Of a stretch of DNA of 52,446 nt, positions 1-52,446 are shown one piece after another. This DNA is from a virus. The position numbers and the translations under genes are program-made. The first letter of the stretch is position 1; each line of letters opens with the position of its first letter. Below the pieces are notes generated by a model. The model did no database searches and was not told where the DNA came from. It was given only the letters and a program-made list of their open reading frames with translations. The DNA is taken from the IMG/VR virus record IMGVR_UViG_3300020463_000029, positions 1 through 52,446 of that record; one strand, written 5' to 3'.

Positions 1-957
1 TTGGATGTAGGTGCAACTGGTGTTGTACAAGTCACAGGAGATTTACAAGTTGACGGAACTCAAACTACTGTAAATTCTTCTACATTAGAAATTCAAGACA
101 ATGAAATAGTTGTTAACAAAGGTGAAACAGGTTATAGTGTTTCAGTTACAGGACAAGAAGCAGGTATTAGAGTTGAAAGAGGACAAAGTGCAGATGTTAG
201 AATGGTGTATGATGAAACCATTACTTGGAATGATCCAAACACACAAACAACATCACAAGGTCCAGGACTTGGTCAACAAGCAGGACAAGGTCCAAACCTA
301 GGTGGATTTAAACTAGTAGATGCTGGTGGTACAACAATATCATTACAACTTGCAAACATTAATAACAACAATGCAATTTACTTTGAGCCAGGTGGAGCAG
401 GTACATTAAGAGTTATTAGAGCAGGATACGAAGCATTACTAACAGATGTAAATGATATTCCAAATAAAAAATATGTTGACGATGAAATTAATAATGTTGT
501 ACTAGGTGCAAACTTTCCTAAAATTATACAAGGTGATACCGAAGTAAGAATCACCGACAACAGTACATCAGGTACAACAAGTATTATTGAAACAAAAATT
601 GATAATGTTTTGTATGCAAAATGGAAACCAAGTCATTTAGAAATTTACAATCAAATGACAGATATTGGTAGCATCAGAATAGAAGATGATGTTATAAGTG
701 GTTTAAATTCTAACCAAGATATTGAAATACAAGCACCAGGAACTGGTAGTGTGCGTATAAATGATTCATTGGTGGTCAATAATAGACCAAGCCTACAAGA
801 CCCGCAAGTGGACCCTCAATTTGACGCTAACGGGGTGAAATTGTACAGTAAAACACCAAGCGGAGGTAATACAGGATTATATTTTGTAAATACAAATGAC
901 GCAAGAGGAGAAGTGATCAGTACGAATAGAGCACTACTTTTTGGATTAATATTTTAA
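1..957 (+). CDS. Tail-fibre-like structural protein, 5' truncated
   Basis: The frame is open from the first base (TTG read as an internal Leu), so the true start lies upstream of the window; 318 residues are visible. The visible N-terminus has the phage fibre pattern of short beta-strands (DLQVDGTQTTVNSSTLEIQD), and the stretch near residues 237-250 (DIEIQAPGTGSVRIND) belongs to a short beta-repeat that recurs in the fibres at 2188, 5530 and 32076. No enzymatic motif, signal peptide or membrane segment is visible. The stop is followed by AAGGAG, the ribosome binding site of the next gene, so it is co-transcribed with the adhesin block. Structural role is inferred from composition, repeats and context; the exact position in the virion is unknown. 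Confidence 0.7.
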   Translation: MDVGATGVVQVTGDLQVDGTQTTVNSSTLEIQDNEIVVNKGETGYSVSVTGQEAGIRVERGQSADVRMVYDETITWNDPNTQTTSQGPGLGQQAGQGPNLGGFKLVDAGGTTISLQLANINNNNAIYFEPGGAGTLRVIRAGYEALLTDVNDIPNKKYVDDEINNVVLGANFPKIIQGDTEVRITDNSTSGTTSIIETKIDNVLYAKWKPSHLEIYNQMTDIGSIRIEDDVISGLNSNQDIEIQAPGTGSVRINDSLVVNNRPSLQDPQVDPQFDANGVKLYSKTPSGGNTGLYFVNTNDARGEVISTNRALLFGLIF

Positions 958-966
958 GGAGAAAAA

Positions 967-1299
967 ATGGCAATAGTAAACCAAAACATAACAACAGGAG
1001 CAACAGTTGATGTATTAACTGTACCAGCAGGCAAATCATATGCAATAACTTCTGTGTTGATAACAAACACAGGTCCAGAAGATGCCACAGGTGCAGAAGA
1101 TAGCAGATTTTATTTGTATGCAGTCACAGGCGCATACAGTTCAACATCATCAATGATTGTTAACAATGCTTTATTGCCTGGTGCTGAAACTTTTACACTA
1201 GACACAGAAAAATTAGTTTTAGGTGCAGGTGATTATTTTAAAGTTTCTTGTTCAGGTACTAACAGCATTTCAGTTGTAGTAAGTTACTTGGAGGTATAA
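967..1299 (+). CDS. Small beta-sandwich structural protein (paralogue A1)
   Basis: A 110-aa protein rich in Thr, Val and Ser, predicted from its alternating hydrophobic pattern to be all-beta. It shares its plan with the products at 9265-9597 and 22665-22985: an N-terminal segment on reaching VYT or VLT plus P-A-like turns, a central VxxxxITNTG or CNRG segment, a late LxAGDxxxV strand and a C-terminal V-S-Y-L/V-E end. The start follows a good AAGGAG ribosome binding site by 5 nt. Its stop overlaps the next start as TAATG, so translation is probably coupled. No family name is recognised. Three diverged copies, each next to a large fibre gene, suggest an accessory or capping subunit of the adhesins; that role is inference. 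Confidence 0.7.
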   Translation: MAIVNQNITTGATVDVLTVPAGKSYAITSVLITNTGPEDATGAEDSRFYLYAVTGAYSSTSSMIVNNALLPGAETFTLDTEKLVLGAGDYFKVSCSGTNSISVVVSYLEV

Positions 1300-2147
1300 T
1301 GAGATATCTCAAAAGACAAAGTACCAACAAAAGATTGTTGAATGGTAAAGGATTGATCTATACTCAATACGAAGATATTGAAGCACAATCAGTAGGAGCA
1401 TTTTTAGTTCCTAAGGGAACATCAGCACAAAGACCATCTTCACCATCTGAAGGACAAGTTAGATACAACACAACTAACAGACAGTTAGAAGTGTATGAAT
1501 TCAATTCAGGTACAAGTCAAGTAGAATGGAAAACATTTAGATTATCTGAACCACAAAACATCACACTACAAAATCTAGGTAACGGTGACGACACAGAAGT
1601 AAACTTTGGTATACTAAACGACAACTTTGGTTCAGGTCTAGGTTATCCAACAACTCCAGAAAATGTTTTTGTTCTTGTAGAAAATGTTGTACAAATTGCA
1701 AATACAAACTATACATTAACACAAAATCCTTGCAACACAAACACAAATCAAATGGAAGCAGTGTTTGATTATGGTGTTGCTACAGGAAATCCAGCAACAG
1801 GAACTGGTGCATTTAAAATTAAAACAAACACAACTCCAGGACCAAACTTCGGTCAATTACTTGCAACAGACTTTCAAACAAAAGGTTATCACGTTGGTCA
1901 ATCACTGGTAGTTACTGGTACTGCTTCAAACAACGGAACATACACAGTTACAGCAGTTACTACGCAATACTTGGTTGTTAATACTTCACTTGTTAATGAG
2001 GCAAACAACGCATTAGGTAACACATTTTTCTTAGATGGCAAAAGTTCAGTTACAGGAAACTCATATCCAGCAGGTTATTATATTACCTTTGGTACAGCAG
2101 TACCTACGGGCAAACCTGTGAACGTTTTGCACAATTTTGACAAATAA
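1299..2147 (+). CDS. Fibre-associated structural protein with TAQRP module
   Basis: A 282-aa protein whose start codon overlaps the previous stop (TAATG). Residues about 36-75 carry a module (VPKGTSAQRPSSPSEGQVRYN, shown here as its first 20 residues VPKGTSAQRPSSPSEGQVRY) that recurs in the fibres at 2188 (about residue 840) and 5530 (about residues 1035 and 1175) and is common in phage fibre proteins. The remainder is Asn/Thr-rich and predicted beta, including a GTASNNGTYTVTAVTTQYLV stretch that resembles the short strand-turn-strand modules in the larger adhesins. No catalytic motif is visible. It sits upstream of a late promoter for the next fibre gene. It is probably a tail-fibre or baseplate-associated component; the specific role is unknown. 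Confidence 0.65.
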   Translation: MRYLKRQSTNKRLLNGKGLIYTQYEDIEAQSVGAFLVPKGTSAQRPSSPSEGQVRYNTTNRQLEVYEFNSGTSQVEWKTFRLSEPQNITLQNLGNGDDTEVNFGILNDNFGSGLGYPTTPENVFVLVENVVQIANTNYTLTQNPCNTNTNQMEAVFDYGVATGNPATGTGAFKIKTNTTPGPNFGQLLATDFQTKGYHVGQSLVVTGTASNNGTYTVTAVTTQYLVVNTSLVNEANNALGNTFFLDGKSSVTGNSYPAGYYITFGTAVPTGKPVNVLHNFDK

Positions 2148-2163
2148 TACATTTCCAAAATAC

Positions 2164-2171
2164 AATAAATA
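2164..2171 (+). promoter_or_regulatory. T4-type late promoter, AATAAATA
   Basis: The octamer AATAAATA matches the T4-type late -10 element (TATAAATA, recognised by gp55-type sigma in T4). It lies 16 nt before the ATG at 2188, with an AAAGGA ribosome binding site in between, in a 40-bp intergenic gap. No -35 element is needed in this promoter class. Confidence 0.75.
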
Positions 2172-2187
2172 CTAAAAAAGGATTAGT

Positions 2188-5100
2188 ATGCCAGTATCAA
2201 ATGTAGGTAAAATATCAGGGCCATTATTAAAGGCAAATCTAACTAGAAATAGCGATTTGACTTTTGATAACACAGCAGTCACTTCTACACCTACTTTATT
2301 CATAGGACACACAAATAATAAGTTAGGTATTAGAACTGATTCACCTACTAGAGAATTATTAGTTAACGGAGATACAAAAGTAACTGGTGATGTTATTGCA
2401 ACAAATTCAGCATCATTTGGAAATTTAACATTTGATGGTCCAACAAATACTTTATCGGCTAGTGTTGGCAAAATAAATTTAAACAGTGCTAGTAGTTTTA
2501 CATTTAACGAATTACGTACAGACAATTTAAGTTTTACAAACAGCACAATCAGAGGATATGCTGGAGATAACATTAATATTCATCCAGGACCTGGCACAGG
2601 AATTTTTAATATTCCTATGGATTTAAAATCCTATGGTAATATTCATGCAACAGGAGATATTTCATTTGACGGAAATATATTCATTGGTGGAGATGGAGCA
2701 GAAGATTCATTAAGTTTTGAAGGAGATATCACTTCAAACATAATGCCCGATGCAACATCAACTTATAATTTAGGTGAAACAGGAAAACGTTGGGGACAAA
2801 TGCATCTTCAATCAATGCCTGGTTTACAAGACGTTGTTATTGACAACACAATTTCTTTGGCAGGTGTTGCCGTAAACTTAGGTATTCAAAATAAATGGTA
2901 TGTCAGTACAAATGGTGCAGACAACCTTGCAGGTAATCACCCTAACTTTGCGTTTGGTACAATCAAACACGCATTAAGTTACATCCAAGAAAGTTCTGCT
3001 GGTCCACATCAATTGCACATTTTACCTGGAACATACATAGAAGAATTTCCTTTAGAGGTTCCAGAAAACGTGACTGTAAAAGGTGCAGGTATAAGATCAG
3101 TAACAGTTAAACCTACACAGGCAGGAAGATTTAATGACGCATTTATAATGAATAATGCATCTATGGTTACAGATTTGGCTATACAAGAATTTCAATATAA
3201 TTCAACAACAGATGTTGGTTACGCATTTAGATTCGCACAAAACGCCGGCATAGTTACAAAATCACCTTATATACAAAACGTATCTGTAATAACACAAGGT
3301 TCTAACAGAACAGCATCTGATCCAAGAGGATTTGCATCCGGTGATGCGGGTAAAGGTGCATTATTAGATTCAAATGTATTGGATACTGCTTCTCCAAGAA
3401 CAAGTATGCTATTCAATGGCGTAACTTTTATTACACCAGGTGTAGATGCAGTAACAGTTAAAAACGGATCAAGAATTGAATTTATAGATTGTTTTACATA
3501 CTTCGCAAACAGAGGTTTGTATATGCAACACGCATTAAATCAATATACGCCAACAGCAGGAACTTATGAACCAGCAACTGGTGTAATGACATTGACTATC
3601 GGCAATCACTCTATAAGAGTTGGAGAATCCATAACCATTGCAGACAACAGTTTAACTTTTACGTGTGCTATGGACAATCATCAAACAGATCACACGTACC
3701 CAAGATCAACGGATCCTTATTCAGGCAAAAAAGTTTCCGTAACAGGAACAACTGCTACGTCTATAACTTGTAACGTTGGTATATCAAGCAACACAACAGC
3801 ACACATATTTAAAAGTGCTTCTGCTAATTCTGTAACAGAAGGCACAATGAATGAAGCAAGAGTAATAGCAAGTGCCACAATATACGGTAATCAAGGTGTT
3901 GTTGCAGATGGAAATGGTTGTTTAGCATATTTGATCAGTCATAACTTTGCTTATGTTGGCACAGGAAAAGATGTAGAAAATGATGACTATCTAATAAATC
4001 AAGAAAATGAAGTTGTAACAACTAACAATGCAAAAGTACATTTTGTAAGTCAAGACCAAGACGGAGATTTTAGAGTAGGTGAAAACTTTATAGTTGATTT
4101 AGGTAAAGGTACAACAAGTATTAACATTACTGATTCAGATTTAGGAGGTTCAACATTAACAGTTGGAACACCAGGTGCAACAACTATAATTGATGCTACA
4201 AAAATAGATGTGCCTAATTTTAGAATTTCAGCAAATGCAATTTCTACATTAGAAAATGGTTTAACAATTAATGCTTCTGGCAAAACTGTAATAGATGGTA
4301 ATGCTACAATGATGCAAAATTTAAATGTTACTGGAAATACAACAATAACAGGTTCAGGCATAAACCTTGGTGATCAACCAGGTGATACATTAAACTTTGC
4401 TCAAGAATTTCAAAATGATTTAATTCCTGTAGAAGATAGAGAACATAATTTAGGAAGTGCAAATAAAAATTGGAGACAAGCAAATTTAAACAAAGCAATA
4501 TTTGATGGTATAGAAATTACAAATAATGTAATTAGAGCAAATGATTCTAACAGTTCTGTAGATTTAAGAGCAAATGGTACAGGATCAGTAAATTTAGAAA
4601 ACTTATCATTCAACACACAAATACAAAGTGCTGGCGATGTTGGATTCGGAGTTGGTACAAACAGTTTACAATTTACAGGATTATCAAATATAGAGGTACC
4701 AGCAGGTACAACAGCACAAGATCCTGCACAAGGTAATGCAATTAGATATGATACAGATAGACAAAATTTTGAAGCATTTTCTACTGGAAAAATTCCATTT
4801 GGTGGTATTAGAGATGGTGATTATGACACTTATATTGATCTATCAAACAATCAGTTTAACTTTATAGCAGGTGGAACATCTGTAGGAACAATAGATGGAT
4901 CAGGTAATTTTGTTGCAAATAGACTCAGTTCACAGGATCAGTTTGCAATAGATAATAATCAAATCACAACAGGCACAGCAAACAATCCTGAAGCATCTTT
5001 ACAAGCGAACGGCAATGGTAAAATATTCATGGATACTTCAAATTTTGAAGTATTTGGTGGTACATTCTTAAACACAGTAACCAACTCTGATTTTGTATTA

Positions 5101-5355
5101 ACAGGTACGGCTCCTAAAGCCAACAGATACATTCACTTTGATACCACTCAAGCATACAGAGGACACTATGGTAATGAAACTGAAAGAGATGCAAAAACAC
5201 CAAGAGCAGGTGAAGTATTTTGGAACCAAACAAGTTCCACACTAGAAGTTTACACAGCAAATGGTTGGAAATCAGCCACTGGTTTACAGGAAATAACGGT
5301 TACAGAAGAGTTTGCACAGGATTTAAACGTATTATACAATCTTATATTAAACTAG
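2188..5355 (+). CDS. Beta-helix adhesin / tail fibre with inserted 90-aa module
   Basis: A 1055-aa virion adhesin. Residues 1-230 hold fibre beta-repeats, including the YNLGETGKRWGQ motif near 190-205. A right-handed beta-helix of pectin-lyase type begins near 238 (WYVSTNGADN, then GTIKHALSYI and LPGTYIEEFPLEVP). Near 455-550 it is interrupted by a module of about 90 residues (GTYEPATGVMTLTIGNHSIR to SANSVTEG), which also occurs in the protein at 16955 but at another position of the helix. The helix ends at the family signature DQDGDFRVGE (about 620-630). Residues 640-1055 are fibre repeats with a TAQDP module. No pectate-lyase catalytic residues are evident, so binding is more likely than cleavage. 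A late promoter and strong ribosome binding site precede it. Confidence 0.8.
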   Translation: MPVSNVGKISGPLLKANLTRNSDLTFDNTAVTSTPTLFIGHTNNKLGIRTDSPTRELLVNGDTKVTGDVIATNSASFGNLTFDGPTNTLSASVGKINLNSASSFTFNELRTDNLSFTNSTIRGYAGDNINIHPGPGTGIFNIPMDLKSYGNIHATGDISFDGNIFIGGDGAEDSLSFEGDITSNIMPDATSTYNLGETGKRWGQMHLQSMPGLQDVVIDNTISLAGVAVNLGIQNKWYVSTNGADNLAGNHPNFAFGTIKHALSYIQESSAGPHQLHILPGTYIEEFPLEVPENVTVKGAGIRSVTVKPTQAGRFNDAFIMNNASMVTDLAIQEFQYNSTTDVGYAFRFAQNAGIVTKSPYIQNVSVITQGSNRTASDPRGFASGDAGKGALLDSNVLDTASPRTSMLFNGVTFITPGVDAVTVKNGSRIEFIDCFTYFANRGLYMQHALNQYTPTAGTYEPATGVMTLTIGNHSIRVGESITIADNSLTFTCAMDNHQTDHTYPRSTDPYSGKKVSVTGTTATSITCNVGISSNTTAHIFKSASANSVTEGTMNEARVIASATIYGNQGVVADGNGCLAYLISHNFAYVGTGKDVENDDYLINQENEVVTTNNAKVHFVSQDQDGDFRVGENFIVDLGKGTTSINITDSDLGGSTLTVGTPGATTIIDATKIDVPNFRISANAISTLENGLTINASGKTVIDGNATMMQNLNVTGNTTITGSGINLGDQPGDTLNFAQEFQNDLIPVEDREHNLGSANKNWRQANLNKAIFDGIEITNNVIRANDSNSSVDLRANGTGSVNLENLSFNTQIQSAGDVGFGVGTNSLQFTGLSNIEVPAGTTAQDPAQGNAIRYDTDRQNFEAFSTGKIPFGGIRDGDYDTYIDLSNNQFNFIAGGTSVGTIDGSGNFVANRLSSQDQFAIDNNQITTGTANNPEASLQANGNGKIFMDTSNFEVFGGTFLNTVTNSDFVLTGTAPKANRYIHFDTTQAYRGHYGNETERDAKTPRAGEVFWNQTSSTLEVYTANGWKSATGLQEITVTEEFAQDLNVLYNLILN

Positions 5356-5391
5356 TATATTAACCGTGTACTATATTAAAAACCAAAATTC

Positions 5392-5399
5392 TATAAATA
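5392..5399 (+). promoter_or_regulatory. T4-type late promoter, TATAAATA
   Basis: An exact TATAAATA in the 174-bp gap between two fibre genes. Predicted transcription starts near 5405, almost on the ATG at 5406 of a short open frame and about 125 nt before the fibre ATG at 5530. It is the best match to the T4 consensus in the window. Confidence 0.8.
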
Positions 5400-5404
5400 C
5401 AATT

Positions 5405-5529
5405 AATGTTGTTATCCGACCAGATGCAACAGGACAAACCCTGGTTCAACCCGGGAAGAACTTGCGAATATTGTAAGGTGAAAAGGTAGGTTGGTGGGAC
5501 AAGATCCCCGTGCTAAAAAGGAGTAAACA
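5405..5529 (+). promoter_or_regulatory. Long, GC-richer leader upstream of the LamG fibre gene
   Basis: About 125 nt separate the predicted late start from the next fibre ATG, far longer than the 16-46 nt leaders of the other fibre genes. It contains two short potential hairpins: CCCTGG/CCCGGG around TTCAA (5438-5454, one mismatch) and GGGA/TCCC near 5496-5508. A clear AAGGAG ribosome binding site precedes 5530. No known riboswitch was recognised. The 27-codon frame 5406-5489 lies inside it. Confidence 0.4.
5406..5489 (+). CDS. Possible 27-codon leader ORF, CxxC-containing
   Basis: An ATG lies 6 nt after the late element at 5392-5399 and opens a 27-codon frame ending TAG at 5487-5489. Its product ends in KPWFNPGRTCEYCKVKR, with one C-x2-C pair of zinc-knuckle type. 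There is no ribosome binding site, so translation would have to be leaderless; several other genes here show the same geometry. Codon use (CCG, CCC, TGG, CAG) is more GC-rich than in the neighbours. It could be a real microgene, a decayed remnant of a zinc-ribbon gene, or a chance frame inside a structured leader. Evidence is position and motif only. Confidence 0.3.
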   Translation: MLLSDQMQQDKPWFNPGRTCEYCKVKR

Positions 5530-8500
5530 ATGGCCGTTGGTCGAATTTCGGGTCAACTCTTAAAGTCAAACTTGTTGCGACAAGGTACAAACTTGGCTTT
5601 TGAGACTGACTTGTTATACATTGATGTAGTAAACAATAGGATCGGCGTTAAGACCGCTACTCCGCAATATCCACTAGATGTAGTTGGAACAGCACGTACA
5701 ACAAACTTAGAAGCAACAGGTCAATTAGACATTGGTCAAATCACAATATCAGGTAACTCTATAACAACAACTGCTGGACAGTTGAACTTGTCTGCTCCTG
5801 ATGGTATTTTATACAACAATAATCTACAGGTAGATGACCTTATAATTGCTGGTAATTCTATTACAGCAACAGACACAAATCAAAATTTTGAAATTCAAAC
5901 ACAGGGTACTGGTATTTTAGAAGTACACGGTAACACACGAGTAAACGGAAATATTCACGCAACAGGAAATATTAGAGCAGATGGTAATATACAAATAGGT
6001 GACAGTGATACAGATTCTATCACTATTAATGCTGATATTACATCGAACTTAACACCTGATGTATCTAACACATACAACATTGGTTCTGCTGTAAAACGTT
6101 GGAACAATGTTTATGCAAACAATTTAACTGTTGACAACTTAACACTTTCAGGAAACATTACAGTACAAGGACTAAACTTAACAGCACGTCCAGGTAAAAT
6201 AATATACGTTGCAACAAACGGTGATGACAGTAATTCAGGTACGCACCAAAATGATCCTTATGCCTCAATCGAACAAGCATTGGCAGTAGCAATAGCAGGT
6301 GATCACATTTACATATATCCAGGAACATACACTGAAGCATTTCCAATGAATGTACCAACTGGAGTATCAATAAGAGGTGATGGACTGAGAGCAGTTAACA
6401 TTCAACCTAGTGTTGCAACAAACACTAAAGATGCATTTATTTTAAATGGCGAAGTAACAATTGAAGACTTAACTGTTAAAAATTTCTATTATGATTCTGG
6501 TAACAACACTGGATACGCATTTAGATTTAATCCTACTGGAAATGATGACAGTACTGGATTTTTAGTAACAAACAGATCACCGTATATTAGAAACATTTCT
6601 GTAATCACACAAGGAACAACATCTACAGCAACAGATCCAAGAGGTTTCGCGGCAGGCGATGCTGGTAGAGGTGGATTTTTTGATGGCGAATTAGCGGCTC
6701 CTGGTAGTCAAGAAGCAAGTGTACTATTTCAAAATGCAACATTTATCACTCCAGGTGTTGATGCAATTACACTTACAAATGGTGCAAGAGTTGAATGGTT
6801 AAACAGTTTCACGTACTTTGCAACAACATCTATTAATGCTTATGATGGAGTTAACGGATTAAGAGGCACAGGTACAACTCAATTAAGAGTTTCAGGTTTA
6901 TCTGGTGGTGCTATCACTCAAGGTAATGTAATTTCTTATTACGATATTGGCGGATCATTAGTTGCATCAGGAACTATTGCCGCAGTAGATAATGATAAAA
7001 TTTTTATTAATGGAAAATCTGCAGGATTTATTTTACCAGCAGAACAAAATGGAAAAACAATTAACGCATTAGGTAATGCACAACTTAATACAGCAGAAAA
7101 GAAATTTGGTTCTGCAAGTTTACAATTAGCAGGTTCAGGTGATGCGGCAAAAATAAACACAAATGCAGACTTTGGATTTGGAACAGGAGACTTTACTATA
7201 GACTTCTGGGGTAATTTATCAGCACTACAATCAACAGTATTGTTCGATATGAGAACAAGTGCCGCACTACAAAACAGTTTATATGTTTATGTAACAAACA
7301 ATGGTCCAAAAGTTTATGTAAACGGTTCTGAAGTTATTTCAGGCTCACAAGGATTTAATTTAAACACATGGACACACTTTGCTCTTGTAAGACAAAGTGG
7401 AACATTAACGATGTATGTTGCTGGACAAAACGTTGGTTCTGCAACAGTGAACCAAGACTTAGGTGGTGCTAAACCACTTGTAATTGGAAACAATTGGAAT
7501 CAAACATTAGGTTTAACAGGTTACATAGATGAATTTAGAGTGTACAAAGGTTCAGCAGTTTACACAGGAAACTTTACACCACCAACAGTTGGTGCAGTTG
7601 GTAATGCAAACACTGTGTTAGTTGCAAACTTTGATGGCAACAATGCATCAACAATATTTTTAGATAAAAATTTAATTGCACAAGATATTAGATTTAGTAA
7701 TGGTGCAACAGCAACAGCATTTACTTTAGTTGATTATGCAGACTTTGGTGCAGAAGTTAGATCAATAGCATCAGCATCAATTTACGGAACATTTGGAATG
7801 AAAGGTAACGGTCCAGGTGTTAGAATGTATCTTATCAGTCATAACTTTGCTTACATAGGCAATGACTACAATGTAGATAACGATGCAAACACAGTAATAC
7901 AAGCAAACGAAGTTGTTGCAACAAATGGTGCAAAAATATTTTTTAGTTCAGTCGACCACAAAGGAGACTTTAGAGTTGGTGATCAATTTAGAGTTGATCA
8001 AAACACAGGACAAGTAGATTTTACAAGTGCAAACTTAAACATTGATGTTGATCAAGCACTTACATTTACAACAGGATCAGATGTAACAGTAATTTCAGGA
8101 AGTTCAATTGAAACTGGAAATGTAAAATTATCAGGAAATACTATCACAACCACATCTGGAGATTTAACTTTAGATTCATTTGGTAACAATACAGTATTCA
8201 ACGACAATGTAGATGTAAATGGAAACCTTTCTGTTATAGGTGATATTACAATTGGTGGTAATGTTACTATTGGAGATGAATCAACAGATGAAATTACAAT
8301 CTCTGCTGGTATAGATTCTAATTTAATTCCAAACATAGATACCACATATGATTTAGGTTCTTCAACTAAAAATTGGAACACATTGTTTGCTCAAGAGGCA
8401 CAAATTGATAGTGTTAACATTGTTGGAAATGTAATTCAATCAAATAACACAAACGCAGATTTAGATATTAGAGCAAGTGGTACAGGTAACGTAACATTAG

Positions 8501-9258
8501 AAAACTTCGCTGTACAAAATGATACAATTACAAACACATCAGGAGATTTTATTGTTAATCCTGCAAGTAACATTTTCAAAGTTCAAGGTACAGGTTCAAT
8601 AAGAATACCATCAGGTACAACAGCACAAAGACCTGGTTCAGCAGTTGCTGGTATGATGAGGTACAACACAGATGATACTGTGTTTGAAGGTTACAACGGC
8701 TCAAACTGGGTGGCATTAACTGGTGTATATGACCTAGATAGAGACACTTATATCACAGCAGAACAGACACCTGGTGCTGATGATGATACAATAAGATTTT
8801 ACGCAGGTAATACACTGGTTGCAAACGTAAGTCCAACAAGATTTGACGTAACAACTTTAAGGGTAGATGATATTCAAATCAGTGGAAATACACTGACAAC
8901 TGTTCAAACTGACCAAGATTTGATCCTAAATGCCAACGGAAATGGTACTATTAGGATTGAAGACTTCAGATTCTCTGGAAATACGATAACTAATGTTATA
9001 TCTTCTCCATTAGTGTTTAAAACTACTGGAAGTGGGTATATTGATGTATCAAACTCTGGTGGATTTGTACTTCCAGTTGGTACAGGTGCTGATAGACCAC
9101 CGACTCCATTGTTGGGTATGATTAGATACAATACCAACGATGAAAGGGTTGAACTTTATGACGGTAGCCAATGGGGTTCAATTGCGGGTTCATCAGGTGC
9201 TGTAAGTATTATTGATGCAACAGAAATAGCCGTACAAATTGCGGTAACGTTAGGATAA
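5530..9258 (+). CDS. Beta-helix adhesin with inserted LamG-like domain
   Basis: A 1242-aa paralogue of the product of 2188-5355. Residues 1-220 contain the fibre start typical of adhesins (LYIDVVNNRIGVKTATPQYP) and beta-repeats including the YNIGSAVKRWNN motif. The beta-helix begins near 223 (IYVATNGDDSNSG) and runs to about 435. Residues about 515-705 form a concanavalin A/LamG-like lectin domain, seen from FGSASLQLAG, GDFTIDFWG, NTWTHFALVRQSGTLTMYV and GYIDEFRVYKGSAVY. The helix then resumes and ends at DHKGDFRVGDQF (about 808-820). The C-terminal 400 residues repeat the GTGNVTLENF and TAQRP motifs. LamG domains usually bind glycans, so receptor binding is likely. The start follows AAGGAG, downstream of the long leader. 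Confidence 0.82.
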   Translation: MAVGRISGQLLKSNLLRQGTNLAFETDLLYIDVVNNRIGVKTATPQYPLDVVGTARTTNLEATGQLDIGQITISGNSITTTAGQLNLSAPDGILYNNNLQVDDLIIAGNSITATDTNQNFEIQTQGTGILEVHGNTRVNGNIHATGNIRADGNIQIGDSDTDSITINADITSNLTPDVSNTYNIGSAVKRWNNVYANNLTVDNLTLSGNITVQGLNLTARPGKIIYVATNGDDSNSGTHQNDPYASIEQALAVAIAGDHIYIYPGTYTEAFPMNVPTGVSIRGDGLRAVNIQPSVATNTKDAFILNGEVTIEDLTVKNFYYDSGNNTGYAFRFNPTGNDDSTGFLVTNRSPYIRNISVITQGTTSTATDPRGFAAGDAGRGGFFDGELAAPGSQEASVLFQNATFITPGVDAITLTNGARVEWLNSFTYFATTSINAYDGVNGLRGTGTTQLRVSGLSGGAITQGNVISYYDIGGSLVASGTIAAVDNDKIFINGKSAGFILPAEQNGKTINALGNAQLNTAEKKFGSASLQLAGSGDAAKINTNADFGFGTGDFTIDFWGNLSALQSTVLFDMRTSAALQNSLYVYVTNNGPKVYVNGSEVISGSQGFNLNTWTHFALVRQSGTLTMYVAGQNVGSATVNQDLGGAKPLVIGNNWNQTLGLTGYIDEFRVYKGSAVYTGNFTPPTVGAVGNANTVLVANFDGNNASTIFLDKNLIAQDIRFSNGATATAFTLVDYADFGAEVRSIASASIYGTFGMKGNGPGVRMYLISHNFAYIGNDYNVDNDANTVIQANEVVATNGAKIFFSSVDHKGDFRVGDQFRVDQNTGQVDFTSANLNIDVDQALTFTTGSDVTVISGSSIETGNVKLSGNTITTTSGDLTLDSFGNNTVFNDNVDVNGNLSVIGDITIGGNVTIGDESTDEITISAGIDSNLIPNIDTTYDLGSSTKNWNTLFAQEAQIDSVNIVGNVIQSNNTNADLDIRASGTGNVTLENFAVQNDTITNTSGDFIVNPASNIFKVQGTGSIRIPSGTTAQRPGSAVAGMMRYNTDDTVFEGYNGSNWVALTGVYDLDRDTYITAEQTPGADDDTIRFYAGNTLVANVSPTRFDVTTLRVDDIQISGNTLTTVQTDQDLILNANGNGTIRIEDFRFSGNTITNVISSPLVFKTTGSGYIDVSNSGGFVLPVGTGADRPPTPLLGMIRYNTNDERVELYDGSQWGSIAGSSGAVSIIDATEIAVQIAVTLG

Positions 9259-9264
9259 AAAAGA

Positions 9265-9597
9265 ATGGCAACAAATTTTAGAAATAATGTAACAAAAAAC
9301 ATTGGAACTGTTCCTGTGTCAGTATACACAGCGCCAGTTTCGATTTATTCAACAGTCGTTGGATTAGTTCTAGCAAATTTAACTGAATCAGTTGTGAAAG
9401 CAAGTGTAACATTAACAGCAACACCAGATTCAGTGACAGGTTTTATTGTAAAAGATGTTTTGATTGCACCAAACTCTAGTTTACGTGTTTTAAACTCAGG
9501 AGAAAAATTAATTGTAGCAAGTCAAAACAGTTTAAACGTACAGTCAAATATTAACGACTCACTTGATTGTGTGTTAAGTTATGTGGAGATAAGTTAA
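9265..9597 (+). CDS. Small beta-sandwich structural protein (paralogue A2)
   Basis: A 110-aa protein of the same size and plan as the products at 967-1299 and 22665-22985: NIGTVPVSVYTAPVSIYSTV at the N-terminus, a run of alternating hydrophobic residues, and the ending LDCVLSYVEIS, which parallels ISVVVSYLEV of the first copy. It begins 6 nt after the preceding fibre stop with only a weak ribosome binding site (AAAAAAGA), so it probably relies on ribosomes finishing the fibre gene. No catalytic motif is seen. A partner subunit of the neighbouring adhesin is plausible but inferred. Confidence 0.68.
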   Translation: MATNFRNNVTKNIGTVPVSVYTAPVSIYSTVVGLVLANLTESVVKASVTLTATPDSVTGFIVKDVLIAPNSSLRVLNSGEKLIVASQNSLNVQSNINDSLDCVLSYVEIS

Positions 9598-9598
9598 G

Positions 9599-10060
9599 AT
9601 GTCGAATACAGTTGGACAAGATACAAATGTATATTTAGAAAACGGTGTAAAAGATCGTTACTTCTATGGTTTACGAAGAACCGACGAAGGAGAATTATAC
9701 ATTGGTAAGGTTGACCAATTGTCAGCAAATGATCCGATAACAATTAACTTACCTGGAAACATTGACGACAACTATAAAGATTTTGATCAAGGTTATGATT
9801 TTTATGAAGGAAGAGATTTAAATCATAGCAAACCATTTGTAAATTTAAAGTACGAACAATTTAGATGGGATGATGTAAATTTAAATTATTACATCAATGA
9901 TGAAGGAGAATTTGTTGTTAGATTGAACAGTAATCGTGGAGATGGTACTATCACATATCCACAAACAGATGAAACAGTTGTTACAGAAACAACTCCGTTT
10001 ACATTTGATAAGACAACATATAATATGGATAGTAATGAAATAACATTCGATAGAAGTTAA
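9599..10060 (+). CDS. YGLRR-family structural protein (copy 1)
   Basis: A 153-aa protein with a conserved core also found in the product of 11371-11745: DRYFYGLRRTDEGELYIGKV near residues 19-38, then LPGNIDDNYKDFDQGYDFYE, and YEQFRWDDVNLNYYINDEGE near 84-103. Compared with the second copy it has about 30 extra Thr/Asp-rich C-terminal residues. The family recurs in marine T4-like phage tail regions without an assigned function, to my knowledge. The start lies 2 nt after the preceding stop, so the genes are co-translated. Many aromatic and acidic residues fit a compact structural or adaptor protein; that is inference. Confidence 0.68.
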   Translation: MSNTVGQDTNVYLENGVKDRYFYGLRRTDEGELYIGKVDQLSANDPITINLPGNIDDNYKDFDQGYDFYEGRDLNHSKPFVNLKYEQFRWDDVNLNYYINDEGEFVVRLNSNRGDGTITYPQTDETVVTETTPFTFDKTTYNMDSNEITFDRS

Positions 10061-10078
10061 AAACGTGGGAGGAAACGA

Positions 10079-11362
10079 ATGACAAGACAACTAATTAACA
10101 CCGGTATTTTGCCTAACGATGGTCAAGGTGACTCGTTACGTGATGCTGGTACAAAACTAAATTCCAATTTCAGTGAATTATACACTGCACTTGGAAACGG
10201 TACAGCACTGACAATTGTCAGTAATAATTTATTAAACGCAACAGGTTCAAACAAAGTAAGTTTTTTATACACTAATCTTTCAGATCTGCCAAGTGCAAGT
10301 ACGTATCACGGAATGTTCGCCCACGTTCATTCTGAAAATGCTTCTTACTATGCTCACGCAGGTGCATGGGTTAAACTCGCAGACGAGAATAAATCCATTG
10401 ACATTTTTACGGATGTAGATACTTCAACAGCGGCTCCATCAAATGGACAAGCACTTGTTTGGGACCAAGGTGCAAGTAAATGGAAACCAGGCACAGTATC
10501 CGGTGGTGGCGGCGGAGGTGGTGCAACTACCTTCTTGGCACTTACAGATACACCTACAACTTTTTCAGGTTATGCAAATGGCTTCTTAAGAGTTAACGGT
10601 GCAGGTGATGGTTTAACACTTGTAAACAATTTTTCAATTGATACTTTATCAGATGTTGACACAACAACTAGTGCTCCAGCATCAGGACAAGTTTTAAAAT
10701 GGAACGGTACACAATGGGCGCCGGCGAATGATGCAACATCAGGTGGCGGTGGATTAGACGCTGATACATTAGATGGTTTGGACAGCACATACTTTTTAAA
10801 TTACAACAATTTAACAAACAAACCAGCAATTCCAACAGCGTTCACAGGATTATCAGATACTCCTACAAACTTTACAGGTGCGGCTGGTAGATTTGTTAAA
10901 GTAAATGGTTCAGGTACTGCTTTAGAATTTGTTACATCTTCTTCGGCTTCAACAGCATTGAACGATTTAACAGATGTTACGGCTTCAGGTGCGGCACAAG
11001 GTGATGTATTATATTACAATGGAACTGCATGGGTTTTACAAAATGGTCCAGTAATTAGATGGAATATTACAAACAACGGCGCAAGTGATTACACATTTAA
11101 TGGTCCAGGTTTTCCTAGTGCTGTAAATGATCCAGTATTATATTTGATGAGAGGACACACTTACGTTTTAGTAAATGGTGGAGGCTCTACACACCCATTT
11201 GAAATAAGAGTTTCAAACGGCGGAAGTGCGTACAGTACAGGAGTAACAGGTTCACAATCAGGAACACAGGTATTTACGGTACCAATGGATGCACCAAGCA
11301 CATTGTATTATCAATGTACGGCGCATAGTGGAATGGGTAACACAATTAATATTGTAAGTTAA
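10079..11362 (+). CDS. Tail-fibre protein with C-terminal cupredoxin-like domain
   Basis: A 427-aa fibre protein preceded by a strong GGGAGG ribosome binding site. The N-terminus (NTGILPNDGQGDSLRDAGTK, then NSNFSELY) is a common phage fibre start. Repeats around residues 110-300 carry the LSDTPTNFTG and FTDVDTSTAAPSNGQ motifs. The last 105 residues resemble a cupredoxin: LMRGHTYVLVN, HPFEI and YYQCTAHSGMGN. His372, Cys413, His416 and Met419 form a full type-1 copper ligand set with the C-x2-H-x2-M spacing. The related domain in the fibre at 32076 has lost these residues. Copper binding is possible but untested; the fold may be used only as a binding tip. The gene is flanked by the two YGLRR genes. 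Confidence 0.78.
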   Translation: MTRQLINTGILPNDGQGDSLRDAGTKLNSNFSELYTALGNGTALTIVSNNLLNATGSNKVSFLYTNLSDLPSASTYHGMFAHVHSENASYYAHAGAWVKLADENKSIDIFTDVDTSTAAPSNGQALVWDQGASKWKPGTVSGGGGGGGATTFLALTDTPTTFSGYANGFLRVNGAGDGLTLVNNFSIDTLSDVDTTTSAPASGQVLKWNGTQWAPANDATSGGGGLDADTLDGLDSTYFLNYNNLTNKPAIPTAFTGLSDTPTNFTGAAGRFVKVNGSGTALEFVTSSSASTALNDLTDVTASGAAQGDVLYYNGTAWVLQNGPVIRWNITNNGASDYTFNGPGFPSAVNDPVLYLMRGHTYVLVNGGGSTHPFEIRVSNGGSAYSTGVTGSQSGTQVFTVPMDAPSTLYYQCTAHSGMGNTINIVS

Positions 11363-11370
11363 GGATTATA

Positions 11371-11745
11371 ATGGCACAAGTTTTTGGAGTAGGCATAGAT
11401 GAATTACAGAAATCGCTGGCAAACAGCAGATATTTCTATGGTTTACGCAGAACTGAAAACGGTGAATTGTACATGGTGAAAGCAGATTTACTTGAACTAG
11501 AAGACGGTGTTCAATTGAATAGACCAGGTAATATTGATTCAAATTATAATAATTTTTCAAGAGGAGAAGATTTTTTTGAAGGCAGAGATCAACAGCACAG
11601 AACAGTTTATTCGAACCTTGTTTATGAACAGTACAAATGGGACGGAAGAAACCTATTTTATTATGTGAATAAAGATGGTGAATTAGTATTAAAAGTTAAC
11701 GAGGCTCAAACGTATTTAGGATATGTTGAACCTTATAGTAGTTAG
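11371..11745 (+). CDS. YGLRR-family structural protein (copy 2)
   Basis: A 124-aa paralogue of the product of 9599-10060. The shared core is SRYFYGLRRTENGELYMVKA (about 18-37), RPGNIDSNYNNFSRGEDFFE and YEQYKWDGRNLFYYVNKDGE. It lacks the long Thr-rich tail of copy 1. It starts 8 nt after the stop of the cupredoxin-tipped fibre, with an AAGGA-like site, and ends just before the late promoter at 11750. The two copies bracket one fibre gene, which suggests a duplicated accessory subunit or fibre-specific adaptor. No function is known to me. Confidence 0.68.
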   Translation: MAQVFGVGIDELQKSLANSRYFYGLRRTENGELYMVKADLLELEDGVQLNRPGNIDSNYNNFSRGEDFFEGRDQQHRTVYSNLVYEQYKWDGRNLFYYVNKDGELVLKVNEAQTYLGYVEPYSS

Positions 11746-11749
11746 AGGA

Positions 11750-11757
11750 AATAAATA
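11750..11757 (+). promoter_or_regulatory. T4-type late promoter, AATAAATA
   Basis: AATAAATA lies 18 nt before the ATG at 11776, in a 30-bp gap, with an AAGGA ribosome binding site between. It should drive the 1714-aa adhesin gene. Confidence 0.75.
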
Positions 11758-11775
11758 GTAGTAAGGAATTAATCA

Positions 11776-14700
11776 ATGGCAGATTTTCGAATAGATAGGA
11801 TACGTTTTAAATGGAGAGGTGATTGGACAGCAGGCACTCTCTATGTAAAAGATGACGTTTTAAGATTCGGTGCAAAAGTTTATGTTTGTATTGAAGTTCA
11901 CACATCAGATTCAAACTTTTATAATGATTTAAATTCAAGTACTCCTAAATGGACGCAGATGATGGACGGTCAAAGTTGGACCGGAGATTGGAAAGCGGCA
12001 ACTTTTTACAAAATTGGCGAACTAGTAAAAGTTGGTGGTCTAATTTACAAATGTATCGAAGGACATATTTCAAATGCTGATGCAAACAACGGTGTATTAG
12101 GTGACGAATTAAAATGGGTTTACTTTGCACGTGGAGAAGATTGGCAAACTGTATGGCAACCAAACACATTGTACAATGTTGACCAGACTGTAATCTACGG
12201 TGGTTCAATTTGGAAATGTAACACAGCACACACATCTTCAACAGCAGACGCAGGATTGGCTTTCCATGCAAGTTATTGGGATCTATATTCTAAATCAGAC
12301 AACTGGAGAAATGTTTGGACAGAAAATACTTTATACTATCCAGATGATATTGTAAGATACGGTGGTAACATTTATAGATGTTTAACAGGACACAGATCAG
12401 CACCAGTTAACAACTGGACAAATCCTACATACACAACAGGAGCAACAGGAACAAATGCGGCATTTTTTGTTTGGAGAGTAGGAACAACTTATTATGTAAA
12501 CATCACGAACGCAGGTACAGGTTACGCAAACTTAAACACATTTAATATTGTTGGAACAGCACTAGGTGGCGATGTTGGCTCACACGATGCTGTGATTCAA
12601 GTAAACACAGTTGATGGTTCGGGTGCAATACAATCAGTTTCAATCACAGGAACAGCAAACAATGTAAATGATGGATTAGAAGCCAATACTGCTCAATGGG
12701 AATTAGTATTAACTGGTATCAGTTACGTTGGAGATTATGCAAGAGGAACAAGATACAAACCAAATGAAATAGTTAGATGGTCTCCAGGCACGTGGAAAGT
12801 GTCAACAGGTCATTGGGCAACTGATCCTAGAATGGTTGAAGCAAACTTCAGTTTATGGATTCCAGGTTTAGAGTATGAAGACCTTTGGACGGAATCACAG
12901 TACTATCAACAAGGTGATGTGGTACTTTACGGAGGTTACACATATGTTGCACTTGTAAGTAACATTGGTATAACTCCAACATTAACAGATTCGACAAACA
13001 CTTGGGAAGCACAGGTTTTAGGTTACACATTCAAAGGAGAATGGGTTGGACAAACAATACAAAATGGTCAACTTCAACCTTATGTTTACAAAACAGGAGA
13101 TGTTGTAAGAGCAGGTGGTGATTTATACATTGCTGTAAGAACAAATTCTGATGTTGGACCAGACACAAGAGATGTTTATGATCCAGGTACAGACGAACCT
13201 TTCCCATGGCAGTTATTAGTAACAGGAAATATGTTCAGAGGTCCTTGGGTGGATCAAGATATAGGCGGAGTTACAGGTGAGTCTACTTATTTCCCAGGTG
13301 ATCTTGTAACAATAGCAGGAACACTTTACAAATGTATTTTAAAACATGAAGCAAATTCTTCAGATGCTAAACCACCATTAGATTTTGCATCAGAAAATGT
13401 TGGTCCATATTGGGTATTAGTGGCACAAGGTCACACTCCAAACGTATTGGAATATCCTGGAGATATAAAAACCCAAGCAGATGATTCTACAAGATTGAGA
13501 ATAGGTATTGGAACAACAGGACAATTATTAAAAGCAGGTTCAAACACTTATCCTTTCTGGGAAGATTTTGAAAAAGTAAACAAAGTTTATTATGTTGCAC
13601 CAGATGGAATTGATCTAGAAACAGCAGGTAACAAATTAAGTTCACCATTTAAAACAATCAAGTATGCTTGTGATTACATCCAAGGTGATTTGGCAAATAG
13701 AGCACCAGCAACAATATTCATTAAAACAGGAATATACGAAGAAATTTTACCTATCACAGTACCAAGAGATGTGGCACTTGTAGGAGACGAATTAAGAAGT
13801 ACAACAGTAAAACCAGCGGCAGGTTATGAAACTGGTTATGATATGTTCTATGTAAACAATGGAACAGGAATTAGAAACATGACACTACAAGGTTTAACAG
13901 GAACTCTAGGTGCTATGAATCAATATGGTACAAAAAGACCAACAGGTGGTGCTTTTGTTTCATTAAATCCAGGAACAGGTGTAAACGACGCAAGTGCTTG
14001 GATCACAAGTAAATCATGTTATGTACAAAACGTTTCAACATTTGGATCAGGATGTATTGGATTAAAAGTAGATGGTGACCTACACGCAGGTGGTTACAGA
14101 TCAGTTGTTGCTAATGACTTTACACAGGTTATTGACAACGGTATTGGTTATTGGGCAAACGGTGAAGGAAGATCAGAACTTGTTTCTGTATTCACGTACT
14201 ACTGTCACATAGGATATCTTGCAACTAACGGTGGTAAAGTTAGAGCAACTAACGGAAATAATTCTTATGGAGATTTTGGTTCAGTTGCAGAAGGTGTTAC
14301 ACCAACTGAAACTCCTATCACAGGTAAATTTAATAACAGAACAGGTGAAGCAACAGTAGATAAAGTTTACAACGATGAAAACGAAATATTTGCTTTTGCT
14401 TATGATCACGCAGGACAAGATTACACATCTGCAACAATTACAATTTCAGGTTCAGGTGAAGGTGCGGCAGGTTCTATTGCGTATGAAAATACAAGAGATA
14501 ATGCTGTAAACAGAATTAGAATATTAGGTCCTGGAGATTCAACACCAGCAGGTGGTGCCGCTTATACAAGTAAATCAGGACCAGCAATTTCAGGTGATGG
14601 TACATCAATCAAACTAAATGCACAGTTCCAAGGTACAACTGCACAAACAGTTGGACAAAGAATTTACATTTGGGAAGGTACAGGCAGAGGACAATACGCA

Positions 14701-16920
14701 ATTATTGATTCATTTAATGAAGTAACAAAAGTTTGTACAGTTAAAAAAGAATTTGATAACACACCAGGCTGGCAACATTTCTTAGGAGGATTCAAAATTG
14801 AAACAGAATTAGATCCTTCAACAAAATATTTTATTGAACCAAGAATTCAGGTTTCAGAACCAGCATATGCAAATTCAACAGCAAGTATTCCACTTGCAGG
14901 AAATTATGACATAGGTGCACAAAGAAGAGTAGGAGCATCTAATGTAACTGTTTTATTAGGAAACGGAAGAGGTTTAAGAACAACAGATGGTTCAAGTTGG
15001 ACAACTGGAAACGCAGTACCAACAGCAAACTGGACAGACTTAGAAGGTGGTGCTAACTGGTTTATGGCAGTGTCAACTGATGGTACAGTAGCAAGATCTC
15101 AAGACGGTGCAAACTGGAGTGACATCAGCAGTAATTTAGGTGCTGATCTTTTCACAGGTGTTGCTTATGAAGGTACTACATGGATTGTTGCTTCAAGAAC
15201 AGGTGTTGTTTACAGATCAACAGATGAAGGTAATACATGGACAAACCAACAAGTTGAACCATATGATGGATCAACTCCAGTATTTCATTATGCGGCGGCA
15301 GGTAACGGATTGTTTATATTATCAAACAACCTAGGTCAAACTTGGGAATCAATTAATGATGGTGTAACATGGCAAATGGCGGCTGACATCGGTGGTACAA
15401 GATACCTTGTTAATTCTTTACAATACTTAGGTGGAAAATTTGTTGCAACTGTACAAGATTCACCATTTGATGATTCAACATCAGCAAACAAATTCTTTGT
15501 TTCAAATGCTAACGTGGCACAAAGTTCAACAAGTGCAACAACAGTATGGACAGAATCAGATGCTCCACCACACACAGGACCATACAATGTTACTTGGTCT
15601 CAAGGAACTTTTGTTGCAGTGACACCTTCAGGTGAAGTTGCTTACAGTTATGACTGTGTAAGTTGGAAACAATTAACAACATTATCAGGAACATTCGGAA
15701 GAATAGTAGGCGGAAGATCAGGTGGCAATTACTTTGTTCCATTATCAACAGGACCAATGAGTAACTTAACAATATTGAAAAAAGGTGCTCCACCACTTTG
15801 TAGAGTAATTACAAATGCAGGTAAAGTATCTAAAATACAAATACTTGATCCAGGTTCAGGATACGCAAGTGCACCAACAGTTTCAATCACGGACAATGTT
15901 AATACAGTAGATGTAAGTGTACAAGCAAGAACAGCCAACGGAGTATTAGGACAACCAACATTTACAAATAGAGGTACAGGTTTTATTAACGTAAGTGCAA
16001 CTCTTGATGGAGATGGATTTAAAGATGAATATCAAATTGGTAAAGTAATGCAAGTTCAAGATTTATCTAGAGAACCAGGACCAGGTGACTTGTTATACAT
16101 AAATGGTATTGATGATAAAATTTACAGAGTGACTCAAATAACAAATGTACAAGGAACTGCGCCTAACATATCAGCACAATTTAGAATATCACCAAGTCTA
16201 AAATCAAATGAATCTCCTAATCATTTAGAAACATTTACAATTAGACAACAATATTCACAAGTAAGATTAACAGGACATGATTTCTTAGATATTGGTACTG
16301 GTGGTTTAACAACTACAAACTATCCAACACTTTATACTAACGCAGGTTTCACTGAAGGATATGATCCACAACCTGCAAGAGAAGTTGCAAACAATGGTGG
16401 TGGTAGAGTATTCTACACGTCAACAGACCAAGATGGTAACTTTAGAGTTGGTGAATTATTTGAAGTTGAACAGGCAACAGGTATTGTTACACTTAACGCA
16501 GACTTATTCAACCTATCAGGATTAAGTGAATTAAGTTTAGGTGGTGTTGTATTAGGTGGAACTGAAGTTGTAATTAGAGAATTCAGTACAGATGCAACAA
16601 TGTCTGCTAATTCAGACAATATTGTACCAACACAAAAAGCAATCGTAACATATATTGGTAACAGAGTATCAGGTGGTGGTGCTAACTTGAATGTTTCTGG
16701 TTTCAGAGCAGGTCAGGTTAAAGTAAGAAATAGAGAAATGTTCAATGAAGCGTTCCCAACTAACGGTGTTATAAGTTTCCCTCAAGTAACCAATTTAAAT
16801 GGTGGAATGGGCGGTTACTTAATGGCGTTGAATTTCTTTACAGGAGGAACAGCAAGTACTGAACTAAATGAAGGGGATCCGATTAGTGCAATTGACGACT
16901 CTAATGGATATGGCTCATAA
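11776..16920 (+). CDS. Giant adhesin: CBM-like repeats, beta-helix, Asp-box propeller
   Basis: A 1714-aa mosaic. Residues about 11-555 hold eight repeats of roughly 50 aa with the plan W-x-W, Y-x-DDVVxYGG, Y-x-C and HTS, like short chitin/carbohydrate-binding modules. The fourth is split by one copy of the 80-aa GTGY/LGG repeat that is arrayed in the protein at 33946. A beta-helix starts near 603 (VYYVAPDGIDLETAG) with LVGDELRSTTVKP. Residues about 1053-1328 carry five Asp-box repeats (TTDGSSW, SQDGANW, STDEGNTW, SINDGVTW, SYDCVSW), indicating a sialidase-like beta-propeller. The C-terminus has VRLTGHDFLDIGTG (about 1495) and DQDGNFRVGE (about 1550). No sialidase catalytic residues were identified. 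Glycan binding is the likely role. Confidence 0.82.
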   Translation: MADFRIDRIRFKWRGDWTAGTLYVKDDVLRFGAKVYVCIEVHTSDSNFYNDLNSSTPKWTQMMDGQSWTGDWKAATFYKIGELVKVGGLIYKCIEGHISNADANNGVLGDELKWVYFARGEDWQTVWQPNTLYNVDQTVIYGGSIWKCNTAHTSSTADAGLAFHASYWDLYSKSDNWRNVWTENTLYYPDDIVRYGGNIYRCLTGHRSAPVNNWTNPTYTTGATGTNAAFFVWRVGTTYYVNITNAGTGYANLNTFNIVGTALGGDVGSHDAVIQVNTVDGSGAIQSVSITGTANNVNDGLEANTAQWELVLTGISYVGDYARGTRYKPNEIVRWSPGTWKVSTGHWATDPRMVEANFSLWIPGLEYEDLWTESQYYQQGDVVLYGGYTYVALVSNIGITPTLTDSTNTWEAQVLGYTFKGEWVGQTIQNGQLQPYVYKTGDVVRAGGDLYIAVRTNSDVGPDTRDVYDPGTDEPFPWQLLVTGNMFRGPWVDQDIGGVTGESTYFPGDLVTIAGTLYKCILKHEANSSDAKPPLDFASENVGPYWVLVAQGHTPNVLEYPGDIKTQADDSTRLRIGIGTTGQLLKAGSNTYPFWEDFEKVNKVYYVAPDGIDLETAGNKLSSPFKTIKYACDYIQGDLANRAPATIFIKTGIYEEILPITVPRDVALVGDELRSTTVKPAAGYETGYDMFYVNNGTGIRNMTLQGLTGTLGAMNQYGTKRPTGGAFVSLNPGTGVNDASAWITSKSCYVQNVSTFGSGCIGLKVDGDLHAGGYRSVVANDFTQVIDNGIGYWANGEGRSELVSVFTYYCHIGYLATNGGKVRATNGNNSYGDFGSVAEGVTPTETPITGKFNNRTGEATVDKVYNDENEIFAFAYDHAGQDYTSATITISGSGEGAAGSIAYENTRDNAVNRIRILGPGDSTPAGGAAYTSKSGPAISGDGTSIKLNAQFQGTTAQTVGQRIYIWEGTGRGQYAIIDSFNEVTKVCTVKKEFDNTPGWQHFLGGFKIETELDPSTKYFIEPRIQVSEPAYANSTASIPLAGNYDIGAQRRVGASNVTVLLGNGRGLRTTDGSSWTTGNAVPTANWTDLEGGANWFMAVSTDGTVARSQDGANWSDISSNLGADLFTGVAYEGTTWIVASRTGVVYRSTDEGNTWTNQQVEPYDGSTPVFHYAAAGNGLFILSNNLGQTWESINDGVTWQMAADIGGTRYLVNSLQYLGGKFVATVQDSPFDDSTSANKFFVSNANVAQSSTSATTVWTESDAPPHTGPYNVTWSQGTFVAVTPSGEVAYSYDCVSWKQLTTLSGTFGRIVGGRSGGNYFVPLSTGPMSNLTILKKGAPPLCRVITNAGKVSKIQILDPGSGYASAPTVSITDNVNTVDVSVQARTANGVLGQPTFTNRGTGFINVSATLDGDGFKDEYQIGKVMQVQDLSREPGPGDLLYINGIDDKIYRVTQITNVQGTAPNISAQFRISPSLKSNESPNHLETFTIRQQYSQVRLTGHDFLDIGTGGLTTTNYPTLYTNAGFTEGYDPQPAREVANNGGGRVFYTSTDQDGNFRVGELFEVEQATGIVTLNADLFNLSGLSELSLGGVVLGGTEVVIREFSTDATMSANSDNIVPTQKAIVTYIGNRVSGGGANLNVSGFRAGQVKVRNREMFNEAFPTNGVISFPQVTNLNGGMGGYLMALNFFTGGTASTELNEGDPISAIDDSNGYGS
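11806..13440 (+). repeat. Eight CBM-like repeats encoded in the 1714-aa adhesin
   Basis: Each unit encodes about 50 residues with a Trp-rich start, a DxVxYGG turn, a Y-x-C/V strand, an H-T/S-x end and a closing W. Copies are strongly diverged at the DNA level. Copy 4 is interrupted by a foreign 80-residue unit (roughly 12410-12665). Confidence 0.75.
14935..15760 (+). other. Inserted Asp-box beta-propeller domain
   Basis: This stretch of the 1714-aa adhesin encodes five S/T-x-D-x-G-x-x-W type Asp boxes spaced about 40-75 residues apart. The paralogue at 16955 has no counterpart: its sequence passes directly from a PRVVIGAP segment to the KVLILDCGASYTTAPTV segment that corresponds to KIQILDPGSGYASAPTV after the propeller here. 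Confidence 0.7.
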
Positions 16921-16921
16921 T

Positions 16922-16929
16922 GATAAATA
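16922..16929 (+). promoter_or_regulatory. T4-type late promoter, GATAAATA
   Basis: GATAAATA begins 2 nt after the previous stop and lies 25 nt before the ATG at 16955, with an AGAGGA ribosome binding site between. Confidence 0.75.
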
Positions 16930-16954
16930 ACTTTAAACAGAGGATATAGCAACA

Positions 16955-19900
16955 ATGGCTGAGTTTAAACTAGGTAGAATTCGATTTGTATGGAAAGGTT
17001 CTTGGTACACAGGAGCCGTTTATTCAGTAGATGATGTAGTAAGATATGGTGGTAGAACATATATCTGTGTGGTTAACCATACAGCGGCATCAGAATTCCA
17101 AACTGATTTAACAGCGGCAAATTGGGCATTGATGTCCGATGGTCAAGAATGGAAAGGTGACTGGAGTCTTAACACAACTTACAAACCAAATGACATTGTA
17201 AAATACGGTGGATACATTTATATTTGTAACACAGGTCACACATCAACAGCAGTTGCTAATGATGGATTAGAAGTTGATATTGCAAAATGGGATCTTTTCA
17301 TTGAAGGATTTAATTACACATCAGATTGGGCAATCAGCACAAGATACAAAATTAACGATTTAGTAAGATACGGAAATTCAATTTATCTTTGTACAACTGC
17401 ACACGTTTCTGCGGCAACAACAGCAGATGGTTTAGAGGCTAACAGTGCTAACTGGGAATCTTTTGCAAAAGGTTTTAATTGGTTAAACAACTGGGCAATT
17501 AATACAAGATACAAATCAAATGACACAGTAAGATATGGTGGACAACTTTACATCTGTATTACTGGACACACATCAGCGGCTACAACTGCTTTAGGTTTAG
17601 AACCAGATCAAGCAAAATGGCAAGCAGTACACCCAGGTATCGAATACAAAGGCACTCACGCAGGTACAACAAGATATAAAGTAAATGATGTTGTTAAGTA
17701 TGGTGCAAATTTATACATTGCAACAGCAGGACACACATCAACAACAGATTTAAATGCAGACTCGGCGAACTGGGGATTATTCATTCCAGGTTTAGAGTTT
17801 GAAGATTCATGGAGTTCATCAACACAATATCAACAAGGTGACATTGTAACATACGGAGGTTTCCAATATGTTGCATTAACTCTTAACTCAAATAAAAATC
17901 CATCAACACAAACAAGTGATTGGGATTTATTTGTAACAGGGTTCAGTTTAAAAGGTGATTACAACAATGGAACGGCTTACAAAACAGGTGACGTTGTTAG
18001 AGTTGGTGGTATAACTTACATTTCAATTGCAGACACAACAGGTAACAGACCACCGAATGTATTATACTGGGATAAACTTAACGAAGGTTTATACTGGAGA
18101 GGTACTTGGACAAATGCGACTTACTACGACAAAGGCGACATTATAAGAGGTGCAATCAATACTGATACTTCTTATGTTGCAGTAACATCACACACTGCAA
18201 ACAATGTAGGTCCAAGCACAATTAACGAACCAGGTTATGCACCGGGGGCAGGTGTTGACACTTCAGTTTGGCAACTATTAGCAGGTGGTCCAGAGAATGA
18301 TACTTTATCTGCACAAGGTGATTTATTAATTTACGGTGCTTCAGGTCCAAGTAGATTAGCAATTGGTAATCCAGGACAAGCACTTGTTGTAAACTCAGCA
18401 GGTACTTTACCTCAATGGGGTTATGTTGGACAAATTGATCAAGTTTATTATGTAAGTCCAGATGGAAGTGATGTTCCAGCACCAGATGGTGGTGTAACTT
18501 TAGATAGAGCATGGAAATCTATAAGATATGCACTACACCAAATGGACAAAGGACCAAGAAATCCACAAGCAGTAAATCTTTTAGAAAGAAACAAAGCATT
18601 TATTCAAGATGAAACTATTGCTTGGATCAATGCACAGATTGCCGGTGCAATTACTCCATTCACAGGATCATTTACATACAACGCAGTAAAATGTAGAAGA
18701 GATATTGGTATTCTAATTGAATCAGTATTACATGATTTAAGACATGGTGGTAACAGAAAATCTAGAATGTCGGCATTAAGTTATTTCACGCCAGCAGGTG
18801 CTTCATATGTTACTGGACAAACAGCAGAAACGGCGGCGGCTATTGTTAGAGCGGCATACATTGCTCAACAAGTTGTTTCAAACAATACAAGTTACAGTGC
18901 ATCACAAGGTACAACTTTACAAGTTTCAGATTTAACAAAAAATGCTGAAGCAGGCACAACAACATCAATAGAAACTTTAATGAAACTTTCTTCAGATGCA
19001 ATTACGGCTGGAGTTGTTACAGGTATACCTACTGAAGTTTATCCAAACACAACATTAAACGTGAAAACAGGTACATATCAAGAAATTTTACCAATGAGTG
19101 TAAAAGAAAGATGTGCAGTTGTTGGAGATGAATTAAGATCAACAAATATCAGACCAGCAGGAGTTATTACTAATTCAAGTGATACACAATACAGTTTACA
19201 AGGTATACAACGTTTAGAAGCAATCGTCAGTGATATAATTCAAAACAGTGCAGTAACAGTTACGCCAACAGGTGGTGTAACAGGTTTAACTCCTACATCA
19301 GGCACAGTATTAGGAATTGCTGATGTTACTGGTACAGATGTTGCAACAACAACTACAGGTTCAGGAACAGGATTAAAAGTTACAGTAGTTTGTAATGCTT
19401 TCCAATCTTATTCTTCAGTAACAATCACTTCACCAGGACAAGGTTATGGTGCAGGCGATCAAATTACTATACCATCAGCAACAAGTTGTAATGCAAACAG
19501 TAACAATGCGGCAACACCTTTAGGTGCAGACATTGTATTGAACACAACAGGCGTTACAAGTGGTAACACATTAACACAAAACACAGCGGTACCGGCAGGT
19601 TCAGCGGCGGCGGCAACTGCGGCAACAACTTTAGCAGACAATATTGAAAAATACATTGACTTCAAAATAAATGCTAACGGTTCTGAACCAGCAATGACAG
19701 GTTCGAACATACCTAACACAACAGCAGGATACACAGATGCACGTTTAAGATTATTAGCAAACAAAGATTTCATTGCTAGAGAATGTTCAGAATATGTGAA
19801 AAGACAGAATCCAAGTTTAAACTTCAATCAAACTGATTGTGAAGATGATATTAAAGATTACGTAGACGGAATGATACATGACTTGTACTACACAGGTAAC

Positions 19901-22651
19901 TATGAATCACTTAAAGGTGCTAAATGGTATGTAAATTCTGTACAAGGTAGCACAACAAAAGATATGTTCTATATGAGAAATGCTACAGGTTTAAGAAACT
20001 GTACACTACAAGGTTTATCAGGAACATTAGGATCAGCAAACAGTTATGGTACAAAACGACCAACAGCAGGTGCGTTTGTTTCATTAGATCCAGGATTTGG
20101 TCCAAACGATTACAGAACATGGATCGCAACTACTGTGGCTGGTACAGGTCAATTTACACCAACAGATGGTACATATGATCCTGCAACAGGAACAACTGTT
20201 TTAACAATTGGTGCACACCAATTACAACCAGGTGACACTGTAAGACTTGCAACAGCAAGTTTAACTTTCCAATGTTCACAGGACAATTATGGATCAAACC
20301 ATGCTTATCCGAGAGCATCAGACCCGGCGGCAGGTGCAGAATTAATGGTAGAAGCAGTTACTCCAACAACAATTACAATTAATGTTGGTGCAAGTGGCGG
20401 TGGAGACCAATACGTACACAGATGGGTAAGTGCAACTGCAAACGCAGTTCAAGAAGAACACGTATCAAGAGCAGGTGGTAGATCACCTTACGTACAAAAC
20501 GTAACAAACTTTGGTACTGGTGCAACAGGTTTAAAAATTGACGGTGATATACACGCAGGTGGTAATGATTCAATCGTTGCTAACGACTTTACACAGGTTA
20601 TTTCCGATGGTATTGGTTGTTGGATTACAAACTTAGGTAGAGCAGAACTTGTATCAGTGTTCTCATACTACGGACACATTGGTTACCTAGCAGAAAACGG
20701 CGGTAAAATTAGAGCAACAAACGGTAACTCATCATATGGTGATTTTGGTACTGTTGCAGAAGGTGTTGACAGCACAGAAGTTCCAATCACTGCATTTGTT
20801 GACAACAGATCATCTGACGCATTAGTTGATTCAGTGTTCACAGATGGTTCACAAATTCTTGCAATGCAATATGCAAACGCAGGTAGAGAATATTCTAATG
20901 CAACATTTACAATATCAGGTGATGGTTTTGGATTAAATGGTGTTGCGGCAACATACAATACAGGTGGTGTTCACGAAATTAGATTAGACGAAACGCCAGC
21001 AAGTAACCCATCAGACTTTGGTGGTGATGGATATGTTACAACAACTAACGCGGCACAGGATGGTAACACAACACAAATTACTTTAGCGGCGGCAGATTCA
21101 TCAGCAAGTGGTGTGTATGTTGGTATGGCATTGTTCATTACAGAAGGTTTAGGTGCTGGACAATATGGTTACATCGACACTTACAATGCATCAAGCAAAA
21201 TTGCAACAATTAAAAAATTCTCAGATGGTAATGCAGGTTGGGATACACTAGGTGGTATTTCAGTACAAGCAGATTTAGATTCAACAACAATCTATGAAAT
21301 TACTCCGAGAGTTGTAATTGGTGCTCCGGCAGGTGATGGTTCTACAGGTGCAAGATCGGCAGTTGGTAGAGCAGTAGTTGCCTCAAACAAGATTACAAAA
21401 GTTTTAATTTTAGATTGTGGTGCTTCTTATACGACTGCACCAACAGTTACATTTACAGATCCAAACAACACACAAGACGCTCCAGTACAATCATTTATTG
21501 GTGATGGCGTATTAGGACAACCAACATTTGTTGCAAGAGGTACTGATTATGTTACAGCATCAGCAATAATTACTGCACAAGGTACGCAGGCAACTGTTAA
21601 TGCAATTACTAAAGCAAGTCCGGCTGTTATTACAACATCAGCGGCACACAACTTTAGCACAAATGATAAAGTTACATTCACAGGAATTCTTGGAATGGTT
21701 GAATTAAACACTGGTGTAAGATATTATGTTAAAGTATTGAACACAACTTCTTTTGAAATTTATGCAGATGAAGATTTTGCAACACCAATTGATTCAACAA
21801 ACTACACTGCTTACGCAAGTGGTGGTACTGCAGAATTACAAGGTGGTTTCAGAGATTCATTACAATCAGGAAAATATGTACAGGTAGAAGGTTTAAGTTC
21901 TTTACCAAGAGCAGGTTCGAACATACAGTTCAGTCATTTACCTACAAAATATTTCAAACTGGTTTCTGTACAGTCACAGTTAGGAACACAAACTCCTTAC
22001 TCTGCACTATTACAAGTTTCACCAGACATAAAAGTTTCAGAAGCACCACAACACGGACAAGAAGTAACAATTAGATTAAGATACTCTCAGGTACGTTTAA
22101 CTGGACATGACTTCTTAGATATTGGTACTGGTAATCTTGCAGAAACAAATTATCCAGGTTTACCTACACAGAACGCAATTCCGGCAAATGAAGCCGTTGA
22201 AGGTGGTGGAGGAAGAGTATTCTTTACTTCAACTGACCAAGATGGTAACTTTAGAGTTGGAGATTTGTTTAACGTAGAACAGGCAACAGGTATTGCATCA
22301 TTGAATGCAGATGCGTTTAACATTTCAGGATTACAAGAATTACAGTTGGGAGATCTAGCATTAGGTGGTACTAGTGCTTCTATACAAGAGTTTTCAACTG
22401 ATGGAACAATGGCGGCTAATTCAGATGCTATTGTGCCGACACAACGGGCAATTAGAACTTATATCGCTTCACAGATCGGTGGTGGTGCAAGTTCGCTCAA
22501 TGTTAACTTAATTACTGCTGGATTAGTGGTAATTACAGGTAATACGATAAGTACAAGTAACGGAGTAGCAATCAATATGCAGAGCTCGGTGAACTTTGAA
22601 AAAGGTGTAACTGGTGTTCCGATAGCGATGAACTACTTAATACATAGTTAA
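16955..22651 (+). CDS. Giant adhesin: CBM-like repeats, beta-helix, helical and FCCH-like inserts
   Basis: A 1898-aa paralogue of the product of 11776-16920. Eight CBM-like repeats occupy about residues 11-445. The beta-helix starts near 496 (VYYVSPDGSDVPAPDGG). It is interrupted by predicted helical segments with the motif C-x2-DI-x8-DLRHGGN-x2-S (about 577-605) and a second copy near 960-990; both resemble segments of the protein at 33946. A 90-residue module (about 1065-1160, GTYDPATGTTVLTIGAHQLQ) is shared with the fibre at 2188. Near 1548-1625 lies a module (SPAVITTSAAHNFSTNDKVT) like the phage E1-FCCH-type domain. The end has VRLTGHDFLDIGTG and DQDGNFRVGDLF. There is no Asp-box propeller. 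Glycan or host-surface binding is inferred. Confidence 0.82.
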   Translation: MAEFKLGRIRFVWKGSWYTGAVYSVDDVVRYGGRTYICVVNHTAASEFQTDLTAANWALMSDGQEWKGDWSLNTTYKPNDIVKYGGYIYICNTGHTSTAVANDGLEVDIAKWDLFIEGFNYTSDWAISTRYKINDLVRYGNSIYLCTTAHVSAATTADGLEANSANWESFAKGFNWLNNWAINTRYKSNDTVRYGGQLYICITGHTSAATTALGLEPDQAKWQAVHPGIEYKGTHAGTTRYKVNDVVKYGANLYIATAGHTSTTDLNADSANWGLFIPGLEFEDSWSSSTQYQQGDIVTYGGFQYVALTLNSNKNPSTQTSDWDLFVTGFSLKGDYNNGTAYKTGDVVRVGGITYISIADTTGNRPPNVLYWDKLNEGLYWRGTWTNATYYDKGDIIRGAINTDTSYVAVTSHTANNVGPSTINEPGYAPGAGVDTSVWQLLAGGPENDTLSAQGDLLIYGASGPSRLAIGNPGQALVVNSAGTLPQWGYVGQIDQVYYVSPDGSDVPAPDGGVTLDRAWKSIRYALHQMDKGPRNPQAVNLLERNKAFIQDETIAWINAQIAGAITPFTGSFTYNAVKCRRDIGILIESVLHDLRHGGNRKSRMSALSYFTPAGASYVTGQTAETAAAIVRAAYIAQQVVSNNTSYSASQGTTLQVSDLTKNAEAGTTTSIETLMKLSSDAITAGVVTGIPTEVYPNTTLNVKTGTYQEILPMSVKERCAVVGDELRSTNIRPAGVITNSSDTQYSLQGIQRLEAIVSDIIQNSAVTVTPTGGVTGLTPTSGTVLGIADVTGTDVATTTTGSGTGLKVTVVCNAFQSYSSVTITSPGQGYGAGDQITIPSATSCNANSNNAATPLGADIVLNTTGVTSGNTLTQNTAVPAGSAAAATAATTLADNIEKYIDFKINANGSEPAMTGSNIPNTTAGYTDARLRLLANKDFIARECSEYVKRQNPSLNFNQTDCEDDIKDYVDGMIHDLYYTGNYESLKGAKWYVNSVQGSTTKDMFYMRNATGLRNCTLQGLSGTLGSANSYGTKRPTAGAFVSLDPGFGPNDYRTWIATTVAGTGQFTPTDGTYDPATGTTVLTIGAHQLQPGDTVRLATASLTFQCSQDNYGSNHAYPRASDPAAGAELMVEAVTPTTITINVGASGGGDQYVHRWVSATANAVQEEHVSRAGGRSPYVQNVTNFGTGATGLKIDGDIHAGGNDSIVANDFTQVISDGIGCWITNLGRAELVSVFSYYGHIGYLAENGGKIRATNGNSSYGDFGTVAEGVDSTEVPITAFVDNRSSDALVDSVFTDGSQILAMQYANAGREYSNATFTISGDGFGLNGVAATYNTGGVHEIRLDETPASNPSDFGGDGYVTTTNAAQDGNTTQITLAAADSSASGVYVGMALFITEGLGAGQYGYIDTYNASSKIATIKKFSDGNAGWDTLGGISVQADLDSTTIYEITPRVVIGAPAGDGSTGARSAVGRAVVASNKITKVLILDCGASYTTAPTVTFTDPNNTQDAPVQSFIGDGVLGQPTFVARGTDYVTASAIITAQGTQATVNAITKASPAVITTSAAHNFSTNDKVTFTGILGMVELNTGVRYYVKVLNTTSFEIYADEDFATPIDSTNYTAYASGGTAELQGGFRDSLQSGKYVQVEGLSSLPRAGSNIQFSHLPTKYFKLVSVQSQLGTQTPYSALLQVSPDIKVSEAPQHGQEVTIRLRYSQVRLTGHDFLDIGTGNLAETNYPGLPTQNAIPANEAVEGGGGRVFFTSTDQDGNFRVGDLFNVEQATGIASLNADAFNISGLQELQLGDLALGGTSASIQEFSTDGTMAANSDAIVPTQRAIRTYIASQIGGGASSLNVNLITAGLVVITGNTISTSNGVAINMQSSVNFEKGVTGVPIAMNYLIHS
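16985..18290 (+). repeat. Eight CBM-like repeats encoded in the 1898-aa adhesin
   Basis: Units of about 50 residues follow the plan W-x-W, TxYxxxDxVxYGG, Y-x-C, HTSAA and W. They are more regular than in the paralogue upstream, and copies 3 and 4 (FNYTSDW and FNWLNNW) are the closest pair. None is interrupted. Confidence 0.75.
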
Positions 22652-22664
22652 AGGAGAATAGGAC

Positions 22665-22985
22665 ATGGCTTCAGGAAGAATAGGAAAATCAAATCTTTCA
22701 GCCGCTACCGATACGACTGTTTATACTACACCTGCTTCAACTTTCACGGTTGCAACAGTGAGTATATGTAACAGAGGTAATCAAGCCATCACAGTAAGAT
22801 TAGCGGTGGCGGACGCGGCGACTCCAGATTCATCAGAATTTGTTGAATTTGAGACAGAAATACTGTCTCATGGGGTTTTAGAAAGAACTGGACTTGTTTT
22901 AAATGCTGGACAACTGTTAGTAGCACGATCAAGTGGTGCTAATGTTTCGGTTGTAGTAATGGGCATTGAAACTAGTACAGCATAA
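22665..22985 (+). CDS. Small beta-sandwich structural protein (paralogue A3)
   Basis: A 106-aa relative of the products at 967-1299 and 9265-9597. It has TDTTVYTTPASTFTVATVSI at the N-terminus, CNRGNQAITVRLAVAD in the centre and LNAGQLLVARSSGANVSVVV near the end, which parallels LGAGDYFKVSCSGTNSISVV of copy A1. The start has a strong AAAGGAG site. It closes the transcription unit of the 1898-aa adhesin. No catalytic or metal-binding motif is visible; a fibre-associated subunit is the best guess. Confidence 0.68.
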   Translation: MASGRIGKSNLSAATDTTVYTTPASTFTVATVSICNRGNQAITVRLAVADAATPDSSEFVEFETEILSHGVLERTGLVLNAGQLLVARSSGANVSVVVMGIETSTA

Positions 22986-23000
22986 TTTTAAGTAAAGTAA

Positions 23001-23008
23001 CATAAATA
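23001..23008 (+). promoter_or_regulatory. T4-type late promoter, CATAAATA
   Basis: CATAAATA lies 21 nt before the ATG at 23030, with AAAAGGA in between. It probably drives 23030 and the three cysteine-rich genes. Confidence 0.72.
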
Positions 23009-23029
23009 TATAAAAAAGGAAACATTAAA

Positions 23030-23362
23030 ATGGGAAGATATATATCAACAACTGGAACTGCTGGCGTAGTCACTAAACAAGTGAACACAACGTACCAAGC
23101 AGTTGTAAATGATAGAATCTTAGCAGACAGTTCAAGTGCGACTTTTACAATCACACTACCTTTGAATGCATCATTATTAGTTAATGATACAATTCAAGTC
23201 ATAGATGCTACTTCAAACTTTGGTACTAATGCAGTAACAATAGCAAGAAATGGCTCTTTGATTCAAGGAGCGGCAGACGATTTAACTGCTGACTTGAATG
23301 GCGCTATTATGACATTAATTTACACTGGTCCAACTTATGGTTGGATAGTAGGTGCTGTATAA
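23030..23362 (+). CDS. Small fibre-tip-like structural protein
   Basis: A 110-aa beta-rich protein of a type common in phage fibre regions: YISTTGTAGVVTKQVNTTYQ, then NDRILADSSSATFTITLPLN and TNAVTIARNGSLIQGAADDL. This pattern (a dried-out strand ladder with ITLP and VTIxRNG turns) appears in many phage proteins as a fibre or needle module, here as a stand-alone gene. It stands just before the cysteine-rich trio and may be expressed with it. The start has an AAAAGGA site 7-8 nt upstream. No enzyme motif is seen. Confidence 0.66.
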   Translation: MGRYISTTGTAGVVTKQVNTTYQAVVNDRILADSSSATFTITLPLNASLLVNDTIQVIDATSNFGTNAVTIARNGSLIQGAADDLTADLNGAIMTLIYTGPTYGWIVGAV

Positions 23363-23409
23363 TATTTTATATTGTACAACATTATTATTAACTTGGAGAA
23401 ATTGAAACA

Positions 23410-24372
23410 ATGGCTAGTTTAAAATCATTACTAGGAAGTAAGCAAGACGCATTCGTATCTGTCACCGAAGAAAATTTGGAAAAAGGCAGAATTTACGTTT
23501 ACACTCCTGGAACTAACTACTCAAGACTCTGGTGCGGATTTTGTTTCCATCCAGATACATCAGGTACAGCGGTAGTAGAAGTTTGGGGTGCTGGCGGATC
23601 AGGCGCTGAAATGTGTTGTTGTGGTTTTGGTACACCTGGAAATGCAGGTGCTTATGTACGTAAAACAGTTTCTATGGCTCCAGGAGATTTCATTTGTGGA
23701 TACATTGGACAATCTTGTGGTAACGCAACTTCGTTATGTTTTAGAGGTTGTTCAGAAGCAACTCAAGTTAGATTTTGCTTAGGTGGAGCAGAGACTTGCG
23801 TTTGTGCAGAAGGTGGTAAAGGTGGATTAACTTATTGTTCAACTAGTCCTTCATATTATTGTTGTTACAGAGCAAATGGTTTCTGTGTAACAAGAACAGA
23901 CAATGACAACTGCGGAATTGTTTGTAACCATTGCAACGGTTCATGGATAGCGTGTGCATATGGTGGAGATGTTAACTGTCCAGGAAAAATTTCATGTGTA
24001 TCAGCATTTGGCTGTTACCCTTCATGCGTATGTATGTTTACTGATCACGTTCCAACTCCGGCTGGAATGTTTTCTAAAGAAGGCGCAATGATGTCTTATA
24101 CAAGAGAAAACGACAATGACTTTGCTCAATGGTCAGGTTCAGGTCACCACCAACACTTAGGTGTACTTGGATCAGGAAGATTCCCAAGAGGTGGTATACC
24201 TTTTGCAACTTGTTGGGGAGCGAGTAAGGCTTGTGGTTGTTATGAAAATGATGGTTGTGTACCTGTTATGCCTATTGGAACAGGTGGTAGAGGACCTAAC
24301 CCTTGTCCAGGTGTTAGAGATCACGCAATCAGAGGTGGACACGGTGGTGTCAGAATAAGGTTTACGGCTTAA
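23410..24372 (+). CDS. Cysteine- and glycine-rich structural protein 1
   Basis: A 320-aa protein with 30 cysteines (over 9 percent). Residues 1-30 (MASLKSLLG to EEN-LEKGRIYVY) are conserved in the two following genes. A glycine-rich fibre-tip-like segment follows (VEVWGAGGSGAEMCCCGFG, GNAGAYVRKT). The middle is dominated by C-x2-C, CC and CCC clusters. The end (GVRDHAIRGGHGGVRIRF) is also shared. There is no signal peptide, so the protein is made in the cytoplasm, where disulfides would not normally form; metal binding or oxidation after lysis are alternatives. The start follows TTGGAGA. It is most likely a surface-exposed tail component, but neither its location nor its ligand is known. Confidence 0.72.
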   Translation: MASLKSLLGSKQDAFVSVTEENLEKGRIYVYTPGTNYSRLWCGFCFHPDTSGTAVVEVWGAGGSGAEMCCCGFGTPGNAGAYVRKTVSMAPGDFICGYIGQSCGNATSLCFRGCSEATQVRFCLGGAETCVCAEGGKGGLTYCSTSPSYYCCYRANGFCVTRTDNDNCGIVCNHCNGSWIACAYGGDVNCPGKISCVSAFGCYPSCVCMFTDHVPTPAGMFSKEGAMMSYTRENDNDFAQWSGSGHHQHLGVLGSGRFPRGGIPFATCWGASKACGCYENDGCVPVMPIGTGGRGPNPCPGVRDHAIRGGHGGVRIRFTA

Positions 24373-24381
24373 GGAGATATT

Positions 24382-25398
24382 ATGGCAAGTTTAACAACAT
24401 TACTTCAAACCAAATATGATTTCGTAGTAGGAAATGAAACTAACCTTGAAAAAGGTAGAATCTATCAATACGCATCATTCTCAAGCAGACAGATGAATTT
24501 CAGATGTCACGTTTGTTGGGTTGCACCATCGGCTGGTACAGCAACTATTGAAATTTGGGGTGCTGGTGGATCTGGTGCTGAAATGTGTTGTTGTGGTTTT
24601 GGAATTGCAGGAAACCCAGGTGCATATTCTAAAAAAGTAATTACAATGGCTGAAGGTTGTTTCATTTGTTCAATACTTGGTATGCCATGCAGAAACGAAG
24701 ACGATTTATGTTTTAGAGGTTGCGGTGAACCAACTCAAGTATGTTGGTTTGGTAATGCTGGTGGCGACGGTTGTATGTGTGTTCAAGGTGGAATGGGTGG
24801 TAGATCATACTGTTCTACAGGTAACTCACCATACTGTTGTTTCGTAGCAGGCGGCTTCTGTCATACACAAGGCGGTGACCAATACTGCGGTATTATTTGT
24901 AATTTTAAAGATGCTAGTGCAAACCCAGAATTTTGTGCTCAAGCATATGGAGGTGATGTAAACTGTTACGGTGGTTTCAGTTGTACATCTTGGAGAGGTT
25001 GCAGAGTTAACTGTAACTGTAGACGTGTAGAAGTTTCTAAATTCCCTCCAGGAATGATTTCAACATTAGGTGGTGAAGTACACTACACAATGGACGAAAA
25101 CTCAGGAAGATCAGATTGGTCTGGAATGGGTGGTTGGATGAACGCATCACATGGTTATAACTTGGCAACAAGATCACCTACAAGAGGTGGACCATACACT
25201 GCTTGTTGGACAGGTAACAGAAGTTGCGGTTGTTATCAAGCAAACGGAAGAAATCCATTTATGCCAGCAGGCTTAGGTGGTCAAGGACCAACACCGTGCG
25301 ATGGTGTAAGAGATCACGCACACATGGGTGGCCCTGGAATGATAAGAATTAAATTTATAAGTACAACAAACGATTACGATTTACCAAGTGCACCGTAA
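24382..25398 (+). CDS. Cysteine- and glycine-rich structural protein 2
   Basis: A 338-aa paralogue of the previous product with 29 cysteines, nearly all at matching places: WGAGGSGAEMCCCGFGIAG, the LCFRGCGEPTQVC segment, YCSTGNSPYCCF, and the ending GVRDHAHMGGPGMIRIKF followed by 12 extra residues. It starts 9 nt after the previous stop with an AAGGAG site. Its closest relative by eye is protein 1 (shared GAEMCCCGFG and LCFRGC). Conservation of cysteine placement despite divergence elsewhere argues that the cysteines are functional. Confidence 0.72.
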   Translation: MASLTTLLQTKYDFVVGNETNLEKGRIYQYASFSSRQMNFRCHVCWVAPSAGTATIEIWGAGGSGAEMCCCGFGIAGNPGAYSKKVITMAEGCFICSILGMPCRNEDDLCFRGCGEPTQVCWFGNAGGDGCMCVQGGMGGRSYCSTGNSPYCCFVAGGFCHTQGGDQYCGIICNFKDASANPEFCAQAYGGDVNCYGGFSCTSWRGCRVNCNCRRVEVSKFPPGMISTLGGEVHYTMDENSGRSDWSGMGGWMNASHGYNLATRSPTRGGPYTACWTGNRSCGCYQANGRNPFMPAGLGGQGPTPCDGVRDHAHMGGPGMIRIKFISTTNDYDLPSAP

Positions 25399-25420
25399 TA
25401 AAAAGGAGTAAATATAGTAT

Positions 25421-26392
25421 ATGGCAAGTTTAAAAGGATTACTTACTGTTAGAAACCCAGCAGAGATGGTTGAAGACAACCTAGAAACTGGTTATATCTA
25501 TTCATGGACTCCTGGAACTAACTACACAAATTTCTGTAATGGTGTCTGTTGGACTGCAAAAGCCAACGGTACAGCAATTATTGAGGCTTGGGGAGCAGGT
25601 GGTTCAGGTGCTAGAATGTGTTGTTGCGGTGACGGATTACCAGGCAATGCAGGTGCTTATGTTAAAAAAACAATCACAGTAGAAACAGGTGACACAATGA
25701 CAGGCTGTACAGGTATGGCTTGTTATGCACACCCACTATGTCACTCAGGATGTTCAGATCCAACTATGTTATGTTGGGTCACAGCATCTAACGGAAATGG
25801 TTGTATTTGTGCAAGAGGTGGTTACGGTGGTAAAACTATGTGTACAACAGGAAGTTCTTTATACTGTTGTTTCAGAGCACAAGGTTTCTGTACTGTAAGA
25901 TGTAATAATGATAATTGTGGAATGGTTTGTAACTGGTGTGAAGGTGCTTGGGAGGCACTAGGATACGGCGGTGATACAGGTAAAAACTGTTGCGGTCAAT
26001 TATCATGTTCAAGTTTCTTCGGATGTTGCCCACACTGTAAATGTTATTTCCAACAGCACGTGGCAACCCCAGCAGGTTTATTTGCTGAAAATGGAGCACT
26101 TATAACGTTTAACAAAGAATCAGACGGTACGCCAATGTCGCAATGGTCAGGTAACCAATTATTCCAGTTCTATGCGGCACTTAACTTGGCTACTAAATCT
26201 CCATATCAAGGTAACCCATTAAGTTACTGTTGGAGATCAGATAGATCTTGTGGTTGTTATGAAATGCAAGGATGTAACAATTACCTACCTGTGGGAACAG
26301 GCGGTATTGGTCCAAACCCTTGTCCAGAAGTAAGAGATCACGGAATTAGAGGTGGATTTGGTGGAATAAGAATCAAGTTCCAACCATCATAA
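25421..26392 (+). CDS. Cysteine- and glycine-rich structural protein 3
   Basis: A 323-aa third paralogue with 32 cysteines. It keeps WGAGGSGARMCCCGDGLPG and GNAGAYVKKT, the C-x2-C pairs in NDNCGMVCNWCEG, and the end VRDHGIRGGFGGIRIKF. It has gained a CC pair (GKNCCGQ) and a FFGCCPHCKC cluster relative to copies 1 and 2. An AAGGAG site lies about 12 nt before the ATG, and an AGTAAATA late-like octamer (25407-25414) sits 6 nt before it, so a second, leaderless mode of expression is possible but weakly supported. Confidence 0.72.
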   Translation: MASLKGLLTVRNPAEMVEDNLETGYIYSWTPGTNYTNFCNGVCWTAKANGTAIIEAWGAGGSGARMCCCGDGLPGNAGAYVKKTITVETGDTMTGCTGMACYAHPLCHSGCSDPTMLCWVTASNGNGCICARGGYGGKTMCTTGSSLYCCFRAQGFCTVRCNNDNCGMVCNWCEGAWEALGYGGDTGKNCCGQLSCSSFFGCCPHCKCYFQQHVATPAGLFAENGALITFNKESDGTPMSQWSGNQLFQFYAALNLATKSPYQGNPLSYCWRSDRSCGCYEMQGCNNYLPVGTGGIGPNPCPEVRDHGIRGGFGGIRIKFQPS

Positions 26393-26404
26393 TAAATGGA
26401 GTTA

Positions 26405-26412
26405 GATAAATA
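26405..26412 (+). promoter_or_regulatory. T4-type late promoter, GATAAATA
   Basis: GATAAATA lies 21 nt before the ATG at 26434, with AGAGGA as ribosome binding site. Confidence 0.75.
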
Positions 26413-26433
26413 AAACTGTAAGAGGATAAAATT

Positions 26434-27087
26434 ATGCCAATGAACAAAAGTTTTAATATTGCAATGCCAAACAAGCCGTACGTTGAAGACTTCAGCGAAA
26501 ACAAAGTACAAGCGGCTACTTATACTGGTCCAAGATATCTAAAAGTTCAATATGCGAACGACACAAAATATATTGCAAACATCATAAGTGACGGTGACAC
26601 GATGGATGAAGTAAATGCAGGTCCATCAGCAGTAATGGAAAATCACACTTCTACAGTTATTGATGCAGATTCAGAAACATTGGTTGCGGCATACTTAAAC
26701 AATATGTATGAAACAGGTGTAGTTACTGATCATTCAGAAGATTTAGGAACAACTGATGATAACGGTGATGCAGAAACTTGGGAATATGTATGGAATGACA
26801 ACGGTGTTATTCATCAAATTTACTTACAAGGCACTGCAAAGTTTGAAAGCAATGCAGTAGTGGCTCCAGAGTTCAGATCACACGCAGTTTCAGTTGATAC
26901 TTTCAACGATTCAATAACAACGCAAATTGCTCAATGCACAGAAGAATTAGCAAGGGCTGATGTTTACACAGACGATGAAAAAACAGCAATTACAACTTAC
27001 AAAACTTGGTTAGAAGGTATTTCAACGAAGTATGCGGCTGTTGATCACTGGAAAATTCCTTTCCCACAATTCCCTGATTTCAAATAA
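26434..27087 (+). CDS. Unknown protein, diverged pair member 1
   Basis: A 217-aa acidic, soluble-looking protein with no recognised family. It aligns by plan with the next product: an N-terminal AATYTGPRYLKVQ segment against EATYVGNRFVLVA, a central ETWEYVWNDNGVIHQIY segment against EVWEYTYSDTHAVIKHIF, and a C-terminal YKTWLEGISTKYAAVDHWKI segment against YKQWLEIAPTRYKNIKHYKI, each ending in a P-rich tail (FPQFPDFK, CPDLPKIK). There is no signal peptide, membrane segment or catalytic motif. Its place between the cysteine-rich proteins and the glycosyl/carbamoyl genes may mean a chaperone, adaptor or accessory role; this is a guess. Confidence 0.65.
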   Translation: MPMNKSFNIAMPNKPYVEDFSENKVQAATYTGPRYLKVQYANDTKYIANIISDGDTMDEVNAGPSAVMENHTSTVIDADSETLVAAYLNNMYETGVVTDHSEDLGTTDDNGDAETWEYVWNDNGVIHQIYLQGTAKFESNAVVAPEFRSHAVSVDTFNDSITTQIAQCTEELARADVYTDDEKTAITTYKTWLEGISTKYAAVDHWKIPFPQFPDFK

Positions 27088-27117
27088 TCAGTTTTAAAAA
27101 TTACAATCTTAAAACTC

Positions 27118-27125
27118 CATAAGTA
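27118..27125 (+). promoter_or_regulatory. Late promoter variant, CATAAGTA
   Basis: CATAAGTA differs from the consensus at one position and lies 8 nt before the ATG at 27134. There is no ribosome binding site in that spacing, so the transcript would begin within a few bases of the start codon. The same ATAAGTA variant precedes the next gene. Confidence 0.5.
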
Positions 27126-27133
27126 CGATTACT

Positions 27134-27781
27134 ATGGAACGAATTAAATTTCAAATACCTATCTGGGACGAACCACATCAAAACAAATTTGAAAATGGAA
27201 TCACACACGAAGCAACATACGTGGGTAATAGATTTGTTTTGGTTGCAGTGCGTAAAAAAGATGATCTACTGCAAGAACCACTTGTAGAGTACAGCCAAGG
27301 TGATAAAGAAAAAGGTGACATTAAATATTTTATAGATGATGACAAGTACACACTTGAAGTAGATAGTTGGAAACATCCATTTGTGTGTGCGGCATTAACT
27401 TCGAAATATGATCACGAACCTTGCCCTAATTGGAGTGAGAAAATAGGTGTTGATGATGAAGTCTGGGAGTACACTTATTCAGACACTCACGCAGTGATAA
27501 AACATATTTTTAAAACGGATACCATTTATTACAAGAATGGAGAATTTACTCGTCCAGAAGTCCATACACATCCAATAGATGAAAAACAATTTTGGGAACT
27601 TTTAGAAGTGCATAGACAAGATATGATTAGAGAACTTGCCAGAGGCTCAGATGCATACAACGAACCAGATTTAAAAGCATTTGAAGAGTACAAACAATGG
27701 CTAGAAATAGCACCAACACGTTACAAGAATATTAAGCACTACAAGATTAAGTGTCCAGACTTGCCTAAAATTAAGTCATAA
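27134..27781 (+). CDS. Unknown protein, diverged pair member 2
   Basis: A 215-aa relative of the product of 26434-27087, sharing the three segments ATYVGxR, EVWEYTYSD and YKQWLE followed by HYKIKCPDLP. It is richer in His, Lys and Glu (for example EVHTHPIDEKQFWELLEVHR) than its partner. The ATG is 8 nt after a CATAAGTA late-type element and has no ribosome binding site. No known domain was recognised. It directly precedes the first heptosyltransferase-like gene, which has its own promoter. Confidence 0.65.
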   Translation: MERIKFQIPIWDEPHQNKFENGITHEATYVGNRFVLVAVRKKDDLLQEPLVEYSQGDKEKGDIKYFIDDDKYTLEVDSWKHPFVCAALTSKYDHEPCPNWSEKIGVDDEVWEYTYSDTHAVIKHIFKTDTIYYKNGEFTRPEVHTHPIDEKQFWELLEVHRQDMIRELARGSDAYNEPDLKAFEEYKQWLEIAPTRYKNIKHYKIKCPDLPKIKS

Positions 27782-27805
27782 TTAAACCACAGCAATTTTT
27801 CAACT

Positions 27806-27813
27806 TATAAGTA
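27806..27813 (+). promoter_or_regulatory. Late promoter variant, TATAAGTA
   Basis: TATAAGTA lies 6 nt before the ATG at 27820. No ribosome binding site fits between the two, so the glycosyltransferase mRNA should be leaderless. It would drive the glycosyltransferase-carbamoyltransferase-glycosyltransferase operon. Confidence 0.55.
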
Positions 27814-27819
27814 ATTAAA

Positions 27820-28770
27820 ATGACAGAAAATAAAAGACCTAAGGCTTTTTTTCTTAATGGTGGAATGGGTAGAATTATATCTGCAATCCCTGCCTTGGAA
27901 AAATATCAAGAAGCAAACACAGATCCTGACTTTATAATTGTAATAGAAGGAATATGTGACATACTAAATGGACATCCAACACTGGATGGAAAAACTTATG
28001 ATATGTATCATAAGAATTTATTTCATACAAAATTAGTAAACATGGATATTGTAAGTCCAGAACCATACAGAGTAAATGAATATTTCAATCAAAAATGTAG
28101 TATTGCCCAAGCATTTGATATTCTTATTAACAAGCAAGGAGTAAGAGATTTACCTAAACCAACTTTAGTTTTAAGTAAAGAAGAATTATTGTCCGCCAGA
28201 AAAGCCATAGACGAAATAAAAGAAAAAACAAAGAAAGAAAAAGTTGTAATAATACAACCATTCGGACGTGCTATAAAACAAATAGACAATTCTTTTGTTG
28301 ATGCAAGTAATCGTAGTATAGAGTTTCATAACTTAAAAAACATGATACGTAAATTAATGAAAAAAGACTTTGCAGTTGTGCTTATGTCTGAATTTGGAAT
28401 AGATTTTAAAGATGCAGGTTTTCAAGATGAGGTTGCACTACCTGAAAAAGTAACTTTAAGACAATGGGCAGGCATAATAAAATATGCAGATGTATTTTTA
28501 GGTTGTGATTCAGTTGGTCAACATTTAGCATATGCCGTTGATACTCCAGCAAATGTTGTGTTGGGTGCAACATACCCTGAAAACACTTCATATCCTGATG
28601 TAAAAAATTTTAATATAATTGATTTAGGACAAATGACAAGAGAATATGATCCTATAAGAATAAGTTATGATGAAAGAATTAGTAGAAAAAATGAAACTAT
28701 TATGAGCATGACTCCAGAAATAGAAGATTATGTGGTATCAGCAGTAAACGGTGATCCAATTGAGGAATAA
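27820..28770 (+). CDS. GT9/ADP-heptosyltransferase-like glycosyltransferase 1
   Basis: A 316-aa protein resembling the GT-B fold ADP-heptose:LPS heptosyltransferase family (GT9). The N-terminal nucleotide-fold start is FFLNGGMGRIISAIPALEKY (residues 10-29), where heptosyltransferases have GDxLxxxPAL. The C-terminal donor-site motif is FLGCDSVGQHLAYAVDTPAN (about 225-244), matching the family pattern DSGxxHLAxAxxxP, followed by VVLGATYP. Residues about 85-120 (EYFNQKCSIAQAFDILINKQ) are shared with its paralogue at 30596. The donor could be ADP-heptose, since hldE and hldD are also encoded here. The acceptor is unknown. It is the first gene of a three-gene unit with the carbamoyltransferase 3 nt downstream. 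Confidence 0.75.
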   Translation: MTENKRPKAFFLNGGMGRIISAIPALEKYQEANTDPDFIIVIEGICDILNGHPTLDGKTYDMYHKNLFHTKLVNMDIVSPEPYRVNEYFNQKCSIAQAFDILINKQGVRDLPKPTLVLSKEELLSARKAIDEIKEKTKKEKVVIIQPFGRAIKQIDNSFVDASNRSIEFHNLKNMIRKLMKKDFAVVLMSEFGIDFKDAGFQDEVALPEKVTLRQWAGIIKYADVFLGCDSVGQHLAYAVDTPANVVLGATYPENTSYPDVKNFNIIDLGQMTREYDPIRISYDERISRKNETIMSMTPEIEDYVVSAVNGDPIEE

Positions 28771-28773
28771 ATT

Positions 28774-30603
28774 ATGGACAACATAGAACAATATAACAAA
28801 ACAGGATACATTGCCGCAATAGCCAGAGGACACAATGCAGGTGTTTGTTTGTTAAAAGACGGTGAAGTAGTATTTTCTATTGAAGAAGAAAGATTATCCA
28901 GAAGAAAATATGATGGTGGTCCATATGCATCCATGGTTGAGATTTTGAAATACACAGACAAAATTGACTATCTTGTTATTGCACATACACAGTCACTAAA
29001 AGATCCTTCAACAGGTAGAGTAGATTACTCAGGTGATGATGTGTACACAGGTATGGCTAGAAAACTTGGTTTAATTGATCAACACATACACAAGACAGAA
29101 CATCCTCAAGTAATTGACTTATCACACATACATCACAAACTTCATGCCGCGTGTGCATTTTACAGATCAGGCTTTGACAAAGCAGTTGCAGTAATTGTAG
29201 ACGGTGCAGGAACTTTTATTCCTATACAAAATAGTATTGCAGGCGAGATGACTGTGTTTGAAGTTGAAAGTATTTTTAGTTGTGATTATCCAAATGATAT
29301 TTTTGCACTTTACAAACATTATGGCACAGGTAACGCAACACCTGGAGCATATTATCCACAAATGGATTCAGAAAATATAGGAGAAGCAGGACATACACAC
29401 GAAGCAATATTTTCAGACAAAGCAGGTATTGTAAAAGTTTACGAAGCAGTAACACAATATTGTGGATTTAGCGCCATTGAAGCAGGCAAGACAATGGGAT
29501 TATTTCCTTATGGAAAGAAAAATGATGTAATTCCACCATTATTTCAAAAAGAAGGAAAGTTTGAACTGTCAAATAGAAATTTAATTATTCCAACATATCC
29601 TAATGCATCAGTTATAAACAGTCAACACTATCCATTTTTAGATGAACAACCTTCATCTGATAAAACAGATGATTGGACAAAATTGCAAAGTAGGAGAGAT
29701 TTATCTTATGCTGTACAAAAAGAATCACAAAAACAATGTTTAGACTTAATTTACAAAGCAGTTGAAATGAGTGGTTGCAAAAATGTTGTATTCTCTGGAG
29801 GATACGGATTAAATTGTGTAGCAAATTATTATTATTTAGAAAGTTTACAAAAAGACGGCATTAAATTTTATGCAGAACCAGTGTCAAATGATGCCGGTAC
29901 GGCAATGGGTGCCGCAATGTTGTTCTATTACAGTTTGACACAAACAAAAGAAAAGAAAGTTGACGAACCGACGCTATACTTAGGTCCAAAAAGAACATAC
30001 ACTAAAGAACAAATTGAAAAAATTTGTAGTCAACCAGGCGTAGAATTAATAGATGCAACAAATGAAGAAGTAGTAAAAATAATTGCTGATAGAAATATTG
30101 TGTCTATTTTCCAAGGACAATCAGAAAACGGTCCAAGAGCATTAGGAAACAGATCAATATTATATGATCCAAGAGACCCTAATGGTAAAGATCACGTAAA
30201 CATGGTAAAACATCGTGAATATTTCAGACCATTTGCAGGTACAATTTTACATGAACACGTGCATGAATGGTTTGACCTACGAGGCATGGAAGAAACACCT
30301 CATATGATGTATGCTGTAAATTGTCAACCAGGCATTGAAGAAAAAATTCCAAGCATAATACACGTAGACGGCACTTGTAGAATACAATCTGTTAAGAGAG
30401 AACAGAATCCATTGTATTATGATCTAATAAAAGAGTTTCATAAACAAACAGATTGTCCGATTATCTTCAACACATCATTTAATTTAGGTGGAGAACCATT
30501 AGTTGAAACATTAGATGATGCTGTAAGAACATTAATACACAGTGCAATTGAGTACTTGTACTTGCCTGAATATAACAAACTAGTGAAAGTAAAAAATGGA
30601 TAG
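28774..30603 (+). CDS. Carbamoyltransferase, NodU/CmcH/TobZ family
   Basis: A 609-aa protein of full family length. The N-terminal domain has ARGHNAGVCLLKDGEVVFSI and EEERLSRRKYD (residues 18-46), then the metal and carbamate-site histidines in HIHHKLHAACAF (His118, His120, His121, His124) and VDGAGTF (142-148). The C-terminal domain has FSGGYGLNCVAN, SNDAGTAMGAA, QGQSENGPRALGNRSIL and the HREYFRPFAGTIL segment. These enzymes use carbamoyl phosphate and ATP to carbamoylate a hydroxyl, usually on a sugar. The gene overlaps the next start by 8 nt and lies between two paralogous heptosyltransferase-like genes, so the substrate is probably a sugar placed by them; that is inference. Confidence 0.9.
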   Translation: MDNIEQYNKTGYIAAIARGHNAGVCLLKDGEVVFSIEEERLSRRKYDGGPYASMVEILKYTDKIDYLVIAHTQSLKDPSTGRVDYSGDDVYTGMARKLGLIDQHIHKTEHPQVIDLSHIHHKLHAACAFYRSGFDKAVAVIVDGAGTFIPIQNSIAGEMTVFEVESIFSCDYPNDIFALYKHYGTGNATPGAYYPQMDSENIGEAGHTHEAIFSDKAGIVKVYEAVTQYCGFSAIEAGKTMGLFPYGKKNDVIPPLFQKEGKFELSNRNLIIPTYPNASVINSQHYPFLDEQPSSDKTDDWTKLQSRRDLSYAVQKESQKQCLDLIYKAVEMSGCKNVVFSGGYGLNCVANYYYLESLQKDGIKFYAEPVSNDAGTAMGAAMLFYYSLTQTKEKKVDEPTLYLGPKRTYTKEQIEKICSQPGVELIDATNEEVVKIIADRNIVSIFQGQSENGPRALGNRSILYDPRDPNGKDHVNMVKHREYFRPFAGTILHEHVHEWFDLRGMEETPHMMYAVNCQPGIEEKIPSIIHVDGTCRIQSVKREQNPLYYDLIKEFHKQTDCPIIFNTSFNLGGEPLVETLDDAVRTLIHSAIEYLYLPEYNKLVKVKNG

Positions 30604-31573
30604 AAAAACAGCAATCTTTTTAAATGGCGGTGCTGGTAGAATGATTAGTTCCATACCGGCAGTAGAAAAATATCTAGAAGAAAATCCAGATAAAGACCCA
30701 ATACTGATTTGTGAGGGTGGTACAGATGTATTCAAAGGTCATCCTAAGTTGCATTTCAGAGCATATGACAATTGGCACAAAAATTTATTCCAAGATTTAC
30801 TTAAAGATAGAGATTTAATCAGTCCAGAACCATATAGAATATGGGAATACTACAATCAAAAATGTAATCTAGCACAGGCATATGATATTGCAATAAATGA
30901 TAAAGGAATAAGAGACTTACCAAAACCTAATTTAAAACTTTCTAAAGAAGAATTATTACTTGCAAGAAAAATGATTGCAGAAGTAAAAGAAAAAACTGGT
31001 AAAGACAAAGTGATTGTTTTCCAACCATTTGGAAGAGGTGCCCAACCTGAAGAATTGAAAGAAAGTGAGAAAGAAAAAACACCGGATATTGTTGATGTTA
31101 CAGGTAGAAGTATTGAACTTAAAAACATCTGGAACATTGTGCGTCAATTATCTAAAGATGTTGGTGTTATGATAATGAGCGAATTTCCATTAGACTTTCA
31201 AAAACACATGAACAAGCCTGTTGCCACTCCAATGGGAGTACACATTAGAGTATGGATGGCTGTGATAAAACAAGCAGATCATTTCCTTGGTTGCGATAGT
31301 GTAGGACAACACATGGCTTATTCCTATGATAAAACAGCAACAGTTGTAATAGGTTCAACTTATCCCATAAACACCAGTTTTCCAGATGCAGAAAAATTCA
31401 ATGTAATTGACTTAGGAAAAGACGACAGAGTATACAGTCCTATAAGAGTTACATCAGATGAGTTTTCAGACCGTATAAATGAAGGCATTATGGCTATGGA
31501 GAGCGAAACTGAGGATAGAATAGTGAAGTCAGTACATAGATTGATAAAACACGGTAAAAATACCCGTAAATAG
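30596..31573 (+). CDS. GT9/ADP-heptosyltransferase-like glycosyltransferase 2
   Basis: A 325-aa paralogue of the product of 27820-28770. Shared segments are FLNGGAGRMISSIPAVEKYL (residues 8-27), EYYNQKCNLAQAYDIAINDK, IRDLPKPNLKLSKEELLLAR, and the donor-site-like FLGCDSVGQHMAYSYDKTAT (about 223-242). It has an insertion of about 12 residues (EELKESEKEKTPDI) relative to copy 1. Its start lies inside the last codons of the carbamoyltransferase (8-nt overlap), so translation is coupled. Two non-identical copies suggest two successive transfers or two acceptors. The donor sugar is inferred to be ADP-heptose. Confidence 0.75.
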   Translation: MDRKTAIFLNGGAGRMISSIPAVEKYLEENPDKDPILICEGGTDVFKGHPKLHFRAYDNWHKNLFQDLLKDRDLISPEPYRIWEYYNQKCNLAQAYDIAINDKGIRDLPKPNLKLSKEELLLARKMIAEVKEKTGKDKVIVFQPFGRGAQPEELKESEKEKTPDIVDVTGRSIELKNIWNIVRQLSKDVGVMIMSEFPLDFQKHMNKPVATPMGVHIRVWMAVIKQADHFLGCDSVGQHMAYSYDKTATVVIGSTYPINTSFPDAEKFNVIDLGKDDRVYSPIRVTSDEFSDRINEGIMAMESETEDRIVKSVHRLIKHGKNTRK

Positions 31574-31608
31574 CCTTTTTATACACACAACACAACTCCC
31601 GCCAATTA

Positions 31609-31616
31609 GGTAAATA
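31609..31616 (+). promoter_or_regulatory. Possible late promoter variant, GGTAAATA
   Basis: GGTAAATA lies 23 nt before the ATG at 31640, with AAGGA between. The same octamer precedes the HNH-type gene on the opposite strand near 49630, which raises confidence in this variant. Confidence 0.5.
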
Positions 31617-31639
31617 CACTATAACAAGGAAATTTCTAT

Positions 31640-32074
31640 ATGTTTGATGTATCAAGATTTTTTGGCAAAGGAGACAGAAACACTCTATTATTGAAGAATG
31701 GCTTAAATTTTTCATATAATGGACCATATCTAGTCGTAGAAGAAGGTCTAGTTTTAGACCAATGGCACGTGAATACATTCACGTCTGCAGAATATACCAT
31801 CAGTGTAGATTATGATACAAACAACAAAGAAGTATTGAAAGTATTAGTAGTAGCAAGTCCTAATCAATCAAGTCTTACAATATATGGCAGATCAAATTTA
31901 GGTAATAATTTAATAAAACTAAACAGCACTGTAGATAATTCACTTGTGAAAGTAACTGTTGATCCAGCAGATAAATCACAAACAGAAAAATACACAGGTA
32001 GTAAAGTAATTTTTGGTGCGTCCTATTTTTCAACACAGAACGCATTAGTAGGTGGACAACAGGTAACAAGTTAA
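31640..32074 (+). CDS. Small conserved tail structural protein
   Basis: A 144-aa protein of a kind seen near fibre genes of marine T4-like phages. The N-terminus is MFDVSRFFGKGDRNTLLLKN; the middle has EVLKVLVVASPNQSSLTIYG and RSNLGNNLIKLNSTVDNSLV, an all-beta pattern; the end is Ser/Gly-rich. No signal peptide or catalytic motif is seen. An AAGGA site precedes the ATG, and the next gene begins 1 nt after its stop region (TAAGATG), so the two are co-translated. It is probably a fibre-attachment or baseplate accessory protein; that is inferred from position. Confidence 0.66.
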   Translation: MFDVSRFFGKGDRNTLLLKNGLNFSYNGPYLVVEEGLVLDQWHVNTFTSAEYTISVDYDTNNKEVLKVLVVASPNQSSLTIYGRSNLGNNLIKLNSTVDNSLVKVTVDPADKSQTEKYTGSKVIFGASYFSTQNALVGGQQVTS

Positions 32075-32075
32075 G

Positions 32076-33938
32076 ATGGCAGTTGTATTAAAACAATTTG
32101 AAACGGAACATGGATTTAAAAGTCCTGGATTTACGGTTGATAATGCTGGAAATGTTGTTGTAAGAACTATTACAAACACATACACTCCACCAGTTACTCC
32201 ACCAGCACCAGATTTTAACACAAATGAGACTGCGGGTGCATTTACATGGTTAAAAGATGGTAGTGCAGTTTCAGGAAATAATCCTAACATAACAGTTGAA
32301 CGTGGTAAAACATATAGTTTTGTATTAAATCTATCAAGTTTAACTTTTAACATATTCCAACCTGATTCCAATGACGCAAACACACCTGGCAATTTATACA
32401 GCACAGGTTTAAGTCATCAAAATGTTGTTACAGGAAGCACACTTGCAACAGGTTCATTAACTTTTTCGCAAACATGGGCACAACAACAAAGTGGTTATGA
32501 CAGAACAGCACAGGTACTTGTCCCTAACACAACAGGCACAGCCTTAGCAGGTAAAAAAATTCCAGTATTAATTGTTTTACATGACACAAATGAAACACAA
32601 GGACAGGGTATTGCAAAAGTAAATTGGGTTAGCGATAGAATTTTAATTGCTCCACAAGGTTATAGCAACGAATGGAACGTTGGTTATCAAACAAGTAAAG
32701 CAAATGATGTTGCACTAATAGATTCAATCATAGCAAGTTTAGATGGTTACGATAATGTTGACACAAGAGAAATAGCAATAGTTGGTTTCGGCAATGGTGC
32801 ACAATTGGCATTACAATATTCAAACTATACTCAGAACGCATCTGTTAAACACATTATAACTTACAATGGTTTGTTGCATGAAGACCAATACTTGCCAGCA
32901 GGACCAACTTTTTACAACTATACTTTAGATCCACAAAACACAGATAATTCTACAATAGTAAATTGGTCAGCAGTTACACCATTGTCAGGTAAAAAAGTTA
33001 CAATGTTCAATGGTAAAAATGAATTAAATTATGTTTATAATGGTGGTACATATCAAAACCAAGTTTTGTACAGTGCAGTAGATACTATCTATGCAATGGC
33101 ACAGGCAGACAGCACTATCGCAACTAAAGAAACTACAGGTTCTCAACAACCTGACAGTAGTGAATTAATTTCATATGAATCAGGCGATATTAGATTATTC
33201 AGTTATCTTGATGTTGCAAATAATTTTGCCAATTATCAAAACAATATAAGAAGTCAAATTACAACTCAAATTACAGTTGCATCTTATTTAGATATTCCAG
33301 TTTCAACTACACTGACAGGTGCGACAGCACAAGGTAAACAATCAGGCACATTAACTTATGAAGTTCCTGTTGATGCTCCAGATTCATTATTTTACGCTGA
33401 TGCAGATGGAATTCCTGCAGGAATAATCACAGTTGCCCAACCTTCATTGATTGGAGCAGGTGTATTCAGTTCAATTTTAAACACAGGAAATTTTTTAAGC
33501 AATGGCGTAAATGCAAATGTTGAAATTAAACCAACAGGCACAGGTTTAGTAACTATCCAACCAGAGGCAATTGGTACTATCACCAACATGAACGTCAATG
33601 CACAGCAATTAACAGCAACAAATAATGTTAGTTTGACACCAAATGCTGATGTAACAATTAGTCCACAAGCAGGTGGAAATTTATCAATAAGACCGATTGA
33701 TTTAGGTGCTGTAGATAACGTTACTATTGGGGGAGTTATTCCAAGAAATGGAACCTTTTCAAATATTGTTTCTGCCCAAGGAACGTTAAATAGTACTACA
33801 ATAGGTTTAACCACTGCGGCTTCGGCGGCTTTTACAGGTGCGACTGTAACAAACGACCCAAGCAGTGCTAATGACGTAACTAAAAAGCAGTACGTTGATA
33901 ACACAGCCACAGTGTTAGCGATTGCATTAGGAGTATAA
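32076..33938 (+). CDS. Fibre protein with an alpha/beta-hydrolase-like domain inside a cupredoxin-like domain
   Basis: A 620-aa fibre. Residues about 55-125 form the first half of a cupredoxin-like domain (NITVERGKTYSFVLN, FNIFQPDS). Residues about 135-395 resemble a polyhydroxybutyrate-depolymerase-type alpha/beta hydrolase (YDRTAQVLVPNTTG, KIPVLIVLHD, DRILIAPQGYSNEWN, then REIAIVGFGNGAQLALQYS). The nucleophile elbow reads G-F-G-N-G with Gly239 in place of Ser, and LHG has become LHD, so catalysis is unlikely. Residues about 400-450 resume the cupredoxin plan (QSGTLTYEVPVDAPDSLFYA), parallel to the fibre at 10079 but without its copper ligands. The C-terminal part holds fibre repeats (KPTGTGLVTIQP) and KKQYVD near the end. 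Binding by a dead enzyme fold is inferred. Confidence 0.75.
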   Translation: MAVVLKQFETEHGFKSPGFTVDNAGNVVVRTITNTYTPPVTPPAPDFNTNETAGAFTWLKDGSAVSGNNPNITVERGKTYSFVLNLSSLTFNIFQPDSNDANTPGNLYSTGLSHQNVVTGSTLATGSLTFSQTWAQQQSGYDRTAQVLVPNTTGTALAGKKIPVLIVLHDTNETQGQGIAKVNWVSDRILIAPQGYSNEWNVGYQTSKANDVALIDSIIASLDGYDNVDTREIAIVGFGNGAQLALQYSNYTQNASVKHIITYNGLLHEDQYLPAGPTFYNYTLDPQNTDNSTIVNWSAVTPLSGKKVTMFNGKNELNYVYNGGTYQNQVLYSAVDTIYAMAQADSTIATKETTGSQQPDSSELISYESGDIRLFSYLDVANNFANYQNNIRSQITTQITVASYLDIPVSTTLTGATAQGKQSGTLTYEVPVDAPDSLFYADADGIPAGIITVAQPSLIGAGVFSSILNTGNFLSNGVNANVEIKPTGTGLVTIQPEAIGTITNMNVNAQQLTATNNVSLTPNADVTISPQAGGNLSIRPIDLGAVDNVTIGGVIPRNGTFSNIVSAQGTLNSTTIGLTTAASAAFTGATVTNDPSSANDVTKKQYVDNTATVLAIALGV

Positions 33939-33945
33939 AAAGAGA

Positions 33946-36900
33946 ATGGCAAAAAGACGAGTAGAAAATTATAAATTTACACCAGGTATTCCATTAAGTG
34001 GAAATCTATATCCTAATGCCTGGGCACAAATCAATGCTAACAAAGAATGGTTAAAAGATGAATCAAATGCTTTTATCAATTTCAAAGTAGCACAAGACAC
34101 AGCGGCAGATTTATATCCTAATACATCTGCTAGAATTACAAATAATTTAGACTATATCAAATCAGAAGTTGCGGCTTGGGTAGCAGTACAAGTTGCAGGC
34201 AACGTATCACCATTTGCAGGTTACTCTAAACTTGCGGCAGATATAAAAACTGACACAGGTAACGTTGTTAATGCGGCTTACAGAGACACAAGATATGGTG
34301 GTAACGAAAATATTAGACTGCAATCAGGAACATACTTTGCTGACGGTGTATTACAATTAGCCAATGATGGTGATCCAGAAGTTGCTTATCTTACAAAAGC
34401 AAGAGATATTGTTGTAAACTATATTTTACCAGGAATAGCATACAGTTCTATAAACTCAGATGGGTTCTCACAGAATACAACAGGTACAAACGGTGAAGCA
34501 GGCGGTGTATCAGGTTACACAACAAATCACAATGTGATTACAAATGCAATAGACAATGGTATTTTAACATTACCAGCATTAGTAAGTTCCGTTTACGTAT
34601 TTGAAAACTTTACATACGATTCATATCTATGTGAAAGAGATATGGGTTACAATATTGATGGTATTCTTAAAGATTTAAGATACGGTGGTAATGAACAATC
34701 AAGATATAATGCATCAACATACTGGGTTGGTACAGTATCAGTATTAAGTGGTGACAGACAACCTGAAGAGGCTGTTAAAAATGAAATACGAAACATCATA
34801 AACAATTATGTAATACCAGGAAATGCTTTTACAACAAAACAAAATCCTGTTGTAACACAACAAACAATTTTAGGCACACCAGGTGAAGCAGGTGCAACTA
34901 CACGTGTTACATCATTGTTTGGTATTATTACCGATGTTGTTATAAATGGTTTAGATAATTTACCTGCACAGATAAACAACGGAATTTCAAGTGTTAAAGT
35001 TCCTGAAAAAATTGATTTAGAAAGATTATTATTAATTACAAATGCAACAGATAACAATGTGTTGTATACTTTCAATGATCCGGCAAAAGGTGCAACTGCT
35101 GAGTACAAAAGAGAATATTCTACTGATACATCGAACCCAACTGCTTTTGTTGATCCAGATTTTCCAAAAGCATTTCACGGAAACGATGCAATAACAACTT
35201 TATTTTTAGAAACAGATACATCTACAGACAACAGCACAGACAGAATTCAAATATTTGTAGAAGATAATCAATTAACTGTAAGACCTTTTGACTTTGGTAC
35301 TGACGCAATTGAACGTATGAGGGTTGCACAACCTGAATCAATGCTTGACGCTGACTTTGAATACGGTCTTCAGCCAACAAAGTGGAGTGCAATTTCTACA
35401 CAAAGAGGTTATCCATCAATTTATGAAGTACCAGGTACAGACTTTGACGTTTCAGGTGTAACATCAGATGCATCAGCAGGTACACAAGGTATTGGTTCGT
35501 CTTTAATAACAGTAACAACTGTTGGACCACACGGTTTTGAAGCAGGACAACCTTTAACAATTACAGGTTTTGACAATGGTGTTGCAGGTGCAAGTAGAGC
35601 CGCTGGTTCTTTCACAGTAAACACAGTTGTCAGCACAACACAATTTACATATTACGCAAAAGCAAAAGTTGGACAAGTTAATCCAACAACAATCAGTACA
35701 AATGCAACACAATTAAGAGAAGGTGCATTTTACACAGGTGCGGCAATTGGTTTTCCAACTTTCAGTGTGTCAGACAATGGTTCATCTGGTAGTATTGTAA
35801 CAGCACTTGCGGCTTTAAGTGGAACAACATTCTTACCATACAGTGGCGCAACTCCACCAATTGGTGCTCCATTATCAGGAACAGGTATTCAAACTGGAAC
35901 ACAAATTACAGCAATTAATGGAACAGGTGGTGCGTTGGCTTCTCCAACTGTCACAGGTGATTATCTTTCAGGTGTAACAGAAATACAAGTGGCGGATTCA
36001 GCAGGTATTGTACAAAACTCTGTAATTGATAGAGGTGATGGTTATGCAGTAACAATCACAAACGTTGCAGGAAATTCCTTAACATTGTCAGCACCATTGA
36101 CACAACCTCTGGTAGGTGATGTCACTCAATATACAAATTTAGCAGGTGCTAATTATTCACCACAAGGACAATTAGCAAGATTTAATATTACAAGAACAGG
36201 CGGAAATTATTCTGCGGCAATAGTTGCATCAGGTGAAAACTATGCAGTAGGTGACGCAATAGTTGTGTCAGGCACAGACTTAGGTGGTTCAACTCCAGCA
36301 AATGATTGTACAGTTCTTGTTCAAACAATTGACACAGGTGGAGAAATTTTAACAGTAACAGCAAGTGGATCAGCATTCACTGGTACAGGTACAGCAACAG
36401 GTGTTGCACCTACGTTCAATGGCAATGCAGGTTCAGGTGCACAATTAAATCTAACAAAAACAAATGGAACTTATTCAGTCGCATTGAATTCACCAACATA
36501 CACAAACATTTCAGGTACACAAACAACACCAGGTGGTTCAAATGCAACATTTGATGTCACAGCGGCAGGCGGTAACTACACAGTTGCAGTTAATAATGCA
36601 GGTAGTGGTTATGCACAAAATGATGTGATAAGAATTACAGGTTCAGAGTTTGGTGGTACTACTTCAAATCACTTGAACATAAGAGTAACAGCAGTAAGCG
36701 GAAGCGGAGAAATACAAACTATAAATGCAGGTGGTAATGCTCCAGATCAAACAGTTACGTACAATTCACCAGCATTTACTTCCGACCAGGCAGGTGTAAA
36801 TGCCCAGTTCAATGTAACAAGAACTGGAACGACTTATTCAGCAGTAATAACTGGCATAGGTTCAGGTTATGTACAGAATGAAGTATTAACTTTTGTAGGA

Positions 36901-39900
36901 ACAAATTTAGGTGGTGCGACAACTGCCAACGATGCTACAATTACTGTAGATTCTGTTGACGGCAACGGTGGTATATTAACTTTCACTGTAGGCGGTACAG
37001 CAGTTGACACAAAAGATTACACTGCATTATCAACAGGTGTAAATCTTGTTGGTTCATCAGGTACATTTGATATTGCAATTTCAGGTGCAGTTGCAACTGT
37101 TACTTCAAATACGGCAGGTGATGATTACGGTGTAGGTCAAGAAATTATATTATTAGGTTCGCTATTTGGTGGACAGGACAGTGTACATGACATTACAGTT
37201 ACAGTAACGGCAGTTACTGGTGGAACTGGTGCAGGTCCAATAAGCACATTATCACAAGCATACACAGGTTCAGCAGGAGCGGCTCCTGTTGATGGTACTT
37301 CAGGTTACAGTGTAGGCGACTTATATGTAATTAATGGAAGTGATGCTGGTGCTTCAGCGGCAGTAAATGACGCATATGTTTCAGTTTCAAGTGTGAATGG
37401 ACAAGGTGGTATTACAGCCTTAGCAGTTACAGGTACAGGTACAGATGCTAATGTTGATTATGTAAGTCCTGCATACACAACATCCGCTTCGGGTACTGGT
37501 GCAGTATTTGATATAAACAGAACAGGTGCAGTTTACACAGCAACTTTCAGCAACAATGGTAGTTCGTTTGTAGGTGCAGAAACAATAGACATTGCGGGTA
37601 CGGCATTAGGTGGATCATCACCAGCAAATGATTGTCAAATTACTGTTAACACGGTGTCAGCAGGTGCAGTTGCAACATTTACAGTAACTGGTACAGCAGT
37701 GAACACACAAACATTCACAAATGTTAACAAAGCATACAGAACAGGTGTTGGCTTATCTGTTGATGTTGAACTATCAGGTGGAACATACACAGTATCATTA
37801 AACAATGCAGGTTCAGGATACAACGCTAATCAATCATTTACAATACCAGGTACTTCTTTATTTGGTGCGACACCAACAAATGATTTAACATTTGATGTTG
37901 GTTCAGTAGATGCACAAAGCACAGGTGTTGTAACTGCTTTGGCTAATCAATCAGGAACAGCAAACACAGGTACAGGTCAAAGTTTAAATGTTGCAGGTAC
38001 AAACAGAACACCACAAGGTGTTGGTGCACAATACAGTGTAACAAGAACAAACGCCACAGACTCATCAACAGCATATACAGAATGTCAAGTTACTTCCACA
38101 GGATCAAACTATGCAGTAGGTGACAAATTAATTATTTCAGGTGCTAATTTAGGTGGACAAAATATAACAAATGATATTACAGTAAGAGTACAACAAGTTA
38201 ATACAAATGGTGGAATACTTGCAAGTACACACGAAGGTACAGCAGTTGGTGGTACAGGTTTACAAGTATTCAGTTCTGTAACAATATCAGATCCAACATC
38301 ACAGAACATAGCACAAACACAAACAGTTACTTACAGTGCATTGGCAACAATGCAGATTGATTTTGCAACGCCTCATGGACTAGTTCCAGGAAATGCTTTC
38401 CTTGTAGTAATACAATCAGATGATGGCGCAAACAATCACATACTTGCATCAGGACCATTCCTTGCAACGGCAATTCCATCACCAACGCAATTAAGATATC
38501 AAGTTAGATCTCCAGGTGCTATAACGGATTCAGGATGGCAAGGATTTGTTTATGGTAGACCAGATTCATTCTTTGTACACAGACCATTTGATGGTGGTGT
38601 ACAATTAGGTACAGGTGGTCCGGCACACGGTGCACAGGCAATACGTCAATCTAAAAAATATATTAGATATCAATCAGGTAAAGGTTGTATGTACACAACG
38701 GGTGCCTTATTTGCTCCAAGTTACGATATTCTAAATGTAACAGCAGATGGTACAAATTCTGGTGCAACAATCACCGTGACAATAGATGATGTAGATCACA
38801 ATTTACAAGTTGGTGCAAAAATAAGATTAGTTGGTATTGCAACATCAGGATATGATGGCACATACACAGTTGCTTCAGTAACAAGTGAAAGAGTATTAAC
38901 AATAACAGCACAAATTACTTTAGGAGCCACAACAGCAGAATTTACAGATCAACCACAAGTATCGTTGTATCAATGGAATGGTGCAACTGTAAGATCAGGT
39001 ATATTTGATGATCAAAACGGAATTTTCTGGGAATATGATGGACAACAAACAAACGCAGTGCAACGTACAGCAACAAGACAGTTGGCTGGTACTGTAACAG
39101 TTACTCCAGACTCAAACACAGTAACAGGTGTTGGTACAAGATTTAGAGAACAAGTTAAAGCAGGTGACAGAATTGTAATCAGAGGTATGACACACGTGGT
39201 AGCAGGTGTGGCAAGTAATACGTCAATGAACGTTACTCCAGATTATAGAGGTGTTAATACTTCTGCTGGTGTTAAAATTTGTGCAGTTGTTGATAAAAAA
39301 GCAAAACAATCAGAATTCAATAGAGATGTATTGGACGGAACAGGAGCAAGTGGATACAATTGGAACGTATCTAAGATGCAGATGATTGGGATACAATTTT
39401 CATGGTACGGGGCTGGATTTATTGACTGGATGTGTAGAGGTCATAAAGGTGAGTTTATATTTGTTCACAGAATGAGAAATTCAAACATCAATACAGAAGC
39501 ATTTATGAGAACAGGTAACCAACCTGTACGTTACGAAGTAACAAATGAAGGTCCAAATGGCAAACTAGAAGCAGATATGACTACTGTACAAACTACTGTG
39601 CCGTTAGTTGATGCTTCATTCTTCCCAACAACAGGTGGAACAGTTTACATTGATAACGAAGTTATTACATTTACAGGTGTGTCTGGTGACACATTAACAG
39701 GTTGTACACGTGCGGCACAGTTAACAAACTTTGCTTCTGGTGCCACAAGATCATACACAGGTGGTACAGCAAGTACACACTTTAGAAATTCAGGTGTTGT
39801 ATTGATATCCAACACAGCATCTCCAAACATATCACACTGGGGATCAGCATATCTAACAGATGGTAACTTTGATGAAGATAGAGGATACCTATTCAGTTAC

Positions 39901-40971
39901 GCGGCGACAGGTCTTTCTTTAACAACAACAAGACAAACTGTATTCCTATTAAGACTAGCACCATCAGTATCAAATGCATTGACAGGTGATCTAGGAGACA
40001 GAGACTTATTGAACAGAGCACAGTTGCTACTAGACGGAATTGAAATAACATCGAACCAAGCGGCGGCAGGTGACCAAGGTCAGTTGGTTGTACAAGGTGT
40101 ATTGAATCCACAAAACTATCCAATTGATCCAGCAGATATTGGTTGGGCGGACTTAACGGGTGTTGCCCAAGGTGGTCAGCCAAGTTTTGGTCAGATAGCG
40201 GCAGGTGGTTCAGTTAACTGGAACGGTGGTGCATCAACTACTACTCAAACAGCGGCAACTCAAGCACAGATGACTGCAACAGCAAACCACTGGTTCAACT
40301 TAGGTGGTAACAGAAACTATGCATACTTCCTTGAAGCACAATGGGAAGGTAAAGGTTTAAGAGTTGGTATGGCAGTTACTTCAGGACAATTCCCATCAGG
40401 TACAGTTGTTACACAGATTATTGACTACAACTCATACTACTTTGTAAGATTTAACAATAGACACACAGGTATATCAGGTGGACAAGCAGTTGACTTTGCA
40501 CTAGGTGGTGACCTAACAGGTACAAACTTCTTGTACATGGATCAAACAACTTGGGAGGCTTCAGGTGCAGTAAGTGGTACAGAAGTTGATACGGCTTACG
40601 CTAATTTCCCACCAGGTACAACAGTGTCACAAGTTGACCCACTAGATACATTTGGTGCAACAAACTTCTACAGAGTGGTGTTTACACAGACATCATCAGG
40701 AACTATTACAGCAGGTAGTAACATAACGTTTGTATTTGGTCAACCGCCATATGCACAACCAGGTGAAACAATCTTTTCATTCATTGCGGTACCGGGTGAA
40801 CGTGCAAACTTGGGACTTGATAAGATCAAAGTATTGACAAACACAACACTAGGTGGACGAGGAACGTTCCCTAATGGTCCAGACGTGTTAGCAATCAACG
40901 TTTATAGAACAGCAGGTACAGGTGGTGTTTCATCAACAGTTACACTACGTTGGTCAGAAGCACAAGCGTAA
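33946..40971 (+). CDS. Giant virion structural protein with internal repeat array
   Basis: At 2341 aa it is the longest gene here. Residues 1-420 are Asn/Ala-rich with predicted helices and two motifs of the type DI-x-x-x-x-DxRYGGN (about 95-120 and 225-245). Short FCCH-like or strand modules lie near 519, 1458 and 1597. Residues about 744-1453 form an array of about nine repeats of roughly 80 aa (GSGYAVGDxIxIxGTxLGGxxPxND). The conserved C-terminal part begins near 1680 (TGVGTRFREQVKAGDRIVIR) and has MIGIQFSWYGAGFIDWMCRG, FVHRMRNSNIN and MRTGNQPVRYEVTNEGPNG, which are typical of large structural proteins of marine T4-like phages. The gene ends 2 bp from the convergent cupin gene. Baseplate or fibre location is inferred. 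Confidence 0.78.
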   Translation: MAKRRVENYKFTPGIPLSGNLYPNAWAQINANKEWLKDESNAFINFKVAQDTAADLYPNTSARITNNLDYIKSEVAAWVAVQVAGNVSPFAGYSKLAADIKTDTGNVVNAAYRDTRYGGNENIRLQSGTYFADGVLQLANDGDPEVAYLTKARDIVVNYILPGIAYSSINSDGFSQNTTGTNGEAGGVSGYTTNHNVITNAIDNGILTLPALVSSVYVFENFTYDSYLCERDMGYNIDGILKDLRYGGNEQSRYNASTYWVGTVSVLSGDRQPEEAVKNEIRNIINNYVIPGNAFTTKQNPVVTQQTILGTPGEAGATTRVTSLFGIITDVVINGLDNLPAQINNGISSVKVPEKIDLERLLLITNATDNNVLYTFNDPAKGATAEYKREYSTDTSNPTAFVDPDFPKAFHGNDAITTLFLETDTSTDNSTDRIQIFVEDNQLTVRPFDFGTDAIERMRVAQPESMLDADFEYGLQPTKWSAISTQRGYPSIYEVPGTDFDVSGVTSDASAGTQGIGSSLITVTTVGPHGFEAGQPLTITGFDNGVAGASRAAGSFTVNTVVSTTQFTYYAKAKVGQVNPTTISTNATQLREGAFYTGAAIGFPTFSVSDNGSSGSIVTALAALSGTTFLPYSGATPPIGAPLSGTGIQTGTQITAINGTGGALASPTVTGDYLSGVTEIQVADSAGIVQNSVIDRGDGYAVTITNVAGNSLTLSAPLTQPLVGDVTQYTNLAGANYSPQGQLARFNITRTGGNYSAAIVASGENYAVGDAIVVSGTDLGGSTPANDCTVLVQTIDTGGEILTVTASGSAFTGTGTATGVAPTFNGNAGSGAQLNLTKTNGTYSVALNSPTYTNISGTQTTPGGSNATFDVTAAGGNYTVAVNNAGSGYAQNDVIRITGSEFGGTTSNHLNIRVTAVSGSGEIQTINAGGNAPDQTVTYNSPAFTSDQAGVNAQFNVTRTGTTYSAVITGIGSGYVQNEVLTFVGTNLGGATTANDATITVDSVDGNGGILTFTVGGTAVDTKDYTALSTGVNLVGSSGTFDIAISGAVATVTSNTAGDDYGVGQEIILLGSLFGGQDSVHDITVTVTAVTGGTGAGPISTLSQAYTGSAGAAPVDGTSGYSVGDLYVINGSDAGASAAVNDAYVSVSSVNGQGGITALAVTGTGTDANVDYVSPAYTTSASGTGAVFDINRTGAVYTATFSNNGSSFVGAETIDIAGTALGGSSPANDCQITVNTVSAGAVATFTVTGTAVNTQTFTNVNKAYRTGVGLSVDVELSGGTYTVSLNNAGSGYNANQSFTIPGTSLFGATPTNDLTFDVGSVDAQSTGVVTALANQSGTANTGTGQSLNVAGTNRTPQGVGAQYSVTRTNATDSSTAYTECQVTSTGSNYAVGDKLIISGANLGGQNITNDITVRVQQVNTNGGILASTHEGTAVGGTGLQVFSSVTISDPTSQNIAQTQTVTYSALATMQIDFATPHGLVPGNAFLVVIQSDDGANNHILASGPFLATAIPSPTQLRYQVRSPGAITDSGWQGFVYGRPDSFFVHRPFDGGVQLGTGGPAHGAQAIRQSKKYIRYQSGKGCMYTTGALFAPSYDILNVTADGTNSGATITVTIDDVDHNLQVGAKIRLVGIATSGYDGTYTVASVTSERVLTITAQITLGATTAEFTDQPQVSLYQWNGATVRSGIFDDQNGIFWEYDGQQTNAVQRTATRQLAGTVTVTPDSNTVTGVGTRFREQVKAGDRIVIRGMTHVVAGVASNTSMNVTPDYRGVNTSAGVKICAVVDKKAKQSEFNRDVLDGTGASGYNWNVSKMQMIGIQFSWYGAGFIDWMCRGHKGEFIFVHRMRNSNINTEAFMRTGNQPVRYEVTNEGPNGKLEADMTTVQTTVPLVDASFFPTTGGTVYIDNEVITFTGVSGDTLTGCTRAAQLTNFASGATRSYTGGTASTHFRNSGVVLISNTASPNISHWGSAYLTDGNFDEDRGYLFSYAATGLSLTTTRQTVFLLRLAPSVSNALTGDLGDRDLLNRAQLLLDGIEITSNQAAAGDQGQLVVQGVLNPQNYPIDPADIGWADLTGVAQGGQPSFGQIAAGGSVNWNGGASTTTQTAATQAQMTATANHWFNLGGNRNYAYFLEAQWEGKGLRVGMAVTSGQFPSGTVVTQIIDYNSYYFVRFNNRHTGISGGQAVDFALGGDLTGTNFLYMDQTTWEASGAVSGTEVDTAYANFPPGTTVSQVDPLDTFGATNFYRVVFTQTSSGTITAGSNITFVFGQPPYAQPGETIFSFIAVPGERANLGLDKIKVLTNTTLGGRGTFPNGPDVLAINVYRTAGTGGVSSTVTLRWSEAQA
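36175..38305 (+). repeat. Array of about nine 80-residue repeats in the 2341-aa protein
   Basis: Each unit encodes F-x-V-T-R-T-G-x-Y, then a GSGYxVGD turn, a strand, GTxLGG, PxND and a V-x-V strand. Unit 2 is shortened and units 5-6 are irregular. A single related unit occurs in the 1714-aa adhesin near 12410-12665. Confidence 0.7.
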
Positions 40972-40973
40972 TT

Positions 40974-41357
40974 TTATTTTTCTTCTAAAGGTTTTAATTG
41001 GCTATCACCTTTTATAATTCGATAATTATCTTCAGGATCATCAGCAGTGCTAACTTCAGTAATACTGCCGGAGTCGGTGATGCATTGTAATTGATGTGGC
41101 ATTAGAGGCAAATTTCTCCATGTTTCGCCTTCTTTTAATTCTTTTGTGTAAAGTGTTGCGTCTTTCGTATCAATCCAACTTAATAAAAATCTACCTGAAT
41201 TAACAAACCAACTTTCATCTTTTGTTTTGTGAAAATGCATAGAAAATTTAGCATTCTTTTTTGTGAATACTAAAAGTTTTCCGCAATATAGATCATTGGA
41301 AGAGAATATTAATTCGTAACCCCAAGATTTATCTACTTTACCTTCTTTATTAATCAT
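40974..41357 (-). CDS. Cupin-fold protein, sugar-isomerase-like
   Basis: A 127-aa single-domain cupin. Motif 1 is seen in SMHFHKTKDESWFVNSGRF (His-x-His, Glu and Gly, residues about 38-57), and motif 2 in PLMPHQLQCITDSG (His near 88). The WGYELIF start and overall length resemble the C-terminal domain of mannose-6-phosphate isomerase type II and related sugar-binding cupins. It is the last gene of the minus-strand operon, overlapping hldD by 8 nt. An isomerase or epimerase role in nucleotide-sugar or heptose supply is plausible but not shown. Its stop faces the giant structural gene with a 2-bp gap, so there is no room for a terminator. Confidence 0.75.
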   Translation of the reverse strand: MINKEGKVDKSWGYELIFSSNDLYCGKLLVFTKKNAKFSMHFHKTKDESWFVNSGRFLLSWIDTKDATLYTKELKEGETWRNLPLMPHQLQCITDSGSITEVSTADDPEDNYRIIKGDSQLKPLEEK

Positions 41358-42165
41358 TTAAAAATTCTTCAACTGTTTTAAATTTGTGTTGTATATGTTT
41401 ATTTAATTCTGTCAAATCTGCTGAGGTGTAGGTCTGATATTGTCCTTGTAATTTTCCAGGCATTGGTACTATTTCTATTTCAGCATTGTATTTTTTGGCA
41501 ACTAAATCAGCAACTTTTTGAAAAGAAATAGGTGCTCCTGTACCTATATTGAAAATTCCTGACACATCTTTTGTAAGCATTTTGCCATGCACTTCGCACA
41601 CATCATTTACACTTACAAAATCTCTTAGATATTTGTCACTGTTTTCAAATAATTTTATTTTGCCTGTTTTGGCTTGGTTTGCAAATTTAGTAATTGGTGA
41701 TGCTTGATCGCCTTTGCTTTCTTCATTGTTTCCATACACATTAAAGTATCTAAAACCTTGCACAAGAACTTTGAATTCACCCATTATGCTTTCCACAAAT
41801 CTGTCAAACATATATTTGCTCCATGCATAAGCATTTAGTGGATACACGTCACCGTCTTCTTTGAAGTTTCCAGTGTTACCGTACACACTTGCCGAACTGG
41901 CATATTGAAAATTTGTACCCATTGTGTCACACATTTCTAAAAGTTTCATACTGTATTCTAGATTATGTTTTAAAATTTTGTCTACGTTTCTTTCAGTGGT
42001 GCTTGATATCGCTCCTAAATGAATAACCCAATCATATAAAGAAGGATCAGGAAAATGATTTACACCTTGCCAAGGAAAGCCAATTACTTCGTGCCCTTCT
42101 TTAGTTAATTGCATTCCTAAATGATTACCTATAAATCCTTTATATCCTGTTAAACAAATTCTCAC
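41350..42165 (-). CDS. hldD: NAD-dependent sugar epimerase, HldD-like
   Basis: A 271-aa short-chain dehydrogenase/reductase-type epimerase. The dinucleotide-binding motif GYKGFIG is at residues 7-13. HLGAISSTTE (49-58) and YASSASVYGN (88-97) are typical of ADP-glyceromannoheptose 6-epimerase, as is Tyr113-x3-Lys117 in AYAWSKYMFD. QGFRYFNVYGNNEESKGDQA (136-155) parallels the HldD segment with the YG-x-x-E-x-x-KG pattern, followed by RDFVSVNDV. HldD converts ADP-D-glycero- to ADP-L-glycero-manno-heptose. It is shorter than E. coli HldD (310 aa). Start and stop overlap both neighbours. With hldE in the same operon, the assignment to ADP-heptose is well supported, though another nucleotide-sugar substrate is possible. 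Confidence 0.8.
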   Translation of the reverse strand: MRICLTGYKGFIGNHLGMQLTKEGHEVIGFPWQGVNHFPDPSLYDWVIHLGAISSTTERNVDKILKHNLEYSMKLLEMCDTMGTNFQYASSASVYGNTGNFKEDGDVYPLNAYAWSKYMFDRFVESIMGEFKVLVQGFRYFNVYGNNEESKGDQASPITKFANQAKTGKIKLFENSDKYLRDFVSVNDVCEVHGKMLTKDVSGIFNIGTGAPISFQKVADLVAKKYNAEIEIVPMPGKLQGQYQTYTSADLTELNKHIQHKFKTVEEFLND

Positions 42166-42764
42166 GTATTACTCCACAATTTTATAATTTCTTCTGAACC
42201 TTTTGGCGCTATATCTTTTGTTAATTGATCTGTATGATGTGCAACATAATTGATATTGATGTTTACTCTTGATCTCGCATCTGTACAAGTGCTACCTGAG
42301 TGTTCCATATAACTAGGAAATATAACCATAGAGTTTGCAACACTTCCAACTTTATCGCCATCTTTAAATTCTGTATATCCGTTGTTTGTATTACAATAAA
42401 AAATTGCTGTGTAACTTAATGGCACACTTACATCACAATGCATACCATGAGTAACAATTTCACTTTGACTAGGAATATTATTTGCTTTAACACGTAAAAA
42501 AGTATGTGGTTGTAACACAGTAAATATTGGTATTAACATATTCCATAGTTCTGGTCCTGTTACAATGTTGCTAACTTCGTGAAATTTGTGTACAAATTGT
42601 ATTTGCAATCTTTCATCTGTGTTTGCTTGGTGTGGATGTACCAAGTGGTCTTGATAAAACCAAGGAAATTTGTCACTAAACATTATGTCACTAATACCTT
42701 GAAATTGTTCTTGACTCAAAGCATCTGTAATTATAATTTTGTTATTTTTTATTGTTTTGTTCAT
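42162..42764 (-). CDS. 2OG-Fe(II) oxygenase (operon copy)
   Basis: A 200-aa protein with the iron/2-oxoglutarate facial triad: His109-x-Asp111 in HGMHCDVSVPLSYTAIFYCN, His155 in FPSYMEHSGST, and an Arg near 164-166 in ARSRVNININY for 2-oxoglutarate. The FPSYMEH segment is characteristic of phage 2OG oxygenases. It overlaps hldE by 23 nt and hldD by 4 nt. Hydroxylation of a sugar, protein or nucleobase are all possible. Because it lies between hldE and hldD, modification of the heptose or its acceptor is an attractive guess. It differs clearly from the oxygenase at 48080. Confidence 0.82.
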   Translation of the reverse strand: MNKTIKNNKIIITDALSQEQFQGISDIMFSDKFPWFYQDHLVHPHQANTDERLQIQFVHKFHEVSNIVTGPELWNMLIPIFTVLQPHTFLRVKANNIPSQSEIVTHGMHCDVSVPLSYTAIFYCNTNNGYTEFKDGDKVGSVANSMVIFPSYMEHSGSTCTDARSRVNININYVAHHTDQLTKDIAPKGSEEIIKLWSNT

Positions 42765-44001
42765 TAACTTTGTCCACTATATTAGATGTTGAAAAACCTT
42801 TTACCGTTGGAAAAATTTTTACATCTGCTAATTCATTTCCTACTGTTGTTGCCACAGTATAATCTCCACCTTTGACTATAATATCTGGTCCATTATTTTT
42901 AATTGCTTCTATCGGAGTATCTTCTTCAAACACAACAACTTTATCTACCCAAGGTAATTGTAATAATTGTTGTTCACGTATGATAGCATTGTTAAATGGT
43001 CTATCATCGCCTTTTAATCTTTTAACACTTGTATCTGAATTGATTCCAACAATAAGAATATCCCCTTGTTGTTTTGCAAATTTTAATAATTCAAAATGTC
43101 CTTTGTGTAATATATCAAACACACCATTTGTCCATACAATGATGTCTTCAATATCTGTTTTAGAAATAATAGATACTCCTCTTTTTTGTACAATTTTTTG
43201 AGCACCTTTGTATGCAAGTTCACAAGCACTAGGAATATCTTTGTGCTGACTGTAATGAGCAATAATGGCAAGTACAGAATCACCTGCACCACTTACATCT
43301 GATACTTCTATTGCATCACCTTTTATGTGTTTGTAGGAATCTTTGCTTACCACATGAATGCCATTTGCACCGTCAGTTACAATTAACCAAGTCCATAAAT
43401 TTGATTTGCATCTATCTTGTGCAATTTCTATGTTGAATTTGCCAAACCATGCCTCGTATTCTTTCATGTTTGGTTTTATTAAAAATGCTCCAATATATCT
43501 ACTGAATCCTTGCTTTGGGTCGACATAAACATTTTTACATTTTGTTAAAATTTTTTGGACTGTGTCTTTTTGTATAACTCCTTTATTGTAATCGCTGATT
43601 AAAACTGTGTCAGTATCTACAAGGTCTTTCAATAATTCATCTTCAACTGTGCTTTTGGTATATGACTGTTCTTTGTCTACTCTTAACAGATGTTGACCAT
43701 TTTGTCCCACCATTCTTGTTTTGGTTGTGGTCATTTCTGCATCTTGGCAAACACGTGATGATATGTTATTTTGCAGTAAAATTTCAATGATTTTGTGCCC
43801 GGCAATGTCTTTGCCCACGGCACCATATAGCCACGTGTCTGTGCCCAAGTTTGACAGGTTTAAAGCGAGGTTTCCTGCCCCTCCAACGTTGAAGTCTTTA
43901 GTTTTTTCTTTGAGTACAATGACTGGTGCTTCAGGACTGACTCTATCGCAGTCTCCTTCAATCCAGGAGTCTAGCATTACATCACCAATTATTTTAATCA
44001 T
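42742..44001 (-). CDS. hldE: Bifunctional heptose-7-P kinase / heptose-1-P adenylyltransferase
   Basis: A 419-aa protein with both HldE domains. The PfkB/ribokinase-like kinase covers residues about 1-285, with VGGAGNLALNLSNLG (39-53) and the catalytic motif DVSGAGDSV (235-243). The adenylyltransferase covers about 288-419, with TNGVFDILHKGHFELL (291-306, HxGH at 299-302) and GFSTSNIV (402-409). The family phosphorylates D-glycero-manno-heptose 7-phosphate at C1 and later adds AMP to give ADP-heptose. It is shorter than E. coli HldE (477 aa). The sedoheptulose-7-P isomerase (GmhA) and the phosphatase (GmhB) are not seen in this window and would come from elsewhere in the phage or from the host. 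It overlaps the Nudix gene by 4 nt. Confidence 0.9.
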   Translation of the reverse strand: MIKIIGDVMLDSWIEGDCDRVSPEAPVIVLKEKTKDFNVGGAGNLALNLSNLGTDTWLYGAVGKDIAGHKIIEILLQNNISSRVCQDAEMTTTKTRMVGQNGQHLLRVDKEQSYTKSTVEDELLKDLVDTDTVLISDYNKGVIQKDTVQKILTKCKNVYVDPKQGFSRYIGAFLIKPNMKEYEAWFGKFNIEIAQDRCKSNLWTWLIVTDGANGIHVVSKDSYKHIKGDAIEVSDVSGAGDSVLAIIAHYSQHKDIPSACELAYKGAQKIVQKRGVSIISKTDIEDIIVWTNGVFDILHKGHFELLKFAKQQGDILIVGINSDTSVKRLKGDDRPFNNAIIREQQLLQLPWVDKVVVFEEDTPIEAIKNNGPDIIVKGGDYTVATTVGNELADVKIFPTVKGFSTSNIVDKVNEQNNKK

Positions 44002-44429
44002 TGCATTAATTTTAACATTTTGAACACTGTATCCAATTTCAATTGATTATTTTTATTTTGGATAGTTTTACGTAATCCTTGATGCAAAGGTTTAGGCCAA
44101 TGACCAAAACTTACCCAAGCATAGCCATCGTGTTCTGTGTTTAATTTTGGAATAAATTCATTTTGAACAACGCAAATGTATGTATGATACAAAAAGTTTT
44201 CATCATTACTAATAAAAGTTTCCATGGGTATTCTTTTTATAATTTTTTGTTCACCAATTTCTTCTTTTATTTCTCTTTGGAGACCTTCCCATAAATTTTC
44301 ATTGGTAGTTGTGCCACCAACTAATCCCCATACTTGATTTTGTTTACTCTGTGTTCTATGCAACAACAAGAAACGTTGTGTGTCTAAAGTGTAGAAGAGT
44401 GCTCCACACCCGGTTATTTTACTGCTCAT
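43998..44429 (-). CDS. Nudix hydrolase
   Basis: A 143-aa Nudix protein when started at the ATG at 44429 (MSSKITGCGALFYT), which is 16 nt after the gp15 stop. A longer open frame reaching back to 44528 would overlap gp15 and lacks family similarity at its N-terminus. The Nudix box is complete: G38-x5-E44-x7-R52E53-x2-E56E57-x-G59 (GGTTTNENLWEGLQREIKEE). The family hydrolyses nucleoside diphosphates linked to another moiety. In this operon an ADP-sugar or a host or phage nucleotide pool is a possible target, as is RNA cap removal. The stop overlaps the hldE start by 4 nt. Confidence 0.85.
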   Translation of the reverse strand: MSSKITGCGALFYTLDTQRFLLLHRTQSKQNQVWGLVGGTTTNENLWEGLQREIKEEIGEQKIIKRIPMETFISNDENFLYHTYICVVQNEFIPKLNTEHDGYAWVSFGHWPKPLHQGLRKTIQNKNNQLKLDTVFKMLKLMQ

Positions 44430-44445
44430 GTAATTAATTATGTGA

Positions 44446-45903
44446 CTAAGAGATCTTCCAAGTGCCTTTTCGATATTCACCTTCGAACGATAATAACCAT
44501 TCACTACCATTCCATTTGTATTGCACACCCGTCTTTAAATTGGTAATGTATGAAGGTATAAATGTGCTGTCACCTGGATCAGGATTTGCACTTGAATCAA
44601 AAATAATTTCCCAATTGGTACCATTCCATTCAACAATGTCATTAGCACCTGCTACCAAATCAATATTACTGATGCCTTTCCAAGCATCTGCACCATCAAC
44701 ATTTGAAGCACTGCCTATATCTTTTAATAACAATAGTCTTTTTCCATTTTGTTTCACACTTGATGGATTGTATGTTGTTGGATCAACAATAAAGTCTACA
44801 GATCCTCTCGTATCTACTGGGCCAACAATTATTGTGTCAGTTGGAATAGTGTCTTCGTCCCAAGTTACTAAAAGTTGGAAAGGGTTGGTTTCGTTAACTG
44901 CAACTGTACCAATTACTGGAACATCTATTCCTTCTCTATGTAAAGATATTTGACTTAATCCAGTTTTGAAATTTGGAATTACATTTAAATATCCGTCCCA
45001 TACTATTCCACCAATTACACCTTTATCTATAATTTGTACTACACTGTTTAACACGTACACATCAAATTGTGTGCCTGTTGTTCCTTGTACAGAACTTGTA
45101 TCTTTTCTTGTTGCAACACTTGAATCAATAGTGCCGTCTGCACTTGCTCTAATATCTGCTTTAATACTTTTTTCGTAATCATCTTGATATGCCATTAGTT
45201 CAGGCATTGTTTCACTTAAATCAATATTTCCTGTTCTTTCGTTGAATATACTTGTTATAATATGAGTGATAACTCCTAACTTTTTAACTTTTGTAGGTGG
45301 ACTGATGTATATCGGCATTGTGAAAGTCATTGATGCAACATCTATTTCTGTTTCTGTGCCTGTTGGAATTGTATTAGAAGCAAATGTTATGTTTGTTAGT
45401 TCCACAACACTTAAACTTGTCCAGTCTACATAATTGTCAGTAGTTTGTATTTCTAAACTAGGGTTAAACAACATCATAATTTGTTCCATGATTTGTAATT
45501 TTTGTTCTGTGTTACTTGTCCACATATCAACATTCATTGTTAGTGTGTAAGGTGTAGGCATTAAACGTTCTACAGTAACATTTTTACCTTGTGTGTTTAA
45601 GTATTCTTTGTTATTACTGTCATATGCACGTTCTCTGATGTGTATTTTACTAACAAAACTTGCGTCTGCAATTCTTGTTCTATCCATTTCTAAGCCTTGT
45701 ACATATGCCGCCATTCTTGGAACAGAAGGTAATTTATTTTCAGAATTATCTCTTATGATGTGTGCAACTTGTCTTGTTATATTTCCATACATCACTGGTA
45801 TTTGTCTAAGAGCACCATCACCATCTTTATATGAAAAATTACTCAATAGACGAATTAACTGTGTAATATATCTTCTAATTTGTCCATCGTAAAAATGTTG
45901 CAT
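44446..45903 (-). CDS. 15: T4 gp15-like proximal tail sheath stabilizer / tail completion protein
   Basis: A 485-aa protein. Residues 1-240 match the gp15 family of marine T4-like phages: QHFYDGQIRRYITQLIRLLS, DGALRQIPVMYGNITRQVAH, RAYDSNNKEYLNTQ, VERLMPTPYTLTMNVDMWTS and EQIMMLFNPSLEIQTTDNYV. T4 gp15 caps the finished tail tube and sheath and joins the tail to the neck; T4's protein is shorter (272 aa). The C-terminal half is extra: a DPTTYNPSSVKQNGKRLL segment and two WNG strand modules (VEWNGTNWEIIF and YKWNGSEWLLSF). The start overlaps the stop of the 53-codon gene as TAATG. It belongs to the gp14 operon. Confidence 0.87.
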   Translation of the reverse strand: MQHFYDGQIRRYITQLIRLLSNFSYKDGDGALRQIPVMYGNITRQVAHIIRDNSENKLPSVPRMAAYVQGLEMDRTRIADASFVSKIHIRERAYDSNNKEYLNTQGKNVTVERLMPTPYTLTMNVDMWTSNTEQKLQIMEQIMMLFNPSLEIQTTDNYVDWTSLSVVELTNITFASNTIPTGTETEIDVASMTFTMPIYISPPTKVKKLGVITHIITSIFNERTGNIDLSETMPELMAYQDDYEKSIKADIRASADGTIDSSVATRKDTSSVQGTTGTQFDVYVLNSVVQIIDKGVIGGIVWDGYLNVIPNFKTGLSQISLHREGIDVPVIGTVAVNETNPFQLLVTWDEDTIPTDTIIVGPVDTRGSVDFIVDPTTYNPSSVKQNGKRLLLLKDIGSASNVDGADAWKGISNIDLVAGANDIVEWNGTNWEIIFDSSANPDPGDSTFIPSYITNLKTGVQYKWNGSEWLLSFEGEYRKGTWKIS

Positions 45904-46064
45904 TATTTTTTCTCTTTATTTTTCTCGTTAAATTTTTTACTTTTAGGTGCGTAATATGTTCTTACTTTTCCCATATATTTTTTAGTTACCTTTTTGAGTC
46001 CTTGTGGCCCTGCTGTATGATCCATTGGTATCCCAACTATGCCAAATAACTCTTTTAATTTCAT
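45903..46064 (-). CDS. 53-aa microgene between gp14 and gp15
   Basis: A minus-strand frame of 53 codons that begins at the last base of the gp14 stop (TAATGA overlap at 46062-46066) and ends TAA, overlapping the gp15 ATG at 45901-45903 in TAATG. The product is MKLKELFGIVGIPMDHTAGP and then a basic tail ending NEKNKEKK. It is Lys-rich (pI high) with a conserved-looking GIPMDHTAGPQGL segment. Both junctions are perfect stop-start overlaps, which strongly favours a real, translationally coupled gene. Its function is unknown; a small neck or assembly factor is inferred from context. Confidence 0.72.
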   Translation of the reverse strand: MKLKELFGIVGIPMDHTAGPQGLKKVTKKYMGKVRTYYAPKSKKFNEKNKEKK

Positions 46065-47221
46065 TATTCATCCGCCTTAGGTCTTAATGCTTTTGATAAA
46101 CTTTGTCTTTCTTTAACTGTTTCGCCACCAACATTTCTAGTTTTTGTGTTGTTAATAAATGTTCCTTTTTGTGTCGCTCTTGTATCTGTTTGTGATAATG
46201 TATGACGTATATTATCTTCCATTTTCACCCAACGTCCACCATCATATCTAAACAATCTATTTGGTAAAAAGTCAGTACGTAAAAAATAATCCCCTTTGTC
46301 TGAGGCAGTTGGGAAACTTATTCCAAATCCAAATACTTCACCATTAGGTGCAAGTCCGTCACCTAGCAAGTAACCGTCGTAACCAGTTTTACTTGGAGTC
46401 TGATTGACTCTGTCAGCCAATGTGTTTTGTGTGGATGCATCTAATGTACTTGTATCAGTTGTAACAAGTTCAGGTTTTCCTTTATCATCAACTTGCAGTG
46501 TGTAAAAATGTGCAATATCATATCCTGACTTGCCTGAATCTGCTTCTGCTTGTTGTACCACTGCATTATTAATTTGCATTTCTTGTTCATATGTAGAAAG
46601 TACATCACGTAATTTTTGTGCAGACCCTTCTTCTGTAGGTAAGTCAAGTATGTCTTTAAATTCTTGTGAGTCGTAAATTTGTTTTAATTTTACTCTATAA
46701 AGATGTGGATACCAAGTAGGTGAAAAACCTTCTGCCGCTCTGTTAATATCTTCTACAACATAAAAACGTTTTAGTGCAACTTGGAAATCATTTAATGCAT
46801 ACTCGTCTTTCAAGTGTGGTAATTCAAATACATCACCAGGCATAATTTTTCTGCCTAAAGTTTTTACACTTGAAGTGATTGGTATTGTCATAAACAATGT
46901 GTCATTGGCTAAGAAAAGTCCAAATTGACTCATATCAAAGTCTATGTCTGAAACATTATAAATTCCACGAAGTTTATACACGTCAGGGTCATACTTTCTA
47001 TCCCTATTTTCTAGGAACAACATATCCTGAATGTTGGTTTCTTTTACTGCATTATATCTAGGTTGAGCGGCTGTGGCGTCATCCTCACTTGGATTCTTAG
47101 GTCCTAGGTATTTGTGTACAAAGACATCAGTACCGCCAACAGTGAACATTTCTGCTACTGTTTTATCTAAAAACGTGTAATCATGACCTTTTTCGGGTTT
47201 ATATAGACTTAATCTAGGCAT
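46064..47221 (-). CDS. 14: T4 gp14-like neck protein
   Basis: A 385-aa protein matching the gp14 neck family of marine T4-like phages: FTVGGTDVFVHKYLGPKNPS (about 27-46), IQDMLFLENRDRKYDPDVYK, LRGIYNVSDIDFDMSQFGLF and the PGDVFELPHLKDEY segment, with KRFYVVEDINRAAEGFSPTW. T4 gp14 (256 aa) forms the neck with gp13 and permits head-tail joining; this version is longer by a Gln/Asp-rich C-terminus. The first gene of an eight-gene minus-strand operon, it starts 7 nt after a GATAAATA element with no ribosome binding site, so its mRNA should be leaderless. It is divergent from gp13, unlike the usual colinear order. Confidence 0.87.
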   Translation of the reverse strand: MPRLSLYKPEKGHDYTFLDKTVAEMFTVGGTDVFVHKYLGPKNPSEDDATAAQPRYNAVKETNIQDMLFLENRDRKYDPDVYKLRGIYNVSDIDFDMSQFGLFLANDTLFMTIPITSSVKTLGRKIMPGDVFELPHLKDEYALNDFQVALKRFYVVEDINRAAEGFSPTWYPHLYRVKLKQIYDSQEFKDILDLPTEEGSAQKLRDVLSTYEQEMQINNAVVQQAEADSGKSGYDIAHFYTLQVDDKGKPELVTTDTSTLDASTQNTLADRVNQTPSKTGYDGYLLGDGLAPNGEVFGFGISFPTASDKGDYFLRTDFLPNRLFRYDGGRWVKMEDNIRHTLSQTDTRATQKGTFINNTKTRNVGGETVKERQSLSKALRPKADE

Positions 47222-47228
47222 ACTGTTA

Positions 47229-47236
47229 TATTTATC
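47229..47236 (-). promoter_or_regulatory. T4-type late promoter, GATAAATA (divergent, gp14 side)
   Basis: The plus-strand TATTTATC is GATAAATA on the minus strand, 7 nt before the gp14 ATG. With the + strand element at 47251-47258 it forms a bidirectional late promoter region of about 55 bp. Confidence 0.78.
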
Positions 47237-47250
47237 GGATGGTCACTACT

Positions 47251-47258
47251 GATAAATA
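47251..47258 (+). promoter_or_regulatory. T4-type late promoter, GATAAATA (divergent, gp13 side)
   Basis: GATAAATA lies 18 nt before the gp13 ATG at 47277, with an AAGGA ribosome binding site. It faces away from the element at 47229-47236. Confidence 0.78.
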
Positions 47259-47276
47259 TCAGTAAGGATATTATAA

Positions 47277-48035
47277 ATGAGCAATTTAACCACAGAAAAA
47301 CAAGAGGTATTTGACTACGTATTCAATTCGCTAGGTGGCGGAATGGTAGATGTAGAACTGGATCCTTCACACTACGAAACAGCATTACAGGATTCATTAG
47401 ACAGATTTAGACAGAGAGCAGACAATTCAGTAGAAGAAAGTTACATATTTTTGCCCCTTGAAAATGATGTCAACGATTACACCCTTGCTAATGAAATAAT
47501 AGAAGTACGTCAAATATTCAGAAGATCAATTGGGTCAAGATCAGGTGGTGGAGATGGTGGTACAATCTTTGAACCATTCAATTTAGCATACACAAACACA
47601 TATCTTTTAGCAAGTTCTAATATGGGTGGTGTTGCAACTTACAATATGTTTTCACAATACCAAGAACTAATAGGACGTATGTTTGGTTCATTTATTGAAT
47701 TCAAATGGAACACAACAACAAAAAAATTGACTATTTTACAAAGACCAAGAGCAAACGAAAAAGTGTTAATGATGGTGTATATGCACAGACCAGATACAGA
47801 ATTATTCAAAGATTATTTGGCAAAAAAATGGATTAAAGATTACACTTTGGCAAAATGTAAGTTTATGCTTGGTGAAGCCAGAAGTAAATTCAACACAATA
47901 GCAGGACCACAAGGTGGCACTTCATTAAATGGTGACACTTTAAAACAAGAAGCACAGGCAGAAATGGATAGACTTGAATTAGAAGTCAAAACTCAAACTG
48001 CAGGTGGTCAAGGTTATTCATTCTTAATTGGTTAA
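47277..48035 (+). CDS. 13: T4 gp13-like neck protein
   Basis: A 252-aa protein like the gp13 neck family of marine T4-like phages. The N-terminal part has FDYVFNSLGGGMVDVELDPS and YETALQDSLDRFRQRADNSV, which corresponds to the family pattern of a short helix, a hydrophobic V-x-V-E/D strand and the D-x-A-L-x-x-A-x-x-R/F helix. YIFLPLENDVNDYTLANEII and EVRQIFRR follow; the WIKDYTLAKCKFMLGEARSK segment (about 180-199) and the Gly-rich end are also typical. T4 gp13 (309 aa) completes the head-tail neck with gp14. It starts after an AAGGA site, downstream of the bidirectional late promoter. Confidence 0.85.
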   Translation: MSNLTTEKQEVFDYVFNSLGGGMVDVELDPSHYETALQDSLDRFRQRADNSVEESYIFLPLENDVNDYTLANEIIEVRQIFRRSIGSRSGGGDGGTIFEPFNLAYTNTYLLASSNMGGVATYNMFSQYQELIGRMFGSFIEFKWNTTTKKLTILQRPRANEKVLMMVYMHRPDTELFKDYLAKKWIKDYTLAKCKFMLGEARSKFNTIAGPQGGTSLNGDTLKQEAQAEMDRLELEVKTQTAGGQGYSFLIG

Positions 48036-48042
48036 TTCCATA

Positions 48043-48071
48043 TTGACATATTAGTATTTTTGTTGTATTAT
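48043..48071 (+). promoter_or_regulatory. Consensus sigma70-type promoter: TTGACA-17-TATTAT
   Basis: TTGACA (48043-48048), a 17-nt spacer and TATTAT (48066-48071) form a near-perfect host sigma70 promoter in the 44-bp gap after gp13. The predicted start near 48078 lies 2 nt before the ATG at 48080, so the oxygenase mRNA would be leaderless. It is the only such promoter seen, and it puts the oxygenase and the dNMP kinase under early, host-RNA-polymerase control. Confidence 0.72.
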
Positions 48072-48079
48072 CGTATGAT

Positions 48080-48721
48080 ATGCAACATCAAATGATTCCA
48101 TTATTCTCCGTGCCTTTATACAAAGCATCAATAGGTGAATTGGATGTATTGCAGAAAACATGGATAAGAGAATTAGATTTCCCACCACAAAGTGTTGGTA
48201 CAGATCATTCAGATGACCACTTGCCACCAGAAAATAGAGGTATGCATTTATTGGATACTCCACAATTAAAATCGCTGAAAGCAAATATACAAAAAAGTTT
48301 AAAACATTTTACAAAAGATGTGCTAGGCATAAAAGAAGAGTTTAGAATCACAACAAGTTGGATTAATAGGAACAACAAAGGCGAACAAATATACAAGCAT
48401 TCACATCCTAACAGTGTAATAAGTGGTGTGTACTACATAGAAACAACACCAGATTGTGCCCCTATAATATTTGAGAAACCTTATTTGTACACAAATATTG
48501 CACATCAAAATGTTCAACTTACGTATGAAGAAAACAACAAAAACGAATACAACACAGACTACTATGGTGTTATGCCTAAACCAGGAGACGTATTGATGTT
48601 TCCGTCCTGGTTAGAACACACAGTATATCCTCAACCTGCTGACGTGGCACGAATTAGTTTGGCTTTTAATAGTTTTCCTGTGGGCAAAATTGGATCAGGA
48701 ACAAAACAGTTAGAAATATGA
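48080..48721 (+). CDS. 2OG-Fe(II) oxygenase, TIGR02466-like
   Basis: A 213-aa protein with the TIGR02466-type layout. His107 and His109 lie in KHSHPNSVISGVYYI, PGDVLMFPSWLEHTVYP supplies His180, and RISLAFNSFP supplies Arg191 for 2-oxoglutarate. The N-terminus (IPLFSVPLYK) is also characteristic of the family. These are common in marine T4-like phages with unknown substrates. There is no ribosome binding site; the ATG is about 2 nt from the predicted sigma70 start. An alternative start is Met5 (48092). The stop overlaps the dNMP kinase start as ATGA. Early expression with the kinase suggests a nucleotide, tRNA or host-protein target rather than virion assembly; that is inference. Confidence 0.83.
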   Translation: MQHQMIPLFSVPLYKASIGELDVLQKTWIRELDFPPQSVGTDHSDDHLPPENRGMHLLDTPQLKSLKANIQKSLKHFTKDVLGIKEEFRITTSWINRNNKGEQIYKHSHPNSVISGVYYIETTPDCAPIIFEKPYLYTNIAHQNVQLTYEENNKNEYNTDYYGVMPKPGDVLMFPSWLEHTVYPQPADVARISLAFNSFPVGKIGSGTKQLEI

Positions 48722-49344
48722 TTATAGGAATATGTGGCTTGATAGGAGCAGGCAAAGACACAATAGCAGATCATTTAGTTAATGATCATTCATTTGTAAA
48801 ATTGTCTTTTGCAGACAAACTTAAAGACAGTGTTGCCACAATGTTTGATTGGAATAGAGACCTACTAGATGGCAAAACAGAACAAAGTAGAAAATGGCGT
48901 GAACAAATGGATCCTTTCTGGAGCATGGAATTAAAACATGAAGTGACTCCAAGACTTGTATTGCAAAAGTTTGGTACAGAGTGTATGAGAGATGGATTCT
49001 ATGATGGCATCTGGGTCAGTTTAGTTAAAAAGAAACTTAAAGACAATCCACAGATTAATTGGGTAATACCTGATGTAAGATTTGAAAATGAAGCAAATAT
49101 GATACAAGAACTAGGTGGTGAAGTTTGGTGGGTAAAACGTGGACAACTGCCTATGTGGTTTAGAATGTATCAAGACATTGGGCAGAAACCTAAAGATGTA
49201 CACGCATCTGAATGGGCATGGGCAAATACAAATTTTGATGCTGAATTTGAAAATAACGCAACAATTAATAGTCTTAAAAATCAGGTACAAGATCACCTTG
49301 TTTCCAACGGATTCCTTCAAGGTGCAAAGATCTTTGGCAATTAG
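48718..49344 (+). CDS. 1: Deoxynucleoside monophosphate kinase, T4 gp1-like
   Basis: A 208-aa protein like T4 gp1, which phosphorylates dGMP, dTMP and hydroxymethyl-dCMP for phage DNA synthesis. The P-loop GLIGAGKDT is at residues 7-15. Further family matches are FVKLSFADKLKDSVATMFDW, RKWREQMDPFWS, LQKFGTECMRDGFYDGIWVS and the VIPDVRFENEANMIQELGG segment. The length is close to T4's 241 aa. Its start overlaps the oxygenase stop by 4 nt, so the two are co-translated, under the upstream sigma70-type promoter. The 3' end overlaps the opposite-strand HNH-type gene by 71 nt, giving possible antisense interference late in infection. Confidence 0.9.
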   Translation: MIIGICGLIGAGKDTIADHLVNDHSFVKLSFADKLKDSVATMFDWNRDLLDGKTEQSRKWREQMDPFWSMELKHEVTPRLVLQKFGTECMRDGFYDGIWVSLVKKKLKDNPQINWVIPDVRFENEANMIQELGGEVWWVKRGQLPMWFRMYQDIGQKPKDVHASEWAWANTNFDAEFENNATINSLKNQVQDHLVSNGFLQGAKIFGN

Positions 49345-49615
49345 CACACACCGTCTTTAAATTACTAAACTTGCAATTATCAAGATTACCATCTATATGA
49401 AATACGTTGAAGTGCGATTTATAGTTGCTTTTGTGACCACATTTATCACATTGCTTGTTAATACGATAGCCAGCCACGTGCCATTTCGGCATATATCCGC
49501 TTGGGCCTCCATACCGCAAACACAACTCACACTTCTTTCTGTAATATGTCTTGCCTGCCTTTTTATAATTTACTGCGGCTGGTCTTTGACTACATTTTGT
49601 ACATAATGGTCTCAT
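49274..49615 (-). CDS. HNH-type zinc-ribbon protein, antisense to gp1 end
   Basis: A 113-aa protein with two Cys pairs of zinc-ribbon type at the N-terminus (LCTKCSQRPAAVNY, then KKCELC), a third pair in CDKCGHKSNY, and an HNH-like core FHIDGNLDNCKFSNLKTVCA followed by NCQR. The usual final His of the HNH motif is replaced by Gln, so nuclease activity is uncertain. Close relatives are a conserved feature of marine T4-like phages, ending GDLVPDF as here. The ATG is 7 nt after a GGTAAATA late-type element on the same strand, with no ribosome binding site, so it is probably leaderless. Its last 71 nt overlap the gp1 gene in antisense. Confidence 0.75.
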   Translation of the reverse strand: MRPLCTKCSQRPAAVNYKKAGKTYYRKKCELCLRYGGPSGYMPKWHVAGYRINKQCDKCGHKSNYKSHFNVFHIDGNLDNCKFSNLKTVCANCQRSLHLEGIRWKQGDLVPDF

Positions 49616-49622
49616 ATGTACG

Positions 49623-49630
49623 TATTTACC
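49623..49630 (-). promoter_or_regulatory. Late promoter variant, GGTAAATA
   Basis: The plus-strand TATTTACC is GGTAAATA on the minus strand and lies 7 nt before the ATG of the HNH-type gene at 49615. The same octamer precedes 31640. Confidence 0.55.
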
Positions 49631-49686
49631 TGCCCTTTCCTACCCCTTTTTTATACCTGTTAATTTGGTGCATTTCGTCACAACGT

Positions 49687-49694
49687 CATAAATA
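49687..49694 (+). promoter_or_regulatory. T4-type late promoter, CATAAATA
   Basis: CATAAATA lies 46 nt before the tail sheath ATG at 49741, with a TAGGAG ribosome binding site. This is the longest leader of the ordinary late genes here. Confidence 0.75.
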
Positions 49695-49740
49695 CAAACA
49701 ATATAAAGTTTAAAATACTTTAAGTAGGAGATAAGCAAAT

Positions 49741-52446
49741 GGCATTAGTTTCACCAGGAGTACAAGTCAGCGTAATTGACGAAAGTTTTTATACACCAGC
49801 AGAACCAGGAACGGTTCCATGTATATTCATAGCAACAGCACAAGACAAAACGTCTAGTTCTGGAACAGGCACAGCAACAGGAACAACAGCGGCAAATGCC
49901 GGTAAAGTTTTCTTGATGACTTCACAAAGAGAATTAGCAGAAACATTTGGTGATCCAGTATTTAAAACTGATGCAAGTAATAATCCAATCCACGGTGGTG
50001 AAACAAACGAGTATGGATTACAAGCGGCTTATTCATTCTTAGGTGTTGCCAACAGAGCATTCGTTGTAAGAGCAAATGTTGACTTAGGTCAACTAGAAGC
50101 AAGTGCAACAGCACCAGCGGCAAATCCAGTTGCAGGTACATATTGGTTCGACACAGTAAATTCAAAATACGGAGTATTTGAATGGAATGGTTCAGCGGCA
50201 ACTACAACAGGTGGTCAATCATTCACAAATCAAGCAGTAACAGTAATTACAGATATCGATCAAATCAGTGCAAGTGTTCCTAAAAATTCAGTTGGACAAG
50301 CAGGTGATTATGCGATCAATGCCACTGACACAAACAACGATTTATTCTACAAAAAATATGATGGTAACTGGGTAGCAGTAGGAACAGCAGACTGGGTTGG
50401 TTCAAATCCAACTATCAAAGGTTCAGCAGGTGGTACCGTAGGTGCAGGTAATTTTACACTTGATGTAGGTGCAGGTCCACAAACAATAACTCCAGGTGCT
50501 CAAACAGTTACAGCGGCGGCGGCGGCAGTTGTTGCGGCAAATGTAGCAGGATTAAGTGCAAGAGACAACGGTGGTATCTTAGAAATATATTACACAGGTG
50601 CGGCAGGCAACACAGTTCAAATAGCAAATGGTACAATAGATGTTAGTGCATCATATGGTATAACAGCGGCTACTTACAATGTACCAGCATTATCAGTTGC
50701 TCCACACACTTCAGTACCAGAATTTAAATCAACAGATTCAACTCCAAGACCAACTGGTTCAGTTTGGTTAAAAACTACAGAGCCTAATTTAGGTGCTAAA
50801 TGGAGTGTTAAAAAATGGAACGACACAACAAAATTATGGGAAACTATAAGTGCTCCATTACACACTAACAACGAATCTGCAATCTACAATTTAGATAGAA
50901 CAGGTGGCGGTGCTGGTTTGGCAGTAGGTGATTTATTCATTAACTACGGCAACGGTTCGACTGAAGTTGACCATGTTATTTTCAGAAGAGAATCAACAGG
51001 TTCAACAAAAGTAACAGGTTCAGCAATAATATTAGGAACTTTAACATCAGGTAGTAAATCATTTACTCTTGCAGAATCAATTGTAGGTCAAGAGACTTTA
51101 AATGCACCAGTAACAATCACTTGTTCATTAAACGGTAATGCCGCTGACGCAGATGTGATTGCAGGTCAAATAAACGGCGCTGGATTTACAAATGTTAAAG
51201 CAAGTGTTGACTCATCAAAAAGAATAGTAATTGAACACACAAAAGGTGGTGAGATGAAGTTTGTTGACACAAACGGCACTTTAGCAGAAGCAGGTTTCTT
51301 ACAAACAACAACTAACATGGGATATGAGCCAGGCACAGGTTCAGGAACAAATCCTAAACAGTACAGAGCAAGTAACTGGAAAGCATTAACTTATACTGCA
51401 AGTGCAACAGCAGTAACTTCATTAACAAATGATGGTCAATTATGGTACTCATCAATTGTAGACGAAGTAGACATAATGTATCACAACGGTACAACATGGA
51501 AAGGTTATTCAGCAGTAACAAATTCAGACCCAGCAGGTCCACAAGTTTCTGCAACTGCTCCAACTACACAGTCAGATGCAACAGCACTTGTTGATGGTGA
51601 CTTATGGATTAGCACAGCAGACTTAGAAAACTATCCAGGAATTTACAAATGGAATGGTTCAACTCTAAAATGGGTATTAGTAGATAAAAGTGACCAAACA
51701 ACTGAAAACGGAATTGTGTTTGCAGATGCAAGATTTGGTACAACAGGTGGAACGGCTTCGGCGGCTCCAGCAGGTACTATTGCAGATTTATTAGCAAGTG
51801 ACTTTTTAGATGCAGATGCTCCAGATCCAGCATTATATCCAAAAGGTATGTTGTTATGGAACACAAGACGTTCAGGTTTCAATGTTAAGAAATTTACAAG
51901 AAATCATGTTGACACAACAGCAACAAACCCTAGACAAGGTGATGCAAGTATGTCAGCATACTATCCACACAGATGGGTAACTGAGTCGGCTAACCAAACA
52001 GATGGTTCAGGTTCATTTGGTAGACACGCACAAAGAAAAGTTATTGTACAAGGTTTACAAGCAGAGATGAATGCTAACCAAGAAGTTAGAGATGATGAAT
52101 CAAGAATATTCAACTTATTAGCAACACCTGGTTATCCAGAACTAATAGGCGAAATGATTTCACTAAACGCAGACAGAGGCTTGTCAGCATTTATAGTTGG
52201 TGACTCACCAATGAGATTAACACCAGATGCAACAAGTTTACAAAACTGGGCAACAAACGTTAACAAGGCTGTTGAAGATAACGACAATGGTTTAGTTACA
52301 ACAAACGAATATCTAGGAGTATTTTATCCATCAGGATTTACTTCAGACAACTTCGGCAACAATGTTGTTGTTCCAGCATCACACATGATGTTAAGAACTA
52401 TTGCATTAAGCGATCAAGTTTCTTTCCCATGGTTTGCACCAGCAGG
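49741..52446 (+). CDS. 18: T4 gp18-like tail sheath protein, 3' truncated by window end
   Basis: The frame is open to the window end (902 codons, no stop). The start MALVSPGVQVSVIDESFYTP follows TAGGAGAT. The core matches the gp18 family: FLMTSQRELAETFGDPVFKT (about 57-76), GLQAAYSFLGVANRAFVVRA (about 94-113), YPKGMLLWNTRRSGFNVKKF (about 700-719) and the final PWFAPAG, which lies near the C-terminal conserved end in T4. T4 gp18 (659 aa) forms the contractile sheath. This protein is enlarged in the middle by modules of the G-x-LW-x-(6-12)-WNG type, for example GTYWFDTVNSKYGVFEWNG and GDLWISTADLENYPGIYKWNG. Only a short C-terminus should be missing. The extra modules may decorate the sheath surface. 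Confidence 0.92.

Follow-up and report, generated by a model that had tools for sequence, protein, structure and literature searches.

A conserved host-type promoter before a nucleotide-kinase unit in the late neck-to-sheath block of RaK2-related marine phages, with a probably leaderless message

Why does a promoter of host type stand among the late virion genes of a T4-like phage, and which gene does it serve? The question arises from a virus fragment in IMG/VR that carries neck and tail genes of T4-like type and was analyzed over its whole 52,446 nt (hereafter, the window). Among cultured phages, those that best match its gp14-like and gp13-like proteins are jumbo phages, for example Atu_ph07, Phosso, and PA5oct, and a near-DNA search of window positions 40500-52446 against cultured phages gave no match. 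The carrier is a T4-like, RaK2-related marine phage. The features at issue are as follows.

47229..47236 (−): late motif, a CGATAAATA-type site before the gp14-like gene
47251..47258 (+): T4-type late motif GATAAATA, 18 nt before gp13
47277..48035 (+): gp13-like neck protein, the upstream late gene (phrog_211)
48043..48048 (+): −35 hexamer TTGACA (TTGAC in 75 of 75 contigs, TTGACA in 73)
48066..48071 (+): −10 hexamer TATTAT (TAnnnT in all 75 contigs, always at a spacing of exactly 17 nt)
48077..48080 (+): predicted start of transcription, on the AUG or immediately before it, placed by the usual sigma70 spacing
48080..48721 (+): 2OG-Fe(II) oxygenase, 213 aa, first gene of the unit (phrog_81; PF13759, 2OG-FeII_Oxy_5, 89.6 bits, above the cut-off of 27)
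48718..48721 (+): ATGA stop/start overlap of oxygenase and kinase (4 nt in 45 of 45 loci)
48718..49344 (+): deoxynucleoside monophosphate (dNMP) kinase, 208 aa (phrog_139; PF21448, 47.4 bits, above the cut-off of 27.1)
49687..49694 (+): late motif CATAAATA, 44 nt before the tail-sheath ATG at 49739 (sheath, phrog_10581)

As originally predicted, TTGACA-17-TATTAT is present between gp13 and the oxygenase, at 48043-48071 (+); the oxygenase and kinase reading frames are also as first described, joined by their ATGA overlap. The site occupies the 44-nt gap from the gp13 stop (48035) to the oxygenase ATG (48080) and agrees with sigma70-type hexamers at 11 of 12 positions. The kinase further matches structure 1dek, the T4 enzyme (E 3.2e-5). 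The T4-type late motif NATAAATA is absent from the 80 nt before the oxygenase and present before gp13 and gp14. No terminator-like sites were listed between gp13 and the kinase, and transcription from GATAAATA may read through into the kinase unit. An HNH-like ORF (window 49274-49615, −) runs antisense to the 3′ end of the kinase gene with a 71-nt overlap, and its homologue adjoins the kinase in 78 of 80 distinct kinase loci. Elsewhere, the window encodes three paralogues in tandem, each of 320-338 aa and rich in cysteine and glycine (23410-26392, +), the first matching phrog_4205 (function unknown), and a carbamoyltransferase (PF16861, PF02543) between two similar genes (27820-31573, +), the first of which matches glycosyltransferase family 9.

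Counts within the window fall within chance, and we discarded sequence-only significance as promoter evidence. Sites with at least 11 of 12 matches number 3 against 2.95 expected from dinucleotide shuffles; therefore, the window sequence alone proves nothing about a promoter. TTGACA-17 followed by a five-of-six −10 occurs once against 0.4 expected from such shuffles, and looser promoter-like sites between 40000 and 52446 number 54 against 46.9. Plain pattern counts in eight records gave more control than true matches in four (G000, G004, G006, and G007) and fewer in the other four. Nor is the site, the only sigma70-like promoter first noticed, the only good match in the window: Positions 2137 (overlapping a late motif) and 11897 (within a gene) likewise reach 11 of 12.

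Close relatives carry the case. Two scans of viral contigs, from which we took the best 80 of 150 matches and all 23 matches, yielded 95 loci; 84 had a complete gp13 end and kinase start, and with nine repeat contigs set aside they represent 75 distinct contigs. TTGAC(A/T)-17-TAnnnT lies between gp13 and the next gene in all 75 contigs (84 of 84 loci), across 20 different spacer sequences. Because the hexamers and their 17-nt spacing persist while the spacers differ, the promoter stands above chance: Hexamers about 17 nt apart are under selection here, as expected of a sigma70-type promoter. Judged by this conservation, the promoter at 48043-48071 is real.

What follows the promoter is less constant. 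The first gene begins with ATG in every contig and encodes the oxygenase in 46, the kinase itself in 27, and a lipoprotein-like ORF in 2. Since the same promoter is found whatever first gene follows, it tracks the kinase unit, with a variable slot for the first gene. Oxygenase carriers do not form one clade in a gp13-plus-kinase tree of 52 sequences; the relevant supports, 29-77, do not separate gain of the oxygenase from its loss. By eye, the two exceptional contigs (L054 and L055) fill the slot held elsewhere by the oxygenase, between gp13 and the kinase, with a small lipoprotein-like ORF that has an SD-like AAGGA.

To place the promoter in a temporal class, we compared it with others in G001, a 155-kb relative. 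Nine of 13 intergenic sigma70-type sites were kept; those at 16579, 72550, 77010, and 79223 had no near start and were dropped, and the SbcD site, 212 nt from the called start of that gene, was retained on inspection by eye. Five of the nine lie upstream of genes for primase, SSB, gp55, SbcD, and the kinase; the other four precede one sugar kinase/adenylyltransferase gene and three genes without a match, and no recognised virion gene stands behind any of the nine. Among genes with NATAAATA within 80 nt upstream, 22 of 23 were examined, namely 20 scanned genes plus gp13 and gp14: 12 encode virion or connector proteins (two of these calls resting on lower-ranked families), none belongs to DNA metabolism, and 10 have no assignment. 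The class comparison is thus 5:0 for sigma70-type sites versus 0:12 for the late motif (Fisher P = 1.6e-4). Gene calls in G001-G007 come from a simple ORF caller, and a 343-aa gene was searched with only its first 103 aa against PHROGs and at full length against Pfam. An inverted repeat, ATTAGTT-CGA-AACTAAT, abuts the primase −35 in L141-L157 (by eye; imperfect in several loci) and is a possible operator.

Sequence comparison therefore shows the promoter to be conserved among close relatives and its class to be common to replication genes, and it supports early or middle use of the kinase-unit promoter, the two stages not being told apart. The original prediction of a host-type early promoter in the tail region holds insofar as the site appears to drive the kinase unit and shares its class with the DNA-replication-gene promoters of G001; on timing, it holds as early or middle. 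For the cultured jumbo relative CBB, the authors attribute RpoD-like promoters to early genes, ATAAATA to structural ones, and a third, separate motif, TGAAACG, to DNA-synthesis genes (PMC5259590).

The original prediction passed over the distance from promoter to start codon. In 59 of 75 contigs, the −10 ends 6-8 nt before the ATG; in 13 others the gap is 11-14 nt, and in the remaining three the geometry is not a leaderless one (L065, which has AGGAG, and L054 and L055, which have AAGGA before the inserted ORF). Sigma70 transcription starts about 7 nt after the −10, which would put the AUG at or next to +1; leaderless mRNAs are therefore likely for several early-type genes. The same geometry recurs elsewhere: For primase (20 of 20 loci), delta-aminolevulinic acid dehydratase (ALAD; 11 of 11), and a 427-aa gene of no assigned function (11 of 11, one further locus without the start being left out), the −10 ends 6-7 nt before the ATG in 42 of 42 loci, which include contigs used before (G001, G002, G003, and G005). 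In five contigs, 131 genes have 30 nt or more upstream; before these, sites of at least 11 of 12 matches number 7 against 0.02 expected at a 5-8-nt gap to the ATG and 4 against 0.08 expected at 15-30 nt; the seven close-gap sites are not independent, as they include the kinase/oxygenase unit in three contigs and primase in two. A usable SD-like 4-mer is absent from all seven close-gap genes checked, one of which has AAGG 1 nt from its ATG, and in the five contigs as a whole, 53-66% of genes encoding 100 aa or more have such a 4-mer; G001 contains both kinds of promoter, with and without an SD. A start of the oxygenase at Met5 would have made space for a leader, but three orthologue groups have no Met5, and we rejected that start.

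We see an even chance that the marine RaK2-related clade possesses a recurring leaderless class, TTGAC-17-TATAAT-6-ATG with the AUG at +1, serving primase, dNMP kinase/oxygenase, ALAD, sugar kinase/adenylyltransferase, and genes of no assigned function. This class is the new, testable part of the finding. We found no leaderless early promoters described for T4-like or jumbo phages in the open-access literature. In the available portions of PMC9004378 and PMC2704228, the word "leaderless" occurs in the reference lists only. Phage transcripts are often leaderless, according to PMC5312081, the leaders of AR9 itself measuring 26-491 nt, and E. coli translates some leaderless AUG genes efficiently, according to PMC4631060. 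The phage-encoded ALAD (L110:16866-17678, in G005; PF00490) lies behind a leaderless-type promoter in 11 of 11 loci; a profile search of its alignment against genome contigs, run for a clue to the host, turned up no relative.

Co-regulation had been taken to tie the oxygenase to nucleotide or DNA metabolism. That link is not supported, because the first-gene slot is interchangeable, the kinase being driven directly in 27 of the 75 contigs and the lipoprotein-like ORF taking the first place in 2. Residues H107, H109, H180, and R191, candidates for the metal and 2OG site, are invariant in 14 of 14 aligned oxygenase sequences. Solved relatives are 2rg4 and 3bvc, both uncharacterised; they also lead the fold matches of an AlphaFold2 model (pLDDT 74), followed by the HIF prolyl hydroxylase PHD2. 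The fold search gave 271 matches at E ≤ 0.001, and among the 50 of these that were listed, PolD, from a nucleoside-antibiotic pathway, is row 14. Four homologues examined in cultured phages keep mixed company: an oxygenase array beside neck genes in Mosig, an oxygenase array in P-RSM6, hypothetical genes in ACG-2014j, and assorted auxiliary genes in S-B64, with a ribonucleotide reductase gene about 3 kb away. A nucleotide substrate for the oxygenase is possible but not indicated. Another window gene (42162-42764, −) bears the phrog_274 label DNA endonuclease V; that label may be wrong, since by eye the product has an H-C-D...H...R pattern, it matches PF13759 faintly (E 0.067), and genes so labelled stand among oxygenases in Mosig and P-RSM6.

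Three other readings were weighed. The unit might simply belong to a late operon transcribed from the T4-type promoter before gp13, the TTGACA/TATTAT match being incidental; the upstream GATAAATA, the lack of a listed terminator-like site, the chance-level promoter statistics, the late motif at the slot in GAP32 and XbC2, and the want of room for a promoter in PA5oct all fit. Yet an incidental match would hardly keep its −35, −10, and 17-nt spacing in 75 of 75 contigs despite 20 differing spacers, or recur in class before primase, SSB, gp55, and SbcD, and we regard this reading as very improbable. A second reading, in which activity on nucleotides or DNA explains why the oxygenase is kept with the kinase, fares little better. 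It draws on the common promoter, the overlap in 45 of 45 loci, and PolD among the listed fold matches, but 29 of 75 same-promoter contigs lack the oxygenase, two of them holding another ORF, the best fold matches are uncharacterised proteins or protein hydroxylases, and the four cultured-phage neighborhoods are not consistently nucleotide genes; we think it improbable.

A stronger competitor, though still an unlikely one, grants a real promoter and differs on its schedule, which would be middle or infection-long instead of early. The promoter class covers replication genes and gp55, and DNA-synthesis genes of CBB have a motif apart from the early class (PMC5259590). The −35 here, however, is plain TTGAC rather than the TGAAACG of CBB, and an unsystematic look found no phage-specific element.

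We therefore favor, with good though not full confidence, the joint reading of 48043-48071 as a host sigma70-type promoter that gives pre-late kinase transcription from a leaderless mRNA with an interchangeable first-gene slot. The dNMP kinase, although in the late neck-to-sheath block, would receive its own transcription before late transcription. Host RNA polymerase would start on the AUG or no more than about 3 nt from it, ribosomes would begin on the 5′-terminal AUG of the oxygenase and reach the kinase through the ATGA overlap, and the T4-type promoter before gp13 would later also read through into the unit. The oxygenase would be an occupant of the slot and need not act on nucleotides.

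A replication enzyme lodged among late virion genes can, on this reading, be expressed on its own schedule. The locus also cautions that operon place is a poor guide to enzyme function when a slot is interchangeable. If the leaderless reading is true, it yields a set of early-type phage genes whose translation in the absence of SD pairing can be tested directly, and such SD-independent translation could favor these genes over host messages early in infection.

Cultured relatives share the arrangement and differ in its signals. The order gp13-kinase-sheath, with at most five genes between and variable genes in the slot, is the same in 121Q, RaK2 (gp13 taken by position), GAP32, XbC2, PA5oct, Vibrio phage 2.275.O, and Phosso; the Atu_ph07 stretch after gp13 has no annotated kinase. 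Unlike the marine clade, GAP32 and XbC2 have TATAAATA in the slot instead of a host-type promoter, with TATAAATAC directly after the gp13 stop (by eye), PA5oct has a gap of only 4 nt, and 121Q has a hairpin followed by TGATATAAT (both by eye). The strict TTGACA-17 promoter is not kept at the slot in these more distant cultured jumbo phages. Slot promoter type thus seems to change between lineages, the strict form being a marine-clade feature, which suggests that related phage lineages have exchanged promoter types (host-type, T4-late, or none) at a slot whose place is fixed.

A known leaderless mRNA with its −10 next to the ORF is that of lambda cI. The wider scheme resembles that of CBB, also reported for GAP32, in which host-type early promoters coexist with a T4-like late motif before structural genes; in CBB, most RpoD-like promoters precede short early ORFs, whereas here one lies in the neck-sheath block, and the word "leaderless" is absent from the available part of the CBB promoter description (PMC5259590). 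The closest geometric likeness is to the leaderless mRNAs of Deinococcus-Thermus, whose −10 is too near the ATG for a leader; those genes mostly lack a classical −35 (PMC12340547), whereas the genes here are of phage early type and keep a strict −35 at a strict 17-nt spacing.
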